From: Verrucomicrobiota bacterium
Lineage (GTDB): Bacteria > Verrucomicrobiota > Verrucomicrobiia > Verrucomicrobiales > DEV007
Assembly: GCA_020630975.1 (NCBI GenBank)
Contig: JAHDID010000024.1
Location: 1-64,000 of the forward strand
Direction of reading: 5' to 3'
Length of the DNA stretch: 64,000 bases
In this document: piece after piece, positions 1 to 64,000 of the stretch
How positions within the stretch are numbered: the stretch's first letter is position 1
Layout of the letters: every line of letters begins with the position of its first letter
Translations under genes and position numbers: made by a program
The notes under the pieces: generated by a model
The model's input: the letters and a program-made list of their open reading frames with translations, nothing else
What the model was told of the DNA's origin: nothing
The model's database searches: none

Positions 1-817
1 AAATCTGTGTAATCTGTGCTCCATCTGAGCTAATCTGTGAATAACTGCGGAGACTCTAGGTGGATAAGGGTCGAAGGTTATTCAATGGTTGAAAATAGCC
101 CACTCCCGGTGCGGGATGCTTTGGCTGTTGGTTGTGTTATTGATTCACAGATTTATTGGGGATTGGACACAGATTACACAGATTTTTTTGCTTGGTTGTG
201 CAGATATTTTTGGTGGGGCGATGGGTACGGTAAATCTGTGTAATCTGTGCTCCATCTGAGCTAATCTGTGAATAACTGCGGAGACTCTAGGTGGATAAGG
301 GTCGAAGGTTATTCAATGGTTGAAAATAGCCCACTCCCGGTGCGGGATGCTTTGGCTGTTGGTTGTGTTATTGATTCACAGATTTATTGGGGATTGGACA
401 CAGATTACACAGATTTTTTTGCTTGGTTGTGCAGATATTTTTGGTGGGGCGATGGGTACGGCAAATCTGTGTAATCTGTGCTCCATCTGAGCTAATCTGT
501 GAATAACTGCGGAGACTCTAGGTGGATAAGGGTCGAAGGTTATTCAATGGTTGAAAATAGCCCACTCCCGGTGCGGGATGCTTTGGCTGTTGGTTGTGTT
601 ATTGATTCACAGATTTATTGGGGATTGGACACAGATTACACAGATTTTTTTGCTTGGTTGTGCAGATATTTTTGGTGGGGCGATGGGTACGGCAAATCTG
701 TGTAATCTGTGCTCCATCTGAGCTAATCTGTGAATAACTGCGGAGACTCTAGGTGTTTAAGGGTCGAAGGTTATTCAATGGTTGAAAATAGCCCGCTCCC
801 AGTGCGGGATGCTTTGG
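1..817. repeat. 231-bp tandem repeat array, 3 full units plus a partial fourth
   Basis: Units begin at 1, 232, 463 and 694 with an exact period of 231 bp. The first three are almost identical; the fourth carries several changes and loses similarity after about 817. The array may continue to the left of the window. Each junction holds a perfect 18-bp inverted repeat: CACAGATTACACAGATTT at 168-185 faces AAATCTGTGTAATCTGTG at 232-249 across 46 bases, and this recurs in the next units. A smaller hairpin (TCCCG-GTG-CGGGA) lies inside the unit and is broken in the fourth copy. Each unit contains a 68-codon open frame starting with GTG, but it simply recurs with the repeat, has no recognisable domain, and I do not call it a gene. 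There are no variable spacers, so this is not CRISPR. Confidence 0.95.
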
Positions 818-861
818 TGGGCTTGTTGTTGGATGTGATGATTTTGATTGGGCAAAGAGAA

Positions 862-2364
862 TTATCCGTCGATCCAGGCTTTGGAGCGGTTGACCGCTTT
901 TCGCCAATTGGCTTTGGTGGCGGTTAGATCTGGGTTTTGTTTTGAGCTGGGCTGAAAGCGGTCTCGCATGGCCCAGTAGCTAGCGATCTCTTGTTGGTCT
1001 TTCCAGAAACCTGTGGCGAGGCCGGCTAGGTAGGCGGCGCCTAGGGCTGTGGTCTCGGCGACCTGGGCGCGGACCACGGGGACATCTAGTAGATCGGCTT
1101 GGATCTGCATGAGGAGTTCATTTTGGGAAGCACCGCCGTCGACTCGCAGCTCGGTCAGCTCGATGCTGGCGTCTCCTTGCATCGCTTCGAGGAGGTCCAT
1201 GACCTGTAGGGCGATCGCTTCTAGTGCGGCTCTTGCGAGATGGGCCTTGCTGGTGCCACGCGTCAGGCCTTGGATCGAGCCACGGGCGAAGCCATCCCAG
1301 TGTGGTGCACCGAGGCCGGCGAAGGCAGGGACAAAGGTGACTCCTCCGCTATCGGGGACGGAGGCGGCTAGGGCCTCGATCTCTTCTGCGCTATCGATGA
1401 TGCCTAGCTGATCGCGTAGCCACTGCACCACCGCGCCGCCGATGAATACACTGCCCTCGAGTGCGTACTCGATCTGGTCGCCGAGCTGCCAGGCGATAGT
1501 GGTGAGTAGATCGTGCTGAGAGGTGATCTGCTCGGTGCCGGTATGCATCAGTAGAAAACAGCCGGTGCCGTAGGTGTTTTTGGCCATACCCGCCTGGTGG
1601 CAGGCTTGGCCGAATAGCGCTGCCTGCTGATCGCCAGCGATACCGGCTATGGTGATCGGCTCGCCAAACAGGTCTGGGCTGGTCTCGCCATAGCACTGAC
1701 TACTCGGACGGATCTCGGGCAGGACAGATGGCGGGATATCGAAGAACTCAAGGAGCTCGGTGTCCCACTGCGCGGTGTCGAGCCGACAAAGCATAGTGCG
1801 GCTGGCGTTGCTGACATCGGTCACGTGGTGGGAGCCGCCGGTGAGCTGCCAGATTAGCCAGCTATCGATGGTGCCAAAGGCTAGCTCACCGGCTTCGGCA
1901 CGTGTGCGGGCCCTCGGTGTGTGGTCGAGTAGCCACTTGAGCTTTGAGGCCGAGAAGTATGCGTCGACGACGAGACCAGTGCGTTTTTGGATCCACTCGG
2001 CTCGACCGGTGTCGGCGGAGATGGTTTGGCAATACTCCGCGGTGCGCCGGTCCTGCCAGACGATGGCATTGGCGACAGGCTCGCCGGTCTGCCGATCCCA
2101 GAGTACGGTGGTCTCACGCTGGTTGGTGATGCCGATGCCCGCGATGTCGCTGGGCTGTGCTCCGGCCTCTGCTAAGGCAGCGCGAGCGGTCTCCAACTGG
2201 GTCTGCCAGATCTCGGTGGCATCGTGCTCGACCCAGCCAGGTTTGGGGAAAATTTGCTGAAATTCCTGCTGGCTGCTGGCGATCAGATCACCGCTGTGGT
2301 CGAACAGGATCGCTCTGCTACTGGTGGTTCCTTGATCGAGCGAGAGTATGTATTTGGCGGACAT
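862..2364 (-). CDS. glpK: Glycerol kinase
   Basis: Catalyses ATP-dependent phosphorylation of glycerol to sn-glycerol 3-phosphate in the cytoplasm, the entry step of glycerol use. The 500-residue product matches the usual FGGY-kinase length. The N-terminal phosphate-binding segment DQGTTSSRA (residues 10-18) and the downstream [11 protein letters not shown] segment are characteristic of GlpK, as are [11 protein letters not shown] and the C-terminal ATPase-domain segment [14 protein letters not shown]. The start is ATG at 2364, giving [14 protein letters not shown]. No glpF, glpD or regulator gene is next to it, so it appears as a single gene here. Its 3' end lies only 45 bp from the end of the 231-bp repeat array. 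A short hairpin (CTCACC-ATTCC-GGTGAG, 2462-2478) lies upstream of the start; its role is unknown. Family assignment is very secure. Confidence 0.97.
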
Positions 2365-2706
2365 TACTGCTCAAGATAACCACCTGAAACGCATGCTCCA
2401 AGAAGATTTTTTGAACCAAATGCCATCTCGGGAGTCTTTACCTATAGCACGACTCGACGCGCTCACCATTCCGGTGAGAGTGTCAGCAGGTTAGTCGTAA
2501 AGTTAGTAAGTGGTAAGACAAGCATAGCAACCCTCGCGTCCTATCGGATGGCATCAAGCAAATTCCGGTAGGGCGCTTGGGAAGCTTTTTTTTGTGTTTG
2601 ATCTCGCTGTTTTAAATCATCAGACGCAATGGTCTGGAATCCGACTGGTTTTCTGTTGGCGCATGTTCTGCTGGTGTGGTTGTCTTTCTGTCGCACCAAG
2701 AATCTA
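2365..2706. other. Intergenic region between divergent genes
   Basis: This stretch separates glpK (minus) from the secreted-protein gene (plus) and should contain both promoters. I see a 6-bp-stem hairpin at 2462-2478 and a T-rich tract near 2587-2594, but no convincing -35/-10 pair. An in-frame upstream ATG at 2629 would extend the following protein by 26 residues; I prefer the later start because it gives a normal signal peptide. Confidence 0.5.
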
Positions 2707-3453
2707 ATGAGAAAGAACAAGTCAAATAGAGTGGGAGCATTAACCTGGGTAGCGCTAATCGCAAGTGTGGTTTCGGTCGGTATGGCACAGGATGATGCCG
2801 GTCGAAAGAAGGGCAAAAAGGGTAAGGGCGGTAAAGGCCCTAAAATCGAAAAACCCAAGATCTCAGATACGGTACGTGCCACTGTGTATGCCGACAATTG
2901 GTTTAAACTCTACATCAATGGTACTCTGGTAGCAGTGGATTCGATTTCGTTTATTCCGCACAATGTGGTGAGTGTGGATATACTGCCAGAGTACCCGATG
3001 ACGATCGCGGTGATGGCTAAAGATAATGCAAAGCACGAGACCGGGCTCGAGTATGGCGACTCGAATATCGGCGACGGTGGATTTATCCTGAAGTTCGGAG
3101 ACGGGACGGTGACTAGTCAGGCGTGGAAAGCGAAGAGCTTCTTTCATGGCCCGGTAGGAGGCGATATGCAGAAACCTAAGACGGTACACCAAGAGATTCC
3201 AAAGGATTGGTTTGCGCCAAAATTTGATGATAGTGGCTGGGAAAACGCAACTGAACACAGCGAAGAGGCTGTAAAGCCGAAGTCTCCATACTACGAGAAT
3301 GATTTCGATGGCGCTAAGTGGATTTGGACAAAGGACCTAGCCCTCGATAATACCGTGATCTTTCGCACCACTGTAGCGGCCCCTCCGAATGGCAGTGCAC
3401 TACCCAAGCAGTGGCCTAGAGGTGTGATCGATGCTAGCGAGAGGCCTCAATAA
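2707..3453 (+). CDS. Secreted hypothetical protein with jelly-roll-like domain
   Basis: Starting at ATG 2707 gives MRKNKSNRVGALTW..., a basic N-terminus, a hydrophobic core and an AQ-D cleavage-like site about residue 27, so the mature protein is probably exported. A Lys/Gly-rich linker (KKGKKGKGGKGPK) follows. The remaining roughly 190 residues read as a beta-rich, galactose-binding or jelly-roll-like fold: ATVYADNWFKLYINGTLVA near the start, WFAPKFDDSGWENAT in the middle, and KWIWTKDLALDNTVIFRTT near the end. W..DDSGW plus FRTT patterns are common in bacterial sugar-binding jelly-roll modules, but I cannot name a family. Its stop overlaps the end of the convergent gene at 3447 by 7 bp. An alternative start at 2629 exists. 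Function unknown; a carbohydrate- or matrix-binding role is inference. Confidence 0.75.
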   Translation: MRKNKSNRVGALTWVALIASVVSVGMAQDDAGRKKGKKGKGGKGPKIEKPKISDTVRATVYADNWFKLYINGTLVAVDSISFIPHNVVSVDILPEYPMTIAVMAKDNAKHETGLEYGDSNIGDGGFILKFGDGTVTSQAWKAKSFFHGPVGGDMQKPKTVHQEIPKDWFAPKFDDSGWENATEHSEEAVKPKSPYYENDFDGAKWIWTKDLALDNTVIFRTTVAAPPNGSALPKQWPRGVIDASERPQ

Positions 3454-4211
3454 TCGAGGATGACTTTGTCGCCGACGCGGCTGGGGGAGTCAGGCTCGCA
3501 CACCGCCACGGTATCCTGGATGTGTATGATCTGCATATTGCCAATGTGTTGGTTGCCTCGCTTGACTAGGAATCGATCTGTCTCCTGCAGGCCATGTGCG
3601 CTGCCTAGGCTAACCATACTGAATCCCCAGTCTTGATTGGCCGCGATCACCGTGCCTTGGAGATCGCGCCTGGCGATCTCAGTCGCGCGGGTGATTTGGT
3701 AGTCTTCCTCTTCGCCGACCCGGCTGCGTGTGAGCTGCTGAAGCTCCTGGTTTTTTGCGAGTTTGATTTGCTCGGAGGCGATGTCGTCTTCGATGCTGTC
3801 GAGTCGGTCCTGCAGGGCTGTTTGTTGATTGGTTAGGTCTTCTGCGGTTTGGAGCCCCTCATCGCCGAAGACCCGGCGCACGGCATCGTCGTGCCGAGAT
3901 AGTTCTTGGGTTATGGCAGTTAGATCCTGTCTGGCGGTATCGATTTTTCGATCCTCTCGACGTATCGACAGACGAATCTCTTCGAGCTTGGCAGATAGGA
4001 GATTTCTTTCGTCGGTGATCTGGGTCTGTAATGCGGCTAATCGGTCTTGCTCGTCTTCTTCAGCTCCCAGTAGTGAGGTGACCTCAGCGATGGATTGTTT
4101 GGTGTGGCTGATCTGGCTAGATAGCTTCTGCCGATAATCTCGCTGGTGGATGGCTAAGGCAGTAGAGGCTAGTAGTGCGAGGATGGTGGTGAGATAGAGA
4201 AATTTTTTCAT
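3447..4211 (-). CDS. Envelope coiled-coil protein (paralogue of upstream gene)
   Basis: The 254-residue product starts MKKFLYLTTILALLASTALA, a signal peptide or single N-terminal membrane anchor. A long coiled coil follows (about residues 25-165, rich in Q, E, K, R with regular leucines). The last 70 or so residues form a beta-rich domain containing NQDWGFSMVSLGSAHGL, a LVKRG strand and a SRVGDKVILDY end. The gene directly upstream (4221-4985) encodes the same architecture, also 254 residues, with matching positions in the C-terminal domain (KWGFLVLDQGNDGG, REGKPIASAII, GDLI). The two genes are 9 bp apart and should be cotranscribed. This coiled-coil-plus-small-barrel layout resembles uncharacterised PVC envelope proteins; molecular role unknown. 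Start is ATG at 4211 with no clear Shine-Dalgarno. Confidence 0.85.
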   Translation of the reverse strand: MKKFLYLTTILALLASTALAIHQRDYRQKLSSQISHTKQSIAEVTSLLGAEEDEQDRLAALQTQITDERNLLSAKLEEIRLSIRREDRKIDTARQDLTAITQELSRHDDAVRRVFGDEGLQTAEDLTNQQTALQDRLDSIEDDIASEQIKLAKNQELQQLTRSRVGEEEDYQITRATEIARRDLQGTVIAANQDWGFSMVSLGSAHGLQETDRFLVKRGNQHIGNMQIIHIQDTVAVCEPDSPSRVGDKVILDY

Positions 4212-4220
4212 AGATATAGT

Positions 4221-4985
4221 TTATCGAAGTGGTGAAATGAGATCGCCTATTTGGATAGATTGGCCATGGGCGAGGGTGCCTGGGATGATATCGGCGACTG
4301 AGTGATCGGGGGTGACATGAGTGATGATAGCGCTAGCGATCGGTTTGCCCTCTCGGCTGATAGCGACGGTGGACATAGCGATGGACCCGCCATCGTTGCC
4401 TTGGTCGAGTACCAAGAATCCCCACTTGCTATAGGCCGCGGTCACAGTGGCTCTAAACTGGTAGGGGAGCTTGAGGTTTTCTTGGTCGTGGCGCAGGGTT
4501 TCTAGTTGGGATAGACGCTCTGAAAGTAGGTCTGTGTGGTGACTGACTGCTACTACCTGCCTCTGGGTTTTGGTGAGCTCGATCTCTGCCTCCTCGATCG
4601 TAGTCCGAGCGTGGGCTATTTGAGATTTCTGCTTTTGGAGACTTTCGAGATCAATTTGCTGAGCGTTTTTGAGCTGTGTTTTGGCTAGCTCGACTTGAGA
4701 CTGGACGGTTTCGCTTTCAGCCTGTGTTGCTACTAGTTTGTGCTCCGTGGATACGATTTCTACGGTCAGATTTTCGATCTCGCTTTGTCGCGAGTTGATT
4801 TGGGCGGTAGTGGTCTGGTTTTGGGATTTGGTTTTGCTGAGGTCTGTCTGCCGGGTATCTAGTGTAGCAGTGCTTGTTGTGAGTTTATTGCGCTGCTTCT
4901 CTAGGTCGAGGCGGTTTTGGTAGCTGAATACGGCAGAGCCGATCAGCAGTGTGCCGGTGATGATAGTAAGGATTTTCCACGTCAT
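4221..4985 (-). CDS. Envelope coiled-coil protein (paralogue of downstream gene)
   Basis: First gene of a two-gene unit with 3447-4211. Residues about 4-22 are hydrophobic (ILTIITGTLLIGSAVFSY), giving an N-terminal anchor or uncleaved signal. Residues about 28-170 are a Gln/Glu/Lys/Thr-rich coiled coil. The C-terminal domain (about 180-254) holds ATVTAAYSKWGFLVLDQG, a VAISREGKPIAS strand, then VADIIPGT and GDLISPL. These line up with the partner's WGF-(S/V)-x-L-x-x-G, K/E-x-G-x-x-I and GD-(K/L)-(V/I) positions. The pair therefore looks like an old tandem duplication whose products could form a heteromeric coiled-coil complex in the periplasm (inference). No enzyme motif is visible. A 259-bp gap separates it from the upstream K+-channel-like gene, so it may have its own promoter. 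Confidence 0.85.
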   Translation of the reverse strand: MTWKILTIITGTLLIGSAVFSYQNRLDLEKQRNKLTTSTATLDTRQTDLSKTKSQNQTTTAQINSRQSEIENLTVEIVSTEHKLVATQAESETVQSQVELAKTQLKNAQQIDLESLQKQKSQIAHARTTIEEAEIELTKTQRQVVAVSHHTDLLSERLSQLETLRHDQENLKLPYQFRATVTAAYSKWGFLVLDQGNDGGSIAMSTVAISREGKPIASAIITHVTPDHSVADIIPGTLAHGQSIQIGDLISPLR

Positions 4986-5108
4986 GTCATAGGAGTGACA
5001 CGAGGGATGGCTGGTCCTTAGAAAAAAGGAGAATTAAGAGTTTAGATTTTGAAATTTGATTTCTGGAGTCAAATTTGGAGATCCATGCTAATCCCTTTAA
5101 TCCGCCCT

Positions 5109-5173
5109 ATGTTCAATCCATGCCTGATAGCAAAGCCTGAGAATTTTTACATGGATTTGGACGGATTGAACAT
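5109..5173. repeat. Imperfect inverted repeat in intergenic region
   Basis: ATGTTCAATCC (5109-5119) is matched by its perfect reverse complement GGATTGAACAT (5163-5173) across 43 bases, within a 259-bp gap (4986-5244) between two same-strand genes. Words such as AATCCATG and ACATGGAT recur in the loop. This resembles the dispersed intergenic repeats seen in many bacterial genomes. It could also form an RNA hairpin in the read-through transcript. Confidence 0.6.
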
Positions 5174-5244
5174 GGATGAAACGAATTATTTCTGGAGGCT
5201 TCGGCTCGCTATGCTTTTGCGGTGAGTAAATACCGCAATCAGTG

Positions 5245-6093
5245 CTAAAGCGGGGTGCCGCACATTTTGCAGTGCGAAGCTTTGGGATCGTGCCCTTTCG
5301 AGTCGCAGCTTTTGCAGACACGGGAGTCCATACGAATTTTGGCGACTTGTAGATTGAGTTCAGAGTTCACGATACCCGTGGGCACGGCGATGATCCCGTA
5401 GCCTAGGAGCATGATGCAGCTACTGAGTAGTTTGCCCAATGGCGAGATAGGAGTCACATCGCCATAGCCGACGGTGGATATCGTGACTACCGCCCAATAG
5501 ATCGACTCTGGGATACTGGAGAATTGGGTATTCCCGTAAATGACATTCTCGACCAAGTACATCATCGAGCCGAGGATGGCAGTGACGGCGACCACGCAAA
5601 AGATGAAGACAGTGATCTTGCTGCGACTGGCGATGAGGGCATTGACCAAGATGTTGGCTTCGCCCATGTGTCGAATCATCTTCAGGATGCGGAACATCCG
5701 CAACAGTCGCAGGATACGAATGGTAACCAGATACTGTGGGCCATCGGCCAGACCTGGTATCAGCAGTAGGTAGGTAGGCAGGATCGATAGCAAGTCTACG
5801 ATCCCAAAGAAGCTGAACAGGTATTTTCGTTTGTTTCGGACGGTCCATATCCGAACCAAATACTCGAGGGTGAAGATGACAGTAAAGATCCACTCGAGAA
5901 CCTTTAGTGACTCCCCGTGACGAGTCGCAAAAGAGTCGACACTCTCCAGCATGATCACTAGCACGCTGATCGAGATGAGGAACAGTAGGAAGATGTCGAA
6001 GGCTTTGGAAGCCGGCGTATCGTGACGGAAGATAACCTGCCAGATCTTCTCTCTCAGTGCGTTGGGCGGTGGTGCTTCGTCAGTTTCGCGCAT
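5245..6093 (-). CDS. Voltage-gated potassium channel family protein with C-terminal zinc ribbon
   Basis: A Kv-type tetrameric cation channel subunit of the inner membrane, 282 residues. Membrane segments S1-S3 occupy about residues 30-115. An arginine-rich S4 voltage sensor runs about 124-143 (IRILRLLRMFRILKMIR). S5 follows, then a pore loop with the K+ selectivity filter TVGYGD at 207-212 and S6. The tail is unusual: the last 24 residues hold C260-x2-C263 ... C275-x2-C278, a zinc-ribbon-like knuckle in the cytoplasm. It belongs to a compact minus-strand cluster with the genes at 6134, 6569 and 7265 (gaps 40, 57 and 36 bp or less). Expected role is K+ conductance or membrane-potential control; the ribbon may sense redox state or metal, which is inference. 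Confidence 0.93.
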   Translation of the reverse strand: MRETDEAPPPNALREKIWQVIFRHDTPASKAFDIFLLFLISISVLVIMLESVDSFATRHGESLKVLEWIFTVIFTLEYLVRIWTVRNKRKYLFSFFGIVDLLSILPTYLLLIPGLADGPQYLVTIRILRLLRMFRILKMIRHMGEANILVNALIASRSKITVFIFCVVAVTAILGSMMYLVENVIYGNTQFSSIPESIYWAVVTISTVGYGDVTPISPLGKLLSSCIMLLGYGIIAVPTGIVNSELNLQVAKIRMDSRVCKSCDSKGHDPKASHCKMCGTPL

Positions 6094-6133
6094 GGGTCAC
6101 GATATCGGTGGGTGGGGGAGTGTAGTCTCCGCC

Positions 6134-6511
6134 CTAGCCACCTGTATAGATCAGCCAGCCAGCGAGGGCAATTGCAATAGCGAGCAGTAATAAGAATTGC
6201 AAAACGCCATTGTCTTTCTTCGTCTGCTGACGCTTCGGATCGTGTTTGGAGGCCTGCTTGGCTAGGCGTGAGCGACGCTCGATGCGATAAGGCAGGTGAG
6301 CCGACTTAGAGCCAGACCCATTAGACTGGTGTCTGGTGGTACGCTCGGCGTTTAGATCTTCTAGAATGCCTTCTAGCGAACCGATCTCTAGATTGATCCG
6401 CTGCTCCTGCTCTCGGAGTGAGGCGAGAGGATCTTGAGGATGGCGGGGCTGTTTCACTTTGTCTTTTTTTCGAGTATGGCGGCGGCGGTTTTTGTTCTGG
6501 GTCGTAAGCAT
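6134..6511 (-). CDS. Small basic C-tail-anchored membrane protein, unknown function
   Basis: 125 residues. The N-terminal 25 residues are strongly basic (RRRHTRKKDKVK). A short coiled-coil-like stretch spans about 28-58, a basic low-complexity linker follows, and a single transmembrane helix ends the chain (LQFLLLLAIAIALAGWLIY, about residues 103-121). This predicts a cytoplasmic body held at the membrane by its C-terminus. The neighbouring gene at 6569 has the same plan (coiled coil, linker, C-terminal helix), so the two could work as a pair. No known domain recognised. It lies 40 bp upstream of the channel gene and 57 bp downstream of the coiled-coil gene in the probable operon. Confidence 0.75.
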   Translation of the reverse strand: MLTTQNKNRRRHTRKKDKVKQPRHPQDPLASLREQEQRINLEIGSLEGILEDLNAERTTRHQSNGSGSKSAHLPYRIERRSRLAKQASKHDPKRQQTKKDNGVLQFLLLLAIAIALAGWLIYTGG

Positions 6512-6568
6512 GTGATGGGGTTTTTTGATGTCATCCTGGGGAGATGACAGGGGGTAGGGGCGGCAGCG

Positions 6569-7228
6569 CTACAAAAACCATCGTACGATGGCGAATAGTG
6601 TAGCAAGAATCATGATAGGGAGAGTGAAGGCAAAGCCAGCCTTCAGGAAATAGAAGAAATCGCGATCGACCGACAGAGGCGTGGTTTCAGCCTTGCTCGA
6701 GCGAGATGGCTTGGGCTCGGCGCTGGCCCGTCTGGGCATGGGGCGGCCGCCGGACGTGATTTGATCGATCAGCGGCATGGCCGCAGCGATATCGGCAGCG
6801 GTTACCTCGATCTCCTCGAGCGCGGAATCCAGCTCGATGTGGCGGCGGTCTCGATCGTGAGCATCGGCCCGCAGTTGGCTGATGGTATTCAGATGGTGGT
6901 GAAACCTCTGACGCGTCTCCAGACAGTCTTCGACTAGGCGCTTTGCTTCGACGACCTCGTGGTCGAGCAGGTCGACGTATGTTTCCAGCCGAGAGAGGGT
7001 GTCGCGCTTGGAGTCGTGGAAGAGTTCTTCCTTTTGGTTGATCTCCTCGAGCTGGTCGGCCTCGCGGCGGATCTGTTCTTCGCGCTGGCGTAGCTCCTGC
7101 AGGGCACTGCGAGTCTCCTGATAATCATCCCTCAGCTCTTCGCTGTAGGGTGTGACAGGTCGGATCTCCTCCGAATCGAATGCGACCTCGATGCGGTGAT
7201 GGGACGGCTCAGAGCGATAGCGCGGCAT
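6569..7228 (-). CDS. Coiled-coil protein with C-terminal membrane anchor, unknown function
   Basis: I place the start at ATG 7228 (MPRYRSEPSHHR...), preceded by AGAGG; a GTG at 7243 would add five residues. The body is a charged coiled coil (about residues 30-150 with EELRDDYQETRSALQELRQR and similar heptads). A Pro/Arg/Ser-rich linker follows, then a hydrophobic C-terminal segment (FAFTLPIMILATLFAIVRWFL) that should anchor it in the membrane with the coil in the cytoplasm. No family recognised. Position between the permease and a second tail-anchored protein suggests an accessory or scaffold role in the same envelope process (inference). Confidence 0.75.
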   Translation of the reverse strand: MPRYRSEPSHHRIEVAFDSEEIRPVTPYSEELRDDYQETRSALQELRQREEQIRREADQLEEINQKEELFHDSKRDTLSRLETYVDLLDHEVVEAKRLVEDCLETRQRFHHHLNTISQLRADAHDRDRRHIELDSALEEIEVTAADIAAAMPLIDQITSGGRPMPRRASAEPKPSRSSKAETTPLSVDRDFFYFLKAGFAFTLPIMILATLFAIVRWFL

Positions 7229-7264
7229 ACCTCTATCAAACACATATTTTAGGTTTATTAAAAG

Positions 7265-9037
7265 TTAAATTTTGTTAATTAAACCATTATTCTTCAGTCT
7301 TTTCTGAGCGATGAGCAGGGGTAGAAAGGTGGTGACTACAGTGAGAACTAGGCTCAAACCAATGAATGCTAGGGTCTTTGGGGCTTGAAACCAGTCTTCG
7401 CTGACGGTGTTGTGGTAGAAAATCTCGGATCTCGCGGCTACTAGGGTGAAGATCAAAGATATGATGAACAGGAAGCTGAGCACTAGGCACAAGGTGCCGC
7501 CAAAGCCGCTGACGATCTTTGCGGTGTTGTCTTCGTGGAGGTTGGGGAAGATGACGCCCAGGCCTACGGATAAGCCATTGAGGCCCAATGATAGCTGAAG
7601 CATGGCCAAGCCGAAGAAGACACTGTCTGGAGTGGTGAACTTGAGGCTATGGCTGGATAAAAAGACGATGGTCAGCATCGCGACACTGGTCATGATGGCG
7701 CTGGTGATGAATTTCTGTACCACGATGGCCTCTAGGCGGATCGGGCTCATGGCCAGGATCCAAAATTTCTGACCTTCCAGGCTGAATTGAGGAAAAATAA
7801 AGCGGGTGGTGAGAGTGGATAGGGCTAGAGCTGCGACTGCTAGATTGAGAAAAGCGACGAGATAGAGGTCGCGAGCATCGTCGAGCTGCTCGTGCATATG
7901 ATCGAGGCTGGCTGAGTAGATGGCGAGCAGACCAAAAATGAGGGTGAACTGCACCCACTGCGCTGGCTCTCGGACAAAGGTGAGCAGGTCCTTTCTGGCT
8001 ACCGCGCCCATGGGGCGACCGAGTAGTTTTGGGAACCAGGCAAAGCTGAGTTTGGTAGACTCAGAGGCTGGTCTGTGGCCCGGAGACTTTAGGCGAGAAT
8101 TGGCGGAGATGGCATTGCTCTGCAGCGAGCGATTCCACGATGGGTAGAACCAGAGTCTGGCCATACCTGTGAGCAGCAGAGGTAGGGCTAGAGAGTAGCT
8201 GAGCAGTAGGCAGGGCTGCAGTAGTGCTAGGCGCGTGTTTCCATAGGGGTAGCTCCACTCGATGATGGTGGTTGATAGCCAAGTGCTGGGCAGCAGTGGG
8301 TGGGTGGCTATGGCGGTGTGGCCTAGCACGCTTTGAAAAGCCATGGCTGCACTGTAGCCGCCGTGTTCCTCGATGGAGTGTTTCTCGCTGATCGCTGTCC
8401 AAAACATGTAGGCCACTAGCGCACCGGCGAGGATGCCAGCGATCACTCCGAATTGGCGACGATTGAGAAAGCGGCCGACTATAATCAGGCCGATGGTGCC
8501 GACCGAAGCGCAAATGGTCAAAAATGGGACCATGATCAACGCGGATTTGAGATAGAACAGTGGCGACACATCTCGCTGCTCGGCGAATGAGAAAAGCAAA
8601 GGGGTGATGATGACCAGTAAACCCCAACTCGAGAACAGTGCTGACTCGACGCATTTCCATAAAAAGAGGACTCTGTGAGAGATGGGCAGAGACAGCAGCC
8701 ATGGTAGATCCCGACCTCGGTAGATAGAAATGTAGGCGGTGATCGCCGTCGAGAAGGTCAGCATGATCATGAAGCCGAAGAAAACCACATGGATCAAGCG
8801 GTCGACAATCAGGGAGCCGGCTGCAGGGAGATCGCCAATAAAGGTGAAACCTTTGTTCAGCAGAAAATAGGCTGAAAAAGCGTAGATAACCAGAAAGCCG
8901 ATTACGGTAAAGGACTTCAGCCGATCATGCTCCAGCGCGTAACGGAGTTTGGAGCTTTGGACCTTGAGATGGGCACGCAGAAGAATCGCAAACTGGCTAA
9001 AGGCGTTGAGCTGGGAGGATTCGCTAGAGGCTGGCAT
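7265..9037 (-). CDS. ABC-2-type transporter permease-like membrane protein
   Basis: A large polytopic membrane protein of 590 residues from ATG 9037; a TTG at 9076 would add 13. After a short cytoplasmic N-terminus there are many hydrophobic segments: an early cluster with SFTVIGFLVIYAFSAYFLL, a group around LIHVVFFGFMIMLTFSTAI, and a C-terminal half with SLGLNGLSVGLGVIFPNL and a final helix pair. The phrase FSTAITAYISIYRGRDLPWLLSLPIS is typical of ABC-2-type exporter permeases, where the loop precedes a specific LLSLPI(S/T) motif. No ATPase gene lies beside it in the window, so its partner must be elsewhere. First gene of the probable operon that continues to the K+-channel homologue. Substrate unknown. 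Confidence 0.8.
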   Translation of the reverse strand: MPASSESSQLNAFSQFAILLRAHLKVQSSKLRYALEHDRLKSFTVIGFLVIYAFSAYFLLNKGFTFIGDLPAAGSLIVDRLIHVVFFGFMIMLTFSTAITAYISIYRGRDLPWLLSLPISHRVLFLWKCVESALFSSWGLLVIITPLLFSFAEQRDVSPLFYLKSALIMVPFLTICASVGTIGLIIVGRFLNRRQFGVIAGILAGALVAYMFWTAISEKHSIEEHGGYSAAMAFQSVLGHTAIATHPLLPSTWLSTTIIEWSYPYGNTRLALLQPCLLLSYSLALPLLLTGMARLWFYPSWNRSLQSNAISANSRLKSPGHRPASESTKLSFAWFPKLLGRPMGAVARKDLLTFVREPAQWVQFTLIFGLLAIYSASLDHMHEQLDDARDLYLVAFLNLAVAALALSTLTTRFIFPQFSLEGQKFWILAMSPIRLEAIVVQKFITSAIMTSVAMLTIVFLSSHSLKFTTPDSVFFGLAMLQLSLGLNGLSVGLGVIFPNLHEDNTAKIVSGFGGTLCLVLSFLFIISLIFTLVAARSEIFYHNTVSEDWFQAPKTLAFIGLSLVLTVVTTFLPLLIAQKRLKNNGLINKI

Positions 9038-9479
9038 CGTGTGGTGAACTGTAACTGACAGCAGCAGTTTGATCAATGCTATCGACGCTGACTACTGGTG
9101 GTAGAAATAAAGTTAGGAAACGCCGGTTATTAAGTTTACCAAACAAAAATTGCTGGTATTTCCTGAAATATTATTTTCATAAATAAACCGAAAAACAATA
9201 ATGACTCAGTCCTTAAATTGTAGGATGGGTTATGGCGCGGTTGCGCTATTGTGGAACCAAAACAGAGCGGGGGTGACGGTATAATGGGGGCTGAGAGTGA
9301 TGAATAATGGGGCTTTGGATTTATGTCGCAATCTGCATTTATCTTGAGTGGAACGGCCTATTCTGCAACCGTCTGTCACCGTTTTGCATCTGGCGAAAAG
9401 GAAGTACGACAGTGCTTACTTCAAAGCTTTGATTATTAAGTAGTCTTAAATTTTCTCCGAAATCGATTTTTCCCTTTAG
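9038..9479. promoter_or_regulatory. Divergent, AT-rich intergenic region upstream of giant gene 1
   Basis: About 440 bp between the minus-strand permease and the first giant gene. The part around 9110-9220 is clearly AT-rich. A perfect -10 hexamer TATAAT lies at 9280-9285, but I find no good -35 at the right distance. Closer to the giant gene there is an inverted repeat GAAGTA (9401-9406) / TACTTC (9417-9422), directly followed by a perfect 12-bp palindrome TCAAAGCTTTGA (9421-9432), 48 bp before the start codon. These could be regulator sites. No gene of convincing quality is present. Confidence 0.45.
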
Positions 9480-12400
9480 ATGATCCCAAAATCCGAGACC
9501 GAACAAAGTCGCAACTGGTTCTTTCAGCGCTGCAGATTTCATGCCAATGCGAAGCGCAATCAGCGAGGTAGAAAGAAGCGGGGAAGAAAGTCTTCTAGAC
9601 CTCTTTTTGCCGAAATCTTGGAGCCTCGGGTTTTGTTCTCGGGTTCACCAGTGCCAGAGGTGGCGGTCGATGCGACACAGCCGGTGCGTAGCGAACTGAT
9701 CACTCCGGTAGATGGCGAGGGCACAGGCACACGCCAAGGGCCGAATCTGAATGGATCGAATGCTAACGCTGGAGCGGGTGAGGCGAATGAGGAGATGCTG
9801 GAGGAGCACTTCACCTTCACTGTGGAGTTTGAGAATGCAGCCACAGGAGGCGGCAACACAGGCTATGGCCCATACATCGATGTGGTGGTGAGCGAGGCGG
9901 TGGAGATCGATGCGCCGGCTCGTGAAATGGGTGAGAGCACGGATATCGAGCTGCTGGTCAGCGATACGCGAGCCATCGCGCTGACCAACACTCAAGTCAT
10001 CGGTAAAGTCTACAATGCTGAGGATCTCGCGATCGCCGATGAAGCGGTTCAGCAGCTGACCGACCCAGGCTATTCCTCTGCGTGGCGTGCCTACGGCACC
10101 GATAATGTGTGGGTTAGGCCGAGTCTTTCCTTCGCAGGGGCAGCAGCAGCAGGGCCCACAGCATCGTCGCCGGGAGGCAATCCGGTTTTCAATCAGCATC
10201 CTCTGCTAGCGGGGCATCCGTCTGGCCGACTGGATGCGAATGATTATCAGGCAGGGGATAAGTTTTATGTCGCCCGCTTGCCGGTGGGTTCTATGACTGA
10301 GGGGCAATCGCCACTGAACATTCGGTTCACAGGGCGATTGGACCAAGATCCCCATGGGGATTCGACTTACGGGGCTAAAGAGGGGCAGGCAATCGACATT
10401 CGTGCGCGTGGCGGATTCTACCTGGGTTCCGATCCAGAGGATAATCCAGATGAGGATGCGCCGATCGCCCACCTGGAGAACCATGGGAACCCGCCTGCTA
10501 ATAACAACCTGTTCGTCAGCGACGAGATCATTCCGCGAGTGGTCGAAGTGGTCAAGCGTGGCCCAGACGACACGGCGCTGGGGCCTAGCGATGTGATGAA
10601 CTTCCAGATCGAGGTCGACATCGCGGCGGGTCAGACCGTGGATGACCTGGTGCTTGAGGAGATCATTCCGGCTGGATTGGTGTATGTGCCCAACTCGCTG
10701 CAGATCAGTTTTGAGTACATGGAGGGGATACCCACCGTAGACAACGTGGTACAGCCGACTGGTGATGGTACGCTGAGGATTGAATTTGGTGAACTGACTG
10801 CAGGTTCAAACTTCGATCCTATCACCAACGACTACCTGCAGGAGCAGGAGGAGGATTTGTTTTGGAACACAGCAGGTGGACCGGACTTCCGTGGGGATAA
10901 TGTGCGCCATGCGAATATTTACATCACCTATCAGGCGTATGCTGGTGATCCTAGTGTGTTGGGTGGTGCCACCATAGGGAATCCCAATTACAACGAGACC
11001 ACAAATCGCTTGGCAGTCGATCTGACGACAGATGCCTCGGTGACGGGAAACTTCACTGATGCAGAGGGCAACGTGGTCGTCGTGTCTGATGATGATACTG
11101 GATCGGGAGTTAACAATAACCAGCGTGTCGACTCGGATTCTTGGACCGAGGACGTGTCAGGTCTAATCGGCCGCAAAGTCTTGACTGCTCGCTATGATAA
11201 TGGCGGTAACTTGGTGTCGGCAGGCCCCAACACGCGAAACTCTATACCCGGCGACATCATCGAGTATACGCTGGAGATGAGCGCTTCTGATTTCTTGTCT
11301 TTTGATCAGCTCAATTTTCAAGATTATCTGGATGATGGACTGGCTTATTACGAGAACACCAGTCTCAACGTCGGTGACTCCGTCACTTCGACGACTACGT
11401 TCCAGTCGTACTGGGCGCTTTACCAGGATGGCGTGGATGTCGTAGGTGCGACTCGCGCCGGATTTGGTAGTGAATTGACCTTTGAGGATGTTAGTACTTG
11501 GGAAGTATTTACCTCGCCACATATCGAAGCCAATGTGGCGATCGGTAATAACTACGTGAATAACATTCACGAGCCAGCTAACTTTGGTAAGGACCTGCTG
11601 ACATGGAACCTTTCCACTGAGGCTTTGATCGAGGATGGTGCGACATCGACTGCTACCATCGCCAGTGGTTTGGCACAGATAGCTCTGGCGAATGCGGATA
11701 GTCTTTTGGTCGATCTCACACCAGAGCGTACCACAGCGATTTTTGATGAGACCGTGACCGTCAGCCCTGTGGTAACCAACCTATCGTTTGAGGTAACTCT
11801 AACTGATGGGGCTGTTTTGACAGTGGTACCAGACCCAAGCAATGCGCAGAATCTCTTGGTCGTTCAAAATGTGACTAATGGTGATCCCCTAGTCACAGCC
11901 TACACCGTGGCATGGACGGCAGGAAATGCTCCGGACTTCTCAGCGGATAGTGTAACCGGTGAGTTTCAAGTGTTTGCCGATGGAGTGGCGATCGATGTGA
12001 CGGCTGCTGAGGCGACGTATGATCGGATTCATCGTTTTGGTGCGTTGGTCGATCGCGATGTCGATGGCGATGGCACTGTGAGTGCGGAGGAATCCACACT
12101 CGTCGGTGGTGGTGCATCGCTAGATCGGAATAACGATGGTCTTGCCGATGGTTTTGATACCGACTCGGATGGTGAGCTAGATGTGCAAACTCACTTGTCT
12201 GGAAATATCGATGGGGGCTTTCGCTTTGATTATGATGCACCAGCAGATTTTGTGGTCGATGCACAGACTCATGGAGTCGATCCTATTTCCTCGGATGGTC
12301 GCACGCTGAATCGCGATATTGATCCTTCGGACAAGCTTTTCATCCGGTTCTTTGCTCGTGTGGAGGGCTCGCAGGTCAACGAGAGTGGCACTGGTGATGA

Positions 12401-15400
12401 TGACGTGAATCTACGTGACAGTCTGTATAACAACAGCATCGCTGAAGGTGTGCAAGTGATCGGTGGCGAGACGATTGGCACCGATTTTATCCCAACCGAC
12501 AACGATGAGTTGGTGCGCGATGCTGATCAATGGCATTTCGAGGTAGAGGGCGGACAGTTCCGTAAATTCACTGTAGCCGTTAACGGTGAGAGTATCCTAG
12601 ACGCAGACCCTAATGATGGAGTAACCGATCAGTTTGATAACGTGACTGGCGACTTCGGCGCTGATGGAAATGTGGATAACCCTGTGCTCAAAATTGGTGA
12701 TACCATCACCTATCGTCTGCGGGCTGAGTTGCCGCTGGCTCAGGCCGAGAATTTGTTTATCGAAGACTTTCTGCCGCTACCGGTTTTTGATGTGTCGACA
12801 GACTATCCGAATGGGGCGGTACAAATGGTTACGGGGTCCTCTGCAGCGCAGTACGCTGGAGATGATGCTACAGGCATACCTGGAGTGGGGCAGTCTGTGC
12901 TGGGTAATGCAATTTCCTGGACCTATGGCCCTGATCACAACATACCTGATGATGTGATCCAGGCGAGTAATGGAGATCCAATTCCAGATCTTTTGACCTA
13001 TCAGGGGACGGTGACTGACTCTACCTCTGCGCCACCGTTTTCGGTAACCTTTAATCCGAACTCAAATTCGGTTGTTTGGAATTTTGGTACTATCTCTCAA
13101 GATATTAATTCCGCTAATCCTGGCGCGGTGATTGATATATTGTTTACTGTCGAGCTCAATGCTCAGCAGTTTAGTGATGATTTCGAGCTGAGTAATACGG
13201 CTCGCACTAACTTCACAAACTCAAACGATGAGCAGCGTGGGCCAGGTGCAGATATCACTTCGGTCGATCTGCTGTCTCCGGATCTCAATATTCGCAAGGG
13301 TGTCATCGCAGTGACGCCGGGCACTTCACTGGATGGTCCAGAACTGATTGGTAATGACGACGGTGAGCAGTCTGATCTGGCGTTTTCGGGTCCGGATGCC
13401 GAGTTTGCAGACGCGGATCACTCCCAGACTAATAACACCTTTAATGCACTGACGCTCGGTGCGGGTAATACTGAAACGATCGAGGATGAAGTGCTGGTAG
13501 AGATCGTGAATGGTGCGCTGTCGGCTCATCTAGATCGCTCCAATATTGTTCCGGGCGAGCCGGTAACACTAGAGATCACGCACAACGGTACAGTAGTAAC
13601 ACTCACCGATAACGGTACTGCACCCATCGGTAACTTTACGGTGGGCACTTTCCCAACCGGTGGTGGGAATCAAATCGTAGTCAATAGTGGCACGATCAAC
13701 TACCAGACCGGAGAGATCATCATCGATGCCGATGTGACCTCCGAGTACACTGCAGATTTTGGTGCGGCAAATAACCAACTTAGTGTAACAGGCGCAACTG
13801 TTCTCAACCAGGTCAACAACAACGTCCTGACTTCGGACAATCTGTTTACCGGATCTGGAGTGAGCTCAGCTCGCACTGTGATACCAGGGTCTGTGGAGCT
13901 GACTGTCGAGGATACTGGATTTACTGATTTCCCCACCATCCGTGACACAGATCACAACGGCGATGGTGCTAATGGTGCGCTCTATCTGATTAACTTCGAT
14001 TCTGGTGGTAGTCCGGTTAGCTCGTCTCTGATAGGGCGGATCAACTACGTAACTGGAGACTACAATTTCCGTATCCAGCTGGCCACGATCGATGTGCCTG
14101 TATCGCTTAGTGCAGACTTCGATCATGCTGGCCAAACGGCTTCTACTATCACTGGAACAGCGGTAGACGGGGTGAGTAACTTTAACTCGGGATCTGCCAT
14201 CCTGCCTGGTACGGTGAATATCGATCTGAATGGTTACATCATCGTCGACAATGTCGGCGCGCCTGCTGGTCAATTGTTCCAGCAAGGCGGGGACGGCACG
14301 CCCATCGGTACTATCGACTACCGTACGGGTGCTATCAGTTTCTCAGCAGTCGATAGTGTGCCACTCACCGCTGACTACACAGCCAATTCTGGTCCAGGGA
14401 TCATCACCAGTGAGTATATTCACGGAGTCAATGACTTTACCGGTGAGACACAGTTAGAGAATTTTAGCGACTTCGTGGATTCGAATGTTCGCAATGTGGA
14501 TGCAGGCGATGTTTTGACCTACGGCATTTTCGTCGAGAACGTTGGTGCGGAGCGTGCCTTTGACATCAAGATCGCCGACGAAATTTTGGCGGGCTTGGAC
14601 ACGCTGAATGCGGATCTATCGACATCGCTGACCGGAGCGGATTCAGCGTCGGATCTACTGGCGGCCCTGAACTTGCAGATTTGGCGTGGCGACGGTACCG
14701 CTCTAGCTGAGGGAACGGACTACAATGTCGAGTTCACCCCAGGGACGAACGTGTCTGCTGATATGACGGGCCTGCTGACGGGGACTCAGGCTGTGCCGGG
14801 CACATTGCCCGCTAGCTCTGTGATCATCCCAGGGTCTTATGAGATCATCATCGATGGCGATGTGGGTGGATCGATAGCCCACCAGCTGCGGATATTCGAC
14901 GAGCCGGTTCTCAATGCCACACAGGGATTGGATAATGGTGGCGTAGGACGCTTGCATTATCTGAACCCATCTACGGGCTCGATGCAACAGGTGGGAACGA
15001 TCAATTATGTAACCGGTCAAATCACTTGGAGCAGCGCGATTGTGAATAGCGACGGCACAGATGTGACGGGTAATGCGGCCACCATCAACTATGATGTGGC
15101 GGAACTGTTGAGCGCAAATCGGGGTGGGCCAGTTACTTTTGGTTTGGGTAACACACCGATGGCTGAATCTGAGACGAATGGGGCCTCAAAGTCGTCTTTC
15201 CGTACTGTGGTGGATCAGTCGGAGCTGGTGCCGGGTAGTGTGACGGTTTTGGTCGATTATTTTGGACGAGGCGAGCTAGAATTTCGTGATGATATGCAGG
15301 GCGGATTTACACTGGTATCAGCCCCTGGTATCGCAGCGATCACGAACGTCGATGGATCGATCGATTACGAAAACGGCGAGGTAAACATCTCTTGGGACGA

Positions 15401-18400
15401 TACCTGGGATGGTGCTGTGACCTATAAGGCAGCTAATACCACAGGCGGTACGGCTACCACTCTGCATCTCCAGTTTTCTGATAGCCGTGCGCTGCATAAT
15501 ATCGGTGGTACGGTAACAGCGCCGTCAACTACGTCTACGCCGACAGGCCCATTTGATACGGCAGTCTATGTGCCGACAGGTGGGGCGATCATTCCGGGAT
15601 CGTTCGATCTGGTGATCGCTCAGGAGGCTGGGGTAACAGCGGAAGATAGGCACTATCTGGACGATGGCCGTGGCAATCTGGTAAGGGACGACAATCAGGA
15701 TGGGGCCGTCGGTGCGTCGGAGAATTTTATTGTCGGTGCCATCAATTACTCGACCGGAGAGTTTTCTCTAACTCACCAGAATAGCGATCGAGATAATGGT
15801 ACCGCCGCTATTGGTACGCTGAATTATGAATTAGCGGATACTACGACTCTATCCGATGAGTCGGAAACCGTCTCTCTAGTCGACGGCTCTCTGACAGGGC
15901 ATACTTTGGGCACGCCGGCGGGGCAATTTATCCTTCCTGGCACGGTAAGCATCACCAATCTCGAAGGAGGCACGCCACTACACGAGACGATCACTGATGA
16001 CGGTCTGGGCAACCTAGTGATTATCGACAATCTCGGGCAAGAGGTGCGGGTCGGTACGGTTGATTACTCAACCAGTGATATCGATATCGATTATGCTGAG
16101 TTGCAAGATATCGCGTTGGACTATGCTACGACCAATGCTTTTCGTCTGCACTTCAATAATGCGGCAGGAACGCTCGAGGCAGGACGAACTGCATCGAGTG
16201 AGCTGCCTGACAATGAAAGTGGCTCTAATGTTCTCGTCATCACTTACGATCTGGAGGTTGGCGACGAGTTTAATCCGAATGAAGAGTTCGCTAATACGGC
16301 TGCGATCGATGGCTACTCTGCCACAGCGGGTGGGGCGAACGTGTTGATCGATAACGGTGGTGGCGCAGTGAATCTCGAGCGTCCAACTGATGCGGCGACT
16401 GCCGAGGGGACTGATGCGACTGTGCAGAAGCGCCTGATGTCGACGAATCAGGACCACACGACGTTTACCACCTTCCAGGCGGTTACCATCGAGTTTAATG
16501 ATGGTTCAGGCTTGAATGCCGCTGACTTTACCATCAATAATACGGCCACAGGTTCCTTCGATGCGAATCAGCAAACGAACCTCAATACCATCAATCTGGA
16601 ATCAGCAAATGCGATTGGTGTGGAGGCGTTCAGGCATCGGAACACGTCTCCGACGATTTATCTGGGCGATAATGTTACTATTAACCTGAACGAAAATACT
16701 GGATTCTTCGATAGTACGGATACTACTAGGTATTCCGCGACTTCAGACGCTAGTGATGGGATCACTCAGGAGGGTATCATCTACATCCCGGGTGTGACGG
16801 ATAATCCTGATTTGTCTATCCTACAGATCGGATCGGTCATGGAGAATACGCCATGGGATGGGACGGACCCAGCCTTGGATGGTATCGGCACTTTTGGTCA
16901 GTACCGTGGCTCTGTGGGTCTGACGATTGATCCCGCGTCGGTAACCGACGCTAATTCTAACTCAATCGACCCCGCAGGCCTCGCTGATGATGGCTCAGGG
17001 CTGCGCGAGGCGACTCAGCTGATCGCCGGCACAAACACCGTATCGTCTCCGGCGATCGATGACAATTTTGTTAGTCCTTTCTCGACTGTCTTTACGATTC
17101 CCGACTACCCGACTTATACGTGGGGCGATGGCACTACAGTCGGTGCCTTCATGAATGGCTTCGACATCATTGTCGATCCTGGTGGGCCGAACGAGGCGCA
17201 CTATTCGACTAACTCTCGCGACCCATTGCAGCCTGGTAATGTCGATTTTTCGACCTTGGAGCCAGGTAACCTGCGGAATGATATTTTTGCCAAGGGTGGC
17301 AATCTGCCTTCTGGTATCACACCGGGAACGATAGTAGGCCACCAAGATATCGATCTAGATGGTGAAGCGGATCTAGACGAAGATGGTCAGATTCGATTCC
17401 TAGAGAGCATTAACCCGAATGGGGATAATGTGATACTCACCTATATCTACGGAGTACCGGAGGCGTCGGTTTCTTACTACAATACTGAGCAGCCAGTGGC
17501 ACTGGATTGGGAAACCAATTTCGAATGGACTGTGGTTGGTTCTGGCCGTGATGGTGGTAATACCACTCAGGGTATGTCATTCGTCATTCAGGCTGATCCG
17601 GATGGCGCTAATGCGATTGGTCTGACGAATCCAGCTGAAACTCGGTTCACTGGTGTGTCGAATCACGGTGTCCGCGGAGACAGTGGTTTCAACCTCGAAC
17701 CTCATATTGAGATCAAGTTTGACTACGATTGGAACCGCGACGGTGACGGTAATGTCGGAGAAATCGTGATTGCCCGAGATGGCGCGACGAACGGTAGAAC
17801 TGATCTCCAGCATGTGGAGTTTCCGTTTACCAATCTGATCAATGATAACATAGCTGGTGCACAGGGTGACCATGTTCGAGGTGGTACGGGGGATACTAGT
17901 CTTGACACTACCAACCGCGATACATCGACACCACAGTGGCACCAATTCAATGCCGCGAACTTCGATGCGAATATTCAGTATGACTCGGGCAACGAGACGT
18001 TGACCATCGTTGTTAATGCTTTGGACGATACCGGTACCGTTATTGCTACCTCGGGCCCGATCGTGCAGACAAATTTTAATGTGGTCGATCTATTGGGATC
18101 GGGCTCAGCATTCGTCGGGTTTGGTGCGTCTCCATCGCTAAACAATGGTTCGGCAAACCTGATCACATCGTTTGATTTTACCGGCACCTTCTCGAATGAT
18201 CAGCACCACCAAAATGTGGGCACTCAAGGAGAGGACGTGGCGATCGGTGAAATCGTTGATTTCGCTCTGATCGTGGATGTGCCGGAGGGCACCACAGAGC
18301 ACTTGTCTGTGACCGATATTTTACCAGCCGGTCTCGAGTTGCTCGACGTCGAGATTATCACGACACAGGCGGCTAGTGGCGGCCTGCTGGATGCAGACTT

Positions 18401-21400
18401 TGGCGGCACAATCGATCCGAGCCGATTCACGGTCGATATCGGTACGACGACAACGAATCTGACTCGAGCTCAGGTCCAGACCCAGAATCCTAACGGACCA
18501 GAGGAAATCGTCATCCGCCTAGAGCAACCGATCGTCAATAATCATGACGCTGTCCAAGACTCGACTGGCGATGATGAGACGGATGTGCCGGTTAGCTTCA
18601 ATAACGACAAATTTCTGATTCGGGTAAGCACTCGAGTTCTAAATGGAGTCGATTACGACCCATTGGCGGATGGCGTATTACCAGACACCGTAGGGGCAAC
18701 ACCTACGGAGGTGACCGATGCCGCGAATGGCAACGTCGGCTTGAATACCGATCTGTCGGACAACAGTCACGACCCTACTAATCTGGATGGTCATGACCAT
18801 GCAGACCTGCTGAACGATGTACGGCTTCAGTACCTCGATGGTGACGGTGCCGATCTGGATACGGATGCTGGTGGCACGCAGCCACTGGTGACAGTGGAGG
18901 GGAACTCGGTAGAAATCGATCTCGTCGAGCCACAGCTGAAGATCAATAAAGAGCTGGTCAATACGTCGCGTCCTGGTGGTTCGATCGTACAGGTCGGCGA
19001 GTCGGCTTTCTTCGTAGTCGAGATCGAGCACACGCAGTTGGCCGAGGGTGATGCGGCTCAGAGCACGGCAGATGCGTTCAATGTGAATATTTTCGATAAC
19101 CTGACGGCTGGGAATGGCCTGCTTGGAGCGGCGTTGAGTAATGGCGAGGCTCGCATCGTGAAACTGGAAATCCTCAGTGCTCCAGGCTACATCAACGGCG
19201 GAGACCCCGGTGCTCTATACGATCTGACTGGCCAGTTGCCTGTCGTGAGCAATCCCGATGGTATCTTTACCAGTAATATCGCAGACTACACCAGCGGTGC
19301 AGAGACCGGACGTGGTATGCCTGACGGTAGTGCTTTTGATTTAGCTACCAATATCCAGAACAATATTCTCGATTTCACCCTCGATCGTCTGGATTTAGGA
19401 GATAAGTTTGTGTTTGCCTATGAAATAGCTATCGATAATCCTTCGTTGGTGAATAGTGATCTGGGTGGCGTCGGGACTAATGATGTCGAGAATGAAGCTC
19501 ATATCACCTACTACAGCCTACCGGTCGATGGTAATGGTGATAATGTGATTGACTCTGGGCTGGAAGAGATCCGTGAATACACAGCATCTGACAGCGCATC
19601 GATCCAAGTCGTCGAGAATGATGTGCAGATCAATATCGTAAAAGGTGTGCTCGCGGTAAACTCGGACGGTAATGCTCTGACCGATTTCACCACCGATGCC
19701 ACATCTACTGGTGCTGGTACTGGTACGATTACTAGCGATCCATGGGCTGCAGCGGGAGAGTCTGGTCATGCCACGGGTTTCCCTATCAGCGATGGCACTT
19801 TCTTCAATCCTGGTCCGATCACAATTAACGGCACCATCATAGGCGAGACAAACCCTGCCTTCAATTCGCAGTATCTCGAGGTGAGTGCCGCAGATGGGGC
19901 GACCTTGGCTAATGGTGTCAACCGTGTGCTGCCAGGCTCTGTGACGCTATCGATTCTCACCGATCCAGATGGCGATACCACAGCAGAAGTGAACTACCGT
20001 GTCACGGATCGTTTTGGTGATGGCGATCTCTATTATGAACGCCGTATCGGCACTGATGGTAGTGGTGATCCTATCTGGCGCACGATCGATATCGGTGACG
20101 GCGCTGTAGGTAGTATCGACTACGTCACAGGCGACTATGCTTTCAATATCCCAGAGACTAGTACGGCGAGCTTCCGTTTCAGTGAGTCGCTCCGTGGTGA
20201 TGTCATCCGAGTGGTCTCAGGCACTTCTGGCACGGTGGCGTTGCCACAGCCATTGATCGTGCCGGGGACGTTCGAGGTGTTTGCTGATGGTTTGACGACC
20301 ACCCCTCTTTACACCGAGCCGGCTACGCCAAACGGCACCTTAGTCGATGGCGGCGGCACTCAGGTGGCTTGGATAAATTACGCCAAAGGTGAAGTGACAT
20401 TCCTGTCCGGTGTGCCTTCGGTCCCAGCGGCTACGATATCCTACACCTATTCAGCGACGTCTGAGGTCGCGGCTAATGATGAATTGCCTGATGCGACCAA
20501 TGGCGCAACGACGGGCACGCTTTCATCGGCAAAGCAGTTCACCGTGCCTGGTTCCTACGAGGTGGTGACTGGGGACTTACGTATGATGGATGTCTTTGCG
20601 GATGGTCGTTTGTTTGTCGTCGATTCTTCAAACAACCCCATCCTGTTGGATAGCAGTGGCAATCCGACGACAGATCCGGCTTTGGCCATACCTGTGGGCA
20701 CTATCCCTGGTGTGAGTATCAGCACATCTGGCGTGACCTATCCTGTGGTGGCTTCGGTGAGCTTCGATCTGCCGACGGCTATCGCAAATACTGGCAACAC
20801 GACAGCTTATGATAACTTGATCCGCTCCCAGTCTATCACAGCGGACTATCAAACCTACGAGGCTAGCACTAACCAGAGTCTAACCAGTGAGGTATTGCAC
20901 GCTGGTAGTGGCACGACCACTCAGTGGAATGAGTTTATCGACCGCGACCTGACGGAGGCGAATGGTGGTGTCAATGCAGGCGATATCGTTACTTTCGGTA
21001 TCTTTGTCGAGAACAGTGGCAGGGATTCCGCCTTCGACTTGGTGCTTACCGACGGGTTATTTGATTTTCAGGGCAATGATGTGCTCTTCGACGGAGCGAC
21101 ACTCGGTGATTTGGCCAATGGGACCATTGACGCCAGCGTGGTAGCTAGCGCGATCAATCTACAAGTCTACCGCGGAAATGGCGAGGCGCTCACCTATACG
21201 CTAGACTACGTCGGAGGCGATCTCCAGATCACGATCGACGAGGAGCTGGACGGTGCGAATCCACTGGAGCGTATCTCGGGTGAGAATGTTTTCATGATCA
21301 CTTACGACGTCGAGGTGCAGGATAGCTTTGGCGCAGGTGACTTCATAGGGAATGTCTCTCGCGTGGAATCTTATGCCGCAGCAGACGGTGGTGGAGCGAT

Positions 21401-24400
21401 AACTGTCGACCAGACAGGGGCGAATCTGAATGTGTCTACGACGGATTCGGCTTTCGTCGAGGGACAGGGTGTCAGTATTACCAAAGAGATTGTTTCAACA
21501 TCGGAGGACTCTACGGCACGGTCGGTAACGGGTATCGATGCCGCTGGTGCACCAGGAGCCGTATTTAACTTGGAAAGTCATTTCGGTCTGCAGGCAGGCT
21601 CCGTCACTCTCACAGATGGTGGTCAGAGCTTCACAGATGATGGCAATGGCTTCATCGTCGAGACATTAACTTCCGTTTCAGATAATGGCACCGATACCAT
21701 CACTCTTGTCGGTGACGAGATCGTGTCCGGTGCGATCAGTAATGGAACCTTTGACTTGGTGATAGGCTGGGATGGAACCAATACTATCCTCCAGCAGGAT
21801 GATGGCACTGGCACCAATACTCTAGTGACTGTGGCGACTGGCACCGTGGTCGGTGGCAACACCGTATTCACCTTCCCAGCGACAGCGCCATACTCAGGCA
21901 GCTATCAGCAGAGCCTAGCCGCAGTCGATTATGTCAATGGCACTGTGACTCTAAGCGATACGGCGAATGCAGGTGCGACATTCAGCTACACGACCGATAG
22001 CACGGGTAATACCACTCAGGATGTGGTAGCTGGTGAAGAGGTGGTCTATCGCCTCGCGGTGACTGTGCCTGAGGGGACGACTAATGGGCTGGTGCTGACC
22101 GATTCGATTCCTGATGGGCTCGAAGTCCTATCTGTATCTGTAGATACTTCAACGTTCGTTGGTACCGTTCCGGATATCGCAGTGGCAGGCGATACCTTCA
22201 CCGGCACTCTCAATGCAGCCGGGCCACTCGCTGTCGACGGGGCTGTGCAGGGTGCTGAGGACTTGGTCTTTACTGTGGGTAATCTCACGGTGGGGCACGA
22301 TCAGGACACTTCCAATGACCAGTTCGTCATTTTGGTGACTACTAGAGTGCAGAATGGATTGGAGTACAATCCGGTGGCCAATCTGGGCGATCCAGCCATC
22401 ACCACTGTGGATGATTTAAATAACACAGGCGAGGCAGCGTCTCTGTCGGTAGGGGATATCCTCACCAACACGGTCAGCTACACCTACAATGATGCAGCAG
22501 TCGGCGGTAGTCAGAATGCTTCTGGCTCTGCTAGCACGGGGAGTGCGTCGGTGGATGTGGAGTATGTCCAGCCCGAGTTGACCTTGGCAAAGGTCGTCGA
22601 CTCGCCAATCGTAGAGGCTGGTACCGTCGCTACCTACACGCTATCGATCGGGCACGATACTGCGTCTGCGGCTGATGCTCATGGCATCCACATCCTCGAC
22701 AAGCTTACCGAGACTCCGTTGGTCGATCCCGCGTCTCCTGCGGCAGCGGCTTTCAATCAGGGCAACTTCGTGAGTATCACCGTGACAAAGACACTGGCTG
22801 ATGGCTCGACCGAAAGTGTGACGATCAATAACATCGACTCGGTGGCCAATACCTACACCACCACTCCGGCGAGTAGCCCTCTGATTATTGCTAACAATTC
22901 AGACTTCACTACCGACAAGCTCGATATCCTTATCGATTCACTGGCTGTAGGGGAGACGCTAGCGGTGACTTACCAGGTAGAAGTCGGCGTGGAAAATGGG
23001 GCGGTGACCGACGCCATGGTGCTCGATGACAATAGCTCCATCAGCTCCGCTCCATCGACTGACGACCCAGGCACGGATATCAATAACACCGTGCACATGG
23101 GATGGTTCTCGACCACGATCGATCCGAGCGACCCCAATCCTGAGGTGGCTCAACTGCAGCTGACCAGTTCCGCATCGGTGGAGGTCGTCACCTCTACCGA
23201 TCTCCAGATCACTAAGACTGATGGGCAGGTACTGCGTCACCGTGATGAGGTGTATGTCTACGATCTGACGGTCACCAACACCGATCGAGTCGATTTGGGT
23301 AATGGCGTGGATATCGAAGCCAACCCCGCAGCGATCGATGTGGTGGTGACCGATGTCCTACCAGAGGGCTTGTTGTTCGATCCATTTACGTCTACAGCGA
23401 GCGCACTCGGTGGCGGCGGAGATATTCTTTCGATTAGTTATCCAGGTGGTGCCACACCCGTGGTAGCGGCCAACTTCGTCGGCGCTACTCTGGCGGCTCA
23501 GCCTAACCCAGGCGATTGGGCCTACGATGCGGCGACACGAGAGATCACTCTGTTTCTTGGCAATCTGTCGACGGATTCAGATTTGAGTGGTCAGGACAAC
23601 CCTAACATCGTGCAGATCCGTATCGAGACTCAGGTCGACCCAGTGTTGGACGCTGACCTGCCGGGGACTACGAGTCTGACTAATACCGCTACCGTCAATC
23701 GTATCGGGCGCGACACCGTAAGTGGAGATCTGATCCTCGATCGTGTCATAGCCGATCCTAATAGTGAGGACAATACCGCCTCGGATACCAATATCGTATC
23801 AGTCGGCGATCTCACTGTGACAAAAGATGATGGTACTCAGCAGCGTGAGGAAGGGGAGTCGTATGAGTATACCCTGACTGTGAGCAATGCAGAGGTCCAT
23901 ACCGATGGTATCCTCGCGGGCATCAGTGGCTCTCCTGCTACGAATGTGGTGCTGGAAGATATCCTGCCAGAGTTTCTTGAGTTTAATGAGAATGTGCTAG
24001 TGGTCACCGATAATAATACAGGTGCTAGCTTCAGCATACTAAAGACCACATCGGCGACACCTCAAATCGGTCAATTTACCGTAGTGGAGGAAGCTGATGG
24101 CTCGACTCGTATCACCATGTATCTCGGTGGTATGTCGCATACCTCTGATACGAGCCTGACGAATAGCGATGGCAATACACTGGCTTATCATTTCTCCAAT
24201 TCTCTCAGCTTACAGATCCCGGTGAAGGTTCTCGATGAACTGCCTCAGACCTTCTCAGGTACAGTGGAGATTCTCAGTCGGGTGACGGTGACTTCTGATA
24301 CTGACCGCGATGGTGCGTTCGACATCAATCTCACTCCGGAGAATGATAACGATCAAGATATCGATGAGTTGATTTTGGGCTCAGATTTCATAGGAGGTAG

Positions 24401-24926
24401 CCAGATTTTCCAAGGCTTCCGTCTGATTGGTAACTTTCAGGGCGTGTCGGAAGATGATGACGCCCCTGAGGAGCAGCCGATTTTGACGATGATGCCATTT
24501 TACTCTGGCTCAGCCGATCCAGGGACCGTCTTGAATATCAAGATCGTCGGATCCGAGGGTGGTGCTTTCCCAAATGGCGAAGTGACAGTCGTGGCAGATG
24601 CAGCGGGTGGCTGGCTGGCTAAGTTGCCGGGTTTGATTCTGACAGATGAGCCCCATGTGGTGGTGATCACACAGACGGCGCCGGCTTGGGATCAGAATCC
24701 TGAGAGCCATGGCTACAATCTGCGTACCTACTTCGCACCGGCCATAGCCAAGACTCACACCCAGGTCGAGGAGCTCACTGTAGGCACGGTCATGGGGCGT
24801 CGCCTATCATCGGTCTCTCTGGAGAACTCTCTGGAATCTAGCCGCGAGCCAAATGGCAACATCAACGAGGACTGGCGTGCCAAGAATTACGAGTACTTAC
24901 CGAAATCTGTAATCGCGGGGATGTAG
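9480..24926 (+). CDS. Giant LEPR-motif surface protein 1 with DUF11-like, lectin-like and repeat domains
   Basis: 5148 residues. A basic N-terminus (about 1-40) leads to LEPRVLFSG at 47-55, the LEPR-x-LL-type motif found at the start of large Planctomycete/Verrucomicrobial secreted proteins. DUF11-like domains recur along the chain (for example VEVVKRGPDDTALGPSDV near 353 and ITKTDGQVLRHRDEVY near 4575). An aspartate-rich, EF-hand/thrombospondin-3-like stretch lies near 853-903 (DRDVDGDGTVSAEE). About ten degenerate PGS...GxI(D/N)YxTG repeats lie mainly between 1350-2213 and 3473-3773, with one or two near 4020-4180. An L-type-lectin-like domain spans about 2678-2905. The last 170 residues contain GFRLIGNF, PFYSG..DPG and AD.AGGW, related to the ends of giants 2 and 3. 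Start ATG 9480 has no Shine-Dalgarno. Likely a secreted or surface adhesin; export route and ligand unknown. Confidence 0.9.
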   Translation: MIPKSETEQSRNWFFQRCRFHANAKRNQRGRKKRGRKSSRPLFAEILEPRVLFSGSPVPEVAVDATQPVRSELITPVDGEGTGTRQGPNLNGSNANAGAGEANEEMLEEHFTFTVEFENAATGGGNTGYGPYIDVVVSEAVEIDAPAREMGESTDIELLVSDTRAIALTNTQVIGKVYNAEDLAIADEAVQQLTDPGYSSAWRAYGTDNVWVRPSLSFAGAAAAGPTASSPGGNPVFNQHPLLAGHPSGRLDANDYQAGDKFYVARLPVGSMTEGQSPLNIRFTGRLDQDPHGDSTYGAKEGQAIDIRARGGFYLGSDPEDNPDEDAPIAHLENHGNPPANNNLFVSDEIIPRVVEVVKRGPDDTALGPSDVMNFQIEVDIAAGQTVDDLVLEEIIPAGLVYVPNSLQISFEYMEGIPTVDNVVQPTGDGTLRIEFGELTAGSNFDPITNDYLQEQEEDLFWNTAGGPDFRGDNVRHANIYITYQAYAGDPSVLGGATIGNPNYNETTNRLAVDLTTDASVTGNFTDAEGNVVVVSDDDTGSGVNNNQRVDSDSWTEDVSGLIGRKVLTARYDNGGNLVSAGPNTRNSIPGDIIEYTLEMSASDFLSFDQLNFQDYLDDGLAYYENTSLNVGDSVTSTTTFQSYWALYQDGVDVVGATRAGFGSELTFEDVSTWEVFTSPHIEANVAIGNNYVNNIHEPANFGKDLLTWNLSTEALIEDGATSTATIASGLAQIALANADSLLVDLTPERTTAIFDETVTVSPVVTNLSFEVTLTDGAVLTVVPDPSNAQNLLVVQNVTNGDPLVTAYTVAWTAGNAPDFSADSVTGEFQVFADGVAIDVTAAEATYDRIHRFGALVDRDVDGDGTVSAEESTLVGGGASLDRNNDGLADGFDTDSDGELDVQTHLSGNIDGGFRFDYDAPADFVVDAQTHGVDPISSDGRTLNRDIDPSDKLFIRFFARVEGSQVNESGTGDDDVNLRDSLYNNSIAEGVQVIGGETIGTDFIPTDNDELVRDADQWHFEVEGGQFRKFTVAVNGESILDADPNDGVTDQFDNVTGDFGADGNVDNPVLKIGDTITYRLRAELPLAQAENLFIEDFLPLPVFDVSTDYPNGAVQMVTGSSAAQYAGDDATGIPGVGQSVLGNAISWTYGPDHNIPDDVIQASNGDPIPDLLTYQGTVTDSTSAPPFSVTFNPNSNSVVWNFGTISQDINSANPGAVIDILFTVELNAQQFSDDFELSNTARTNFTNSNDEQRGPGADITSVDLLSPDLNIRKGVIAVTPGTSLDGPELIGNDDGEQSDLAFSGPDAEFADADHSQTNNTFNALTLGAGNTETIEDEVLVEIVNGALSAHLDRSNIVPGEPVTLEITHNGTVVTLTDNGTAPIGNFTVGTFPTGGGNQIVVNSGTINYQTGEIIIDADVTSEYTADFGAANNQLSVTGATVLNQVNNNVLTSDNLFTGSGVSSARTVIPGSVELTVEDTGFTDFPTIRDTDHNGDGANGALYLINFDSGGSPVSSSLIGRINYVTGDYNFRIQLATIDVPVSLSADFDHAGQTASTITGTAVDGVSNFNSGSAILPGTVNIDLNGYIIVDNVGAPAGQLFQQGGDGTPIGTIDYRTGAISFSAVDSVPLTADYTANSGPGIITSEYIHGVNDFTGETQLENFSDFVDSNVRNVDAGDVLTYGIFVENVGAERAFDIKIADEILAGLDTLNADLSTSLTGADSASDLLAALNLQIWRGDGTALAEGTDYNVEFTPGTNVSADMTGLLTGTQAVPGTLPASSVIIPGSYEIIIDGDVGGSIAHQLRIFDEPVLNATQGLDNGGVGRLHYLNPSTGSMQQVGTINYVTGQITWSSAIVNSDGTDVTGNAATINYDVAELLSANRGGPVTFGLGNTPMAESETNGASKSSFRTVVDQSELVPGSVTVLVDYFGRGELEFRDDMQGGFTLVSAPGIAAITNVDGSIDYENGEVNISWDDTWDGAVTYKAANTTGGTATTLHLQFSDSRALHNIGGTVTAPSTTSTPTGPFDTAVYVPTGGAIIPGSFDLVIAQEAGVTAEDRHYLDDGRGNLVRDDNQDGAVGASENFIVGAINYSTGEFSLTHQNSDRDNGTAAIGTLNYELADTTTLSDESETVSLVDGSLTGHTLGTPAGQFILPGTVSITNLEGGTPLHETITDDGLGNLVIIDNLGQEVRVGTVDYSTSDIDIDYAELQDIALDYATTNAFRLHFNNAAGTLEAGRTASSELPDNESGSNVLVITYDLEVGDEFNPNEEFANTAAIDGYSATAGGANVLIDNGGGAVNLERPTDAATAEGTDATVQKRLMSTNQDHTTFTTFQAVTIEFNDGSGLNAADFTINNTATGSFDANQQTNLNTINLESANAIGVEAFRHRNTSPTIYLGDNVTINLNENTGFFDSTDTTRYSATSDASDGITQEGIIYIPGVTDNPDLSILQIGSVMENTPWDGTDPALDGIGTFGQYRGSVGLTIDPASVTDANSNSIDPAGLADDGSGLREATQLIAGTNTVSSPAIDDNFVSPFSTVFTIPDYPTYTWGDGTTVGAFMNGFDIIVDPGGPNEAHYSTNSRDPLQPGNVDFSTLEPGNLRNDIFAKGGNLPSGITPGTIVGHQDIDLDGEADLDEDGQIRFLESINPNGDNVILTYIYGVPEASVSYYNTEQPVALDWETNFEWTVVGSGRDGGNTTQGMSFVIQADPDGANAIGLTNPAETRFTGVSNHGVRGDSGFNLEPHIEIKFDYDWNRDGDGNVGEIVIARDGATNGRTDLQHVEFPFTNLINDNIAGAQGDHVRGGTGDTSLDTTNRDTSTPQWHQFNAANFDANIQYDSGNETLTIVVNALDDTGTVIATSGPIVQTNFNVVDLLGSGSAFVGFGASPSLNNGSANLITSFDFTGTFSNDQHHQNVGTQGEDVAIGEIVDFALIVDVPEGTTEHLSVTDILPAGLELLDVEIITTQAASGGLLDADFGGTIDPSRFTVDIGTTTTNLTRAQVQTQNPNGPEEIVIRLEQPIVNNHDAVQDSTGDDETDVPVSFNNDKFLIRVSTRVLNGVDYDPLADGVLPDTVGATPTEVTDAANGNVGLNTDLSDNSHDPTNLDGHDHADLLNDVRLQYLDGDGADLDTDAGGTQPLVTVEGNSVEIDLVEPQLKINKELVNTSRPGGSIVQVGESAFFVVEIEHTQLAEGDAAQSTADAFNVNIFDNLTAGNGLLGAALSNGEARIVKLEILSAPGYINGGDPGALYDLTGQLPVVSNPDGIFTSNIADYTSGAETGRGMPDGSAFDLATNIQNNILDFTLDRLDLGDKFVFAYEIAIDNPSLVNSDLGGVGTNDVENEAHITYYSLPVDGNGDNVIDSGLEEIREYTASDSASIQVVENDVQINIVKGVLAVNSDGNALTDFTTDATSTGAGTGTITSDPWAAAGESGHATGFPISDGTFFNPGPITINGTIIGETNPAFNSQYLEVSAADGATLANGVNRVLPGSVTLSILTDPDGDTTAEVNYRVTDRFGDGDLYYERRIGTDGSGDPIWRTIDIGDGAVGSIDYVTGDYAFNIPETSTASFRFSESLRGDVIRVVSGTSGTVALPQPLIVPGTFEVFADGLTTTPLYTEPATPNGTLVDGGGTQVAWINYAKGEVTFLSGVPSVPAATISYTYSATSEVAANDELPDATNGATTGTLSSAKQFTVPGSYEVVTGDLRMMDVFADGRLFVVDSSNNPILLDSSGNPTTDPALAIPVGTIPGVSISTSGVTYPVVASVSFDLPTAIANTGNTTAYDNLIRSQSITADYQTYEASTNQSLTSEVLHAGSGTTTQWNEFIDRDLTEANGGVNAGDIVTFGIFVENSGRDSAFDLVLTDGLFDFQGNDVLFDGATLGDLANGTIDASVVASAINLQVYRGNGEALTYTLDYVGGDLQITIDEELDGANPLERISGENVFMITYDVEVQDSFGAGDFIGNVSRVESYAAADGGGAITVDQTGANLNVSTTDSAFVEGQGVSITKEIVSTSEDSTARSVTGIDAAGAPGAVFNLESHFGLQAGSVTLTDGGQSFTDDGNGFIVETLTSVSDNGTDTITLVGDEIVSGAISNGTFDLVIGWDGTNTILQQDDGTGTNTLVTVATGTVVGGNTVFTFPATAPYSGSYQQSLAAVDYVNGTVTLSDTANAGATFSYTTDSTGNTTQDVVAGEEVVYRLAVTVPEGTTNGLVLTDSIPDGLEVLSVSVDTSTFVGTVPDIAVAGDTFTGTLNAAGPLAVDGAVQGAEDLVFTVGNLTVGHDQDTSNDQFVILVTTRVQNGLEYNPVANLGDPAITTVDDLNNTGEAASLSVGDILTNTVSYTYNDAAVGGSQNASGSASTGSASVDVEYVQPELTLAKVVDSPIVEAGTVATYTLSIGHDTASAADAHGIHILDKLTETPLVDPASPAAAAFNQGNFVSITVTKTLADGSTESVTINNIDSVANTYTTTPASSPLIIANNSDFTTDKLDILIDSLAVGETLAVTYQVEVGVENGAVTDAMVLDDNSSISSAPSTDDPGTDINNTVHMGWFSTTIDPSDPNPEVAQLQLTSSASVEVVTSTDLQITKTDGQVLRHRDEVYVYDLTVTNTDRVDLGNGVDIEANPAAIDVVVTDVLPEGLLFDPFTSTASALGGGGDILSISYPGGATPVVAANFVGATLAAQPNPGDWAYDAATREITLFLGNLSTDSDLSGQDNPNIVQIRIETQVDPVLDADLPGTTSLTNTATVNRIGRDTVSGDLILDRVIADPNSEDNTASDTNIVSVGDLTVTKDDGTQQREEGESYEYTLTVSNAEVHTDGILAGISGSPATNVVLEDILPEFLEFNENVLVVTDNNTGASFSILKTTSATPQIGQFTVVEEADGSTRITMYLGGMSHTSDTSLTNSDGNTLAYHFSNSLSLQIPVKVLDELPQTFSGTVEILSRVTVTSDTDRDGAFDINLTPENDNDQDIDELILGSDFIGGSQIFQGFRLIGNFQGVSEDDDAPEEQPILTMMPFYSGSADPGTVLNIKIVGSEGGAFPNGEVTVVADAAGGWLAKLPGLILTDEPHVVVITQTAPAWDQNPESHGYNLRTYFAPAIAKTHTQVEELTVGTVMGRRLSSVSLENSLESSREPNGNINEDWRAKNYEYLPKSVIAGM

Positions 24927-24969
24927 ACCCCGTGCCCTCAAATACGTTACAAAATCGCGCCGAATAGGA

Positions 24970-24999
24970 TTGACACTCAATTCTGATTTATGATATAAT
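24970..24999 (+). promoter_or_regulatory. Consensus sigma-70 promoter with near-leaderless start
   Basis: TTGACA at 24970-24975 and TATAAT at 24994-24999 are both perfect consensus hexamers, separated by 18 bp. Transcription would begin about 25006-25007. The following gene starts at GTG 25007 or ATG 25013, so the mRNA would have a leader of 0-7 bases. The -10 box sits inside an imperfect palindrome (TGATTTATGATATAATCA, 24985-25002), a possible operator. It lies 44 bp after the stop of giant gene 1; a short hairpin over that stop (CGGGG 24916-24920 / CCCCG 24928-24932) has no T-tract. Confidence 0.8.
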
Positions 25000-25012
25000 C
25001 AGGATTGTGATT

Positions 25013-25390
25013 ATGGTAAATTCAGAGTCGCACGGCTGGGAGTGCTCCCTGCCGAAGACTTTTTTCTCTCCTGTTGATGATGAGGGGGAAGTTCTGTCGA
25101 CTCTGGATGATCCGTCTGAACCTTTGGAGACCTCTACGCCTGAGGTGGTCGTGCACCGTAGCATGCTACCGGTAGTTTATCGCAGTTGGGTCGATGCGGC
25201 TCGTCAGCTGCACAGTCTCGCCGTAGCAGCTTTCGGTCGGCTAGCCAGTCGTTTTGGGCTGCAGGTTCTGCCACTGGTCACCGATCACAACTGCTGTGTA
25301 GTTGCGATTCGCAATGGGCCAGCACCACCCTGTTTCACGCGCTTTCGTAAAAACTATCAAAACAAGGTATTAGCGGTGTACGCCATTTAG
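25013..25390 (+). CDS. Small hypothetical protein between giant genes 1 and 2
   Basis: 125 residues from ATG 25013 (GTG 25007 would add two). It has an acidic first half (DDEGEVLSTLDDPSEPLETS) and a more hydrophobic, amphipathic second half (MLPVVYRSWVDAARQLHSLAVAAFGRLASRFGLQVLPLV), ending with a basic segment and a CC pair (NHCC-like: DHNCCVVAIRN). No signal peptide and no known domain recognised. Support for it being real: a perfect TTGACA-18-TATAAT promoter directly upstream and a palindrome plus T-run directly downstream, so it has its own transcription unit between two giant genes. Function unknown; a regulator or export helper for the giants is only a positional guess. Confidence 0.6.
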   Translation: MVNSESHGWECSLPKTFFSPVDDEGEVLSTLDDPSEPLETSTPEVVVHRSMLPVVYRSWVDAARQLHSLAVAAFGRLASRFGLQVLPLVTDHNCCVVAIRNGPAPPCFTRFRKNYQNKVLAVYAI

Positions 25391-25415
25391 GTGTGCACCT
25401 CTAGTGCCTTTTTTT
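25389..25415 (+). terminator. Candidate terminator after the small gene
   Basis: The palindrome AGGTGTGCACCT (25389-25400) overlaps the TAG stop codon and is followed, after eight bases, by seven T residues (25409-25415). The stem is short (5 bp with a 2-base loop), so strength is uncertain. Confidence 0.35.
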
Positions 25416-25461
25416 ACATCCTACCCATACCTCTACCCTATCCCTGTCCCATCCCTACAAC

Positions 25462-28400
25462 ATGAAGACTAATCGACACACCTCAGTGCCTTCGAGTCCT
25501 GAATCTCGCGAGTATATCGCAGAAGCCTTGGAGCCTCGCGTCCTATATTCCGCAGCACCGGTAGCGGTCCCTGTGGAGATCGAAGAACAAGTCGAATCCG
25601 GAGAAGATGCAGCCCGGCAGCTAGCGGGCTTCGAGTCTGCAAATGCGTTTGCTGAAGAATTTGGGGTCGATTCAATAGGGTACAGTGGGAATTCAATAGG
25701 GTACAATGGCGCTGAGTCGACCATCGCCGATAGCGCAACGGTCCGTATCCTGAATGTGGAGCAGCTCAACTCACTAATCGATGAGGCAGAGAGTCGCTGG
25801 GAGCAGTCCGGTCTATCTACGGATCAACTTGCTGTTTTGGAGGAGATCGATTTTCAGATAATCGATCTCGATGGACCTACACTAGGCTACGCAGAGGGTA
25901 GCACGATCGTCATCGATGCAGATGCTGCAGGCATGGGCTGGTATGTGGATTCCACACCTGCTGATGATAGTGAGTTTAGCGGCAGCACATTCGGTGCGAT
26001 GGAGAGTGTCGACCTGCTGTCGGTGATGACGCATGAGATCGGCCATGTTCTCGGATTGCAAGATGTCTACGATGTGGCTCAGGCGAATGATGTCATGTAT
26101 GGCTTGTTCGAGGCAGGCGAGAGACGCAGCATCGCCGAAGGGCGTGCGGAGGGTAGCGAGATGCTCAGCCTGGTGGGTGCGCACTTTGCTACGGCTACTG
26201 TCGATACGGGTACCGGTGTCGTTGATGTGACTGGAGACGGTACCAATACAAACACGTTCACTGAAGTGGGAGGCAATCTATTTCTCAACGGAAATGATCT
26301 GGGCATCGCCACTTCTGCTGTGACCCAGCTCAGCTATATCGGAGCTAATGCTACGAACGATGTGGTTCGATTTGAGGGAACCTTAAATTTCGGAGACACT
26401 ACGATCGATATCGGCTCTACGGTGTCGAATGGCGCATCCAATGGTGTTCGAGATATTGATTTCCGAGGCGACGTGATTCTCACTGGTAGCGGTTCATTTA
26501 CAGGGGTGGCGCATCGTACGATTGAATTTGATCCGAATGATATATCGGGCACGACGTCGGGTATCACGACAGAGGACGGAAATATCAGTCTGACTGCGAT
26601 CCGTGATGATGGTAATGGTGATGGGATCCGCTTTCGGGAAGGTACCAACACCGTACAATCTACAAATGGAAATATCTATCTAGAAGGCGAAGCGAATGGA
26701 ACAGGTAGTTCTAGACGGGGGGTCTTTATGGCTAATAATGGCACGACAGTGATACAGACTTCTGGTGATATCACCATCATAGGCCGAGGCGCAGGGGACG
26801 ATGATGGAAATGTCGGTGTGCTACTTGACGATAATGCAACTGTGCAGACAACAGGCTCAGGGAGTATATCAATCACAGGCACAGCGGGCGGAGGCAACGT
26901 GGACACCGACAACCCAGCCGATGGTAATGATTCCAATGACGGTATTTTTATCGACGGGCGGATCATATCAGGCGATGGTAATATTACCCTTGTGGGTACT
27001 GGTGGCACAGGGCTGGGTGACGATGCTGATGGTAATGATGGTGTCGATCTATCCAATAATAACGCTCTGATCCAAAGCAGTGGAGGACTGATTTCGATCA
27101 CGGGGACTGGCGGGCAGACGGCCACGACTGGTGGAGTTTCGGATGGCAATAGAGGCGTTTATATCGACGATGGCAATATCGTAGCCACAGGGAATGCGTC
27201 GATCTACATCGAAGGCACTGGCGGTACGGGGAATTCCTTCCTCCGTGGTGTACTGATAGCCAACGATGGTGAAAGTATCACAGCAGAGGATGGAGATGTG
27301 ACCATTGTCGGAGTCGGGGGGACGAGCAATACAGCTACAGGAGCAAATAATGATGGAGTCCGAATCGATGACGAGATCACGATCACTGGTAGTGGTAGTG
27401 TATCGATCACCGGTACAGGTGGGTCTGGAGGTTTTAACCCTGCGAATAATGATAGTTCGCACCGTGGTGTTACGTTTAATGCTACTGATGCTACAGTCAC
27501 GACGAATACCGGAAACATCACAATCGTCGGGCAGGGCGGTAATGCGACCGATGGTGATCTCAATGATGGTGTGCAATTCGGTAGTTCGGGCGACCGACTC
27601 GTTTCGACTTCTGGAAACATCTCGGTAACGGGGACCGGTGGCGAAGGTAGGCGCGAAGCTCGTGGCGTGTATGTAACGTCAGGTACAGTGATTAGGTCTG
27701 GTGGCAATATTGCCATCACAGGTACAGGAGGGGATGCGGATGAGACGACTCCGACCGTGGAGTCTGATCAGATGGTAGGGGTCGAAGTGGATGGCAGCAT
27801 CATCGCTAGCGGTACAGGAACGGTGACGATAGTCGGGAATGGCGGAACGGGTAACGATGACAATCATTTCGGGATTGACCTGAGTAATGCAGCGTCTCTG
27901 ATCGAGGTAGAGGACGGCGATATGACGCTAAATGGGACGGGCGGGACAGGTGATGCTTCAGGCTTCGGAATCCGCTTGCAGCTAGACGGTGCCACCCTTC
28001 GGTCTACAGGTTCTGGCGATATTAATGTGATCGGTACAGGCGGCGATAGCGTGAGTAATAACAGAGGGATCTATGTGGAAGGCGCGGTATTGATCGATAG
28101 TCAAGGGACAGGTGCGATCAATATCACCGGCACGGGTGGTACAGTGGGCTCCAATGCTGATGGCATGCTGTTCACGCGCAACACAGGTCAAACCAATCGC
28201 GATGAATTCGCAACCATACAATCGAACAGCGGAGCTATTACGATTGTCGGTACTGGTGGGCCTGATATTGGTGCGGGCGGCGGCGCAGATGGTATCCAAG
28301 TGAACGATGGAGATGCCACCAACGGTTTTACGGTAACCAGCACGTCTGGAAATATCGATATCACCGGTCGAGCTGGACTCGGCGGTGGCAACGACCAGCG

Positions 28401-31400
28401 AGGCGTGCTGATGGGGGCTTTTTCCGTGGTGGAGACAGGAGGAGCTGGCACCCTGAGTATGACAGGCTTCGGCGGTGAGCCTGGTGGTGTGACAGATAGG
28501 GGTGAGGGCCTCGACCTGCGTGGACGAATCGAAACTCTTGGTACGGGCGCACTGACTCTGACAGGCACCGCAGGAGGCTCTGGTGGTGACTCTGATGATA
28601 ATGTCGGAATCGTTTTGGCAGATGCTGCCGCAGTTGTTCGGGTCAACGATGGTAATCTGACTATCTCTGGAACTGGGGGCGGAAACGGGAACGGCGACGA
28701 TAACAACGATGGTGTCCGCTTGGATACGGCGGGCGCTACGATCGCCGCAGTGGGCGGCGGAGATATCGCAATCACCGGTAATGCCGGAGTGGGCGACGCT
28801 AATAACAGAGGTGTCCGCATCGATGATGGCACCAGCGTGACTGCGGCTGGAGGCTCTATCACGATCGACGGGGTCGGTGCTGGAACTTTGACAGGTAATC
28901 ACGGTGTCTATCTCGAGGGAACTGTCACTAACACTGGTTCGGGCAGTATTACGTTCAATGGCACTGGTGGTAATGGAACAGCGAGCAATCGTGGTGTGTA
29001 TCTCAACAATGATACCAATTCCGCTACTATCACAGCTGTTAACGGAACAATATCTCTTAACGGCGCGGGTGGTGATGGATCTGCCAATTTCAATGAAGGT
29101 GTGCGAATCGAAGATAATTCACTGGTTCAAACCACTGGGACTGGTGCGATCGATATCGATGGTGTATCTGGAAATGGCGGTACCGATACTAACCGCGGTG
29201 TCAGTGTATTCGATTCGGCTACTATCGCTGCTGGAGGTACAGTGACTATCGACGGTACCGCTGCAAATAGCAGTGGCACAGATAACTTCGGGATCGTGCT
29301 TCAGAATACAGGAAATGTGACAGCCGCCAATGGAGCTTCGATCACACTGGTAGGTGTGGGGGCGGATGGAACGACTAATAACCGAGGTATTCAAATCTCT
29401 GGGGCCGATGTGACGACTGTAGGTGGCGATATCTCCATGACAGGGACGGGAGGAAATGGCACTGATTTCAACCGGGGCATTGATTTCCGATCCGGCTCAG
29501 CAGTGACATCGGGTGGTGGGGATGTTACCTTGAATGGTACCGGAAACGGTGGTGGAGATGCCGATGGGGTGCGCATCGCTGATGCGACCGTAGACTCGGG
29601 TGCTGGAGCCCTTTCTATCACCGGTGTCGCAGTTGCCAATGGCGAGGGGATTGAGTTGGATAATGCGATCACACAGATTGGTAGCGGCACTCAGTCTGGA
29701 GACATCACATTCACGACAGATCGATACTCTGGCGATCAGGGATCGGTGCAAACGACAGGTGATATTAATTTTGCCTCAGTTACAGCAGGGCACGATATTT
29801 TTGTGGGCAGACGTGATGATGGAACTGAAGATTCAGGGAACGAAGATCAATCGAGCGGTCTGGAGATCGCCGATAATGAACTGGTTAATATCGCAGATGG
29901 CTTTTCGAATATTAACTTTACCACAACCGGGGACATCGAAGTCGATATCCATGGCGTTGGAACGGATGCTGTGCAGAGTGGAGGCACAGTAAGTTTGACG
30001 AGTTTGGATGTAGGCACAGCTGTGACAGTCGGTGGTGTCGCGTATCAGGTGCGTGAGAAGAGTCCAAATTTCGACTTGGAAGAAGTGACAAATCTTGCCC
30101 CTGTCGCTAATGCGGATGTCAATTCGGTGACTGAGGATGGAGGTGCAGCTAATGGCACAGTGGGAAGCAACGCAACGGGTAACGTGCTAGGTGGTACCGG
30201 GGTGAGTGCTGGAGATGTGGCAGACACGGATGCGGATGCAGACGATGATCCGACTGCAGGCGATGGTTCAGTCGTGGTGACCAATATTTCTTTTGGAGGG
30301 ACGCCTCATCAGACGACTAATCAAGGTGGTCATGTGGCTGCTGGTGGCACCACATCGATAGACGGCACCTATGGCACGCTTACGATAGGGTCCGATGGGC
30401 AGTACAGCTACACACTAGATCAAGCGGTGGCAGATGGTTTGGACTCTACTGATGCGCCGACAGAGGTGTTCACTTATACGATTATCGATGGTAATGAGCA
30501 GGTCAATAGCCCTGCAGCGCATTATGCGTTCGATGAGTTAAACGGAGTGCCGGAAGATTCTCGAGGTGGTGGTGCGCCGTCGCTAGGCGGTAGCTATCAA
30601 ACGACTGACGGGATCAATGGCGAGGCTTTTGATCTGAATCCCAACAATAATGATGCAGGGCCAGATCACTTGGATGTACCCGTGCCTGCTGGTATGACGG
30701 TAGGTGAGTTCACTGTGTCTTTCTGGGTCAATACCACGACTGTTCACGGAAGTTGGAATGATCTTTTTGGAATCGGTATCGGTAGTCCTGTGAATGGAAG
30801 TTATGTTTTGGAAATGCCTGGTGGCGGTGCCAGTGCTGGTAGCGTAGCCGGTTTCAATATCAGTGGAACGGTGCCGAATACCAATTCGATTACGGGTATC
30901 AACACATCGATCGCCGACGGAAATTGGCACCATGTGGTATTGAGTGCTAGCACATCGGGCAATACGGCTTCTATCTACATCGATGGTGTGCAGGAAGGTA
31001 CGACGACTTGGGCAGGAACCGCTCCGATCACAGCGTTGCGTCTGGGCGATGACCCTAATCGAGATGATCGTAATATTCAGGCAGCCTTCGATGATCTACG
31101 TATCTACGATGTGGCATTGAGTGGTGCAGAGGTGACCGAGGTATACAATCAGAATGGTGTGCTCGGCGAGCAGGCAACACTGACGATCGCGGTGAATGGT
31201 ACCAACGATGACCCTGTGGCCTTGGATAACACTGGCAAGGCAGTCGAAAGTGGCGGAGATGCCAATGGCACGACCTTTGTGGGTAGCGATGGCACCACCA
31301 CTGGCGGCACGAGGGGAAATGTGATCCAGGGCAGCGCTACTGTTCTTTCTCTGACAGCTTCGCATGTGCAGGGCAATCCCAACCATTTCAACACTGGGGT

Positions 31401-34400
31401 CACCACTGATCCTGATGCTATTTTGCAGGGACTGCTAGACGATGGATTTGCCTACGATCCGAACGATCCCACTAGTGCTTCTCCTAATCAAAACTTCGCG
31501 GTTAATGGGGGGAATGGAATCCACGAGGCATTCGCTGGGGATCATATTTCGCAGTATGATTTCGCAAGTTCAGTCACACTGCATGATGGTAATGAAATAG
31601 TCGTCGACCTGTGGGGGCGTAGTGGGGGAGGCGTCGTCGAAACTAGGGATAACGACATTGACATCCAGTTTCTCGATGCAGCGGGTAACCCGATCGCTGG
31701 CGGTATCGTCAGCGGACAGATGATCTCAGACGACGCTGCAGCCTTCCTGAGAGTCAGCTCAAACGGTACGCTGGCAAATGGCACTGTGGTAGGTGGCTTC
31801 CAGATCATCGGGCACATCAGTGATGGTGGTGGCATCAATCAGTTCGCCTTGATGGAGGTGCGGTCGGCAGAGATTGTAGCAGCCGATACCGATGTCGATG
31901 GAGATGACATCCCTGTGCCGCACGATGGGTCGGTAAACGTGACAAATATTGCCTTCGGGGGGACTCCATTCTCGGGATCGACGAATAGTGGCGGATCCGT
32001 TGGTGGCGGTGCGAGTACTCAGATCGACGGGGCCTACGGCACGTTGACGATTGGTGCAGATGGCTCCTACAGCTATGCGATTAATGAGGCGGTGGCCGAT
32101 TCACTAGATGAGGGTGAGGAAGTGACAGAGGTATTCACCTATACCTTTAGCGATGGTTCTGGGAGTGATACGTCGAGTCTCACGATCACAGTGTGCGGGA
32201 AAAATGATATCCCAAGCGCCCAAGACGATTCGGCAAATGCTCTCGAGAATGGCAGCGATGTGACAATCGCTGTGACGGCGAACGATTCTGATCCCGATGG
32301 CGATAGCATCTCTTTGTTAGCCACTAGTGTCAGTAGTACTAGCACACTGGGTGCCCCTCTGACAGTGAGCGGCAGTTCAGTCATCTATAACATTTCAGGT
32401 GTCAGCACGCCTGCGATCGAGGCTCTCGCTGTGGGCGAGACGATTCTCGATACTTTCACTTACCAAGTCACCGATGGTCAGGTGGCCCCGATCTTTAATG
32501 ACGATTTCGAAAGTGCGACAGGGGGGAATACGGGAGATTCGACTTCCTTGACTAACACCGGGTGGACTCAGTTTGGTAACACCCAGGATCCAGTGGTCAC
32601 GCAGACCTATACCTCGGCACCTGCCCAGAATCTACCTGGCACAGGTATCTGGCTGCAGGCATGGACCGATGGGCAGACTGGCGGTTTCTACAAGGATACT
32701 GCTGCCGAAGAGGGCGTGGTCTATGAGTTTAGTGGCGATCTGCTGCTCGAGGATCGTTTTGCGTCAAACGGTGGTAATATCACCTTCGACCTGATCTTTT
32801 TGGACGCGGGTGGCAATACGCTACTGACACAGTCGGTAGATCCTACCAATCAGACGATCAATACTTTTATCAATAGCTCAGTATCGGCCACAGCACCTGC
32901 AGGCACTGAGACGGTTCGTACTCAGGTGAGTTGGTCGACGGATGCGGTCGCTGATGCCGACGATAGCCGGGTATCAGGTATGCTGGACAATCTAGCGTTG
33001 ACCGGTGCGGGCTTGGCCGAAGCCACTGTCACTGTTACCTTGACGGGCGTGAACGACCCTGTGACCGCTAATGACGATGGTAACAATGCTACTGTCTGGC
33101 AGGTTGGTTTTGACAACAATACGACCACCGAGTTTGAGCAAGAAGGTCCTAACTCCAACGCTGCTCCGGGGGATCCCAATGCGCGGGATGATGACTACTA
33201 CTTCGCTGGCACCTATGCAGGCGTAGGCACAGTAGTAGTGGATGAGGTGTTCGGCGACGGGATCAATAACGGCAGGGGGCCACAAGGGTTTGAGAGAGCT
33301 CTCACCAATACGGACCAGACAAATCGCATTCACTTTAATCTACCCAACGATCCGACCGATGAGAACTATCGACTACTAGTGGATACAGTCAGCTCAAACT
33401 TCCCTACTGGGGGGATTGACTTTCAAGTGTCGGTAAATGGCAGCTCTGTCTATAATGCCAATGTTACTGCCGATGGCTTGATTCAGATTGATTTCAGTGG
33501 AGCAGGAGGTCTGCTCTCTGGAGAAAATGTCATCACTCTAGAGCGGACTGACACCAATGGAGGCTGGTTGCAGTTTGACTACATCGCCCTGCAGGCTGAG
33601 TATATTTTGACAGAAGATGCGGCGGATAACACTCAAGTCGGCAATGTGACGGCTAATGACAGCGACATCGATGTGAATGGCAACGCTCCTGACGATACTC
33701 TCACTGTAACAAGCGTAGGGGCCACGGCTATCGCAACTAGTGGGAATACCACCGTCGTGGGGACCTATGGATCTCTAGTCATCGATGCGACGGGTGCCTA
33801 TACCTATACACTTGATAATGCTGACGCAGACACTCAGGCCCTCGAGGTCGGAGATTTGGTCTCGGAGAGCTTCACTTATCTTGTGTCTGATAGTAATGGG
33901 TCTTCCGACACAGCGACGCTTACCATCACCGTAGCTGGTGCCAATGATCTGCCAGTCTTGGCTAGTATCGAGACCGCTGCAGCTACCTACAATGAGGGGG
34001 CTGCACCGATACAAGTTACAAACACCATCACGGTAACCGATGTCGATAGTGCTACCGATGCGGATACTACCGCTCCACATCCCACAAATACTGATGCCAA
34101 TGGCGATGATCTGATCGTCAGTGCGACTATCCAAATTACTGCGGGGCTCGACAGCGCAGATGATGTGCTCGCACTATCCGGTGCACTGCCAGCTGGTATC
34201 ACAGCGAGCGCCTATGATGCCTCGACTGGTACCATCACTCTGACAGGCAATGCCACTCCAGTTGACTATCAGGCGGCGCTTCGGCTGATCACTTACCAGA
34301 ATGCCGATACCCTGAACCCAAGCACAGCTACTAGGACGGTGAGCTTCACAGTGAATGATTCCGATGGCGATTCCAATACACAGACTCGCGACATCAATGT

Positions 34401-37400
34401 CGTCGATATCCCGGAGGAGGCCACCGCATTGGACGATGACTTCACGGCGGAGTGTATCAAGGAGAACGACAATAGCGCGGCTCAGATCACAGCTAGCGTA
34501 TTGGACAACGATGCCAATGTGATCGCCGACGCCACATCGTCGACAGGCTATCGGGATGGTAGTGGTAATGAGATTCAGATCCTAAATTTCGATGCGATCT
34601 CTGCCAATGGCGGTGCGGTATCGATGAATGCGGATGGCACCTTCACTTACACAGCTAGCGGTGCAGCGATCGACTCGCTCGATGAGGGCGAGACTTTGAT
34701 CGATACTTTCACCTACACCATCACTGATGGCGACTTGGCTCAGCAGGGGCAGTTTCGCGTGACTCTGATCGACACTGCAGATGAGGACTCTGTGCTCGAC
34801 GACCCAGCATCGCTCGATGGCACGATGAGCAATTTCCAAGAAGTCGTCAACTTGATGGGTGGAGTCGTTGGTGGAGGACTGAATACCGTAAATGGTAGAA
34901 CTTATAATGTGATCCGCTACGCGACAGATTTTTACAATGAGATCGACTTGGGTGTCGGAGGTCCTTTCACTAGTAATTTGGCGTATCCTGATGGCACTTC
35001 GAATACGATTTTTAATCAGTTTGCCATAGGTATCGAGGGCGAGATTTTTATCCCGGCTGGTACTTACCAGATAGGCTTTCGGGCTGACGACGAGCTCGCC
35101 ATCCACATGTCTGGACTGACTTTGGGTGCAGGCGGCGATCTGGATACCAGTACCACTGGAGGCAATGTACAGACCATCACTCATAATGGCGATGACTACT
35201 TCAGAACGGGTGGTGCCAATCGTATCGGTGTGATCACACTGACGGTACCAGCCGGCGGTATCACCACGGATTTCAGCGCATTTGGTCGAGAAGGAGGCGG
35301 TGGAGATTCCTTTGAGATCTTTGTCCGCGATGCTTCAAGCGGTAGTCTGCATGTCGGCGAGTCAAACATCACGAGCTTTGATGCATCTCAGTGGACGATT
35401 TTGTCGGATAATGCAGCAGGCTGGCGGGTCAACCAGAGCGCTTCTGCGGGCACCACATCGACTGCTACGGTGACAGTAAAGATAGAGGGCGAAAATGATG
35501 CACCGGTCACTATTGCCGATTACGGACAGGTCACGGAAGCGTCTGATGCGGTGTCCAATGACACCACTGTGGGGAATGTTTTGACCAACGATACCGATAT
35601 CGATGACTCGACCTCTGATCCGACTGCTGGTCAGCCAGGGAATAGTGGATCGTACTATTACACGCCTGGAGCGCTAGACTCGTATGTGACGGTGTCTGCG
35701 GTCACTGGCGGTACCGTAGGAGGGGGCGGAGTGATCACTGCAGTGGGCACCTATGGTACACTTACGATCAATCCGGATGGTAGCTACACCTATCAGCTTA
35801 ACGATGCAGATGCGGATACTCAGGCGCTCAATGACGGCGATACTCCTACTGAAGTATTCACCTACACCGTCAGCGATAATCACCCTGATGGTAACGGACA
35901 GACCGCGACTGGAGAGCTGACGATCTCGGTTTTCGGTGTGAATGATAGTCCTGATGCGGTGAACGATAGCGCTACGGTGCAAGAGGACACGACGTTGACG
36001 GCTTCTGGGAATGTAGTCACCTCAAATGATACTGACCCCAGTGGCGACAATGTAGTGGGGGATCTGCAGGTCGAGGCGGTGGATGGAACTGCTGCGAATA
36101 TAGGCTCTACTCTCGCTGGTACCTATGGATCAGTGGTGATCAATGCAGACGGTAGCTACACCTATACGCTGAATAACGGCACCGATGGCGATGGCTCGAA
36201 TATCGTGCAGCAATTGAATGATGGTGAGACGGTTTTTGATACCTTTACCTACACGGTATCGGATGGCGTTGAGAGCTTTGATCAGCCCAACAACGACGGA
36301 CTTTTCCAGGTGAGTGCTTTCCAGCTGGATGGTAATCCTCAAGTGAATAGCATCGATGTGGCACGGGCTATCTGGGATGCCAATCCGAGTGGTGCTGGCT
36401 CCATCGCAGCCACCAACGGCACGACCTACGACATAACAGCGTACGAAGCGGGAACGACTGGGGTGATCAATTACTCCAATAACTTAGGAGGTTTTGATCG
36501 CATCAATGGCAATTTGGATTTCGACACGATCGGTGGCGGTACGATCACCAATGCTGATCAGCTCTCGGTGCGAGCCGAGACCTACATGACATTCACCAAT
36601 GCTGGTACCTACTCCATCGCGATACGGGGCGATGACGGACGCTTCATTCGCCTGAGCGATCCGAATAATCCTGGCAGCTTTGTCTTCGACGATGCCGTAG
36701 GGAATGTCGATGATGGCTCGGGAGCGGGTTTCGACTTTATCGAGGATCGTAACACAGGGAATGGTGAGGCAGTCGGTGTGTTTACCGTGACGGCAGGCCA
36801 GACCTTACACTTGGATACCCTTTACTTCGAGCACTTCGGTGGTGACTCCTTTGAAATCGCCATCAAGTCTGGTACAGACACCACTTACCGCGGAACAGGC
36901 GATGGGTGGGCGCTATTGAGCGATGGTGTGCTGGGGGTCGAGCTCAGCTCCGATGCTATCACGCAGCGATCGGCGACCGACTCGGCTACTCTGACGATTA
37001 CCATCAGTGGTGAAAACGATGCTCCGGCAGTGACTCCTTCGACAGGCACGGTTTACGAAGATGCAGTGGGCGGCCCGTCGGTAGCCAGTGGAGATGCACT
37101 AGCTGGTGCTACCGATATCGATCACACGGCAGCTGAGCTATCGATTGCTACGGTCGATGGCCAGGCGGTAGGCGCGTCTGGTACCACGGCGGTCTCGTCG
37201 ACTTATGGCTCGATAGCCATCGACGCCAGCGGTGCTTGGGTCTACACGCTCAATAATAATCTGCCTCAGGTGCAGGCGCTCGACAGCGGTCAGGTGGCGA
37301 CAGAGGTATTCACCTTTGAGATGGTCGATGATGACGGTGCGAGGTCCACTTCGACGATCACGGTTCGGGTGATAGGCCACACGGATGCCAATACGGACCC

Positions 37401-37935
37401 CGGCGATGGCACGCAGGGAGAGACGCCTGGCGGTCCCGTCGGTGATACCTCTTTTGCAGGTATCGTCAGTCTCTTCAACGATTTGCCTGAGGATCTGATG
37501 TTTTCTGGGTTTCGTTTGGATAATGGCGATGATTTGGTGGATGGCTTTGATCCGATTCGCTCAGTCTCTCTGACGCCATTCTTTGCGGGACATAGCACGC
37601 CAGGCTCCACCGTCGAAGTCATCATCAAAGATGATGTCGGCAATGAGCTGAGCAGCGCCTCGACTTTCGCAGATCAGGCAGGCAACTGGTCGACCCCGGT
37701 TTTCGCTGACATCGATCGTGATGCTCGTTACACGGTAGAAGTGCGACAGACGCCAAACTACTGGGGAGCAGCTCTCAACAGCGGCGTAGTGGTCGAGCCA
37801 GTTTACTTGCACTTCGAGGGTGGCGATCGTGCTATCCCTGATCAGCTGGTTGGTCTGAATATCGGCGACATCATCGGTGACATCTTGCGGGCACAGACTG
37901 CAGAGGAGTATGTGGCTCTTTTATCGGGGTTTTAG
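25462..37935 (+). CDS. Giant LEPR-motif protein 2: metzincin-like protease, beta-helix, VCBS, LamG-like and PA14-like domains
   Basis: 4157 residues. LEPRVLYSAAP lies at 23-33; a duplicated SIGY motif lies at about 71-81. A metzincin-like domain follows: HEIGHVLGLQD at 191-201 (HExxHxxGxxD zinc site, Asp as third ligand) and a Met-turn candidate NDVMYG soon after. About residues 370-1540 are right-handed beta-helix-type repeats of the GxIxIxGxGG kind with RGV/DGV turns. From about 1545 there are VCBS/cadherin-like repeats (GTYGTLTIGxDGSYSY ... EVFTYT) interrupted by a LamG-like domain (about 1684-1898, NWHHVVLS, DDLRIYD) and two PA14-like domains (about 3127-3300 and 3616-3810, GFRADDELAIHM and IRGDDGRFIRL). 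The end (about 4010-4157) is the Ig-like C-terminal module shared with giants 1 and 3. Probably secreted or cell-surface; whether the protease self-processes the chain is inference. The leader is CT-rich without Shine-Dalgarno. Confidence 0.92.
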   Translation: MKTNRHTSVPSSPESREYIAEALEPRVLYSAAPVAVPVEIEEQVESGEDAARQLAGFESANAFAEEFGVDSIGYSGNSIGYNGAESTIADSATVRILNVEQLNSLIDEAESRWEQSGLSTDQLAVLEEIDFQIIDLDGPTLGYAEGSTIVIDADAAGMGWYVDSTPADDSEFSGSTFGAMESVDLLSVMTHEIGHVLGLQDVYDVAQANDVMYGLFEAGERRSIAEGRAEGSEMLSLVGAHFATATVDTGTGVVDVTGDGTNTNTFTEVGGNLFLNGNDLGIATSAVTQLSYIGANATNDVVRFEGTLNFGDTTIDIGSTVSNGASNGVRDIDFRGDVILTGSGSFTGVAHRTIEFDPNDISGTTSGITTEDGNISLTAIRDDGNGDGIRFREGTNTVQSTNGNIYLEGEANGTGSSRRGVFMANNGTTVIQTSGDITIIGRGAGDDDGNVGVLLDDNATVQTTGSGSISITGTAGGGNVDTDNPADGNDSNDGIFIDGRIISGDGNITLVGTGGTGLGDDADGNDGVDLSNNNALIQSSGGLISITGTGGQTATTGGVSDGNRGVYIDDGNIVATGNASIYIEGTGGTGNSFLRGVLIANDGESITAEDGDVTIVGVGGTSNTATGANNDGVRIDDEITITGSGSVSITGTGGSGGFNPANNDSSHRGVTFNATDATVTTNTGNITIVGQGGNATDGDLNDGVQFGSSGDRLVSTSGNISVTGTGGEGRREARGVYVTSGTVIRSGGNIAITGTGGDADETTPTVESDQMVGVEVDGSIIASGTGTVTIVGNGGTGNDDNHFGIDLSNAASLIEVEDGDMTLNGTGGTGDASGFGIRLQLDGATLRSTGSGDINVIGTGGDSVSNNRGIYVEGAVLIDSQGTGAINITGTGGTVGSNADGMLFTRNTGQTNRDEFATIQSNSGAITIVGTGGPDIGAGGGADGIQVNDGDATNGFTVTSTSGNIDITGRAGLGGGNDQRGVLMGAFSVVETGGAGTLSMTGFGGEPGGVTDRGEGLDLRGRIETLGTGALTLTGTAGGSGGDSDDNVGIVLADAAAVVRVNDGNLTISGTGGGNGNGDDNNDGVRLDTAGATIAAVGGGDIAITGNAGVGDANNRGVRIDDGTSVTAAGGSITIDGVGAGTLTGNHGVYLEGTVTNTGSGSITFNGTGGNGTASNRGVYLNNDTNSATITAVNGTISLNGAGGDGSANFNEGVRIEDNSLVQTTGTGAIDIDGVSGNGGTDTNRGVSVFDSATIAAGGTVTIDGTAANSSGTDNFGIVLQNTGNVTAANGASITLVGVGADGTTNNRGIQISGADVTTVGGDISMTGTGGNGTDFNRGIDFRSGSAVTSGGGDVTLNGTGNGGGDADGVRIADATVDSGAGALSITGVAVANGEGIELDNAITQIGSGTQSGDITFTTDRYSGDQGSVQTTGDINFASVTAGHDIFVGRRDDGTEDSGNEDQSSGLEIADNELVNIADGFSNINFTTTGDIEVDIHGVGTDAVQSGGTVSLTSLDVGTAVTVGGVAYQVREKSPNFDLEEVTNLAPVANADVNSVTEDGGAANGTVGSNATGNVLGGTGVSAGDVADTDADADDDPTAGDGSVVVTNISFGGTPHQTTNQGGHVAAGGTTSIDGTYGTLTIGSDGQYSYTLDQAVADGLDSTDAPTEVFTYTIIDGNEQVNSPAAHYAFDELNGVPEDSRGGGAPSLGGSYQTTDGINGEAFDLNPNNNDAGPDHLDVPVPAGMTVGEFTVSFWVNTTTVHGSWNDLFGIGIGSPVNGSYVLEMPGGGASAGSVAGFNISGTVPNTNSITGINTSIADGNWHHVVLSASTSGNTASIYIDGVQEGTTTWAGTAPITALRLGDDPNRDDRNIQAAFDDLRIYDVALSGAEVTEVYNQNGVLGEQATLTIAVNGTNDDPVALDNTGKAVESGGDANGTTFVGSDGTTTGGTRGNVIQGSATVLSLTASHVQGNPNHFNTGVTTDPDAILQGLLDDGFAYDPNDPTSASPNQNFAVNGGNGIHEAFAGDHISQYDFASSVTLHDGNEIVVDLWGRSGGGVVETRDNDIDIQFLDAAGNPIAGGIVSGQMISDDAAAFLRVSSNGTLANGTVVGGFQIIGHISDGGGINQFALMEVRSAEIVAADTDVDGDDIPVPHDGSVNVTNIAFGGTPFSGSTNSGGSVGGGASTQIDGAYGTLTIGADGSYSYAINEAVADSLDEGEEVTEVFTYTFSDGSGSDTSSLTITVCGKNDIPSAQDDSANALENGSDVTIAVTANDSDPDGDSISLLATSVSSTSTLGAPLTVSGSSVIYNISGVSTPAIEALAVGETILDTFTYQVTDGQVAPIFNDDFESATGGNTGDSTSLTNTGWTQFGNTQDPVVTQTYTSAPAQNLPGTGIWLQAWTDGQTGGFYKDTAAEEGVVYEFSGDLLLEDRFASNGGNITFDLIFLDAGGNTLLTQSVDPTNQTINTFINSSVSATAPAGTETVRTQVSWSTDAVADADDSRVSGMLDNLALTGAGLAEATVTVTLTGVNDPVTANDDGNNATVWQVGFDNNTTTEFEQEGPNSNAAPGDPNARDDDYYFAGTYAGVGTVVVDEVFGDGINNGRGPQGFERALTNTDQTNRIHFNLPNDPTDENYRLLVDTVSSNFPTGGIDFQVSVNGSSVYNANVTADGLIQIDFSGAGGLLSGENVITLERTDTNGGWLQFDYIALQAEYILTEDAADNTQVGNVTANDSDIDVNGNAPDDTLTVTSVGATAIATSGNTTVVGTYGSLVIDATGAYTYTLDNADADTQALEVGDLVSESFTYLVSDSNGSSDTATLTITVAGANDLPVLASIETAAATYNEGAAPIQVTNTITVTDVDSATDADTTAPHPTNTDANGDDLIVSATIQITAGLDSADDVLALSGALPAGITASAYDASTGTITLTGNATPVDYQAALRLITYQNADTLNPSTATRTVSFTVNDSDGDSNTQTRDINVVDIPEEATALDDDFTAECIKENDNSAAQITASVLDNDANVIADATSSTGYRDGSGNEIQILNFDAISANGGAVSMNADGTFTYTASGAAIDSLDEGETLIDTFTYTITDGDLAQQGQFRVTLIDTADEDSVLDDPASLDGTMSNFQEVVNLMGGVVGGGLNTVNGRTYNVIRYATDFYNEIDLGVGGPFTSNLAYPDGTSNTIFNQFAIGIEGEIFIPAGTYQIGFRADDELAIHMSGLTLGAGGDLDTSTTGGNVQTITHNGDDYFRTGGANRIGVITLTVPAGGITTDFSAFGREGGGGDSFEIFVRDASSGSLHVGESNITSFDASQWTILSDNAAGWRVNQSASAGTTSTATVTVKIEGENDAPVTIADYGQVTEASDAVSNDTTVGNVLTNDTDIDDSTSDPTAGQPGNSGSYYYTPGALDSYVTVSAVTGGTVGGGGVITAVGTYGTLTINPDGSYTYQLNDADADTQALNDGDTPTEVFTYTVSDNHPDGNGQTATGELTISVFGVNDSPDAVNDSATVQEDTTLTASGNVVTSNDTDPSGDNVVGDLQVEAVDGTAANIGSTLAGTYGSVVINADGSYTYTLNNGTDGDGSNIVQQLNDGETVFDTFTYTVSDGVESFDQPNNDGLFQVSAFQLDGNPQVNSIDVARAIWDANPSGAGSIAATNGTTYDITAYEAGTTGVINYSNNLGGFDRINGNLDFDTIGGGTITNADQLSVRAETYMTFTNAGTYSIAIRGDDGRFIRLSDPNNPGSFVFDDAVGNVDDGSGAGFDFIEDRNTGNGEAVGVFTVTAGQTLHLDTLYFEHFGGDSFEIAIKSGTDTTYRGTGDGWALLSDGVLGVELSSDAITQRSATDSATLTITISGENDAPAVTPSTGTVYEDAVGGPSVASGDALAGATDIDHTAAELSIATVDGQAVGASGTTAVSSTYGSIAIDASGAWVYTLNNNLPQVQALDSGQVATEVFTFEMVDDDGARSTSTITVRVIGHTDANTDPGDGTQGETPGGPVGDTSFAGIVSLFNDLPEDLMFSGFRLDNGDDLVDGFDPIRSVSLTPFFAGHSTPGSTVEVIIKDDVGNELSSASTFADQAGNWSTPVFADIDRDARYTVEVRQTPNYWGAALNSGVVVEPVYLHFEGGDRAIPDQLVGLNIGDIIGDILRAQTAEEYVALLSGF
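25671..25707 (+). repeat. Paired 16-bp element with 21-bp period, inside giant gene 2
   Basis: TTCAATAGGGTACAGT (25671-25686) and TTCAATAGGGTACAAT (25692-25707) are spaced exactly 21 bp start to start. They are read in frame as SIGY-S and SIGY-N. The same pair with the same period occurs at 38565-38601 in giant gene 3 and, outside any gene, at 52958-52994. Confidence 0.9.
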
Positions 37936-38382
37936 TGAGTCTTCAATGAAGCAGATAAGAGGTCTAGGTCTGAGTGTTATGGGATTTAAGCGCTCTGGAC
38001 ATGGTTTTTTAAAATTTTTCAAATAAGGTCCGAGGAAAGCTGGAAAGTTTTTAAACGTTCTTCCGTGAGTGGCACTTTTTGTTGTTAGCTTGCGTTGACA
38101 GTAGTCCGCTTGGTGTGGTACCGATTTCCCGTGGGAATGGGAGCTACAGCAGCCTATCAAAGAGCATCGCCAGAGTCTGGCGATAAGCTTGGCGTGTGCT
38201 CTCAACAGCACAGTGCCAGATGGGCACCGTTGGTCCCGTATTTAACCCTTCGTCAATCAGTTGAGCCGCCTAGCGATCGAGGCTCAGGTTTGGTTGTTCA
38301 TACCCGGATATCGATCGTCTAAAGCAGCCTTCTCCCATCCCTCTTTTCCCCTTCGGTCCGCTTTTTAGGATGTTGTGCGTGC
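37936..38382. promoter_or_regulatory. Intergenic region upstream of giant gene 3
   Basis: Holds no convincing gene. A perfect TTGACA lies at 38095-38100 but the -10 position (about 38118-38124, TACCGA-like) is poor. A perfect 19-bp palindrome ATCGCCAGA-G-TCTGGCGAT (38166-38184) lies about 200 bp before the start codon and could be an operator or RNA hairpin. The last 50 bp are CT-rich (38330-38360) and contain TCCCATCCCT (38333-38342), a 10-mer also present just before giant gene 2 (25447-25456). No Shine-Dalgarno precedes the ATG. Confidence 0.45.
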
Positions 38383-41300
38383 ATGAAACCCCTCTGGCAA
38401 AAGTTCCAGGCCTTTCTGTCGGGCCAGGTCGATGACTTAGGTAGAGAGCCACTCGCTGAGACGCTCGAGTCTCGCGTGTTGTACTCTGCTGCGCCTGTGG
38501 CTAGCCCAGTGGTGGTGGAGCACCTAGTAGTCGACGAGGCTTTTTCGGCAGAGTCCAGCAGTGATTCAATAGGGTACAATTTTTCCTCAATAGGGTACAA
38601 TTCGGTCGAAGAGTCCGGTGCACACGGAGCGACAGTGCGAGTGCTAAATGCCGATCAGTTGGACTGGCTGGTCGATGCAGCGGTGGCTCGCTGGGAACAA
38701 GCCGGTCTGAGCGATGAGCAGCTCGCAGCGCTCGGCGAAATCAGTTACGAGATTGTCGATCTCGATGGGCCTGCACTGGGCTATGCCGAAGGCAGCCGAG
38801 TGATTATGGATGCAGATGCAGCTGGTTCTGGCTGGTACATCGACCTCACCCCTGCCGATGATACAGAGTTCACGGGGGCTACCCATGGTTCTGTCGAGGG
38901 CATGGACCTACTGTCTGTGCTAGTTCACGAGATGGGTCATGTGATCGGGCTGGCCGACGTCTACGATGCAGAGCGCGTGTCCGATGTGATGTATGGCTTG
39001 TTTGAGACAGGCGAGCGGCGGTCTATCGATAGTGGTCGGGCAGAGGGTGCCGAGGCGTTCAGCTTGCTAGGTCGGCACTTTGCTGCTGCCAATGTCGACA
39101 CAGGCAATGGCATCGTAGATGTGACCGGAGATGCGACCGATGTCAGCACATTCACCGAGGTCGCGGGCAATTTGTTTCTCAACGGCGTCGATCTCGGTAT
39201 CGCCACATCCGCCGTCACCCAGCTGAACTACATCGGTAGCGGTGCTGCGAATGATGTGGTGCGATTTGAGGGCACGCTCAATTTTGGCGACACGGCTATC
39301 GACATCGGTTCTACGGTATCGGGTGGTGGCTCGGCAGGGGTATTGGAGATCGACTTTCGTGGTCACGTCAATCTGACTGGCAATGGTTCGTTCACCGGAG
39401 TGGCTCACCGGACTATTGAGTTTGATCCCGACGATATATTAGCTACCACCTCTGGGATCACTACCGAGAATGGCAATATCAGCCTGACTGCGATCCGTGA
39501 CGACAGTGATGGCGATGGGATCCGTACACGTGAAGGTACGACCACTCTACAGTCGATTACGGGCGACATCTACTTAGAGGGTGAGGCCAATGGACCCGGT
39601 AGTTTCACCAAAGGGGTATTCCTAGGTAATAATGGCACAGCCACTATCCAGACCAGCGGTGACATTACCATTGTCGGTCGATCGGCTGGCGACGACGACT
39701 CGAATATAGGCGTTCATCTATTAGCCACGGCTTCTGTGCAGACTACAGGTTCCGGGAGCATCTCTATCAATGGCACCGGAGGTGGTGGCAATGTGGATAA
39801 TGATGGCGATGGTCACACCTCGAATGGTGGCATCATCATAGAGGGCCAGTTGTCATCTCAGAGCGGAGGAATCACCTTAGTGGGCGTTGGTGGATCAGGC
39901 CTTGGCGATAGCGCTGCGGGCAACGATGGCGTTTACCTCGTAGGAGCCTCTGCGGTCATCCAGAGTAGCGGAGGCTTGATATCGATTACTGGTACTGGAG
40001 GCCAGACAGCTACCACAGGCGGTATATCCGATAGCAACCGTGGGGTCTATATCGACGAAGGATCGATCGTAGCCACGGGCAATGCATCGATCCGGATCGA
40101 GGGCATAGGTGGGGTCGGTAATTCGGGTAACCGGGGTGTGGATATCGATCACGAGGGGCAAAGCATCTCTGCGGTCAATGGCGATATCACCATCATCGGT
40201 ACCGGCGGTACGGGCAATACGCCTAGCGCTATAGCCAACGAAGGTGTCCGCTTGAGCGATGAAATCACGGTCACAGGCACGGGCAATATCATCATACAGG
40301 GCACTGGCGGCACGGGTGGATTTGACATCAATAACCATGGTAACCACCGGGGGATTAATTTTAATGATATCGACGCGGTCTTGAGCACCACCAGTGGTTC
40401 GATCACCCTGACGGGTGCGGGTGGCACAGCTACGGACTCCGATCAAAATGACGGTGTCCACTTCGGTAGCACGGGTGATAGGTTGGTGTCGACTTCTGGT
40501 ACGATCACGATCAATGGCTCCGCAGGTAGTGGCCGAGGAGAGAGTCGCGGTGTGCATCTCACCGTCGATACGGTGATCAGCACCGGTGGAGATGTATCGA
40601 TTACGGGGTTTGGAGGTCTGAATGACGAATCGGGAGGCGTTCCGACTATCGCTGCCGTCAATAACATCGGTGTCGATGTGGTGGGGAATATAGCAGTCAC
40701 AGGCTCTGGTAATCTCACCATCACAGGCACGGGTGGCGAGGGCGACGGTGGGCTGCGTGGGGTAGAGATCGATAATAGCGTCTCGGTGGAGAATGGAGTG
40801 TTGACGATTATCGGCCAGGGTGGCACGGGCATCACAGCCACTGGTACATCCAATGAAGGGGTGCGATTCAATGCGGCGGTCAACGCAACGGGATCTGGGC
40901 GGGTCGTGGTGCAGGGCACGGGAGGCACTAGCGGATTCGATACGGCAAATAATAACGGTAACAATCGTGGAGTTTTCTTCAATACCTCCAGTGCGACGAT
41001 TACGACTACGAGTGGTTCGATCCGAATCACTGGTGTAGGTGGAGCCAATGTCGACTCCGATGATAATAACGGCGTACATTTCGGCAGCACCGGCGATCGA
41101 CTGGTAAGTAGCACTGGCGATATCATCGTGAATGGCACTGGGGGCAATGGCAGAAACGGTAATAAAGGGATAAACCTCTCTAGTGGAGCCATACTCCGAA
41201 CGGGTGGAGACATTTCTATCACGGGTGTCGGTGGTAATAATAACGAAACTGGTGGGGTACCTACTGGAGCCGCGGATAACAATATTGGGATCGAGCTGGA

Positions 41301-44300
41301 CGGTATCGTCACGACTACGGGGGCTGGCACGATCACTGTGAACGGAACTGGCGGCAGAGGAGATTCCGATCAGCACGGAATCGAAATGGATAGCGACACA
41401 GCCGCCATCCGCAGTGTCGATGGTGCTATCAGCTTTATTGGGATCGGAGGCGTGCCTGTAGCTGCAAGTGGAGGTAAGGAAGCGAATCAAGGTATCCGCC
41501 TAAATCTAGGCTCCATTCGCACCTCTGGTGCGGGTACGATCAGTCTGTCAGGCACCGGAGGCGATGGCGAGGAGTTTCATCATGGTGTCGTCATCGGCGG
41601 TGACGGCGGAGACACATTTTTACTAGAGTCGCTGGGCACAGGGTCGATCAGTGTCGTCGGTAGTGGGGGCGGCAATATCGTAGGCGCCGAGGAGAGCGCC
41701 GGTGTGTATGTGGCTGATGGTGGGCGCATTCGCTCATCGACAGCTGCCATATCGATCACAGGTACGGGTGGCACCGGCTCCAATGCCCGAGGTGTGGTGT
41801 TTACCACAGGGGGGAATCTATTGAGCACTAGTGGAGATGTCTCCATCGTTGGTAATGGTAACGGCAGTGATGACTCCGATGGTATTCAGTTTTCCGGGGG
41901 ACAGGTTTCCTCAGGGGGTGGGGCATTGACATTGCGTGGCATTGCCTCGGGTACCGGGGAGGGCATACAGATGTCGTCTGCCTCAGACGTGGTAGGTGGA
42001 GGCACCCAGACCGGTGCCATAGATCTGATCACAGATAAATACTCCGGCAGCTTCGGCCAGGTTCAGACGACGGGAGATATCAATTTTACCTCGGTTACGG
42101 CAGGAAGAGCCATCTTCGTCGGGGTCAACGATGATCTCGCAGAGGACAGTAGCGATGTCGAGCAGTCTAGTGGTTTGGAGATCGCGGATGACGAGTTGGT
42201 CAACATCGCCGATGGCTTTGGGAATCTGAACTTCACCTCAACCGGGGATATCACCGTAGATATACACGGTAAAACAGCTGATGCTGTGCAAAATGGTGGT
42301 ACCGTCAGTATCGGTAGTCTCGATGTCGATAGTGTCGTGACGGTGGGTGGGCAGTCGTATCGGGTGAGAGAAGAGTCACCGAATTTCGATATACAGGAGG
42401 TGATCGAGTTGGACCTGTCCGCCAATCAGTCGACGGTGGAGGAAACTCAATCAGGGGCAAACTCGTTTTCATTCACCGTCACTCGTAGCGGCAGTACAAA
42501 GGGGACCACGGCGGTGAATTATCTAGTGACGAGTGCGGCGGCGGACGCAGCTGATTTTGGCGGCACGATGCCATCTGGTACAGTCACTTTCGCTCCGACC
42601 GAGACGGTAAAGACGATTACCATTGATGTGTTCGGAGATCGCGATGTGGAGCTGGACGAGGTATTCACCGTTACGTTGTCTGGCCAGGTCGATACCTTTA
42701 GCACGGCGATCGACTACCAATCGAGTACGGCAAACTCGACAATCGTCAATGATGATATCGATCTCACGCTGTCACCAGGTAGTTTGTCTTTGAGTGAAGG
42801 CGCATCTGGTTCGACTTCTTATCTGTATACCGTCACCCGATCCGGCGCGACCGATGGCGTATCGACAGTGAACTATGCGGTGACAGGAAGCGGCGCTAAT
42901 CCAGCAGACAATTCGGATGTGATAGGGACGCTACCGTCTGGCACCATCACATTCAATGCTGGGGAAACGGTCAAAACTATCGAGATAGCAGTTTCCGGAG
43001 ATTTAGATATCGAGCCCGACGAGGCCTTTACTCTTACGCTCAGCGGTGCTGCTGACAGTATCGGAGCGCACGCTGTGGATGTGCCTGTGACTTCGGTAGT
43101 GAGCACTATCCAAAATGATGATACTCCGATCGCTCATCTGACGGTGGTGACAGATGGTATCGATCCATTGGGTAGCGGTGGCGTGGCGACCGATATTGTC
43201 TTCGCTGTGGACCTCCGGAATGCGTCAGGGCAGGCTTTGGTTAACGACACCGGCAGTGCGATCACCTTCGTCCTCACCGATCTGGGCACGGGCACAGCGA
43301 CTGCTGGCAGTGACTACGGCAGCCTACCCGCTACTATCAGTATCGCAGATGGGGCTAGTGTCGGTACCGTGACCATACCTGTAGTCGATGATGGCGATGC
43401 CGAACCGACTGAAACAGTGGTCGCCCAGATCTCGAGCCCCAGCTTAGGAGTGATCGGCACTGCTATCGCTACTGCTGATATCGTCGATATCAAAGGCCAG
43501 AGCAATGTCGCTCCCGTAGCTAACGATGATGAAAATTTCGCGATCGAGTCGGGTGGTTTCGGTAATAGTTCGCTCGGCAGCAGTGCTACCGGAAATACCA
43601 TGGGCGGAGTGGGCGTGAGTGCGTCTGATGTCGCCGATACCGATGCAGATGCGACCGACGATCCCTCCGCAGGTGATGGTTCTGTGGTCGTGACTAGCAT
43701 TGCTTACACCGGCACACCTTTTTTGGGCTCGAGTCATTTGGGTGGCTCTGTGAGCAGTCTCTCTACCAGTGCCAATGGCACACAGGTGGACGGTGCTTAC
43801 GGTACACTCACGATCGGTGCCGATGGTAGCTATGAGTATCAGGTAAACGAGGCGGTAGCGGACTTTTTGAATACGGGTGACACTGCCACAGATACATTTA
43901 CCTATACCATTTCAGATGGTGTCAGCTCCGGAGTATCAGCCTCTTTGACTATCCATGTGCAGGGGCAGAATGATGATCCGACACCCAGTCCTATATCCGC
44001 CACGACTTACGAAGATGGCAATGGCGGAGACACGGCGGCCTCTGGAAATGCGATAGCTGTGACGGCTGATTCGGACGATGCAAACACTGCGCTATCCATC
44101 ACCAGTATCGAGGGGCAGCCGGTCAATTCGATGGCGGCCACGAGGGTGGAGTCGACTTATGGGGCCATCGAGATCGATGCCAGTGGCGCGTGGTTGTACA
44201 CTCTCGATAGTGAATTGCCTCAAGTTCAGGCTCTGGCCACTGGTCAGGTCGCGACCGAGGTATTCCACTTCGAGGTGAGCGACGGCAGCGGCGGGGTGTC

Positions 44301-44862
44301 TAGCTCGACGATCTCGATCCAGGTTGTCGGGGAAGACGAGCCCACCGCTGAAGGGACTGAGACTGAGACAGGGCCGGCCAATGTAATCGACTCGTCGCTA
44401 CATGGGATTTTTCATGACCTACCGGTGGATCTGATGTTCGCTGGTTTCCGCATCGACTGGACCGCACCGAAAGAGGGTTTTCAGACAAAGCCGACGCTTA
44501 CACCATTTTTTGCCGGTCAGAGCATCCCTGGTGCCACGGTAGAGGTCATCATCAGGGATAGTGTCGGCAATGAGCTGAGTGGAGGATCCACCTATGCAGA
44601 CCCAGCTGGCAATTGGTCGATGGCGGTATCGGCAGATGTCCACCAAGGCTCAAGATACACGCTAGAAGTCCGCCAATTGCCCAACTTTTGGAGCGAACTC
44701 CGAGATGGCGGGATGTACCTAGAGTCTCGCTTTCTGGAGTTCAAAGCTGGCCTGCGCGCCGAGTCGAGCCAGTTCGATGGTTTGGGCTTCGGCGATATCA
44801 TTGGCGAAATCACCGAGGCCCTCACGTTAGAGGAATTTGTCGCTTTCCTAGCGGTAGCTTAA
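38383..44862 (+). CDS. Giant LEPR-motif protein 3: metzincin-like protease, beta-helix, Calx-beta and VCBS domains
   Basis: 2159 residues, a clear paralogue of giant protein 2. LESRVLYSAAP is at 28-38, the doubled SIGYN motif at about 62-72, and the protease site HEMGHVIGLAD at 182-192 with Met-turn candidate SDVMYG. The beta-helix (to about 1340) matches giant 2 over long stretches. It then diverges: three Calx-beta-like domains (about 1340-1700, with FTVTRSGST, SGTVTFAPTETVKTI, DEVFTVTLSG), one VCBS-like repeat (about 1706-1860), a cadherin-like repeat, and the shared C-terminal module (about 2003-2159: GFRI, TPFFAG, ADPAGNWS). The extreme end GDIIGEI...LEEFVAFL matches giant 2's GDIIGDI...AEEYVALL. 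Its stop shares TTAA with the convergent TerB-like gene. Likely exported and surface-associated; substrate of the protease unknown. Confidence 0.92.
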   Translation: MKPLWQKFQAFLSGQVDDLGREPLAETLESRVLYSAAPVASPVVVEHLVVDEAFSAESSSDSIGYNFSSIGYNSVEESGAHGATVRVLNADQLDWLVDAAVARWEQAGLSDEQLAALGEISYEIVDLDGPALGYAEGSRVIMDADAAGSGWYIDLTPADDTEFTGATHGSVEGMDLLSVLVHEMGHVIGLADVYDAERVSDVMYGLFETGERRSIDSGRAEGAEAFSLLGRHFAAANVDTGNGIVDVTGDATDVSTFTEVAGNLFLNGVDLGIATSAVTQLNYIGSGAANDVVRFEGTLNFGDTAIDIGSTVSGGGSAGVLEIDFRGHVNLTGNGSFTGVAHRTIEFDPDDILATTSGITTENGNISLTAIRDDSDGDGIRTREGTTTLQSITGDIYLEGEANGPGSFTKGVFLGNNGTATIQTSGDITIVGRSAGDDDSNIGVHLLATASVQTTGSGSISINGTGGGGNVDNDGDGHTSNGGIIIEGQLSSQSGGITLVGVGGSGLGDSAAGNDGVYLVGASAVIQSSGGLISITGTGGQTATTGGISDSNRGVYIDEGSIVATGNASIRIEGIGGVGNSGNRGVDIDHEGQSISAVNGDITIIGTGGTGNTPSAIANEGVRLSDEITVTGTGNIIIQGTGGTGGFDINNHGNHRGINFNDIDAVLSTTSGSITLTGAGGTATDSDQNDGVHFGSTGDRLVSTSGTITINGSAGSGRGESRGVHLTVDTVISTGGDVSITGFGGLNDESGGVPTIAAVNNIGVDVVGNIAVTGSGNLTITGTGGEGDGGLRGVEIDNSVSVENGVLTIIGQGGTGITATGTSNEGVRFNAAVNATGSGRVVVQGTGGTSGFDTANNNGNNRGVFFNTSSATITTTSGSIRITGVGGANVDSDDNNGVHFGSTGDRLVSSTGDIIVNGTGGNGRNGNKGINLSSGAILRTGGDISITGVGGNNNETGGVPTGAADNNIGIELDGIVTTTGAGTITVNGTGGRGDSDQHGIEMDSDTAAIRSVDGAISFIGIGGVPVAASGGKEANQGIRLNLGSIRTSGAGTISLSGTGGDGEEFHHGVVIGGDGGDTFLLESLGTGSISVVGSGGGNIVGAEESAGVYVADGGRIRSSTAAISITGTGGTGSNARGVVFTTGGNLLSTSGDVSIVGNGNGSDDSDGIQFSGGQVSSGGGALTLRGIASGTGEGIQMSSASDVVGGGTQTGAIDLITDKYSGSFGQVQTTGDINFTSVTAGRAIFVGVNDDLAEDSSDVEQSSGLEIADDELVNIADGFGNLNFTSTGDITVDIHGKTADAVQNGGTVSIGSLDVDSVVTVGGQSYRVREESPNFDIQEVIELDLSANQSTVEETQSGANSFSFTVTRSGSTKGTTAVNYLVTSAAADAADFGGTMPSGTVTFAPTETVKTITIDVFGDRDVELDEVFTVTLSGQVDTFSTAIDYQSSTANSTIVNDDIDLTLSPGSLSLSEGASGSTSYLYTVTRSGATDGVSTVNYAVTGSGANPADNSDVIGTLPSGTITFNAGETVKTIEIAVSGDLDIEPDEAFTLTLSGAADSIGAHAVDVPVTSVVSTIQNDDTPIAHLTVVTDGIDPLGSGGVATDIVFAVDLRNASGQALVNDTGSAITFVLTDLGTGTATAGSDYGSLPATISIADGASVGTVTIPVVDDGDAEPTETVVAQISSPSLGVIGTAIATADIVDIKGQSNVAPVANDDENFAIESGGFGNSSLGSSATGNTMGGVGVSASDVADTDADATDDPSAGDGSVVVTSIAYTGTPFLGSSHLGGSVSSLSTSANGTQVDGAYGTLTIGADGSYEYQVNEAVADFLNTGDTATDTFTYTISDGVSSGVSASLTIHVQGQNDDPTPSPISATTYEDGNGGDTAASGNAIAVTADSDDANTALSITSIEGQPVNSMAATRVESTYGAIEIDASGAWLYTLDSELPQVQALATGQVATEVFHFEVSDGSGGVSSSTISIQVVGEDEPTAEGTETETGPANVIDSSLHGIFHDLPVDLMFAGFRIDWTAPKEGFQTKPTLTPFFAGQSIPGATVEVIIRDSVGNELSGGSTYADPAGNWSMAVSADVHQGSRYTLEVRQLPNFWSELRDGGMYLESRFLEFKAGLRAESSQFDGLGFGDIIGEITEALTLEEFVAFLAVA
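38565..38601 (+). repeat. Paired 16-bp element with 21-bp period, inside giant gene 3
   Basis: TTCAATAGGGTACAAT (38565-38580) and CTCAATAGGGTACAAT (38586-38601), 21 bp apart start to start, in the same reading frame as in giant gene 2 (SIGYN-FS-SIGYN). The position in the protein corresponds to that in giant 2, so this pair may be shared by descent. Confidence 0.9.
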
Positions 44863-45482
44863 CTACCCGCATCGAGGAGTTCGTCGATCTTGCGACTGAC
44901 GTCCTCAGCGTCGAAGCCCATTTTGGCAGCTAGAGGTACTACGAGTACGCTCTCCCAATCGGCGATAGTGCCATCGGCCAAGATCACCTTACACAGGTCG
45001 GTCAAGTAGTTGACCCGCTCCTCTGCGCTCTCTGGGATAGCGGTATCGATGTAGTCGGGACACAGCACACACTCGTTGTAGATGCTGTTCACCCAGCGCT
45101 CGGAGATACCCAACTGAGAGCCGATCTCTAGGATGGTGCGATCCTCTTCAGGGTCGAATTGGCCGTCCACTGTCGCCAGCATGATCAGGTCGCTCAGGTG
45201 GCTGCGCTTTTGAGCAAAATCTTCGACTCCGCTACCTTCGCTATCAGCTGGAGCGTCAGCATATTGGATCTGGATGCTGTACTCGGCATCCAGTGCCGTG
45301 ACTTTTTCTTTGGTGGAAGCGATCAGAGAATCATCGTCCGAGGCTCGCACTTTGTAGTCGATCGACTTAGCGGACTCGCATTTGACCATCCAGTTTTGAG
45401 CGATGGCTTGGAGAGCTGAGAGATCGGCGCTTTGCTCGAGAATCACCTCGAGATGTTCGTCATTGTGGCGTTGGATTTCCAT
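44859..45482 (-). CDS. TerB-like domain protein
   Basis: 207 residues from ATG 45482 (MEIQRHNDEHLEV...); ATG 45497 and ATG 45521 are alternatives. The C-terminal half is an all-helical TerB/DjlA-type domain: LSDLIMLATVDGQFDPEEDRTI, then LGISERWVNSIYNE, then LTDLCKVILADGTIADWE. The repeated A-x-x-DG-x-(F/I) motifs with acidic residues are the hallmark of TerB-like domains, which may bind metal and often sit in stress- or membrane-linked proteins. The N-terminal 80-90 residues are not recognised. Expected in the cytoplasm (no signal peptide). It overlaps the end of giant gene 3 by 4 bp, tail to tail. Function in this context unknown. Confidence 0.8.
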   Translation of the reverse strand: MEIQRHNDEHLEVILEQSADLSALQAIAQNWMVKCESAKSIDYKVRASDDDSLIASTKEKVTALDAEYSIQIQYADAPADSEGSGVEDFAQKRSHLSDLIMLATVDGQFDPEEDRTILEIGSQLGISERWVNSIYNECVLCPDYIDTAIPESAEERVNYLTDLCKVILADGTIADWESVLVVPLAAKMGFDAEDVSRKIDELLDAGS

Positions 45483-45608
45483 GGATGCGCTGATCATAGA
45501 GGCAGTGCAGGCATTTGGCAACCTGACGCTTTTTGGTTCTGTTTCGAGACTTGACCGGCTTTGGATTGTGCCGTATTTCGCGCGCCCATTCAGTTCAGCT
45601 CATAATCC

Positions 45609-46517
45609 ATGCGTAAGACCACCAAGATCGACTTTTTAGCCGTTGCAGAGGACTCTCAGGACCTCGACCTCATTTTATCTCAGCTCTCTCAAGTGCCTGT
45701 GGACAACCACCGCCGCACTATCGAGCACCAAGAGGACTGGCTACGCCTGTCTCACATCGAGATGGGGGACAAGGGCGCTTTCGGTGATATGATGCGCATC
45801 TCCATGAGCCCTCCCGGCTTCCGCGCCAAGCTCGATGGCTCAGTCGAGGCGCTGGTCTTTCAGTCCGACGAGGGCATGGCGGAGAGCGCCGCTTTTTACT
45901 ACGATTTCGAGACCCGCATTATGGCGCTGCAGCGCAATGCCAAGGCTGTGTCTGCTAGCCAGTTGTCCCACTATTTCAAGCGAGTGGCCGATGTCGAGAC
46001 CTTCAATCTGATCCCAGTGCTCAGACCGATCGATCTGAAGAAGGTGCACAGCCTCCAGCAGATCCGCAAAGTGCATCTGTCTGCCAATATCACCGATGTC
46101 ATGGCCACGCTGGACGATATCGACAGCCAGACTGAGTCAATGATCAAAAATGCCATGCAGGCCGAGTCTCCCGCCATCGAGTTGGTGCTAAAGTCTGGCC
46201 GAGGAAAGGAGTCCACACTGAACGAAGCCGTCGCCATGGAAGTGCTAGAGTCATGGCTCAAGATCCATCGCAACTATGCCGACGATGAGAACGAGATCGT
46301 CAAAAAGATCCAGATCACTGGCAAAGACAATACTGGCGAGCGTCTGGACTACGACATCCTCAAAGACCGGATGTACACCGGTATGGAGTACGACTGGGTG
46401 CCAGACCCCGAGCAGCTCTGGGAAAACCGCAAACAGCAGCTACAGGTCGCCTGGGATTTGAATCACAAGAATGTGTATCAAAACCTGAAAGAGATGCTGC
46501 CTAGTGGCGGCGAGTAG
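45609..46517 (+). CDS. Hypothetical protein, possibly DUF6731-like
   Basis: 302 residues, no signal peptide or membrane helix, so cytoplasmic. The N-terminus (KIDFLAVAEDSQDLDLILSQL) looks like a beta-alpha unit. The middle has RISMSPPGFRAKLDGSVEALVFQSDEGMAES followed by YYDFETRIMALQRNAKAVSASQLSHYF. This layout reminds me of uncharacterised DUF6731-type proteins found sporadically in bacteria, but that is from memory and unchecked. The C-terminal third is charged and helical. It starts 126 bp from the divergent TerB-like gene, so they may share a promoter region. A defence or mobile-context role is sometimes seen for such orphan proteins, but nothing here shows it. Confidence 0.7.
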   Translation: MRKTTKIDFLAVAEDSQDLDLILSQLSQVPVDNHRRTIEHQEDWLRLSHIEMGDKGAFGDMMRISMSPPGFRAKLDGSVEALVFQSDEGMAESAAFYYDFETRIMALQRNAKAVSASQLSHYFKRVADVETFNLIPVLRPIDLKKVHSLQQIRKVHLSANITDVMATLDDIDSQTESMIKNAMQAESPAIELVLKSGRGKESTLNEAVAMEVLESWLKIHRNYADDENEIVKKIQITGKDNTGERLDYDILKDRMYTGMEYDWVPDPEQLWENRKQQLQVAWDLNHKNVYQNLKEMLPSGGE

Positions 46518-46934
46518 CGAAAGCTTTCTCCGTCTTGAGGTGCCTAAAACGTATTGTATACGTACGTAGGGGCCCCTTCAGCTGACCGACAAGCTAAGAA
46601 CAGCTTCAAATGTGATGTAGACAAATCCCGTGGTCCTAACGGCCTGACTATCTCGGCCGAAGCATACGGCTCAGCCTGCCGGGCAGCTAAAGGCAGCCCC
46701 TTGAGCTTGAGTCTTCGGCGGTTTTAGTGTGCGCTCTAGTAGCTCCACCTGTTGAGATCAGGTCTCTAAGCATGGCTGCGATCTCGATTGCGATGCGGGT
46801 GAAGCGTTGAAACACAAAGTGATGGATGACTTCGCCTAGAGTGATGCCCTCGACTGACCCACTTTGTGAAGCGCTTCTTCCTAGTGGTTTTGTTCTTTGT
46901 GTTGACTATTGAGAGAGTGTTTTCGTAGGGTGTT
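46518..46934. other. Intergenic region with imperfect inverted repeat
   Basis: About 417 bp without a credible gene. An imperfect inverted repeat pairs 46801-46821 (GAAGCGTTGAAACACAAAGTG, read with one short bulge) with 46860-46877 (CACTTTGTGAAGCGCTTC) across 38 bases. A small palindromic patch (GTATAC) lies near 46556-46561. The stretch may be a decayed gene or mobile-element remnant; I cannot identify one. Confidence 0.4.
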
Positions 46935-46940
46935 GTGCAG

Positions 46941-47570
46941 ATGATGACTCGCTGTTTCGTTACTGTTTTAGGGCTAGGGATATGTGCTCAGTTGTATTCT
47001 TATAGCCAAGATGGCGCTCCGTTTCGAAGGGGTGTGCCTAGGGTTGTGAATAAGCCTAAAGCTCAAGTAAAGACAAGCCTTATGCTTCGTCCCAATGTAG
47101 AAATGCTATTGTCTGAGGACGGTAGCTGGCAAATACATAGGGCGAAAGCTCTGACTGAAGCTCATGTTGAAAAGGACTTTACCATTACGCTGAATAGTCT
47201 CACTAAGCGGCGTAACAATGCGGTTCGCTACCCTGATGGTACCGGGAAGAGTCAGGTGAAGGCCATGTTCAAGCTAGAGGAGCATCAGCAGGCTGTTGCT
47301 GGATTTAAGGTGCCGATTGAGTTTGATGTCATCTTCGTCAGCCAAGGGGAACGGTTTTCTACAAGTGGGGGAGGTAGACCCAACGAAATGCTAGAAGCTC
47401 AGATGGAACTTCCTAGTGATATTGAGAAATTGCAGATCATTTTTCAGGCTACCTATCGATACACAGAGCCATCGAAGATTATCGAAATTGATCTAGGTAC
47501 ACACGAGATTCTCGATGTCGTTGCCGAGTTTAAGCGTTTTGCTGATAAGGCCGCTAGTGAAGAAGAGTGA
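46941..47570 (+). CDS. Secreted hypothetical protein
   Basis: 209 residues from ATG 46941; GTG 46935 and ATG 46944 are also in frame. MMTRCFVTVLGLGICAQLYSYSQ is a signal peptide-like N-terminus. The mature part is soluble and beta-rich with no membrane helix: SEDGSWQIHRAKAL, DFTITLNSLTKRR, FKVPIEFDVIFVSQGERF, and a final EIDLGTHEILDVVAEFKRFADKAASEEE. No known domain recognised. Its stop is followed within about 20 bp by the 146-bp tandem repeats. Probably a periplasmic or secreted protein; function unknown. Confidence 0.7.
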   Translation: MMTRCFVTVLGLGICAQLYSYSQDGAPFRRGVPRVVNKPKAQVKTSLMLRPNVEMLLSEDGSWQIHRAKALTEAHVEKDFTITLNSLTKRRNNAVRYPDGTGKSQVKAMFKLEEHQQAVAGFKVPIEFDVIFVSQGERFSTSGGGRPNEMLEAQMELPSDIEKLQIIFQATYRYTEPSKIIEIDLGTHEILDVVAEFKRFADKAASEEE

Positions 47571-47592
47571 CCAAAGGCTCGATACTGCGGAT

Positions 47593-47924
47593 GGGCGTTG
47601 CGGGCCACTCGCTAGGCGCTCGCCGCCACATTTTGATTGCTTCGATTAGGTATATTGAGGGAGTAGAAAAGTGGCGGCGAGCGTCCAGCGAGTGGAGTTT
47701 CAACGGGCAAAGGCAATGCCTGTAGAGGAGTGGCGGATGGGCTTTGCGGGCCACTCGCTAGGCGCTCGCCGCCACATTTTGATTGCTTCGATTAGGTATA
47801 TTGAGGGAGTAGAAAAGTGGCGGCGAGCGTCCAGCGAGTGGAGTTTCAACGGGCAAAGGCAATGCCTGTAGAGGAGTGGCGGATGGGCTTTGCGGGCCAC
47901 TCGCTAGACGCTCGCCGCCACAGT
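47593..47924. repeat. 146-bp tandem repeat with long internal hairpin, two units plus partial third
   Basis: The core GGGCCACTCGCTAGGCGCTC begins at 47602, recurs at 47748 and again (one base changed) at 47894, an exact period of 146 bp. Each full unit contains two 25-bp arms that are almost perfect reverse complements: 47605-47629 and 47671-47695 in the first unit, separated by 41 bases. The arms differ at two or three central positions only. The third unit stops after its left arm, next to the end of the glycerate kinase gene. Open frames that cross the units repeat with them and are not credible genes. The structure resembles a REP/BIME-type or MITE-like palindromic element that has been amplified in tandem. 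Confidence 0.93.
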
Positions 47925-47936
47925 TGCGTATCCAGT

Positions 47937-49070
47937 TTACCTATCAAGAGGCAGCGTTTGCGATAGTGCGGGGCTTTGATTAGCCACGGTATTTTCCAAT
48001 AGCTCGGGGCCGCGTTTGATTGCCTCGTGTAGGGGGATTTCTCCTCTGTCGATAGGGGTGACTTGGTCGAATGTGGCTGACCAGTCGCTGCTTTCATTGG
48101 CTAGGGCTCCGCAGTAAGCATGTATGGGTTTGCCGCTGGCTTTCGCCATCGTTGCTACACCCGTCGGAGCTTTGCCTTGTAGGGATTGGCTATCGATTTG
48201 GCCCTCGCCAGTGATCACTAGGTCTGCCCAGTCGATCCAGCGTTGGAGATCGATTGCTTCGGCGATCATTTTGAATCCGGGCACGAGTTGTGCGTTTAGA
48301 AAGACAGAGCAGCCAAAGCCGAGTCCGCCTGCGGCGCCACTACCGGGTGCTGTTGCGGCCTCCTGTCGTTGGGTGATTTCTATCAAGTGACCTAGCCGAT
48401 CTTCATGCGCTCGGAAGTCGTCGGCAGCGATGCCTTTCTGCGGTCCATAGACTGCGGTGCAGCCCGCAGGGCCGAGTACGGGATTGGTCACATCGCAGGC
48501 TACGGTCACGCGGGGCCATGTGGTGGTGCTAGGAGCGATGATCTGGGAGATATGCTTTATCTTGCTCGGCATATCCAGGGCGTTACCGTCGGTATCTAGA
48601 AAGCGGTAGCCGAGTGCTTGAGCCATGCCCGTGCCACCATCGTTGGTCGCGCTGCCTCCGATGCCTAGTAGGATGTGCTCGGCACCCTGTTTGATCGCAT
48701 GGCCAATCATCTCGCCCGTACCATAGGTCGAGGCTCGCCACGGATCGTTTTGTTGATCGCCGACTCGCCAGAGCCCAGAGGCTTCGGCCATTTCGATAGC
48801 AGCGGTCTGGGTTTCCGCGATCCATCCGTAGCCAGCTACCACCGGAGAGCCTAGAGGATCGGACACTGTGGTCTCGATCCACTCGCCCCCAGCAGCGTCG
48901 GTCAGGGCTCGCGACATGCCTTCGCCACCATCGGCTACTGGGCAGATATGGGTCTCGATATTGGGATCCAGTCGGGCTAGTCCACGAGCTATCGCCAAGC
49001 ATGCCTCGCGCGCTGTCATGGAGCCTTTGAACTTGTCGGTAGCGATGAGTATTTTGCGAGGTGCTGCCAT
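47937..49070 (-). CDS. glxK: Glycerate 2-kinase (GlxK/GarK type)
   Basis: Phosphorylates D-glycerate with ATP to 2-phosphoglycerate, linking glyoxylate, glucarate or serine-derived glycerate to glycolysis; cytoplasmic. The 377-residue length fits class I glycerate kinases. Hallmarks are ILIATDKFKGSMTA at the N-terminus, CPVADGGEGM near 43-52, EMAEASGLWRV, YGTGEMIGHA, and the glycine-rich GIGGSATNDGGTGMAQALG. DLVITGEGQIDSQSLQGKAP near the C-terminus is also diagnostic. Start is ATG 49070 (MAAPRKILIATD), no Shine-Dalgarno. Its stop lies just after the partial third unit of the 146-bp repeat. No glyoxylate or glucarate genes are adjacent. Family secure; precise physiological substrate source unknown. 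Confidence 0.95.
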   Translation of the reverse strand: MAAPRKILIATDKFKGSMTAREACLAIARGLARLDPNIETHICPVADGGEGMSRALTDAAGGEWIETTVSDPLGSPVVAGYGWIAETQTAAIEMAEASGLWRVGDQQNDPWRASTYGTGEMIGHAIKQGAEHILLGIGGSATNDGGTGMAQALGYRFLDTDGNALDMPSKIKHISQIIAPSTTTWPRVTVACDVTNPVLGPAGCTAVYGPQKGIAADDFRAHEDRLGHLIEITQRQEAATAPGSGAAGGLGFGCSVFLNAQLVPGFKMIAEAIDLQRWIDWADLVITGEGQIDSQSLQGKAPTGVATMAKASGKPIHAYCGALANESSDWSATFDQVTPIDRGEIPLHEAIKRGPELLENTVANQSPALSQTLPLDR

Positions 49071-49150
49071 GGTCTCGCACTAGCGTCGCTAAAGAAACCT
49101 GCCCCTGCAAGCGTAAGAAATCGGAGAGCTCTGGCTTTTGCTATAGTGAT

Positions 49151-49585
49151 ATGAATACTGTAGATGAGCCAAAGCTAGATATGTCGTCCCTCGTGGATGT
49201 GAGTTTCCTACTGTTAATCTATTTTCTCGTCTCCTCGACGCTGGAGCCCAGAGAATCTGATATCGGTATGACGATGCCGGATTCTATAGGGCAGGTACAT
49301 CCGATGGACCTGATCATCGATGAAATGCGCATCGATCTGGAGGCGAATGGAGACATCCGTCTCAATGAGGAGCTACTTGAGACTGGGCCCCACAGTCGCG
49401 AGCTGCCGATATTGATCGATCGACTGGCCACCTATGTGGATAGCGCGGAGGTCGCCGACGTCGAGCCAAAGGTGATCCTGGCGGCGAATGATGCGGCAAA
49501 TGGGCAGCGCTTTGTGGATGTTTTGAATGCTTTAGCGCACCAGGATGTGCAGATACGAAATGTGGCGTTGGCTGGGTTTGAGTGA
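49151..49585 (+). CDS. exbD: ExbD/TolR-like biopolymer transport protein
   Basis: 144 residues from ATG 49151. A short cytoplasmic N-terminus is followed by one transmembrane helix, LVDVSFLLLIYFLVSSTL (about 14-31), with the conserved membrane aspartate at D16 that carries protons in ExbD/TolR/MotB-type stators. The periplasmic part has the usual beta-alpha fold: an IDLEANGDIRLNEE strand pair, PILIDRLATYVDS, KVILAANDAANGQRFVDVLNAL and a final strand. No exbB/tolQ or tonB gene is adjacent, so the partner lies elsewhere. It would energise outer-membrane transport or envelope maintenance. The stop codon runs directly into an 8-bp microsatellite. Confidence 0.85.
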   Translation: MNTVDEPKLDMSSLVDVSFLLLIYFLVSSTLEPRESDIGMTMPDSIGQVHPMDLIIDEMRIDLEANGDIRLNEELLETGPHSRELPILIDRLATYVDSAEVADVEPKVILAANDAANGQRFVDVLNALAHQDVQIRNVALAGFE

Positions 49586-49632
49586 GGAGGAGAGGAGGAG
49601 AGGAGGAGAGGAGGAGAGGAGGAGAGGAGGAG
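49584..49632. repeat. GAGGAGGA microsatellite (8-bp unit, about six copies)
   Basis: Immediately after (and touching) the stop codon of the ExbD-like gene there is an uninterrupted purine tract of GAGGAGGA units, roughly 49 bases. Because the period is 8, copy-number change would shift frames, but no gene reads across it in this window. Confidence 0.92.
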
Positions 49633-49651
49633 CGTTTTTTGGGGCGGGTAG

Positions 49652-49671
49652 CGGCATTTCTTAAAATGCCG
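49652..49671 (+). terminator. Candidate terminator of the ExbD-like gene
   Basis: Perfect stem CGGCATTT (49652-49659) / AAATGCCG (49664-49671) with a 4-base loop, followed by GTTTCATT. The U-run is weak. It lies about 65 bp past the stop codon. Confidence 0.45.
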
Positions 49672-49748
49672 GTTTCATTGCAACTGGGCGCTGGATGGGG
49701 GCGGAAAACTGGGGTTTTCTGCTACGGCTGTGCGGCCATGGCGGCATA

Positions 49749-49782
49749 AGAAAACCTCGACAGTTGACTGCCGAGGTTTTCT
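49749..49782. terminator. Bidirectional hairpin terminator between exbD-like gene and secDF
   Basis: Perfect 11-bp stem AGAAAACCTCG (49749-49759) / CGAGGTTTTCT (49772-49782); the 12-base interior itself pairs as CAGT-TG-ACTG, giving a nearly continuous long hairpin. The stem ends in A-rich/T-rich arms, so either strand makes a U-rich 3' side. It sits 22 bp past the stop of secDF (minus strand), as expected for a rho-independent terminator shared by convergent genes. Confidence 0.8.
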
Positions 49783-49803
49783 AAAAAGGTATGGAGCCTT
49801 TAC

Positions 49804-52800
49804 TTAGGCGCTAGCTAGAGGATCGACTTTGGCTTGCTCGGTATCTAGGACGGCGCGGCGGAGGTTGGTTCCGCTGCGGCGGGCCCACCAGAGCACGATC
49901 GGAGATGCGACGAAGATCGATGAGTAGGTACCGATCATAACACCGATGATGAGGGCCAATGCGAAGTTGCGCATGCCTGGACCACCGAAGAGGAATAGCA
50001 CCACGACGATGATCAACGTGGTCGCTGATGTCAGGATGGTTCGGGCCAGTGTGGCGTTCAGGCAGTAGTTCATGATGTCCTTCACATTGCCTCGCTTGGT
50101 CGCCAGACCTTCGCGCACTCGGTCGAATACCACGATGGTATCGTTGATCGAGTAACCTGCGATCGTGAGTAGCGCACCGACGGTGATCAGTGAAAACTCC
50201 TGGCCGAGCAGGGTGAGGATACCGGCTGTGATGATGAGATCGTGGAAAAGCGCTGCGATCGCACCGAGGGCGAAGGCAAACTCGAAACGAATCGTGACGT
50301 AGAACAGGATCGCTACCAAACCAACGAGGAGAGCTATGCCTGAAGAGATCAGCATTGATTTGCCGATCTGAGATCCGACTGAGTTGACGGTGGTCGACTC
50401 CATGGCGATACCGAGTTTTTCAGACAGCTGCTCTTGCACGACGCCTGCTTCATTATCTGGCACACGCACGAGGAAGAAAGATCCCTCACCACCGACTGGA
50501 GTCTGCTTCTGCACGATAGGCAGAGCTGTCAGATCGGCACCTTTGAGTGCTTCCTCGATCTTGGCGCTAGTCAGGTCAGATGATGCCTGGATGGTCACCG
50601 AGTCACCGCCCTTCAGCTCGACTCCGCGCGGATCCTTGAATGGCACAGCGATGAGAGAGGCGATGACTAGGACGATGGAGATAAACGCAGCTTTCTTACG
50701 CTTGCCGAGGAAGTCGATGGCTTTCTCAGGGATGATGTTGAGGAAGCCGAGCTTCTTCAGGAAGGAAGCGGTCGCCCAGCCAAAGCAGGCGCGGGTCACG
50801 ATGAGTGCAGAGAAAAGCGAGGCAACGATACCGATGATCAGGGTGATGGCGAAGCCCTTGACCGTGCCTGTTGCCAGGAAGTAAAGGATCAGCGCAGTGA
50901 TCAGCGTGGTGATATTCGCATCCATGATCGCAGAGAATGCCTTCTCGTAAGCGGTATCGATGGCAGCCTTGAGCGACTTGCCAGCCTTCAGCTCCTCGCG
51001 CAGGCGCTCGTAGATGAGCACGTTGGCATCGATAGCGACACCGATGGTCAGAATGATACCAGCGATACCAGGCAGTGTCAGTGTGAAGCGGAATAGAGCC
51101 AGAGCACCGAAGATGATGACGATATTCAGGATAAGACCGATCAGTGCGATGGCACCAGCGACATTGTAGTAAATCAGGATGAAGACCAGTGTCACGGCCA
51201 GACCTGCGATACCAGCCATCACGCCCTGCTTGACGGTGACGGCACCCATGGATGGCGAAATGTAGTTGGAGTGAGCGATCTCGATCGGGTTCTCCAGCGG
51301 GTTGTTCAGCGCAGCGACTAGCGCCTTAGCTTCTTCCTGAGTAAAGTCACCGGTGATCGAGCAGCCCATGGAGAATGGCTCGTTGATGCGTGGCGCAGAG
51401 ATCACCTCGTTGTCCATGATGATCGCCAGCTGGCGGCCTTGATTCTCCAGAGTCAGGGGCCCCATGATGCCGGAGCCTTTGGTGGTGAAGTCGACCACGA
51501 TGGAGTGACCATCCTGACCGAAACGGTAGGCAGCCTTGCTGACCTCTTTACCCGACATATCCTTCACGATTTTGACCAGCTCGTAGCGGATAGGGGCACC
51601 CTCTGCCTTTTCCTCGTCGGTCTGGGCGTAGGGGAGTGCCTCGTAGCCGGGCTCGACGTGAGCGTCGTTTGCCACCATTTGGGCGAGATACATGCTACCC
51701 TCGTGAACCACGCTGAATTCCAGCTTGGCGACTTTTTGGATATCTTCCTCCATCTGCTTGAGCGCCTCGGGGCCGACACCTGGCACCTGTAGGAAGACGC
51801 CGTCCTTACCCGATGGGGCGAGGATGACGTCGCCAGTACCGAGAGAGTTGATACGCTTGTTGAGCACTTTGATGACCTGCTGCTGGGTCTCGGGAGTGAT
51901 CTCGCGGCCCTGGACAGGCTTGATCTTGATCTCCATGGAGACACCGCCCTCTAGCTCGATGCCCTTCTCGATGCCGTATTCGTTGAAGAAGAAAGCACTC
52001 AGACCAGCGACGACGAGCGCCAGGATCGAGCCGACTAGACGGCGGCGATTGGCCTGCTCGGAGACGAAATACCAGATAAACAGTGCGAGTAGGAAGATAC
52101 CCAGCACGAAAATCATATTAGGATCGACCGAAGTCGCTCCACCAGCTGCGTCGCCAGCGTCGGTGAGCTTCTCGGCGATGCTGCCTACGGCACCATCGAC
52201 AGCCTCGGTAGCGGCCTCTACAGTTTCACCTGCTTTGTCGGCTACGGCTTCGACAGCCTCGCCGGTTTTCTCAGCGGCAGCCTCGACAGCTTCGCCAGTC
52301 TTTTCAGCGACTTCACCAGTCTTCTCAGCTACGGCCTTGGTGGCCTCGCCTGCTTTGTCGGCCACAGCCTCGACGGCTTCACCGGTCTTTTCAGCGGCGG
52401 CTTCGACGGCTTCGGTAGTTTTCTCAGTCGCAGCTTTGGCGGTATCGGCAGCCTTGTCGGCCACTGCGCTTACGGCTTCGCCTGTCTTCTCGGTGGCGGC
52501 TTTGGCGGTGTCGGTGGCTTTCTCAGCGGCGGCGCTTACAGCCTCGCCGGTTTTCTCGGCAGCAGCCTCGACTGCTTCCCCCGTCTTTTCTGTAGCAGCC
52601 TTGGCAGTTTCAGTCGCCTTGTCAGCGGCAGCAGTCACGGCTTCACCGGTTTTTTCGGTGGCGGCTTTCGCGGCTTCGGTCGCTTTGTCTGCGGCTGAGC
52701 TCACGGCCTCGCCAGTCTTCTCGGCTGCGGCCTTTACGGCTTCTCCAGCTTTGTTGGCGCTATCTGCGCTGAACTGAACGGCATCGGATGCCACTGTGGT

Positions 52801-52890
52801 CACAGCTTCGGTTGCAGATTTAGCTTTGTCGGCGACAGCCTCGGCGGCATTAGTGACCGCATCTGTGGCGGTGTTAGTCTCGGCTTGCAT
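49804..52890 (-). CDS. secDF: SecDF fusion protein with LEA-like 11-mer repeat extension
   Basis: 1028 residues; the proton-driven SecDF subunit that helps pull proteins across the inner membrane. SecD part: VPGVGPEALKQ and GVAIDANVLIYERLREEL (TM4-5 region). SecF part: GYSINDTIVVFDRVRE. Both are diagnostic RND-type segments, and fused SecDF is usual in Verrucomicrobia. The N-terminus is not: residues about 55-226 are some fifteen 11-residue units such as AAEKTGEAVEA and AADKATETAKA (one unit has a 7-residue insertion), like LEA group 3/apolipoprotein amphipathic helices. A hydrophobic helix (about 259-276, FVLGIFLLALFIWYF) then leads via SEQANRRR to the first SecD helix, which by the positive-inside rule would place the repeats outside. 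Upstream is yajC, 147 bp away, with the paired 16-bp element in between. Start ATG 52890. Confidence 0.96.
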   Translation of the reverse strand: MQAETNTATDAVTNAAEAVADKAKSATEAVTTVASDAVQFSADSANKAGEAVKAAAEKTGEAVSSAADKATEAAKAATEKTGEAVTAAADKATETAKAATEKTGEAVEAAAEKTGEAVSAAAEKATDTAKAATEKTGEAVSAVADKAADTAKAATEKTTEAVEAAAEKTGEAVEAVADKAGEATKAVAEKTGEVAEKTGEAVEAAAEKTGEAVEAVADKAGETVEAATEAVDGAVGSIAEKLTDAGDAAGGATSVDPNMIFVLGIFLLALFIWYFVSEQANRRRLVGSILALVVAGLSAFFFNEYGIEKGIELEGGVSMEIKIKPVQGREITPETQQQVIKVLNKRINSLGTGDVILAPSGKDGVFLQVPGVGPEALKQMEEDIQKVAKLEFSVVHEGSMYLAQMVANDAHVEPGYEALPYAQTDEEKAEGAPIRYELVKIVKDMSGKEVSKAAYRFGQDGHSIVVDFTTKGSGIMGPLTLENQGRQLAIIMDNEVISAPRINEPFSMGCSITGDFTQEEAKALVAALNNPLENPIEIAHSNYISPSMGAVTVKQGVMAGIAGLAVTLVFILIYYNVAGAIALIGLILNIVIIFGALALFRFTLTLPGIAGIILTIGVAIDANVLIYERLREELKAGKSLKAAIDTAYEKAFSAIMDANITTLITALILYFLATGTVKGFAITLIIGIVASLFSALIVTRACFGWATASFLKKLGFLNIIPEKAIDFLGKRKKAAFISIVLVIASLIAVPFKDPRGVELKGGDSVTIQASSDLTSAKIEEALKGADLTALPIVQKQTPVGGEGSFFLVRVPDNEAGVVQEQLSEKLGIAMESTTVNSVGSQIGKSMLISSGIALLVGLVAILFYVTIRFEFAFALGAIAALFHDLIITAGILTLLGQEFSLITVGALLTIAGYSINDTIVVFDRVREGLATKRGNVKDIMNYCLNATLARTILTSATTLIIVVVLFLFGGPGMRNFALALIIGVMIGTYSSIFVASPIVLWWARRSGTNLRRAVLDTEQAKVDPLASA

Positions 52891-52957
52891 GAGTAGTTGG
52901 TCAGAAAAATGGGTGGTGGCGCGGTCCTATCGACGTGCCGATCGCGAAAACGCGAAA

Positions 52958-52994
52958 TTCAATAGGGTACAATTTTTATTCAATAGGGTACAAT
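52958..52994. repeat. Paired 16-bp element with 21-bp period between yajC and secDF
   Basis: TTCAATAGGGTACAAT at 52958-52973 and again, perfectly, at 52979-52994. The gap is TTTTA. On the strand of the flanking genes the pair reads ATTGTACCCTATTGAA twice. It lies 68-104 bp upstream of the secDF start and 43 bp after the yajC stop. It is non-coding here, unlike the two copies in the giant genes. Confidence 0.92.
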
Positions 52995-53037
52995 CGGGCC
53001 AGCTGGGACAGCCAGAGGCCCGGCGAGGTGGTTCACT

Positions 53038-53412
53038 TTAGTCTTCGCTGGACTCCTCTTCAGTTTCCTCAGCTTCTTCTTCTTTCTTACCCTTGGCCTC
53101 GGTGACTGTGGCGATGGATGAGCGGTCGAATTTGATGCTCACGCCGTCGTCGACTTTCACAGTGACAGTCGACTTAGTCAGACCGGTGACGATGCCGTGG
53201 ATACCGCCTGTGGTGACGACTCGGTCGTTCTTGCCCAGGCTGTTACGCATTTCATCAGCTTTCTTCTGCTGCTGGCGCTGAGGGCGGATGAGTAGGAAGT
53301 AGAAGATACCGATCATGGCGACGATCGGCAGAAAGCTCATAAGCGGATTTCCTCCTCCTGCAGCAGGAGCTCCTTCTTGGGCGAGCAGGACAAAAGCGTG
53401 TGGTGTGGTCAT
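53038..53412 (-). CDS. yajC: Preprotein translocase subunit YajC
   Basis: 124 residues. YajC is a small inner-membrane partner of SecDF. One transmembrane helix (about 26-43, FLPIVAMIGIFYFLLI) is followed by the signature RPQRQQQKKADEMRNSLGKND and the conserved GGIHGIVTGL beta segment. The acidic C-terminal tail (EEEAEETEEESSED) is longer than in Escherichia coli. Gene order yajC-secDF is the conserved arrangement. Start ATG 53412 lacks a clear Shine-Dalgarno. Confidence 0.96.
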   Translation of the reverse strand: MTTPHAFVLLAQEGAPAAGGGNPLMSFLPIVAMIGIFYFLLIRPQRQQQKKADEMRNSLGKNDRVVTTGGIHGIVTGLTKSTVTVKVDDGVSIKFDRSSIATVTEAKGKKEEEAEETEEESSED

Positions 53413-53591
53413 ATCAAATCAAATAGCAATCCCAGGCCGCACGGCTGCGGCATCTCGGGCCGGTGTCTATAGCACTCAATAGCAGTTTCTTCAAGCCTAG
53501 ATACTTTGGCCTTTTTGGGGGATGTCAGAGGCGCGTTTTAGAGAGCTCTTTTTCACAGACAGGCGGGGCTCGATCTGCTAGTCTCTGGGCG

Positions 53592-54179
53592 ATGAGAAGT
53601 GTTTCCGTTTTTGCCTGTGTGGTCTGCCTTGGATTGGGCCTGCTAGATCGACCAGACGTTTTTGCTCAGAGTCAGGGTAGTGGTAGTGAGAATGAATCCT
53701 CCGAGTCCGAGGGCACGGCTGGATTTTGGGAGATCGAGGTGGCTAGTATGACGACTGATACCGAAGGGATCACGAAAAATCGCTTCACGGCTCGGCTAGA
53801 CCACATCAGCTCGGTGAGCCAGCACGACTATGTGATCGATGGGACGGTGAAGGTCTACGAGTGCACAGTAGACACCACCGGAGGTATGACAGCACGCTTC
53901 TACTATATCGAGCCGGTCACAGCGGGATCTAGTGTGAGCGCTGGGAGCGCCGCCTACAATCAGCTCCGCAATGTGGCCAATAAGGTGACGAAAAAGACGT
54001 CGGGCATGGATATGGATGTGATCGTGACGAAAAATTACCCGACCACGACTCATGCTAAGACGGCTGAATATCGCCTGAAGTACAAGGACACCATCAGCAA
54101 GATCTACGAGCATGCGCATCGTGTGTGGGCTGAAGAGCGTGGCCGTGGCAAGGGTAATAAGCTGACGATCCGCGAGTAG
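53592..54179 (+). CDS. Secreted hypothetical protein
   Basis: 195 residues from ATG 53592, chosen because it starts a clean signal peptide (MRSVSVFACVVCLGLGLLDRPDVFAQ). An in-frame ATG 53463 would give a 43-residue extension without signal character. The mature protein begins with a Ser/Glu-rich linker (SGSENESSESEG), then a compact domain: FWEIEVASMTTDTEG, RLDHISSVSQHDYVIDG, VKVYECTVDTTGG, ARFYYIEPVTAG, and a helical, basic C-terminus (KISKIYEHAHRVWAEERGRGKG-like). No family recognised. Divergent from yajC by 179 bp, and 24 bp upstream of the reductase gene, so probably cotranscribed with it. Function unknown. Confidence 0.75.
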   Translation: MRSVSVFACVVCLGLGLLDRPDVFAQSQGSGSENESSESEGTAGFWEIEVASMTTDTEGITKNRFTARLDHISSVSQHDYVIDGTVKVYECTVDTTGGMTARFYYIEPVTAGSSVSAGSAAYNQLRNVANKVTKKTSGMDMDVIVTKNYPTTTHAKTAEYRLKYKDTISKIYEHAHRVWAEERGRGKGNKLTIRE

Positions 54180-54203
54180 CCTAGCCATCTCCGACATCGA
54201 CGG

Positions 54204-55244
54204 ATGCAATACCGCGAGATACCCCACACCGATCTGAGCGTATCTGTGGTCGGTCTGGGTACCATGACCTGGGGGGCGCAGAATACCGAGGCAGAGGGCC
54301 ACGAGCAGATGGACTACGCCCTAGAGCAGGGGGTGAATCTGATCGATACCGCCGAGATGTATCCGGTGCCGCCCGATGCTGAGACCTGCCACGAGACGGA
54401 GCGGATCGTCGGCAGCTGGCTGGCGGATCGCGGTAGGCGCGATGATGTGGTGCTGGCGACCAAGGTAGTCGGCCCAGCTTCGCACATGACCTATGTGCGC
54501 GATCAGCCGAGACTGGATAGGGCGAATATCGTGATGGCTCTCGAGGGCAGTCTGCAGAGGCTGCGCACGGATCGGATCGATCTGTACCAGCTGCATTGGC
54601 CAGATCGGCCGGTGCCTCTTTTTGGGACGCGGGATTTCTCTCCGCCGCGCCGAGTGGTGGAGTCGACACCGATCGAGGAGACTCTCTCTGTGCTAGCCGA
54701 TCTGCAGGCACAGGGAAAGATACGCTACGTGGGGCTGAGTAACGAGACCCCTTGGGGTGCGATGCGCTACCTCGAGCTAGCCCGGGATGGAGCGATGCCA
54801 CGCATGGTGACCATCCAGAATAGCTACAATCTTTTGAACCGGACTTTTGATGGCGGACTGGCGGAGGTCTGTCACCATGAGGGGATGCGATTGCTGGCTT
54901 ATTCGCCGCTGGCCTTTGGCAGGCTGTCGGGCAAGTATCGGGGCGGTCAGATGCCCGAGGGCTCTCGGCTGGCGCTGTGGGAGCGTTTTGCCCGCTACAA
55001 TGGGCCGACTGCGGATGAGGCGATCGAGCAGTACGCAGCTATCGCGGCGGAGGCGGGGCTGGACCTCGCGCAGATGTGTCTGGCATGGATCAATGGCCGG
55101 TTTCATCTAGCGAGTAATCTGGTGGGTGCGACTACGATGGAGCAGCTGCGGTCGAATATCGCCAGCAGCGAGATCGAGCTGCCGGGTGAAGTGCGGCGGG
55201 CGATCGATAAGGTGCACCACCGGTATCCAAATCCTTGTCCGTAG
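54204..55244 (+). CDS. Aldo/keto reductase, Tas-like
   Basis: A cytoplasmic NADPH-dependent aldo/keto reductase of 346 residues, the length and layout of the Tas branch. The catalytic tetrad fits: D48 and Y53 in LIDTAEMY, K87 in VLATKVVG, H131 in LYQLHWPDR. The opening YREIPHTDLSVSVVGLGTMTWG and the C-terminal NLVGATTMEQLRSNI are also typical of Tas. Tas was first noted as complementing tyrosine prototrophy under special conditions; the true substrate is not known. It lies 24 bp downstream of the secreted protein gene and 66 bp upstream of the SHD1-like gene (67 bp to its ATG). Start ATG 54204. Confidence 0.93.
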   Translation: MQYREIPHTDLSVSVVGLGTMTWGAQNTEAEGHEQMDYALEQGVNLIDTAEMYPVPPDAETCHETERIVGSWLADRGRRDDVVLATKVVGPASHMTYVRDQPRLDRANIVMALEGSLQRLRTDRIDLYQLHWPDRPVPLFGTRDFSPPRRVVESTPIEETLSVLADLQAQGKIRYVGLSNETPWGAMRYLELARDGAMPRMVTIQNSYNLLNRTFDGGLAEVCHHEGMRLLAYSPLAFGRLSGKYRGGQMPEGSRLALWERFARYNGPTADEAIEQYAAIAAEAGLDLAQMCLAWINGRFHLASNLVGATTMEQLRSNIASSEIELPGEVRRAIDKVHHRYPNPCP

Positions 55245-55310
55245 CGGATGGGAGTAATGGGAATAATGCGGGACTTGCAGGGCTGCGGCTTTCCCGCTAC
55301 CATCATCCCT

Positions 55311-57831
<2,521 letters not shown>

Positions 57832-57840
57832 TAGAAAGTC

Positions 57841-60800
57841 CTACGCGGTCTCGTACTTCGAGTTGGATGGCTTAGCCCCCTGCGAGTCTTCAGTTTTTGT
57901 CTTAACCGAGGCATGATGCTTGCTGCCCTTTGTGCCTATGGTCCGATTGACTTTGGCTAGGGCGACACGCATCGCTGCTGTCACGCTGCTGACATTTTCT
58001 GGATCAAAAATCGACAGGTGGCGACCGTCGACATCGTAGGCCTCGACTCCGTGGGTGGCTACGGACTCCCAGCCGTAGTCTGCTGGTAGTTGTGAGTGGT
58101 CCGGTTGCTCTTTGGCTCGGAATAGCGTGACCTTGCCCTTCCATGGCATGGGGCGGTAGGCATGGAGAGCCTCGGAGTTGATGGTGTTTAGCTGACCCAT
58201 GCGGCGCTTGCTGGAGCAGGCCCCAGGAGGCGAGTGGTGGTGGACCGCTGTCTCCACCTTATACTTGGCCTTATTAGCGATGCCCTGGAAAAGACGCTTC
58301 ACGATCTTCCATACGCGCTGTGTAGCTGGGGTGTTTGCTGCGTTCTGTTGCCAGTTGAAAAGGACTCTTTGCCAGGGAGAAAATGACTCGAGTTCCACAG
58401 ATGGATTCTCGATATCGATGACACCGACGAAGGCGACTTCCTGACCATCGGCAGTCAGCTGTCGAGCCATCTCGTAGGCGATGACACCACCGAATGAGTA
58501 GCCGCATAGGTAGTAGGGACCCTCGGCTTGTACTTTGCGAATCAGTTTGATGTATTTTGCTGCGGCTTCTTCTACCGAGTTTTTAGGTATAGGACCGTCG
58601 TCGGATAGCCCCGGAGCCTCGATCGCATAGACAGGGCGGGAGCGGCCTAGCGACGTCGCAAATGTATTGTAAAACAAGATGCCTCCATCGCCACCGTGCA
58701 CGGCGAATAGGGGCTTGCCTTTGCCGGCTGGTTGGATGGGGACTAGAACGCCATTACTAGTATCGCCGATCCTTGATTGCTTGGTAGCAGAGGCTATCGC
58801 ATCGGTCGCAGCGGTGGTGTCGGATTGACCGGCATCGCTAGTATTGGTGAGCTTTTCTACCTCTACCGCCAGGGTAGCAATGGTGGGCGCGACAAATAGG
58901 GTCGCCATGGGTAGATTGATACGGTAGTGCTTCTGGATCTTGGAGAAGATTCGCATACCCATCAGCGAGTGGCCTCCTACATCGAAGAAATTGTCGTGTA
59001 TGCCGACTTGTTCGAGAGAGAGTACTTCTTTCCACCAGTTTGCTATCTGTAGTTCCGTGTCGGAATTGGGCGGAGTATGAGCCACCTTTTTGGTGGGGCT
59101 AGCTGCGGTAGCGGTGTAGCCGGGCGCGGGGAGGCTAGCAGTATCGATCTTACCATTGCAGTTGAGCGGCATCTCCTCTAGCACTACGATGCTGGCTGGC
59201 ACCATGTAGTCGGGCAGCTGAGTACGCAGGGTGCCGGTGATCTCGCTAGGCGTCAGGGTGTAGCCCTCGTCTCGGGGCGATACATAGCCTACGAGTACTT
59301 TTTCCTCGGCAGTCTCGCCGTGGGGCACCACCTTGCAGTGGCCGACACCGGTGATAGCAGCGATCTTGCTCTCGATCTCTCCGGGCTCGATGCGGAAGCC
59401 ACGTATCTTTACCTGCTTGTCGATACGACCGAGGAACTCGATGGTACCATCGCTGCGGTAGCGGCAGAGATCGCCGGTGCGGTACAGCTTGGCGCCCTCT
59501 GCATTGGAGAAAGGGTCGTCGATGAATTTCTGGGCGGTCAGCACAGGACGATTCAGGTAACCGATAGCCACACCATCGCCGCCGGTGCATAGCTCGCCTG
59601 GTATACCGGGAGGTAGTGGACGATTCTTTTTGTCCAAGATCCAAGTCGTGGTATTGGCGATCGGTTTGCCTATCGGTAGCGATACCAGATCGAGATCGGC
59701 TTCGGAGATCGCGTGGCAGGTGGTGAAGGTGGTATTTTCGGTCGGACCGTAGCCATTGATGAGCTGTAGGCCAGGGTGGGCATTCATCACGCGGCGCGCA
59801 TGATCCATGGGCACCACATCGCCGCCAGTGAGTAGCTGTCGGATACCTGTGAGTGAATCCAAAGACTCATCCACTAGCACCTGAAACAGTCCCGCAGTGA
59901 GCCACAGGGTATTGATCTTTTCGCGCTGCAGGCACTCGGAGATACTCTGGATGGTCAGGTCGCGCTGTGTGGGTAGCACCAATCGGCCTCCATTGAGCAG
60001 TGCGCCAAATACCTCAAAAGTCGATGCATCGAAACCGATGCTGGCTGCCTGTAGGATGACGACCGAGCTGTCTAGCTGGCAGTAGTTGTTGTTGAGCACC
60101 AGTCTCTGGATACCGCGGTGGGGCACCTCGGTTCCCTTCGGTTTGCCGGTGGATCCGGAGGTGTAGATGATATAGGCGGCGTCGCTGCTTTCGATAGCAG
60201 GTGGAGAAAATTGTGGTGTGCTCTCCTCAGAAAAGTCGATCAGATCGAGGGCGATGCTGTGCTGGGCTCTGTCGGGCAGTTGGTCCTCTAGTTCGCTGGT
60301 GGTGAGAATGGTGTCGATACTGCTATCCTCGGTGATCAGCGCGATCCTCTCGGCCGGATAGTTGATGTCTAGAGGCACGTAGGCCGCCCCGCATTTCAGC
60401 ACGCCGAAGATGGCCGTCATCAGCAGTGGACTGCGATCGAGGAATAGGCCGACGCGATCGCCTTTGGTGACACCGGCTTCCTGTAGGATGGCACCCAGCT
60501 TGGTGCTGTGCTCGCGCAGCTCTTGGTAAGTCCACTCGGAGTCATCCCAGGTCAGGGCGATCGAGTCGGGCTGAGAAAAGGCGACCTCATCGAGTCGGGC
60601 TCCGACACTCTGCTCGCTCGGGTAGGCAGTGGCGGTGTTGTTGAGCGACTCGATCCACTTCCACTGATCTGCCGAGATACAGGCGGCCAGTTTGTTGTTG
60701 GGGAGTCCGGGCTGAGCCACGGCTCGATCAAGTATGGCGGTATAGGTCTCCAGCCAGTTGGCTACTGTATCCTCGGAGAATAGACTAGTCTGGTAGGTGA

Positions 60801-62397
60801 AACGCAGCTCGATCTCGCCTGCATGCTCAGCGACATTTAGGATCAATGGGTGGTTGGAGAATCGCTGGTCGAGCTCGACCACCTCTGCCTCTAACTCACC
60901 AAAGCCGTCCAGATAGTTATCGAGGTTTTCGAAGTTGATCACCGCCTGGATCGTGGGGCGCTCATCGGCGGGCAAGTGCTGGATCAGCTCGCCATAGGTG
61001 AGATCGTCGTGCGCCAGTGCTTGTAGTAAATTGGTTTGGGTGATCGATAGCAGATCACAGAAAGGTAGCTCTGGCTGGATGTCGGCTATCAAGGGCAGGA
61101 AACGCACGCGATGCCCAGCCATAGTCTGAGTCGCCTCGTGAGTGCTCTGCCCAGTAGAGGGGAAGGCGACCATCACGCGGTCGGTGCGAGAGATACGATA
61201 TAGCAGTAGCTGCAGGCTGGCCATGCACACGGCAAATGGTGTGCTGCCGCTGCGAGCCGCCATCTTTTTCACCTGCTGCACGGTAGCGGTATCGAGTGTG
61301 CGGCGCACTGCAGCAGCGCGATAGCTGCTGTCGCTCTCGCCACTCCAGTCGGTAGGTAGCTGCAGGGGTGGCACCGGGGTGGCGAATAGATCGAGCCAGT
61401 AGTCGATGCAGCGTTGGTTGGGAATCTGGCTGATCTGTTTCACATAGTTGCGATAGGTCGCAGCAGGTCCCCAATCGGAGCGTGTGCCAGATAGTGACTC
61501 ATCGTAGGCACGGCTCAACTCGCTGAACACCAAACGGATCGTCCAGCCATCGCAAATCGTGTGATGCGCATTGAAAAACAGCATGTGGCTGGTCTCGCTG
61601 AGCTTGGCCAGGTGAAAGCTATATAGCGGACCTTGCTCCAGATCCATCGGCGTCTCCTGGATGCGTATCGCCAGCTGATCGAGTGCGTCTTTCTGGGCTG
61701 GGCCTGAGAGTAGCGATAAATCGACCTGCTCGATATCGAGAGGCAGGTCGCGTGAAATCTGGAAGCCTTTGCCCTCTGCGAGAAAGCGGGCACCAAAGAT
61801 CTCGTGGCGAGACAGGACGAAACCTATGCTATCGGCGAGAGCCGTCAGGTCTAGGTGACCGCGGAAAGAAAGACCAGAGACCAGATTGAAACACAGTGTC
61901 GCCTCGGGGCTGAGATGCGAGGCCACCCAGAGCTCTGCCAGAGACTCGCTGAGCGGAGTGATTTCCTCGGCGTCTGCCTGCACAGCTAGCTGGCTTTCGA
62001 GTTGTTTCACGCGGTCGGTCAGGTGGGCGATCTGCTGGAGAGCTTGCTCTAGGTTGGTATCGACTGCAGGTGGAGACGGGCTAGGGGCCGGTGCGGAGGC
62101 ATGTGGCTCGGCTGTCTGCTCTGAGGTGGTGGTCGCCGCCGTTGATGAATCTTCTGTCGACTCTGTGTCGATGTGGGCTGCCAGTTCCGAGATCGAGCTG
62201 TGCTGGTTCATCAGTTCACTCAGTGTCACAGCTACCTGATACTCAGAGGCTACGACTTTGGCGAGTTGAGTGAGCATCAGAGAGTCCATACCCAGCTCGA
62301 GAAAGCTGGATTCTACGGACAAGGTCGACTGCTCGTAGCCTGATAGAGAGGCGAGTGCCGACTGCACTTCGGTGGTGATTCGCTGGAGGCGGCTCAT
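57841..62397 (-). CDS. Single-module nonribosomal peptide synthetase (carrier-C-A-PCP-TE)
   Basis: 1518 residues. Domain order: an N-terminal carrier (FLELGMDSLML, Ser39), a condensation domain with HHTICDG at about 279-285, an adenylation domain with YTSGSTGKPKG (about 743-755) and INGYGPTEN, a second carrier (FFDVGGHSLMG, Ser about 1145) and a type I thioesterase (GYSFGG Ser about 1303, Asp in GVIDIEN, His in DGRHLSIF). Reading the A-domain against GrsA by eye gives DAFWLGGTF(K), close to the known valine code DAFWIGGTFK, so a branched aliphatic residue is the best guess. The first carrier's LGMDSL is more ACP-like, suggesting an acyl starter delivered in trans. No tailoring, transport or phosphopantetheinyl-transferase gene is adjacent. 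An AT-rich promoter region lies upstream. Product unknown. Confidence 0.93.
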   Translation of the reverse strand: MSRLQRITTEVQSALASLSGYEQSTLSVESSFLELGMDSLMLTQLAKVVASEYQVAVTLSELMNQHSSISELAAHIDTESTEDSSTAATTTSEQTAEPHASAPAPSPSPPAVDTNLEQALQQIAHLTDRVKQLESQLAVQADAEEITPLSESLAELWVASHLSPEATLCFNLVSGLSFRGHLDLTALADSIGFVLSRHEIFGARFLAEGKGFQISRDLPLDIEQVDLSLLSGPAQKDALDQLAIRIQETPMDLEQGPLYSFHLAKLSETSHMLFFNAHHTICDGWTIRLVFSELSRAYDESLSGTRSDWGPAATYRNYVKQISQIPNQRCIDYWLDLFATPVPPLQLPTDWSGESDSSYRAAAVRRTLDTATVQQVKKMAARSGSTPFAVCMASLQLLLYRISRTDRVMVAFPSTGQSTHEATQTMAGHRVRFLPLIADIQPELPFCDLLSITQTNLLQALAHDDLTYGELIQHLPADERPTIQAVINFENLDNYLDGFGELEAEVVELDQRFSNHPLILNVAEHAGEIELRFTYQTSLFSEDTVANWLETYTAILDRAVAQPGLPNNKLAACISADQWKWIESLNNTATAYPSEQSVGARLDEVAFSQPDSIALTWDDSEWTYQELREHSTKLGAILQEAGVTKGDRVGLFLDRSPLLMTAIFGVLKCGAAYVPLDINYPAERIALITEDSSIDTILTTSELEDQLPDRAQHSIALDLIDFSEESTPQFSPPAIESSDAAYIIYTSGSTGKPKGTEVPHRGIQRLVLNNNYCQLDSSVVILQAASIGFDASTFEVFGALLNGGRLVLPTQRDLTIQSISECLQREKINTLWLTAGLFQVLVDESLDSLTGIRQLLTGGDVVPMDHARRVMNAHPGLQLINGYGPTENTTFTTCHAISEADLDLVSLPIGKPIANTTTWILDKKNRPLPPGIPGELCTGGDGVAIGYLNRPVLTAQKFIDDPFSNAEGAKLYRTGDLCRYRSDGTIEFLGRIDKQVKIRGFRIEPGEIESKIAAITGVGHCKVVPHGETAEEKVLVGYVSPRDEGYTLTPSEITGTLRTQLPDYMVPASIVVLEEMPLNCNGKIDTASLPAPGYTATAASPTKKVAHTPPNSDTELQIANWWKEVLSLEQVGIHDNFFDVGGHSLMGMRIFSKIQKHYRINLPMATLFVAPTIATLAVEVEKLTNTSDAGQSDTTAATDAIASATKQSRIGDTSNGVLVPIQPAGKGKPLFAVHGGDGGILFYNTFATSLGRSRPVYAIEAPGLSDDGPIPKNSVEEAAAKYIKLIRKVQAEGPYYLCGYSFGGVIAYEMARQLTADGQEVAFVGVIDIENPSVELESFSPWQRVLFNWQQNAANTPATQRVWKIVKRLFQGIANKAKYKVETAVHHHSPPGACSSKRRMGQLNTINSEALHAYRPMPWKGKVTLFRAKEQPDHSQLPADYGWESVATHGVEAYDVDGRHLSIFDPENVSSVTAAMRVALAKVNRTIGTKGSKHHASVKTKTEDSQGAKPSNSKYETA

Positions 62398-62546
62398 TAT
62401 AGGGAAAAAGCAACTTACTTAAAATTTTTATAAAAACAATAAAATATTACGCGTTTGGTAACTATCCACTGGTTATTGAGGGGGACGGAAGAGAGGGATC
62501 AGGCTGGTCTTGCTTTCTGAGTCGCAATCTGCTCACCTAGAGAGCT
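62398..62546. promoter_or_regulatory. AT-rich divergent promoter region (NRPS / dehydrogenase)
   Basis: The first 60 bp upstream of the NRPS start (62405-62455) are markedly AT-rich compared with the rest of the window and contain several TATAAA/TAATAT-like words, so they probably hold its promoter; I cannot choose one -10. The other half, toward 62546, should serve the dehydrogenase. Confidence 0.4.
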
Positions 62547-63764
62547 ATGAGAAGCTTGTTTCAGAGAGTGGCGGTGATTTGGGTGATTGGCCTAGGCAAC
62601 GGATTGGTCCAAGCAGGGCCGGAGGTGAATTTGCAGCCGATCTACGAGGGGCTGACCTTTGAAAGGCCGGTGGCTCTGTGTGTACCTGAAGACGGTAGTG
62701 ATCGGCGCTTTCTAGTCGAGCAGACGGGTTTGATTAAGATTTTGCCTCAAGACGAAGCGGCTACGGCCGATCCGGAGGTCTTCATGGATCTGAGCGAGCA
62801 TATGGTGGTCGACCGGGCCTTCGAGGAGGGGCTACTGGGCATGGCGTTTCACCCCAAGTATGCGGAGAACGGCAGATTTTACCTCTACTACACCAAGCAG
62901 GGGCCTAAGCGCAGTGTGATCAGCGAGTTTCAGGTGAGTAAAGGCGATGCCAATCGTGGCGATCTATCGAGTGAGCGAATCCTGATGGAAATTCAGCAGC
63001 CGGACTGGAATCACAACTCGGGAAATCTGATGTTTCACCCTACGGATGGCTACCTGTATATCGCTGTTGGCGATGGCGGCCGTCGCAATGGAGTCTTCCT
63101 GCTGGCGCAGAACAAAGGTCGCTGGAATGGCAAGATCCTGCGGATCGATGTGGATAGCCGTTCAGCTGGCCGAGAGTATGGCATACCCGACGACAATCCC
63201 TTTATCGATGACAAGGTCGCTTGTCCAGAGATCTGGGCGCTCGGCTTGCGCAATCCCTGGGGCTGGGATGTGGATGAAAAGACTGGGCTTTTCTACATGG
63301 CAGATGTCGGGCAGGATCTGTGGGAAGAGATCAATCTGATCGAGCGCGGTGGTAACTATGGCTGGGAGCACCGCGAAGGCGCGCAGGGTTTCGCGCCGCG
63401 TGCCAGATTGATGGAGGCTCTAGGTCAGCAGAACAAGACTCCCGAAGGCGTCAGCTTTATCGATCCGATCCACCAGTATGATCACTCACCCGACGGCGGT
63501 CTCAGCATCACCGGAGGCTATGTCTATCAAGGTGACAAGATCCCCGACCTAGCAGGCTTTTTCCTATATGGCGACTGGCGCTTTGGCAATATGTGGGCAG
63601 TCCGTCACGATCCACTCACCAAAGAGACCACCAACCATGTGCTCCACAAGCCAGCCGACATCTCCGAGCCAGTCGCCCAGCCGACCGCCTTTTACCCCGA
63701 TGAGAACGGCGAGCCTATCGTGCTTTGTTGGAAGGGTAAGATTTTTCGGATGGTGGGGAAGTAG
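62547..63764 (+). CDS. Secreted glucose/sorbosone dehydrogenase-like protein (PQQ-type beta-propeller)
   Basis: 405 residues with a signal peptide (MRSLFQRVAVIWVIGLGNGLVQAG). The mature part is a six-bladed soluble quinoprotein glucose/sorbosone dehydrogenase fold: FERPVALCVPEDGSDRRFLVEQTG (first blade), LLGMAFHPKYAENGRFYLYYT, the active-site-like WNHNSGNLMFHP with H156 (proton-abstracting His in the soluble glucose dehydrogenase family), YIAVGDGG, GKILRIDVD, NPWGWDVDE and DVGQDLWEEIN. Such proteins oxidise sugars with PQQ in the periplasm or outside the cell, although many homologues have no proven activity. It stands alone; no PQQ synthesis genes are visible. Start ATG 62547 follows AGAGAG. 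Confidence 0.93.
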   Translation: MRSLFQRVAVIWVIGLGNGLVQAGPEVNLQPIYEGLTFERPVALCVPEDGSDRRFLVEQTGLIKILPQDEAATADPEVFMDLSEHMVVDRAFEEGLLGMAFHPKYAENGRFYLYYTKQGPKRSVISEFQVSKGDANRGDLSSERILMEIQQPDWNHNSGNLMFHPTDGYLYIAVGDGGRRNGVFLLAQNKGRWNGKILRIDVDSRSAGREYGIPDDNPFIDDKVACPEIWALGLRNPWGWDVDEKTGLFYMADVGQDLWEEINLIERGGNYGWEHREGAQGFAPRARLMEALGQQNKTPEGVSFIDPIHQYDHSPDGGLSITGGYVYQGDKIPDLAGFFLYGDWRFGNMWAVRHDPLTKETTNHVLHKPADISEPVAQPTAFYPDENGEPIVLCWKGKIFRMVGK

Positions 63765-63802
63765 AGTGAAAGTTGGGGAAGGAGGCACGTTTCAAGTAGG
63801 GA

Positions 63803-64000
63803 ATGATATTGGGAGTGCTATTGCTTTTTGTTCTGGGCCTCGCTGTGGCGGTGTGCGTTCAGGTTGTGTTTGGGTATTTTCTTTCTTTTTACCTGATTCC
63901 CTACTTCGCAGAATGCCGTGGCTGGAAGGATTTCCTCTTGGGGTGTAGCCGCAGGCAGAAGCATGTGCGGGCCTGTTTGCTGTCGGTGGCGCCGGTGGGG
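63803..64000 (+). CDS. Partial small membrane protein, runs off the right edge
   Basis: An open frame from ATG 63803 stays open to the last base (66 codons, no stop). It begins MILGVLLLFVLGLAVAVCVQVVFGYFLSFYLI, a long hydrophobic segment that is one or two membrane helices, followed by a Cys- and Arg-containing loop (CRGWKDFLLGCSRRQKHVRA). The AGGG upstream is too close for an ideal Shine-Dalgarno. Whether it is a real gene depends on sequence beyond the window; no family recognised. Confidence 0.5.
   Translation, partial: MILGVLLLFVLGLAVAVCVQVVFGYFLSFYLIPYFAECRGWKDFLLGCSRRQKHVRACLLSVAPVG

Follow-up and report, generated by a model that had tools for sequence, protein, structure and literature searches.

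Among the described systems that most closely resemble the repeats analyzed here, REP/REPIN-RAYT systems and BIMEs also comprise dispersed intergenic palindromes, inverted pairs and mosaics, with a nuclease-type gene located between copies of the same palindrome. The enzyme of the REP/REPIN-RAYT systems is of the HUH/Y1 type, with a GTAG tag on the palindromes, whereas the GxxExxY genes, to which the repeats of this study appear to be related, encode PD-(D/E)XK (Cas4-like) proteins and are bounded by locus-specific heptamer arms that carry no tag; a further difference is that one arm type of the GxxExxY elements is common to many phyla. The MITEs of insertion sequences are similar in architecture, with gene-less copies that carry terminal inverted repeats occurring beside gene-bearing copies, but for the GxxExxY elements there is no known transposase, no target-site duplication was found by eye, and the arms vary by locus but keep a similar architecture. 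The TIRYT/TIRtrons (PMC3733652) are similar in that a single gene is enclosed by inverted repeats and further repeats, some self-complementary, stand at other places with no gene; they differ in the enzyme superfamily and in their shared motif GGGGWSAS. GxxExxY (TIGR04256) is the same family as PDDEXK_3 (PF13366) of Pfam, and the name lines of both entries name the protein only, with no arms or gene-less hairpins described. In the open-licence part of PubMed Central, no paper was found that links the arm sequences to GxxExxY, PF13366, PDDEXK_3 or TIGR04256, and the titles retrieved there with the 11-13-base forms of the arms have nothing about bacterial repeats.

The first base of the window, that is, of the whole stretch of 64 000 nucleotides analyzed, is also base 1 of contig C144 in a draft genome (7.14 Mb, 158 contigs), and the window opens with a tandem repeat (Table 1). 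Tandem Repeats Finder places this repeat at 1-817, with a period of 231 bp, 3.5 copies, 99% match and a score of 1599, in agreement with the array of 231-bp units described in an earlier note on this DNA. The near identity of the units claimed there is borne out as well: unit 1 differs from unit 2 at one position and unit 2 from unit 3 at none, and the last, partial unit shows four differences in its first 124 positions and no match beyond. The perfect 18-bp arms, CACAGATTACACAGATTT and AAATCTGTGTAATCTGTG, are indeed separated by 46 bp and form a real stem that is extendable to 25 nt at 88% complementarity. A 16-bp core of the arm, with at most three mismatches, has eight matches in the window, seven of these within the array, compared with 0.46 expected, and the folding of one unit is far stronger than that of shuffled sequences (z of -5.3 for DNA and -4.3 for RNA). 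The window has no match in Rfam at gathering thresholds. The kinase gene next to the array is presumably that of a glycerol kinase. Because the array begins at the contig end, the 3.5 units are the assembled part only; the array is open at window base 1, as previously noted, but this edge is an assembly cut at base 1 of the contig. Contig C121 likewise terminates exactly at the 18-bp arm, and with both contig ends seen falling exactly on it, the arms are suggested to be break points of the assembly.

Table 1. Tandem array, its component modules and the adjacent gene (window coordinates)
Feature	Position	Strand	Remark
231-bp tandem array, 3.5 units	1-231, 232-462, 463-693, 694-817 (partial)	.	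left end is the contig end
Right half of one more module A hairpin	1-39	.	truncated at the contig end
Module A hairpin, copy 1	146-270	.	left arm 146-185, loop 186-231 (46 bp), right arm 232-270
Module A hairpin, copy 2	377-501	.	
Module A hairpin, copy 3	608-732	.	
REP-like module B1	289-355	+	equivalent copies at 58-124 and 520-586
Terminal module B2	751-817	+	diverged last B copy, 4 differences
FGGY-family carbohydrate kinase	862-2364	-	array some 45 bp past the stop codon

Each 231-bp unit consists of one long hairpin (module A, about 125 bp) and a REP-like module B. The left arm of module A contains three CACAGAT heptamers (at 146, 168 and 177, with spacings of 22 and 9), and the 22-bp gap holds only a degenerate stretch; the right arm contains four heptamers at spacings of 10, 11 and 9 bp, three of them CACAGAT and one CTCAGAT, which deviates from the CRCNRAN consensus at base 2. 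Each arm of module A comprises three exact CACAGAT and one degenerate heptamer. With these irregularities, the arms follow the design found around the GxxExxY genes discussed below, in which each of the two inverted arms has 3-4 CRCNRAN heptamers placed 8-10 bp apart. The right arm has, at its outer end, the minus-strand sequence TTATTCACA (267-275, and also at 36, 498 and 729), in agreement with the DnaA box consensus quoted in PMC6006769; the fit is probably due to chance because the outer arm ends differ in other lineages.

Module A is not confined to the array. The genome-wide search for the arms that the earlier note had proposed found the 16-mer core ACAGATTACACAGATT dispersed over the genome, at 24 exact sites and, when up to one mismatch was allowed, at 42, with zero matches for the reversed-pattern control. 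The hairpin had been tied to the unit junctions. The stem is present there, as a copy of a hairpin that is interspersed and occurs in many phyla; module A is a dispersed element and not a by-product of the junctions. Single modules A between B-type modules are present on contigs C34 and C37, with 98.7% identity over 156 bp, and related arrangements of A and B are found on C49, C3, C121 and C106. The B-A-B and A-B-A orders at C34, C37, C49 and C3 amount, in arrangement only, to a BIME-like mosaic of alternating palindromic modules. Half-elements also occur, single or inside-out.

We consider it likely that the array arose by tandem amplification of a gene-less, MITE-like module A located between REP-like B modules, and that these hairpins are relatives of the GxxExxY elements. 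Recent expansion or homogenization of the array, proposed in the earlier note, is supported by the near-identical internal units and by the occurrence of the same hairpin, at another place in the genome, as a single copy with a B-type module on either side. Unequal recombination between two B copies that flank one A would turn B1-A-B2 into (B1-A)n-B2. Module B2 is read here as the original right-hand flank of the array and, because it is not identical to the B copies inside the array, expansion of B1-A-B2 by unequal exchange between B modules appears to be the simplest history, drawn from one array the left part of which is missing.

Comparable hairpin arrays are present in other genomes. The congener G017 has three (149 bp x 4.7, 145 bp x 2.7 and 145 bp x 1.8), the 149-bp array beginning 30 bp from a GxxExxY match; the congener G020 has an array of 347 bp x 2.7, an Opitutaceae bin one of 214 bp x 3.4 and an Asticcacaulis genome one of 266 bp x 1.9. 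The spacers of these recurrent arrays are unrelated. Two of seven tandem-repeat rows with a period of at least 100 hold an A hairpin, where two of the seven rows represent the same array and the loci had been picked by A; no weight is placed on this count. Because the same hairpin recurs elsewhere in its own genome and in other genomes, the element is independent of the assembly of this array. The collapse or mis-assembly that the earlier note had named as grounds for refutation may affect the copy number.

A scan for ACAGATTACACAGATT followed, after 30-60 bases, by its reverse complement, with one genome per species, gave at least 116 exact A-type hairpin stretches in many phyla, among the matches listed. 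The phyla with exact hairpins include Bacteroidota, Acidobacteria, Chloroflexi, Planctomycetes and Verrucomicrobia, and among the matches listed, the hosts are Bacteroides and relatives, Asticcacaulis, Aminicenantes, Terriglobia, Ardenticatenia, Caldilineaceae, Phycisphaerae, Laspinema, Nitrospira, Haloferula, Opitutaceae and Spartobacteria. Within the genus of the window genome, the exact 16-mer core was detected in one of 32 other genomes; with the 18-mer at up to three mismatches, more congeners match, but the reversed control also scores in several genomes. The bases outside the searched arms pair with each other more often than shuffled partners do, out to about six positions (124 matches, with four dropped from this comparison, two for incomplete flanks and two as duplicates), and the identity of these outer bases varies by lineage, such that 120 of the 124 hairpins are distinct. 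In Bacteroides stercorirosoris, eight of the nine fetched copies are near-identical and stand at different places. A recurrent neighbor gene within 1.5 kb of the gene-less hairpins was also sought, by an all-against-all blastp of 414 ORFs; the resulting clusters looked, by sequence alone, like common families, and this candidate was rejected.

The clue that connected the hairpins with a gene came from the congener G020, where the repeated 347-bp unit takes in A-type hairpins together with the beginning of a GxxExxY gene. Among the genomes with A or A-like repeats, 30 of 31 have GxxExxY matches above the cut-off, compared with 10 of 26 A-poor relatives and none of 14 control genomes. The A-poor set consists of 26 relatives picked for at most one hit, the A-rich set includes eight added relatives with 8-36 hits, not always exact, and other relatives with 6-8 hits were omitted; in draft genomes, the counts of GxxExxY, and likewise of Y1_Tnp, depend on completeness. 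The link itself emerged when the arms were compared within each locus instead of against one fixed sequence. For this comparison, 112 of the 124 matches were used, with up to 200 bp of each flank; 12 matches, some of them fragments or at contig ends, were omitted, including one in G017 that was judged by eye only. The flanks match each other as inverted repeats with a score of 38 or more in 75 of the 112 loci, compared with 31 of 3331 shuffled partners, and fall below this score in the remaining 37; in direct orientation, 18 of the 112 loci reach it. Among 432 control ORFs, nine score at least 38. Two of these nine turned out to be GxxExxY genes (L132 544-915 and L072 7246-7638), found by the inverted-repeat score alone, and the other seven adjoin CACAGATT hairpins, which had served to select these loci. 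The choice of genomes by A does not underlie the result because the arms also show in A-poor relatives, where 10 of 20 GxxExxY loci have an inverted-arm score of at least 39.

The arms of the GxxExxY loci are built mostly of three or four CRCNRAN heptamers each, at spacings of 8, 9 or 10 bp. Under the fixed labeling rule (at least four CRCNRAN in two 130-bp flanks), 79 of the 112 loci are labeled, compared with 71 of 2240 shuffles. The heptamers differ between loci, with 29 kinds counted, and tend to match within a locus. The commonest is CACAGAT (12 loci), the type present in the window. Arms of the CACAGAT type flank the gene on both sides in Bacteroides cellulosilyticus, Bacteroides fragilis, an Aminicenantes genome and an Ardenticatenia genome (L255, L257, L264 and L269), and also at L322 and L338, which belong to the genomes with loci L078 and L082. 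The hairpins of the window have 46-bp loops with no gene between the arms, so that they can be classed only as gene-less relatives of these units. None of the four GxxExxY loci of the window genome has CACAGAT arms, and a search for CACAGATT around these four copies returned one 8-mer at one locus. The link between the array and the gene thus rests on the shared arm design and, with no CACAGAT-armed GxxExxY locus found in its own genome, module A is an orphan here, one that would have been mobilized earlier or in trans. On contig C126 of the same genome, a gene-less hairpin with CAGACAGGATTAAC arms (locus L023, from 1381) has the arm type of the own GxxExxY locus L040; possibly, the two form a gene-less and gene-bearing pair within one genome.

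The GxxExxY proteins are about 120 amino acids long and, as judged from conserved positions and a structural model, belong to the PD-(D/E)XK nuclease family, with a Cas4-like fold and putative cleavage activity. Among 111 proteins (one of the 112 was left out on account of a stop codon), the active-site columns are kept in 107 (D), 98 (E), 103 (K), 98 (Q) and 103 (Y) sequences, and 91 have the full D-x-ExK pattern as formulated here. The AlphaFold2 model (pLDDT 93.7) has as its best structural match SSO0001 (4ic1), with a Foldseek E-value of 4e-4, a Z-score of 9.1 and an rmsd of 4.7 over 102 residues; we take SSO0001 to be a Cas4 protein. The sequence search of the PDB gave nothing significant (best E-value 0.87). 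In PADLOC, the G020 protein has no match and the B. fragilis protein has three weak ones (E-values of 0.003-0.007), two of these to Cas4 models; in the phage collection, the B. fragilis protein has no match at an E-value of 1e-5.

The protein sequences are associated with the arm sequences. Across groups, the proteins from loci with the same heptamer are, on average, more similar (identity of 0.445, 115 pairs) than those from loci with different heptamers (0.380, 2340 pairs), a difference equaled in 0 of 2000 within-group label shuffles, in which single genomes were treated as groups of one and kept their label. The CACAGAT-type protein of a congener is 71% identical to a protein from a proteobacterial bin, and paralogs within one genome average 40%. 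Base 7 of the heptamer is associated with residues 9, 88, 107 and 109 (residue numbers follow the stretch of the L313 protein that was matched), with z-scores of 7.4-8.0 against within-group shuffles; overall, 21 of 448 base-residue tests exceed 4, compared with at most three in shuffles (78 of the 79 labeled loci were used, and loci outside the nine named groups were treated as groups of one, with labels kept). Where base 7 is G, the residues are mostly I9, T/S88, L/V107 and K109; where it is T, they are mostly M/F/Y9, N88, K/S107 and E/Q109. Rather than a recognition code, this association could reflect descent in a few clades, for example, two old subfamilies, that carried the arms along.

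Occupied and empty sites were found for two elements, one GxxExxY unit and one gene-less hairpin, both distinct from the copies in the window. The fabD and fabG genes of Sphingomonas parapaucimobilis are separated by a GxxExxY gene with inverted arms; in S. paeninsulae and Sinorhizobium meliloti, fabG directly follows fabD, with no GxxExxY unit. In B. fragilis S82, a gene-less hairpin is present that is absent from the orthologous place in strain Q1F2. By eye, no target-site duplication was seen at the fabD-fabG insertion or among the B. stercorirosoris copies. GxxExxY genes are also found in eight plasmid records; among the four that were fetched, two have arms (scores 45 and 42) and two lack them (13 and 18). 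In a Bacteroides finegoldii plasmid, an armed GxxExxY gene lies between radA and the gene of an FAD-dependent protein.

A mechanism can be envisaged in which the GxxExxY nuclease would bind the repeated heptamers of its own arms and would cut at the heptamers or at the extruded hairpin; repair would then spread both the gene-bearing units and the gene-less hairpins that have the same arms. On the broader scale, it is conceivable, with the odds somewhat short of even, that the GxxExxY genes and their arms make up a separate class of minimal mobile elements, in which a Cas4-like nuclease of about 120 amino acids recognizes, and co-evolves with, re-writable arms and spreads gene-less hairpins that pile up into arrays. 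If so, the hairpins common to many phyla would be footprints of this nuclease. The GxxExxY family, named only for its motif, would gain a candidate function as a self-spreading nuclease or homing-like element, and the CACAGATTACACAGATT-armed hairpins of many bacterial phyla, for which no assigned origin was found, would gain a candidate source. Several dozen proteins, each encoded between copies of its presumed target, would offer a natural protein-target series for reading the recognition code.

The same array could be an ordinary REP/BIME array, with a RAYT (HUH/Y1 transposase) having spread A as a palindrome of the REP type and with amplification as in BIMEs. This appears unlikely, even though a known REP system is present in the genome, as indicated by its own RAYT (NF047646, 83.2 bits against a cut-off of 80) that lies between inverted REP-like C modules. 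Also in its favor, A is seen by eye at several loci amid the REP-like modules B, C and D, and clusters of tandem REP units with flanking DNA have been described (PMC3733652). The own RAYT is flanked by module C, not by A. In 9 of 22 A-bearing genomes, Y1_Tnp was not found, and in other genomes, A (at most three mismatches) is found at 4 of 30 Y1_Tnp loci and at none of the 30 on both sides. Furthermore, A is longer than REP, contains repeated heptamers and lacks the tagged short palindrome (20-40 bp, with GTAG or CGTC), whereas B, C and D fit the pattern of GTAG plus hairpin by eye. The RAYT was accordingly rejected as a general mover of A because it carries C and because of the genomes that lack Y1_Tnp. 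The RAYT gene itself (L161 1429-2127, minus strand, contig C57) is open, encodes 232 aa with the NHVH and YIRNNP motifs and has inverted REP pairs on both sides, and the N-terminal end of the protein reads through a REP.

Tandem amplification of a relative of the GxxExxY elements, the interpretation favored here, has also to be weighed against the possibility that the hairpins are maintained mainly for what they do for the host at gene ends, for example, terminating transcription, protecting mRNA or binding a DNA-bending protein, with mobility being secondary. The location of the hairpins is compatible with such a role: they lie at a median distance of 23.5 bp from gene 3' ends, within 60 bp of 97 of 120 3' ends compared with 42 of 94 5' ends, and the share located between divergent genes is smaller (15 of 107) than among the background gaps (66 of 208); the element of B. 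fragilis S82 stands, by eye, where strain Q1F2 has a terminator-like hairpin. Such placement is, however, also expected from selection against promoter hits, the stem is not followed by a U-run, and 31 of the 32 congeners lack the exact 16-base core, so that a host role as the main explanation seems improbable. By eye, the terminator-like hairpin at this place (L086 5600-5960; L239) is seen in some other Bacteroides in addition to Q1F2. Still more doubtful is a false joining of repeated A and B modules at the contig end. Such an artefact would agree with the position of the array, with the two contigs that stop exactly at the 18-bp arm and with the two identical units, but the unit junctions inside the contig agree with each other, and similar arrays with other spacers are present in other assemblies.

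Elsewhere in the window, a second tandem array of hairpins is located at 47587-47922, with a 146-bp unit in 2.3 copies and the arms CCACTCGCTAGGCGCTCGCCGCCAC and GTGGCGGCGAGCGTCCAGCGAGTGG; an arm of this array holds a CACTCGC/CGCTCGC repeat. A perfect 8-bp repeat, GAGGAGGA, in 6.1 copies, is found at 49584-49632. Three giant ORFs on the plus strand follow each other in succession (9480-24926, 25462-37935 and 38383-44862), encoding 5148, 4157 and 2159 aa, respectively.

Follow-up and report, generated by a model that had tools for sequence, protein, structure and literature searches.

SecDF is a widely conserved component of the bacterial export machinery, with a core membrane part of the RND type and proton-driven enhancement of translocation as its hallmark activity. 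The stretch of DNA analysed here (the window: 64,000 nucleotides of contig JAHDID010000024.1, from the Verrucomicrobiota assembly GCA_020630975.1) contains a secDF gene in which a long series of 11-residue repeats precedes the membrane protein proper. The original prediction, made from the sequence alone, had proposed a repeat array of the LEA or apolipoprotein type, lying outside the inner membrane, where it could act as a chaperone-like or lipid-surface module. The questions raised by this locus are whether the array is a genuine part of the protein and what a core translocation machine might do with it. The features discussed below are as follows.

49804..52890, minus strand: SecDF fusion protein (TIGR01129 and TIGR00966; fold match to 5xap/3aqp)
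52756..52890, minus strand: N-terminal lead-in, residues 1-45 (MQAETNTATDA...), rich in Ala, Asp and Thr; most orthologues in the genus have an M[QP]xQ start
52207..52755, minus strand: the repeat array, about 17 units of eleven residues each, spanning residues 46-228 (autocorrelation, helical angle, synonymous saturation)
52123..52206, minus strand: residues 229-256, where the array degenerates and a linker leads to TM0 (from the translation; low-confidence in the AF2 model)
52060..52122, minus strand: residues 257-277, the predicted extra transmembrane helix TM0 (also present in other SecDFs of the order, where it is conserved; AF2 helix 257-276, pLDDT 83-92)
52039..52059, minus strand: residues 278-284, EQANRRR, a basic loop predicted to be cytoplasmic (almost all of the SecDFs compared have a basic loop here)
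49804..51963, minus strand: canonical SecDF core after TM1 (P1 domain, TM2-TM12), residues 310-1028 (Pfam SecD_1st, SecDF_P1_head, SecD_SecF_C)
53038..53412, minus strand: yajC, the upstream neighbour of secDF (PF02699, 102 bits)

The SecDF gene and its surroundings

The gene is a single open frame for 1028 amino acids that begins with an ATG at 52890 and runs without stop or frameshift. As had been claimed, its product is a genuine SecDF: it scores 388.7 bits against the curated equivalog model TIGR01129 (cutoff 244.4) and 336.5 against TIGR00966 (cutoff 160), and the best structural matches of its AF2 model in Foldseek are the Thermus SecDF entries 5xap (E 2.1e-45) and 3aqp (E 6.4e-39). It is the only full-length SecDF copy found by a search of its own genome. 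The protein shares with Thermus SecDF, and with SecD-SecF, the core domains, the fold, the RND-type membrane part and the yajC neighbour, but the solved Thermus proteins (3AQP, 5XAP) have neither TM0 nor the putatively periplasmic tail of about 256 residues. The normal SecDF portion of the window protein starts only at about residue 285.

The yajC gene adjoins secDF in most of the relatives fetched. In most of the YajC proteins, in the window (53038-53412) and among the genes of loci L005-L132, the N-terminus contains the short motif (I/L)LA(Q/E), and a comparable MNILAQ opens some of the SecDF tails (L114, L115); a shared N-tail feature is possible. Derivation of TM0 from a fused YajC was considered and rejected, the hhalign probability being 3.6 and about equal to that of a decoy helix, TM2, at 3.1. 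Elsewhere in the window, three successive giant open reading frames of 5148, 4176 and 2179 codons occupy 9480-44859 on the plus strand, each with a LEPR- or LES-like motif close to the N-terminus and an exported look.

Structure of the array

The repeat is plain in the translated sequence. Residue identity within the array is 0.46, 0.58 and 0.49 at lags of 11, 22 and 33 residues, against 0.19 for shuffled sequence (z 10.5, 14.3 and 10.2), and the units alternate in type, for example EKTGEAVxAAA and DKATETAKAAT. The array had been described as about fifteen 11-mers spanning residues 55-226, which is essentially right; the fuller analysis, with z of 10-14, gives about 17 units over residues 46-228, with the register shifting once, by 7 residues, at about residues 193-199. 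Among the in-register units listed, Lys at position 2 and Glu or Asp at position 5 are each found in 14 of 14, and weakly hydrophobic residues take positions 3, 6, 7, 10 and 11. At the DNA level the tandem repeat is weak (66- and 99-nt periods with 71-77% matches), because synonymous sites are saturated.

The helical geometry attributed to the array, that of LEA and apolipoprotein-type 11-mers, is borne out by the lag 11/22 periodicity and by an angle of 98.5 degrees per residue, that of an 11/3 helix, with a moment that stays coherent over about 148 residues. The mean 18-residue hydrophobic moment is 0.31, compared with 0.14 for shuffles. On a helical wheel, acidic positions 1 and 5 fall at the centre of the polar face and are flanked by K2 and by K8, the latter present in about half of the units, an arrangement that is class-A-like as projected from the sequence. 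The hydrophobic face consists of Ala, Val and Thr only, the mean hydrophobicity is 0.03 and the net charge is -26. When AF2 is run with an alignment, its confidence in the array is low; from the single sequence it predicts helices at 2-133 and 138-252 with pLDDT of about 65-80, although AF2 tends to over-predict helices in low-complexity sequence of this kind. A PDB sequence search with the array returned only designed proteins and composition matches, none of them significant.

The array has LEA-like geometry, but the curated LEA_4 profile (PF02987) does not admit it to the family: it scores 16.2 bits where the cutoff is 51.1. Group-3 LEA proteins are typically disordered in water, helical on drying and induced by stress. 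The window array has their 11-residue Ala/Glu/Lys units, class-A-like amphipathic wheel and hydrophilic character, and differs from them in falling below the family cutoff, in being net acidic and in its fusion to a membrane translocase. With the 11-mer helices of the Apolipoprotein A1/A4/E and synuclein type it shares the 11/3 periodicity, but it is far less hydrophobic and strongly acidic, and it reaches 36 bits against an apolipoprotein cutoff of 90. The Phasin_2 profile is matched at 25.7 bits (cutoff 24.9), over several stretches of repetitive sequence, and this match is lost on shuffling; indeed, two shuffled arrays lost all Pfam matches. A search of the genome itself with the Apolipoprotein family (E 0.001) found nothing, and the profile matches are therefore marginal and dependent on the search.

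Age and reality of the array

The codons of the array speak to its history. Array units use the same codon for the same residue at a frequency of 0.35-0.40, with 0.42-0.44 expected by chance, and yet they retain 47-58% residue identity. Synonymous saturation combined with this level of identity argues that selection maintains the 11-mer amino-acid pattern, and the pN/pS ratio within the array points the same way: it is 0.33 at the in-phase lag of 22 and 0.72-1.09 when the comparison is out of phase. The core of the SecDF of the nearest relative (L005), which is 77% identical to that of the window, is nearly saturated in the comparison, with 45% same codons against 38% expected, and the array units are probably about as old as the split from L005, or older. 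Recent DNA slippage is excluded as the origin of the array by the synonymous saturation; it applies instead to the Pro-Ala tails of some relatives, in which 62-79% of codons are the same against about 38% expected.

These figures, drawn from the coding sequence, are hard to reconcile with an array that is purely neutral or untranslated. An annotation artefact, with the true start at Met258 and the array never translated, would explain why a methionine stands just before TM0 and why Met1 lacks a clear Shine-Dalgarno sequence. It is nevertheless extremely improbable, since the array is under protein-level constraint and both tails and starts are kept in the genus. The original prediction had named orthologues starting right before residue 255 as the sign of a start-site error; L005 instead has a 98-residue tail and no methionine just before TM0. 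With similar starts and tails across the genus and with selection at the protein level, that error can be set aside.

Membrane topology

The extra helix and the SEQANRRR loop noted in the original prediction were confirmed. They are not peculiar to this protein: SecDFs throughout the order, and in some further lineages of the class, have TM0 followed by a basic loop. Since the canonical first SecD helix runs in-to-out, TM0 must cross the membrane in the opposite sense, which agrees with the basic loop. What precedes TM0 is most likely periplasmic, outside the inner membrane as had been predicted from the positive-inside rule, because several features of the compared sequences converge: the basic loop follows TM0; a SecDF of the same family (L122) has, in one open frame, a lipoprotein signal peptide with lipobox, about 135 residues and then TM0; in two others (L117, L048) TM0 is preceded by one further transmembrane helix, and positive residues stand at the N-terminus or close to it; and the tails of the genus have a net acidic charge in 27 of 28 cases, which is what translocated N-tails should show. 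The domain of about 135 residues ahead of TM0 in L122 (2302-2796, minus strand, genome G113) has no significant Pfam match. The L048 protein (genome G035) carries, besides its additional N-terminal helix, more than 100 inserted residues that separate TM1 from the P1 domain.

SecDF tails and repeat lipoproteins in relatives

In every genus member whose N-terminus could be read, SecDF starts with a long tail, 67-258 residues when complete. The 98-residue tail of L005 contains no Pro and shows a weaker 22-residue periodicity (z 4.4) at the same angle of 98 degrees. Outside the genus, tails of about 90-165 residues are also present in three genera from the same family (g16, g17 and g20), and other family members have 3-12 residues before TM0, or other additions; in many relatives the tail is missing. 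A tree requires at least 3 changes of the long-extension state, this being a quick tree with no bootstrap and with incomplete rows coded by hand. Composition turns over as well: Pro makes up 0% of the tail in the window species and L005 and 14-27% in most of another clade, and further Pro-Ala-rich tails are found in g16 and g17. Two members of another genus (L119, L120) have Pro-Ala SecDF tails, in L119 with degenerate tandem repeats (KPEATAPAVV). The original prediction had asked whether the repeat is lineage-specific: among the species sampled, the strong LEA/class-A-like 11-mer array is confined to the window species, and the tail itself extends through the genus and into some sister genera. 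By this comparison, the window tail is one species' version of a fast-changing SecDF tail of the genus and some related genera.

Similar repeats occur in lipoproteins. Searches of the same genome found one further protein with such an array (L002:133-2265, minus strand, contig C120), a lipoprotein in which the 11-mers lie between the lipobox and a PQQ-type beta-propeller; they found no standalone repeat lipoprotein there. Small lipoproteins made up almost entirely of LEA-like repeats (L082-L109) form a family matched in 25 of 34 genus genomes. They carry signal peptides, and some end in Pro-Ala repeats; their spread across the genus argues that exported LEA-like proteins are ordinary there. 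A comparable case elsewhere is BilRI of Aggregatibacter, an LEA-like, disordered, exported outer-membrane protein that is not a SecDF extension (PMC8096337). Pro-rich SecDF tails (L015, L018, L023-L029) tend to go with Pro-Ala-ended lipoproteins (L088, L093, L099, L103), with a Spearman coefficient of 0.80 for Pro content (n 17) that is uncorrected for phylogeny. It looks as if each lineage has its own habitual style of periplasmic linker, which the tails follow.

What the tail may do

Our preferred reading, to which we give a probability of about 0.45, is that the array is an extended periplasmic spacer on SecDF with a mechanical job. TM0 would be inserted N-out/C-in, with the basic loop in the cytoplasm and the remaining SecDF topology as usual, and the tail would be held beside the translocon exit as an extended, mostly helical spacer of about 30 nm if straight (210 residues of helix measure about 31 nm). 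Such an extended, highly charged, non-sticky arm would reach into or across the periplasm, and could determine how far the translocon lies from the cell wall, the outer membrane or neighbouring factors. The Pro-Ala-rich and Ala-Glu-Lys-rich tails that swap among related species, chemically unlike, would be physically alike; by estimate, about 100 residues of polyproline-type chain give a reach similar to that of the 31 nm helix. Pro-rich and helical spacers interchange in TonB and TolA, where helices need more residues per reach (PMC12204202), and the periplasmic domains of SecDF contact BAM in E. coli (PMC7695460); these precedents make a periplasmic spacer or arm the most economical reading. 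We infer both the extended helical shape and the spacer function, and the periplasmic side more strongly.

The likeness to domain II of TolA and TonB lies in a long helical or Pro-rich spacer of interchangeable composition, anchored in the inner membrane. The window tail differs in its reversed polarity, its attachment to SecDF and its free N-terminal tip; those force transducers have a conserved C-terminal docking domain, which the window SecDF lacks, and Pfam scans of the window SecDF gave no TolA/TonB family match. The tail perhaps works like these spacers without being one of them. Against a spacer function, the tip is a free N-terminus with no docking domain or known partner. Reach is not conserved, because the 98-residue, Pro-free tail of L005 would extend only about 15 nm as a helix, and 258 residues is long for N-tail translocation.

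LEA 11-mers protect proteins, and an acidic LEA-like tail might act as a chaperone-like shield, associating loosely with chains as they leave the translocon and stopping their aggregation or backsliding. The position of the tail beside the SecDF P1 domain, the giant exported-looking proteins encoded in the window and the geometry shared with group-3 LEA proteins, minimal motifs of which protect E. coli from desiccation (PMC8670023), are consistent with this; we nonetheless consider it rather unlikely, as orthologous tails are Pro-Ala-rich and without amphipathic helices, and the LEA_4 profile yields 16 of the 51 bits of its cutoff. Those Pro-Ala tails bear also on the lipid-surface module that had been suggested, here an amphipathic helix like those of apolipoproteins, synucleins or phasins, which would lie beside SecDF on the inner membrane's outer leaflet. 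The class-A-like wheel, with Lys at 2 and in about half of units 8 flanking acidic 1 and 5, would suit it, as would the 36-bit apolipoprotein score and the Phasin_2 score just over its cutoff. The Ala/Val/Thr face, the near-zero hydrophobicity and the charge of -26 do not, and a computed, sequence-only lipid-binding discriminant averages -0.28 and peaks at 0.34, with nothing above its threshold of 0.68; a lipid-surface role is disfavoured and seems very unlikely.

The array could alternatively form a hendecad coiled coil, through which SecDF would oligomerise or associate with LEA-like lipoproteins. Hydrophobic positions 3, 6, 7 and 10 have the hendecad a/d/e/h spacing, the stripe is coherent over about 148 residues and the genus lipoproteins have the same repeats, but with core residues as small as Ala, Thr and Val, and with the searches of the same genome having found no standalone lipoprotein, this is highly improbable. 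Finally, the N-out end of TM0 might tolerate nearly anything, such that repeats expand and drift there without function. The great variability of tail sequence, length and composition, the absence of the tail from many relatives and the recent slippage in Pro-Ala tails (0.62-0.79 against about 0.38) would all fit an effectively neutral extension. Drift, however, would have erased a pattern that the window array has kept over synonymous saturation, and no genus member whose N-terminus could be read has lost its tail, so we regard this explanation, too, as unlikely.

Implications

The N-terminal repeat tail of this SecDF is real, unusual and constrained, and it is apparently undescribed: the claim that no SecD or SecDF with such an extension was known stands, in that no description of one was found in the open-licence literature. 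On the spacer reading, some Verrucomicrobiota SecDFs might carry an arm that spans the periplasm and connects the inner-membrane translocon with the cell wall or with the outer-membrane assembly machinery, low-complexity sequences of interchangeable kinds having been recruited repeatedly to build it, in effect a TolA/TonB-like reach added to Sec; in this extended form the proposal is speculative and quite unlikely. The window protein also shows that an LEA-like repeat can serve a core membrane machine as one of its constrained modules. Together with its relatives it forms a natural series at one SecDF site (no tail, a Pro-Ala tail, an LEA-like helical array and a lipoprotein domain), and this series offers ready-made variants with which to probe how the translocon and the remainder of the envelope are coupled.
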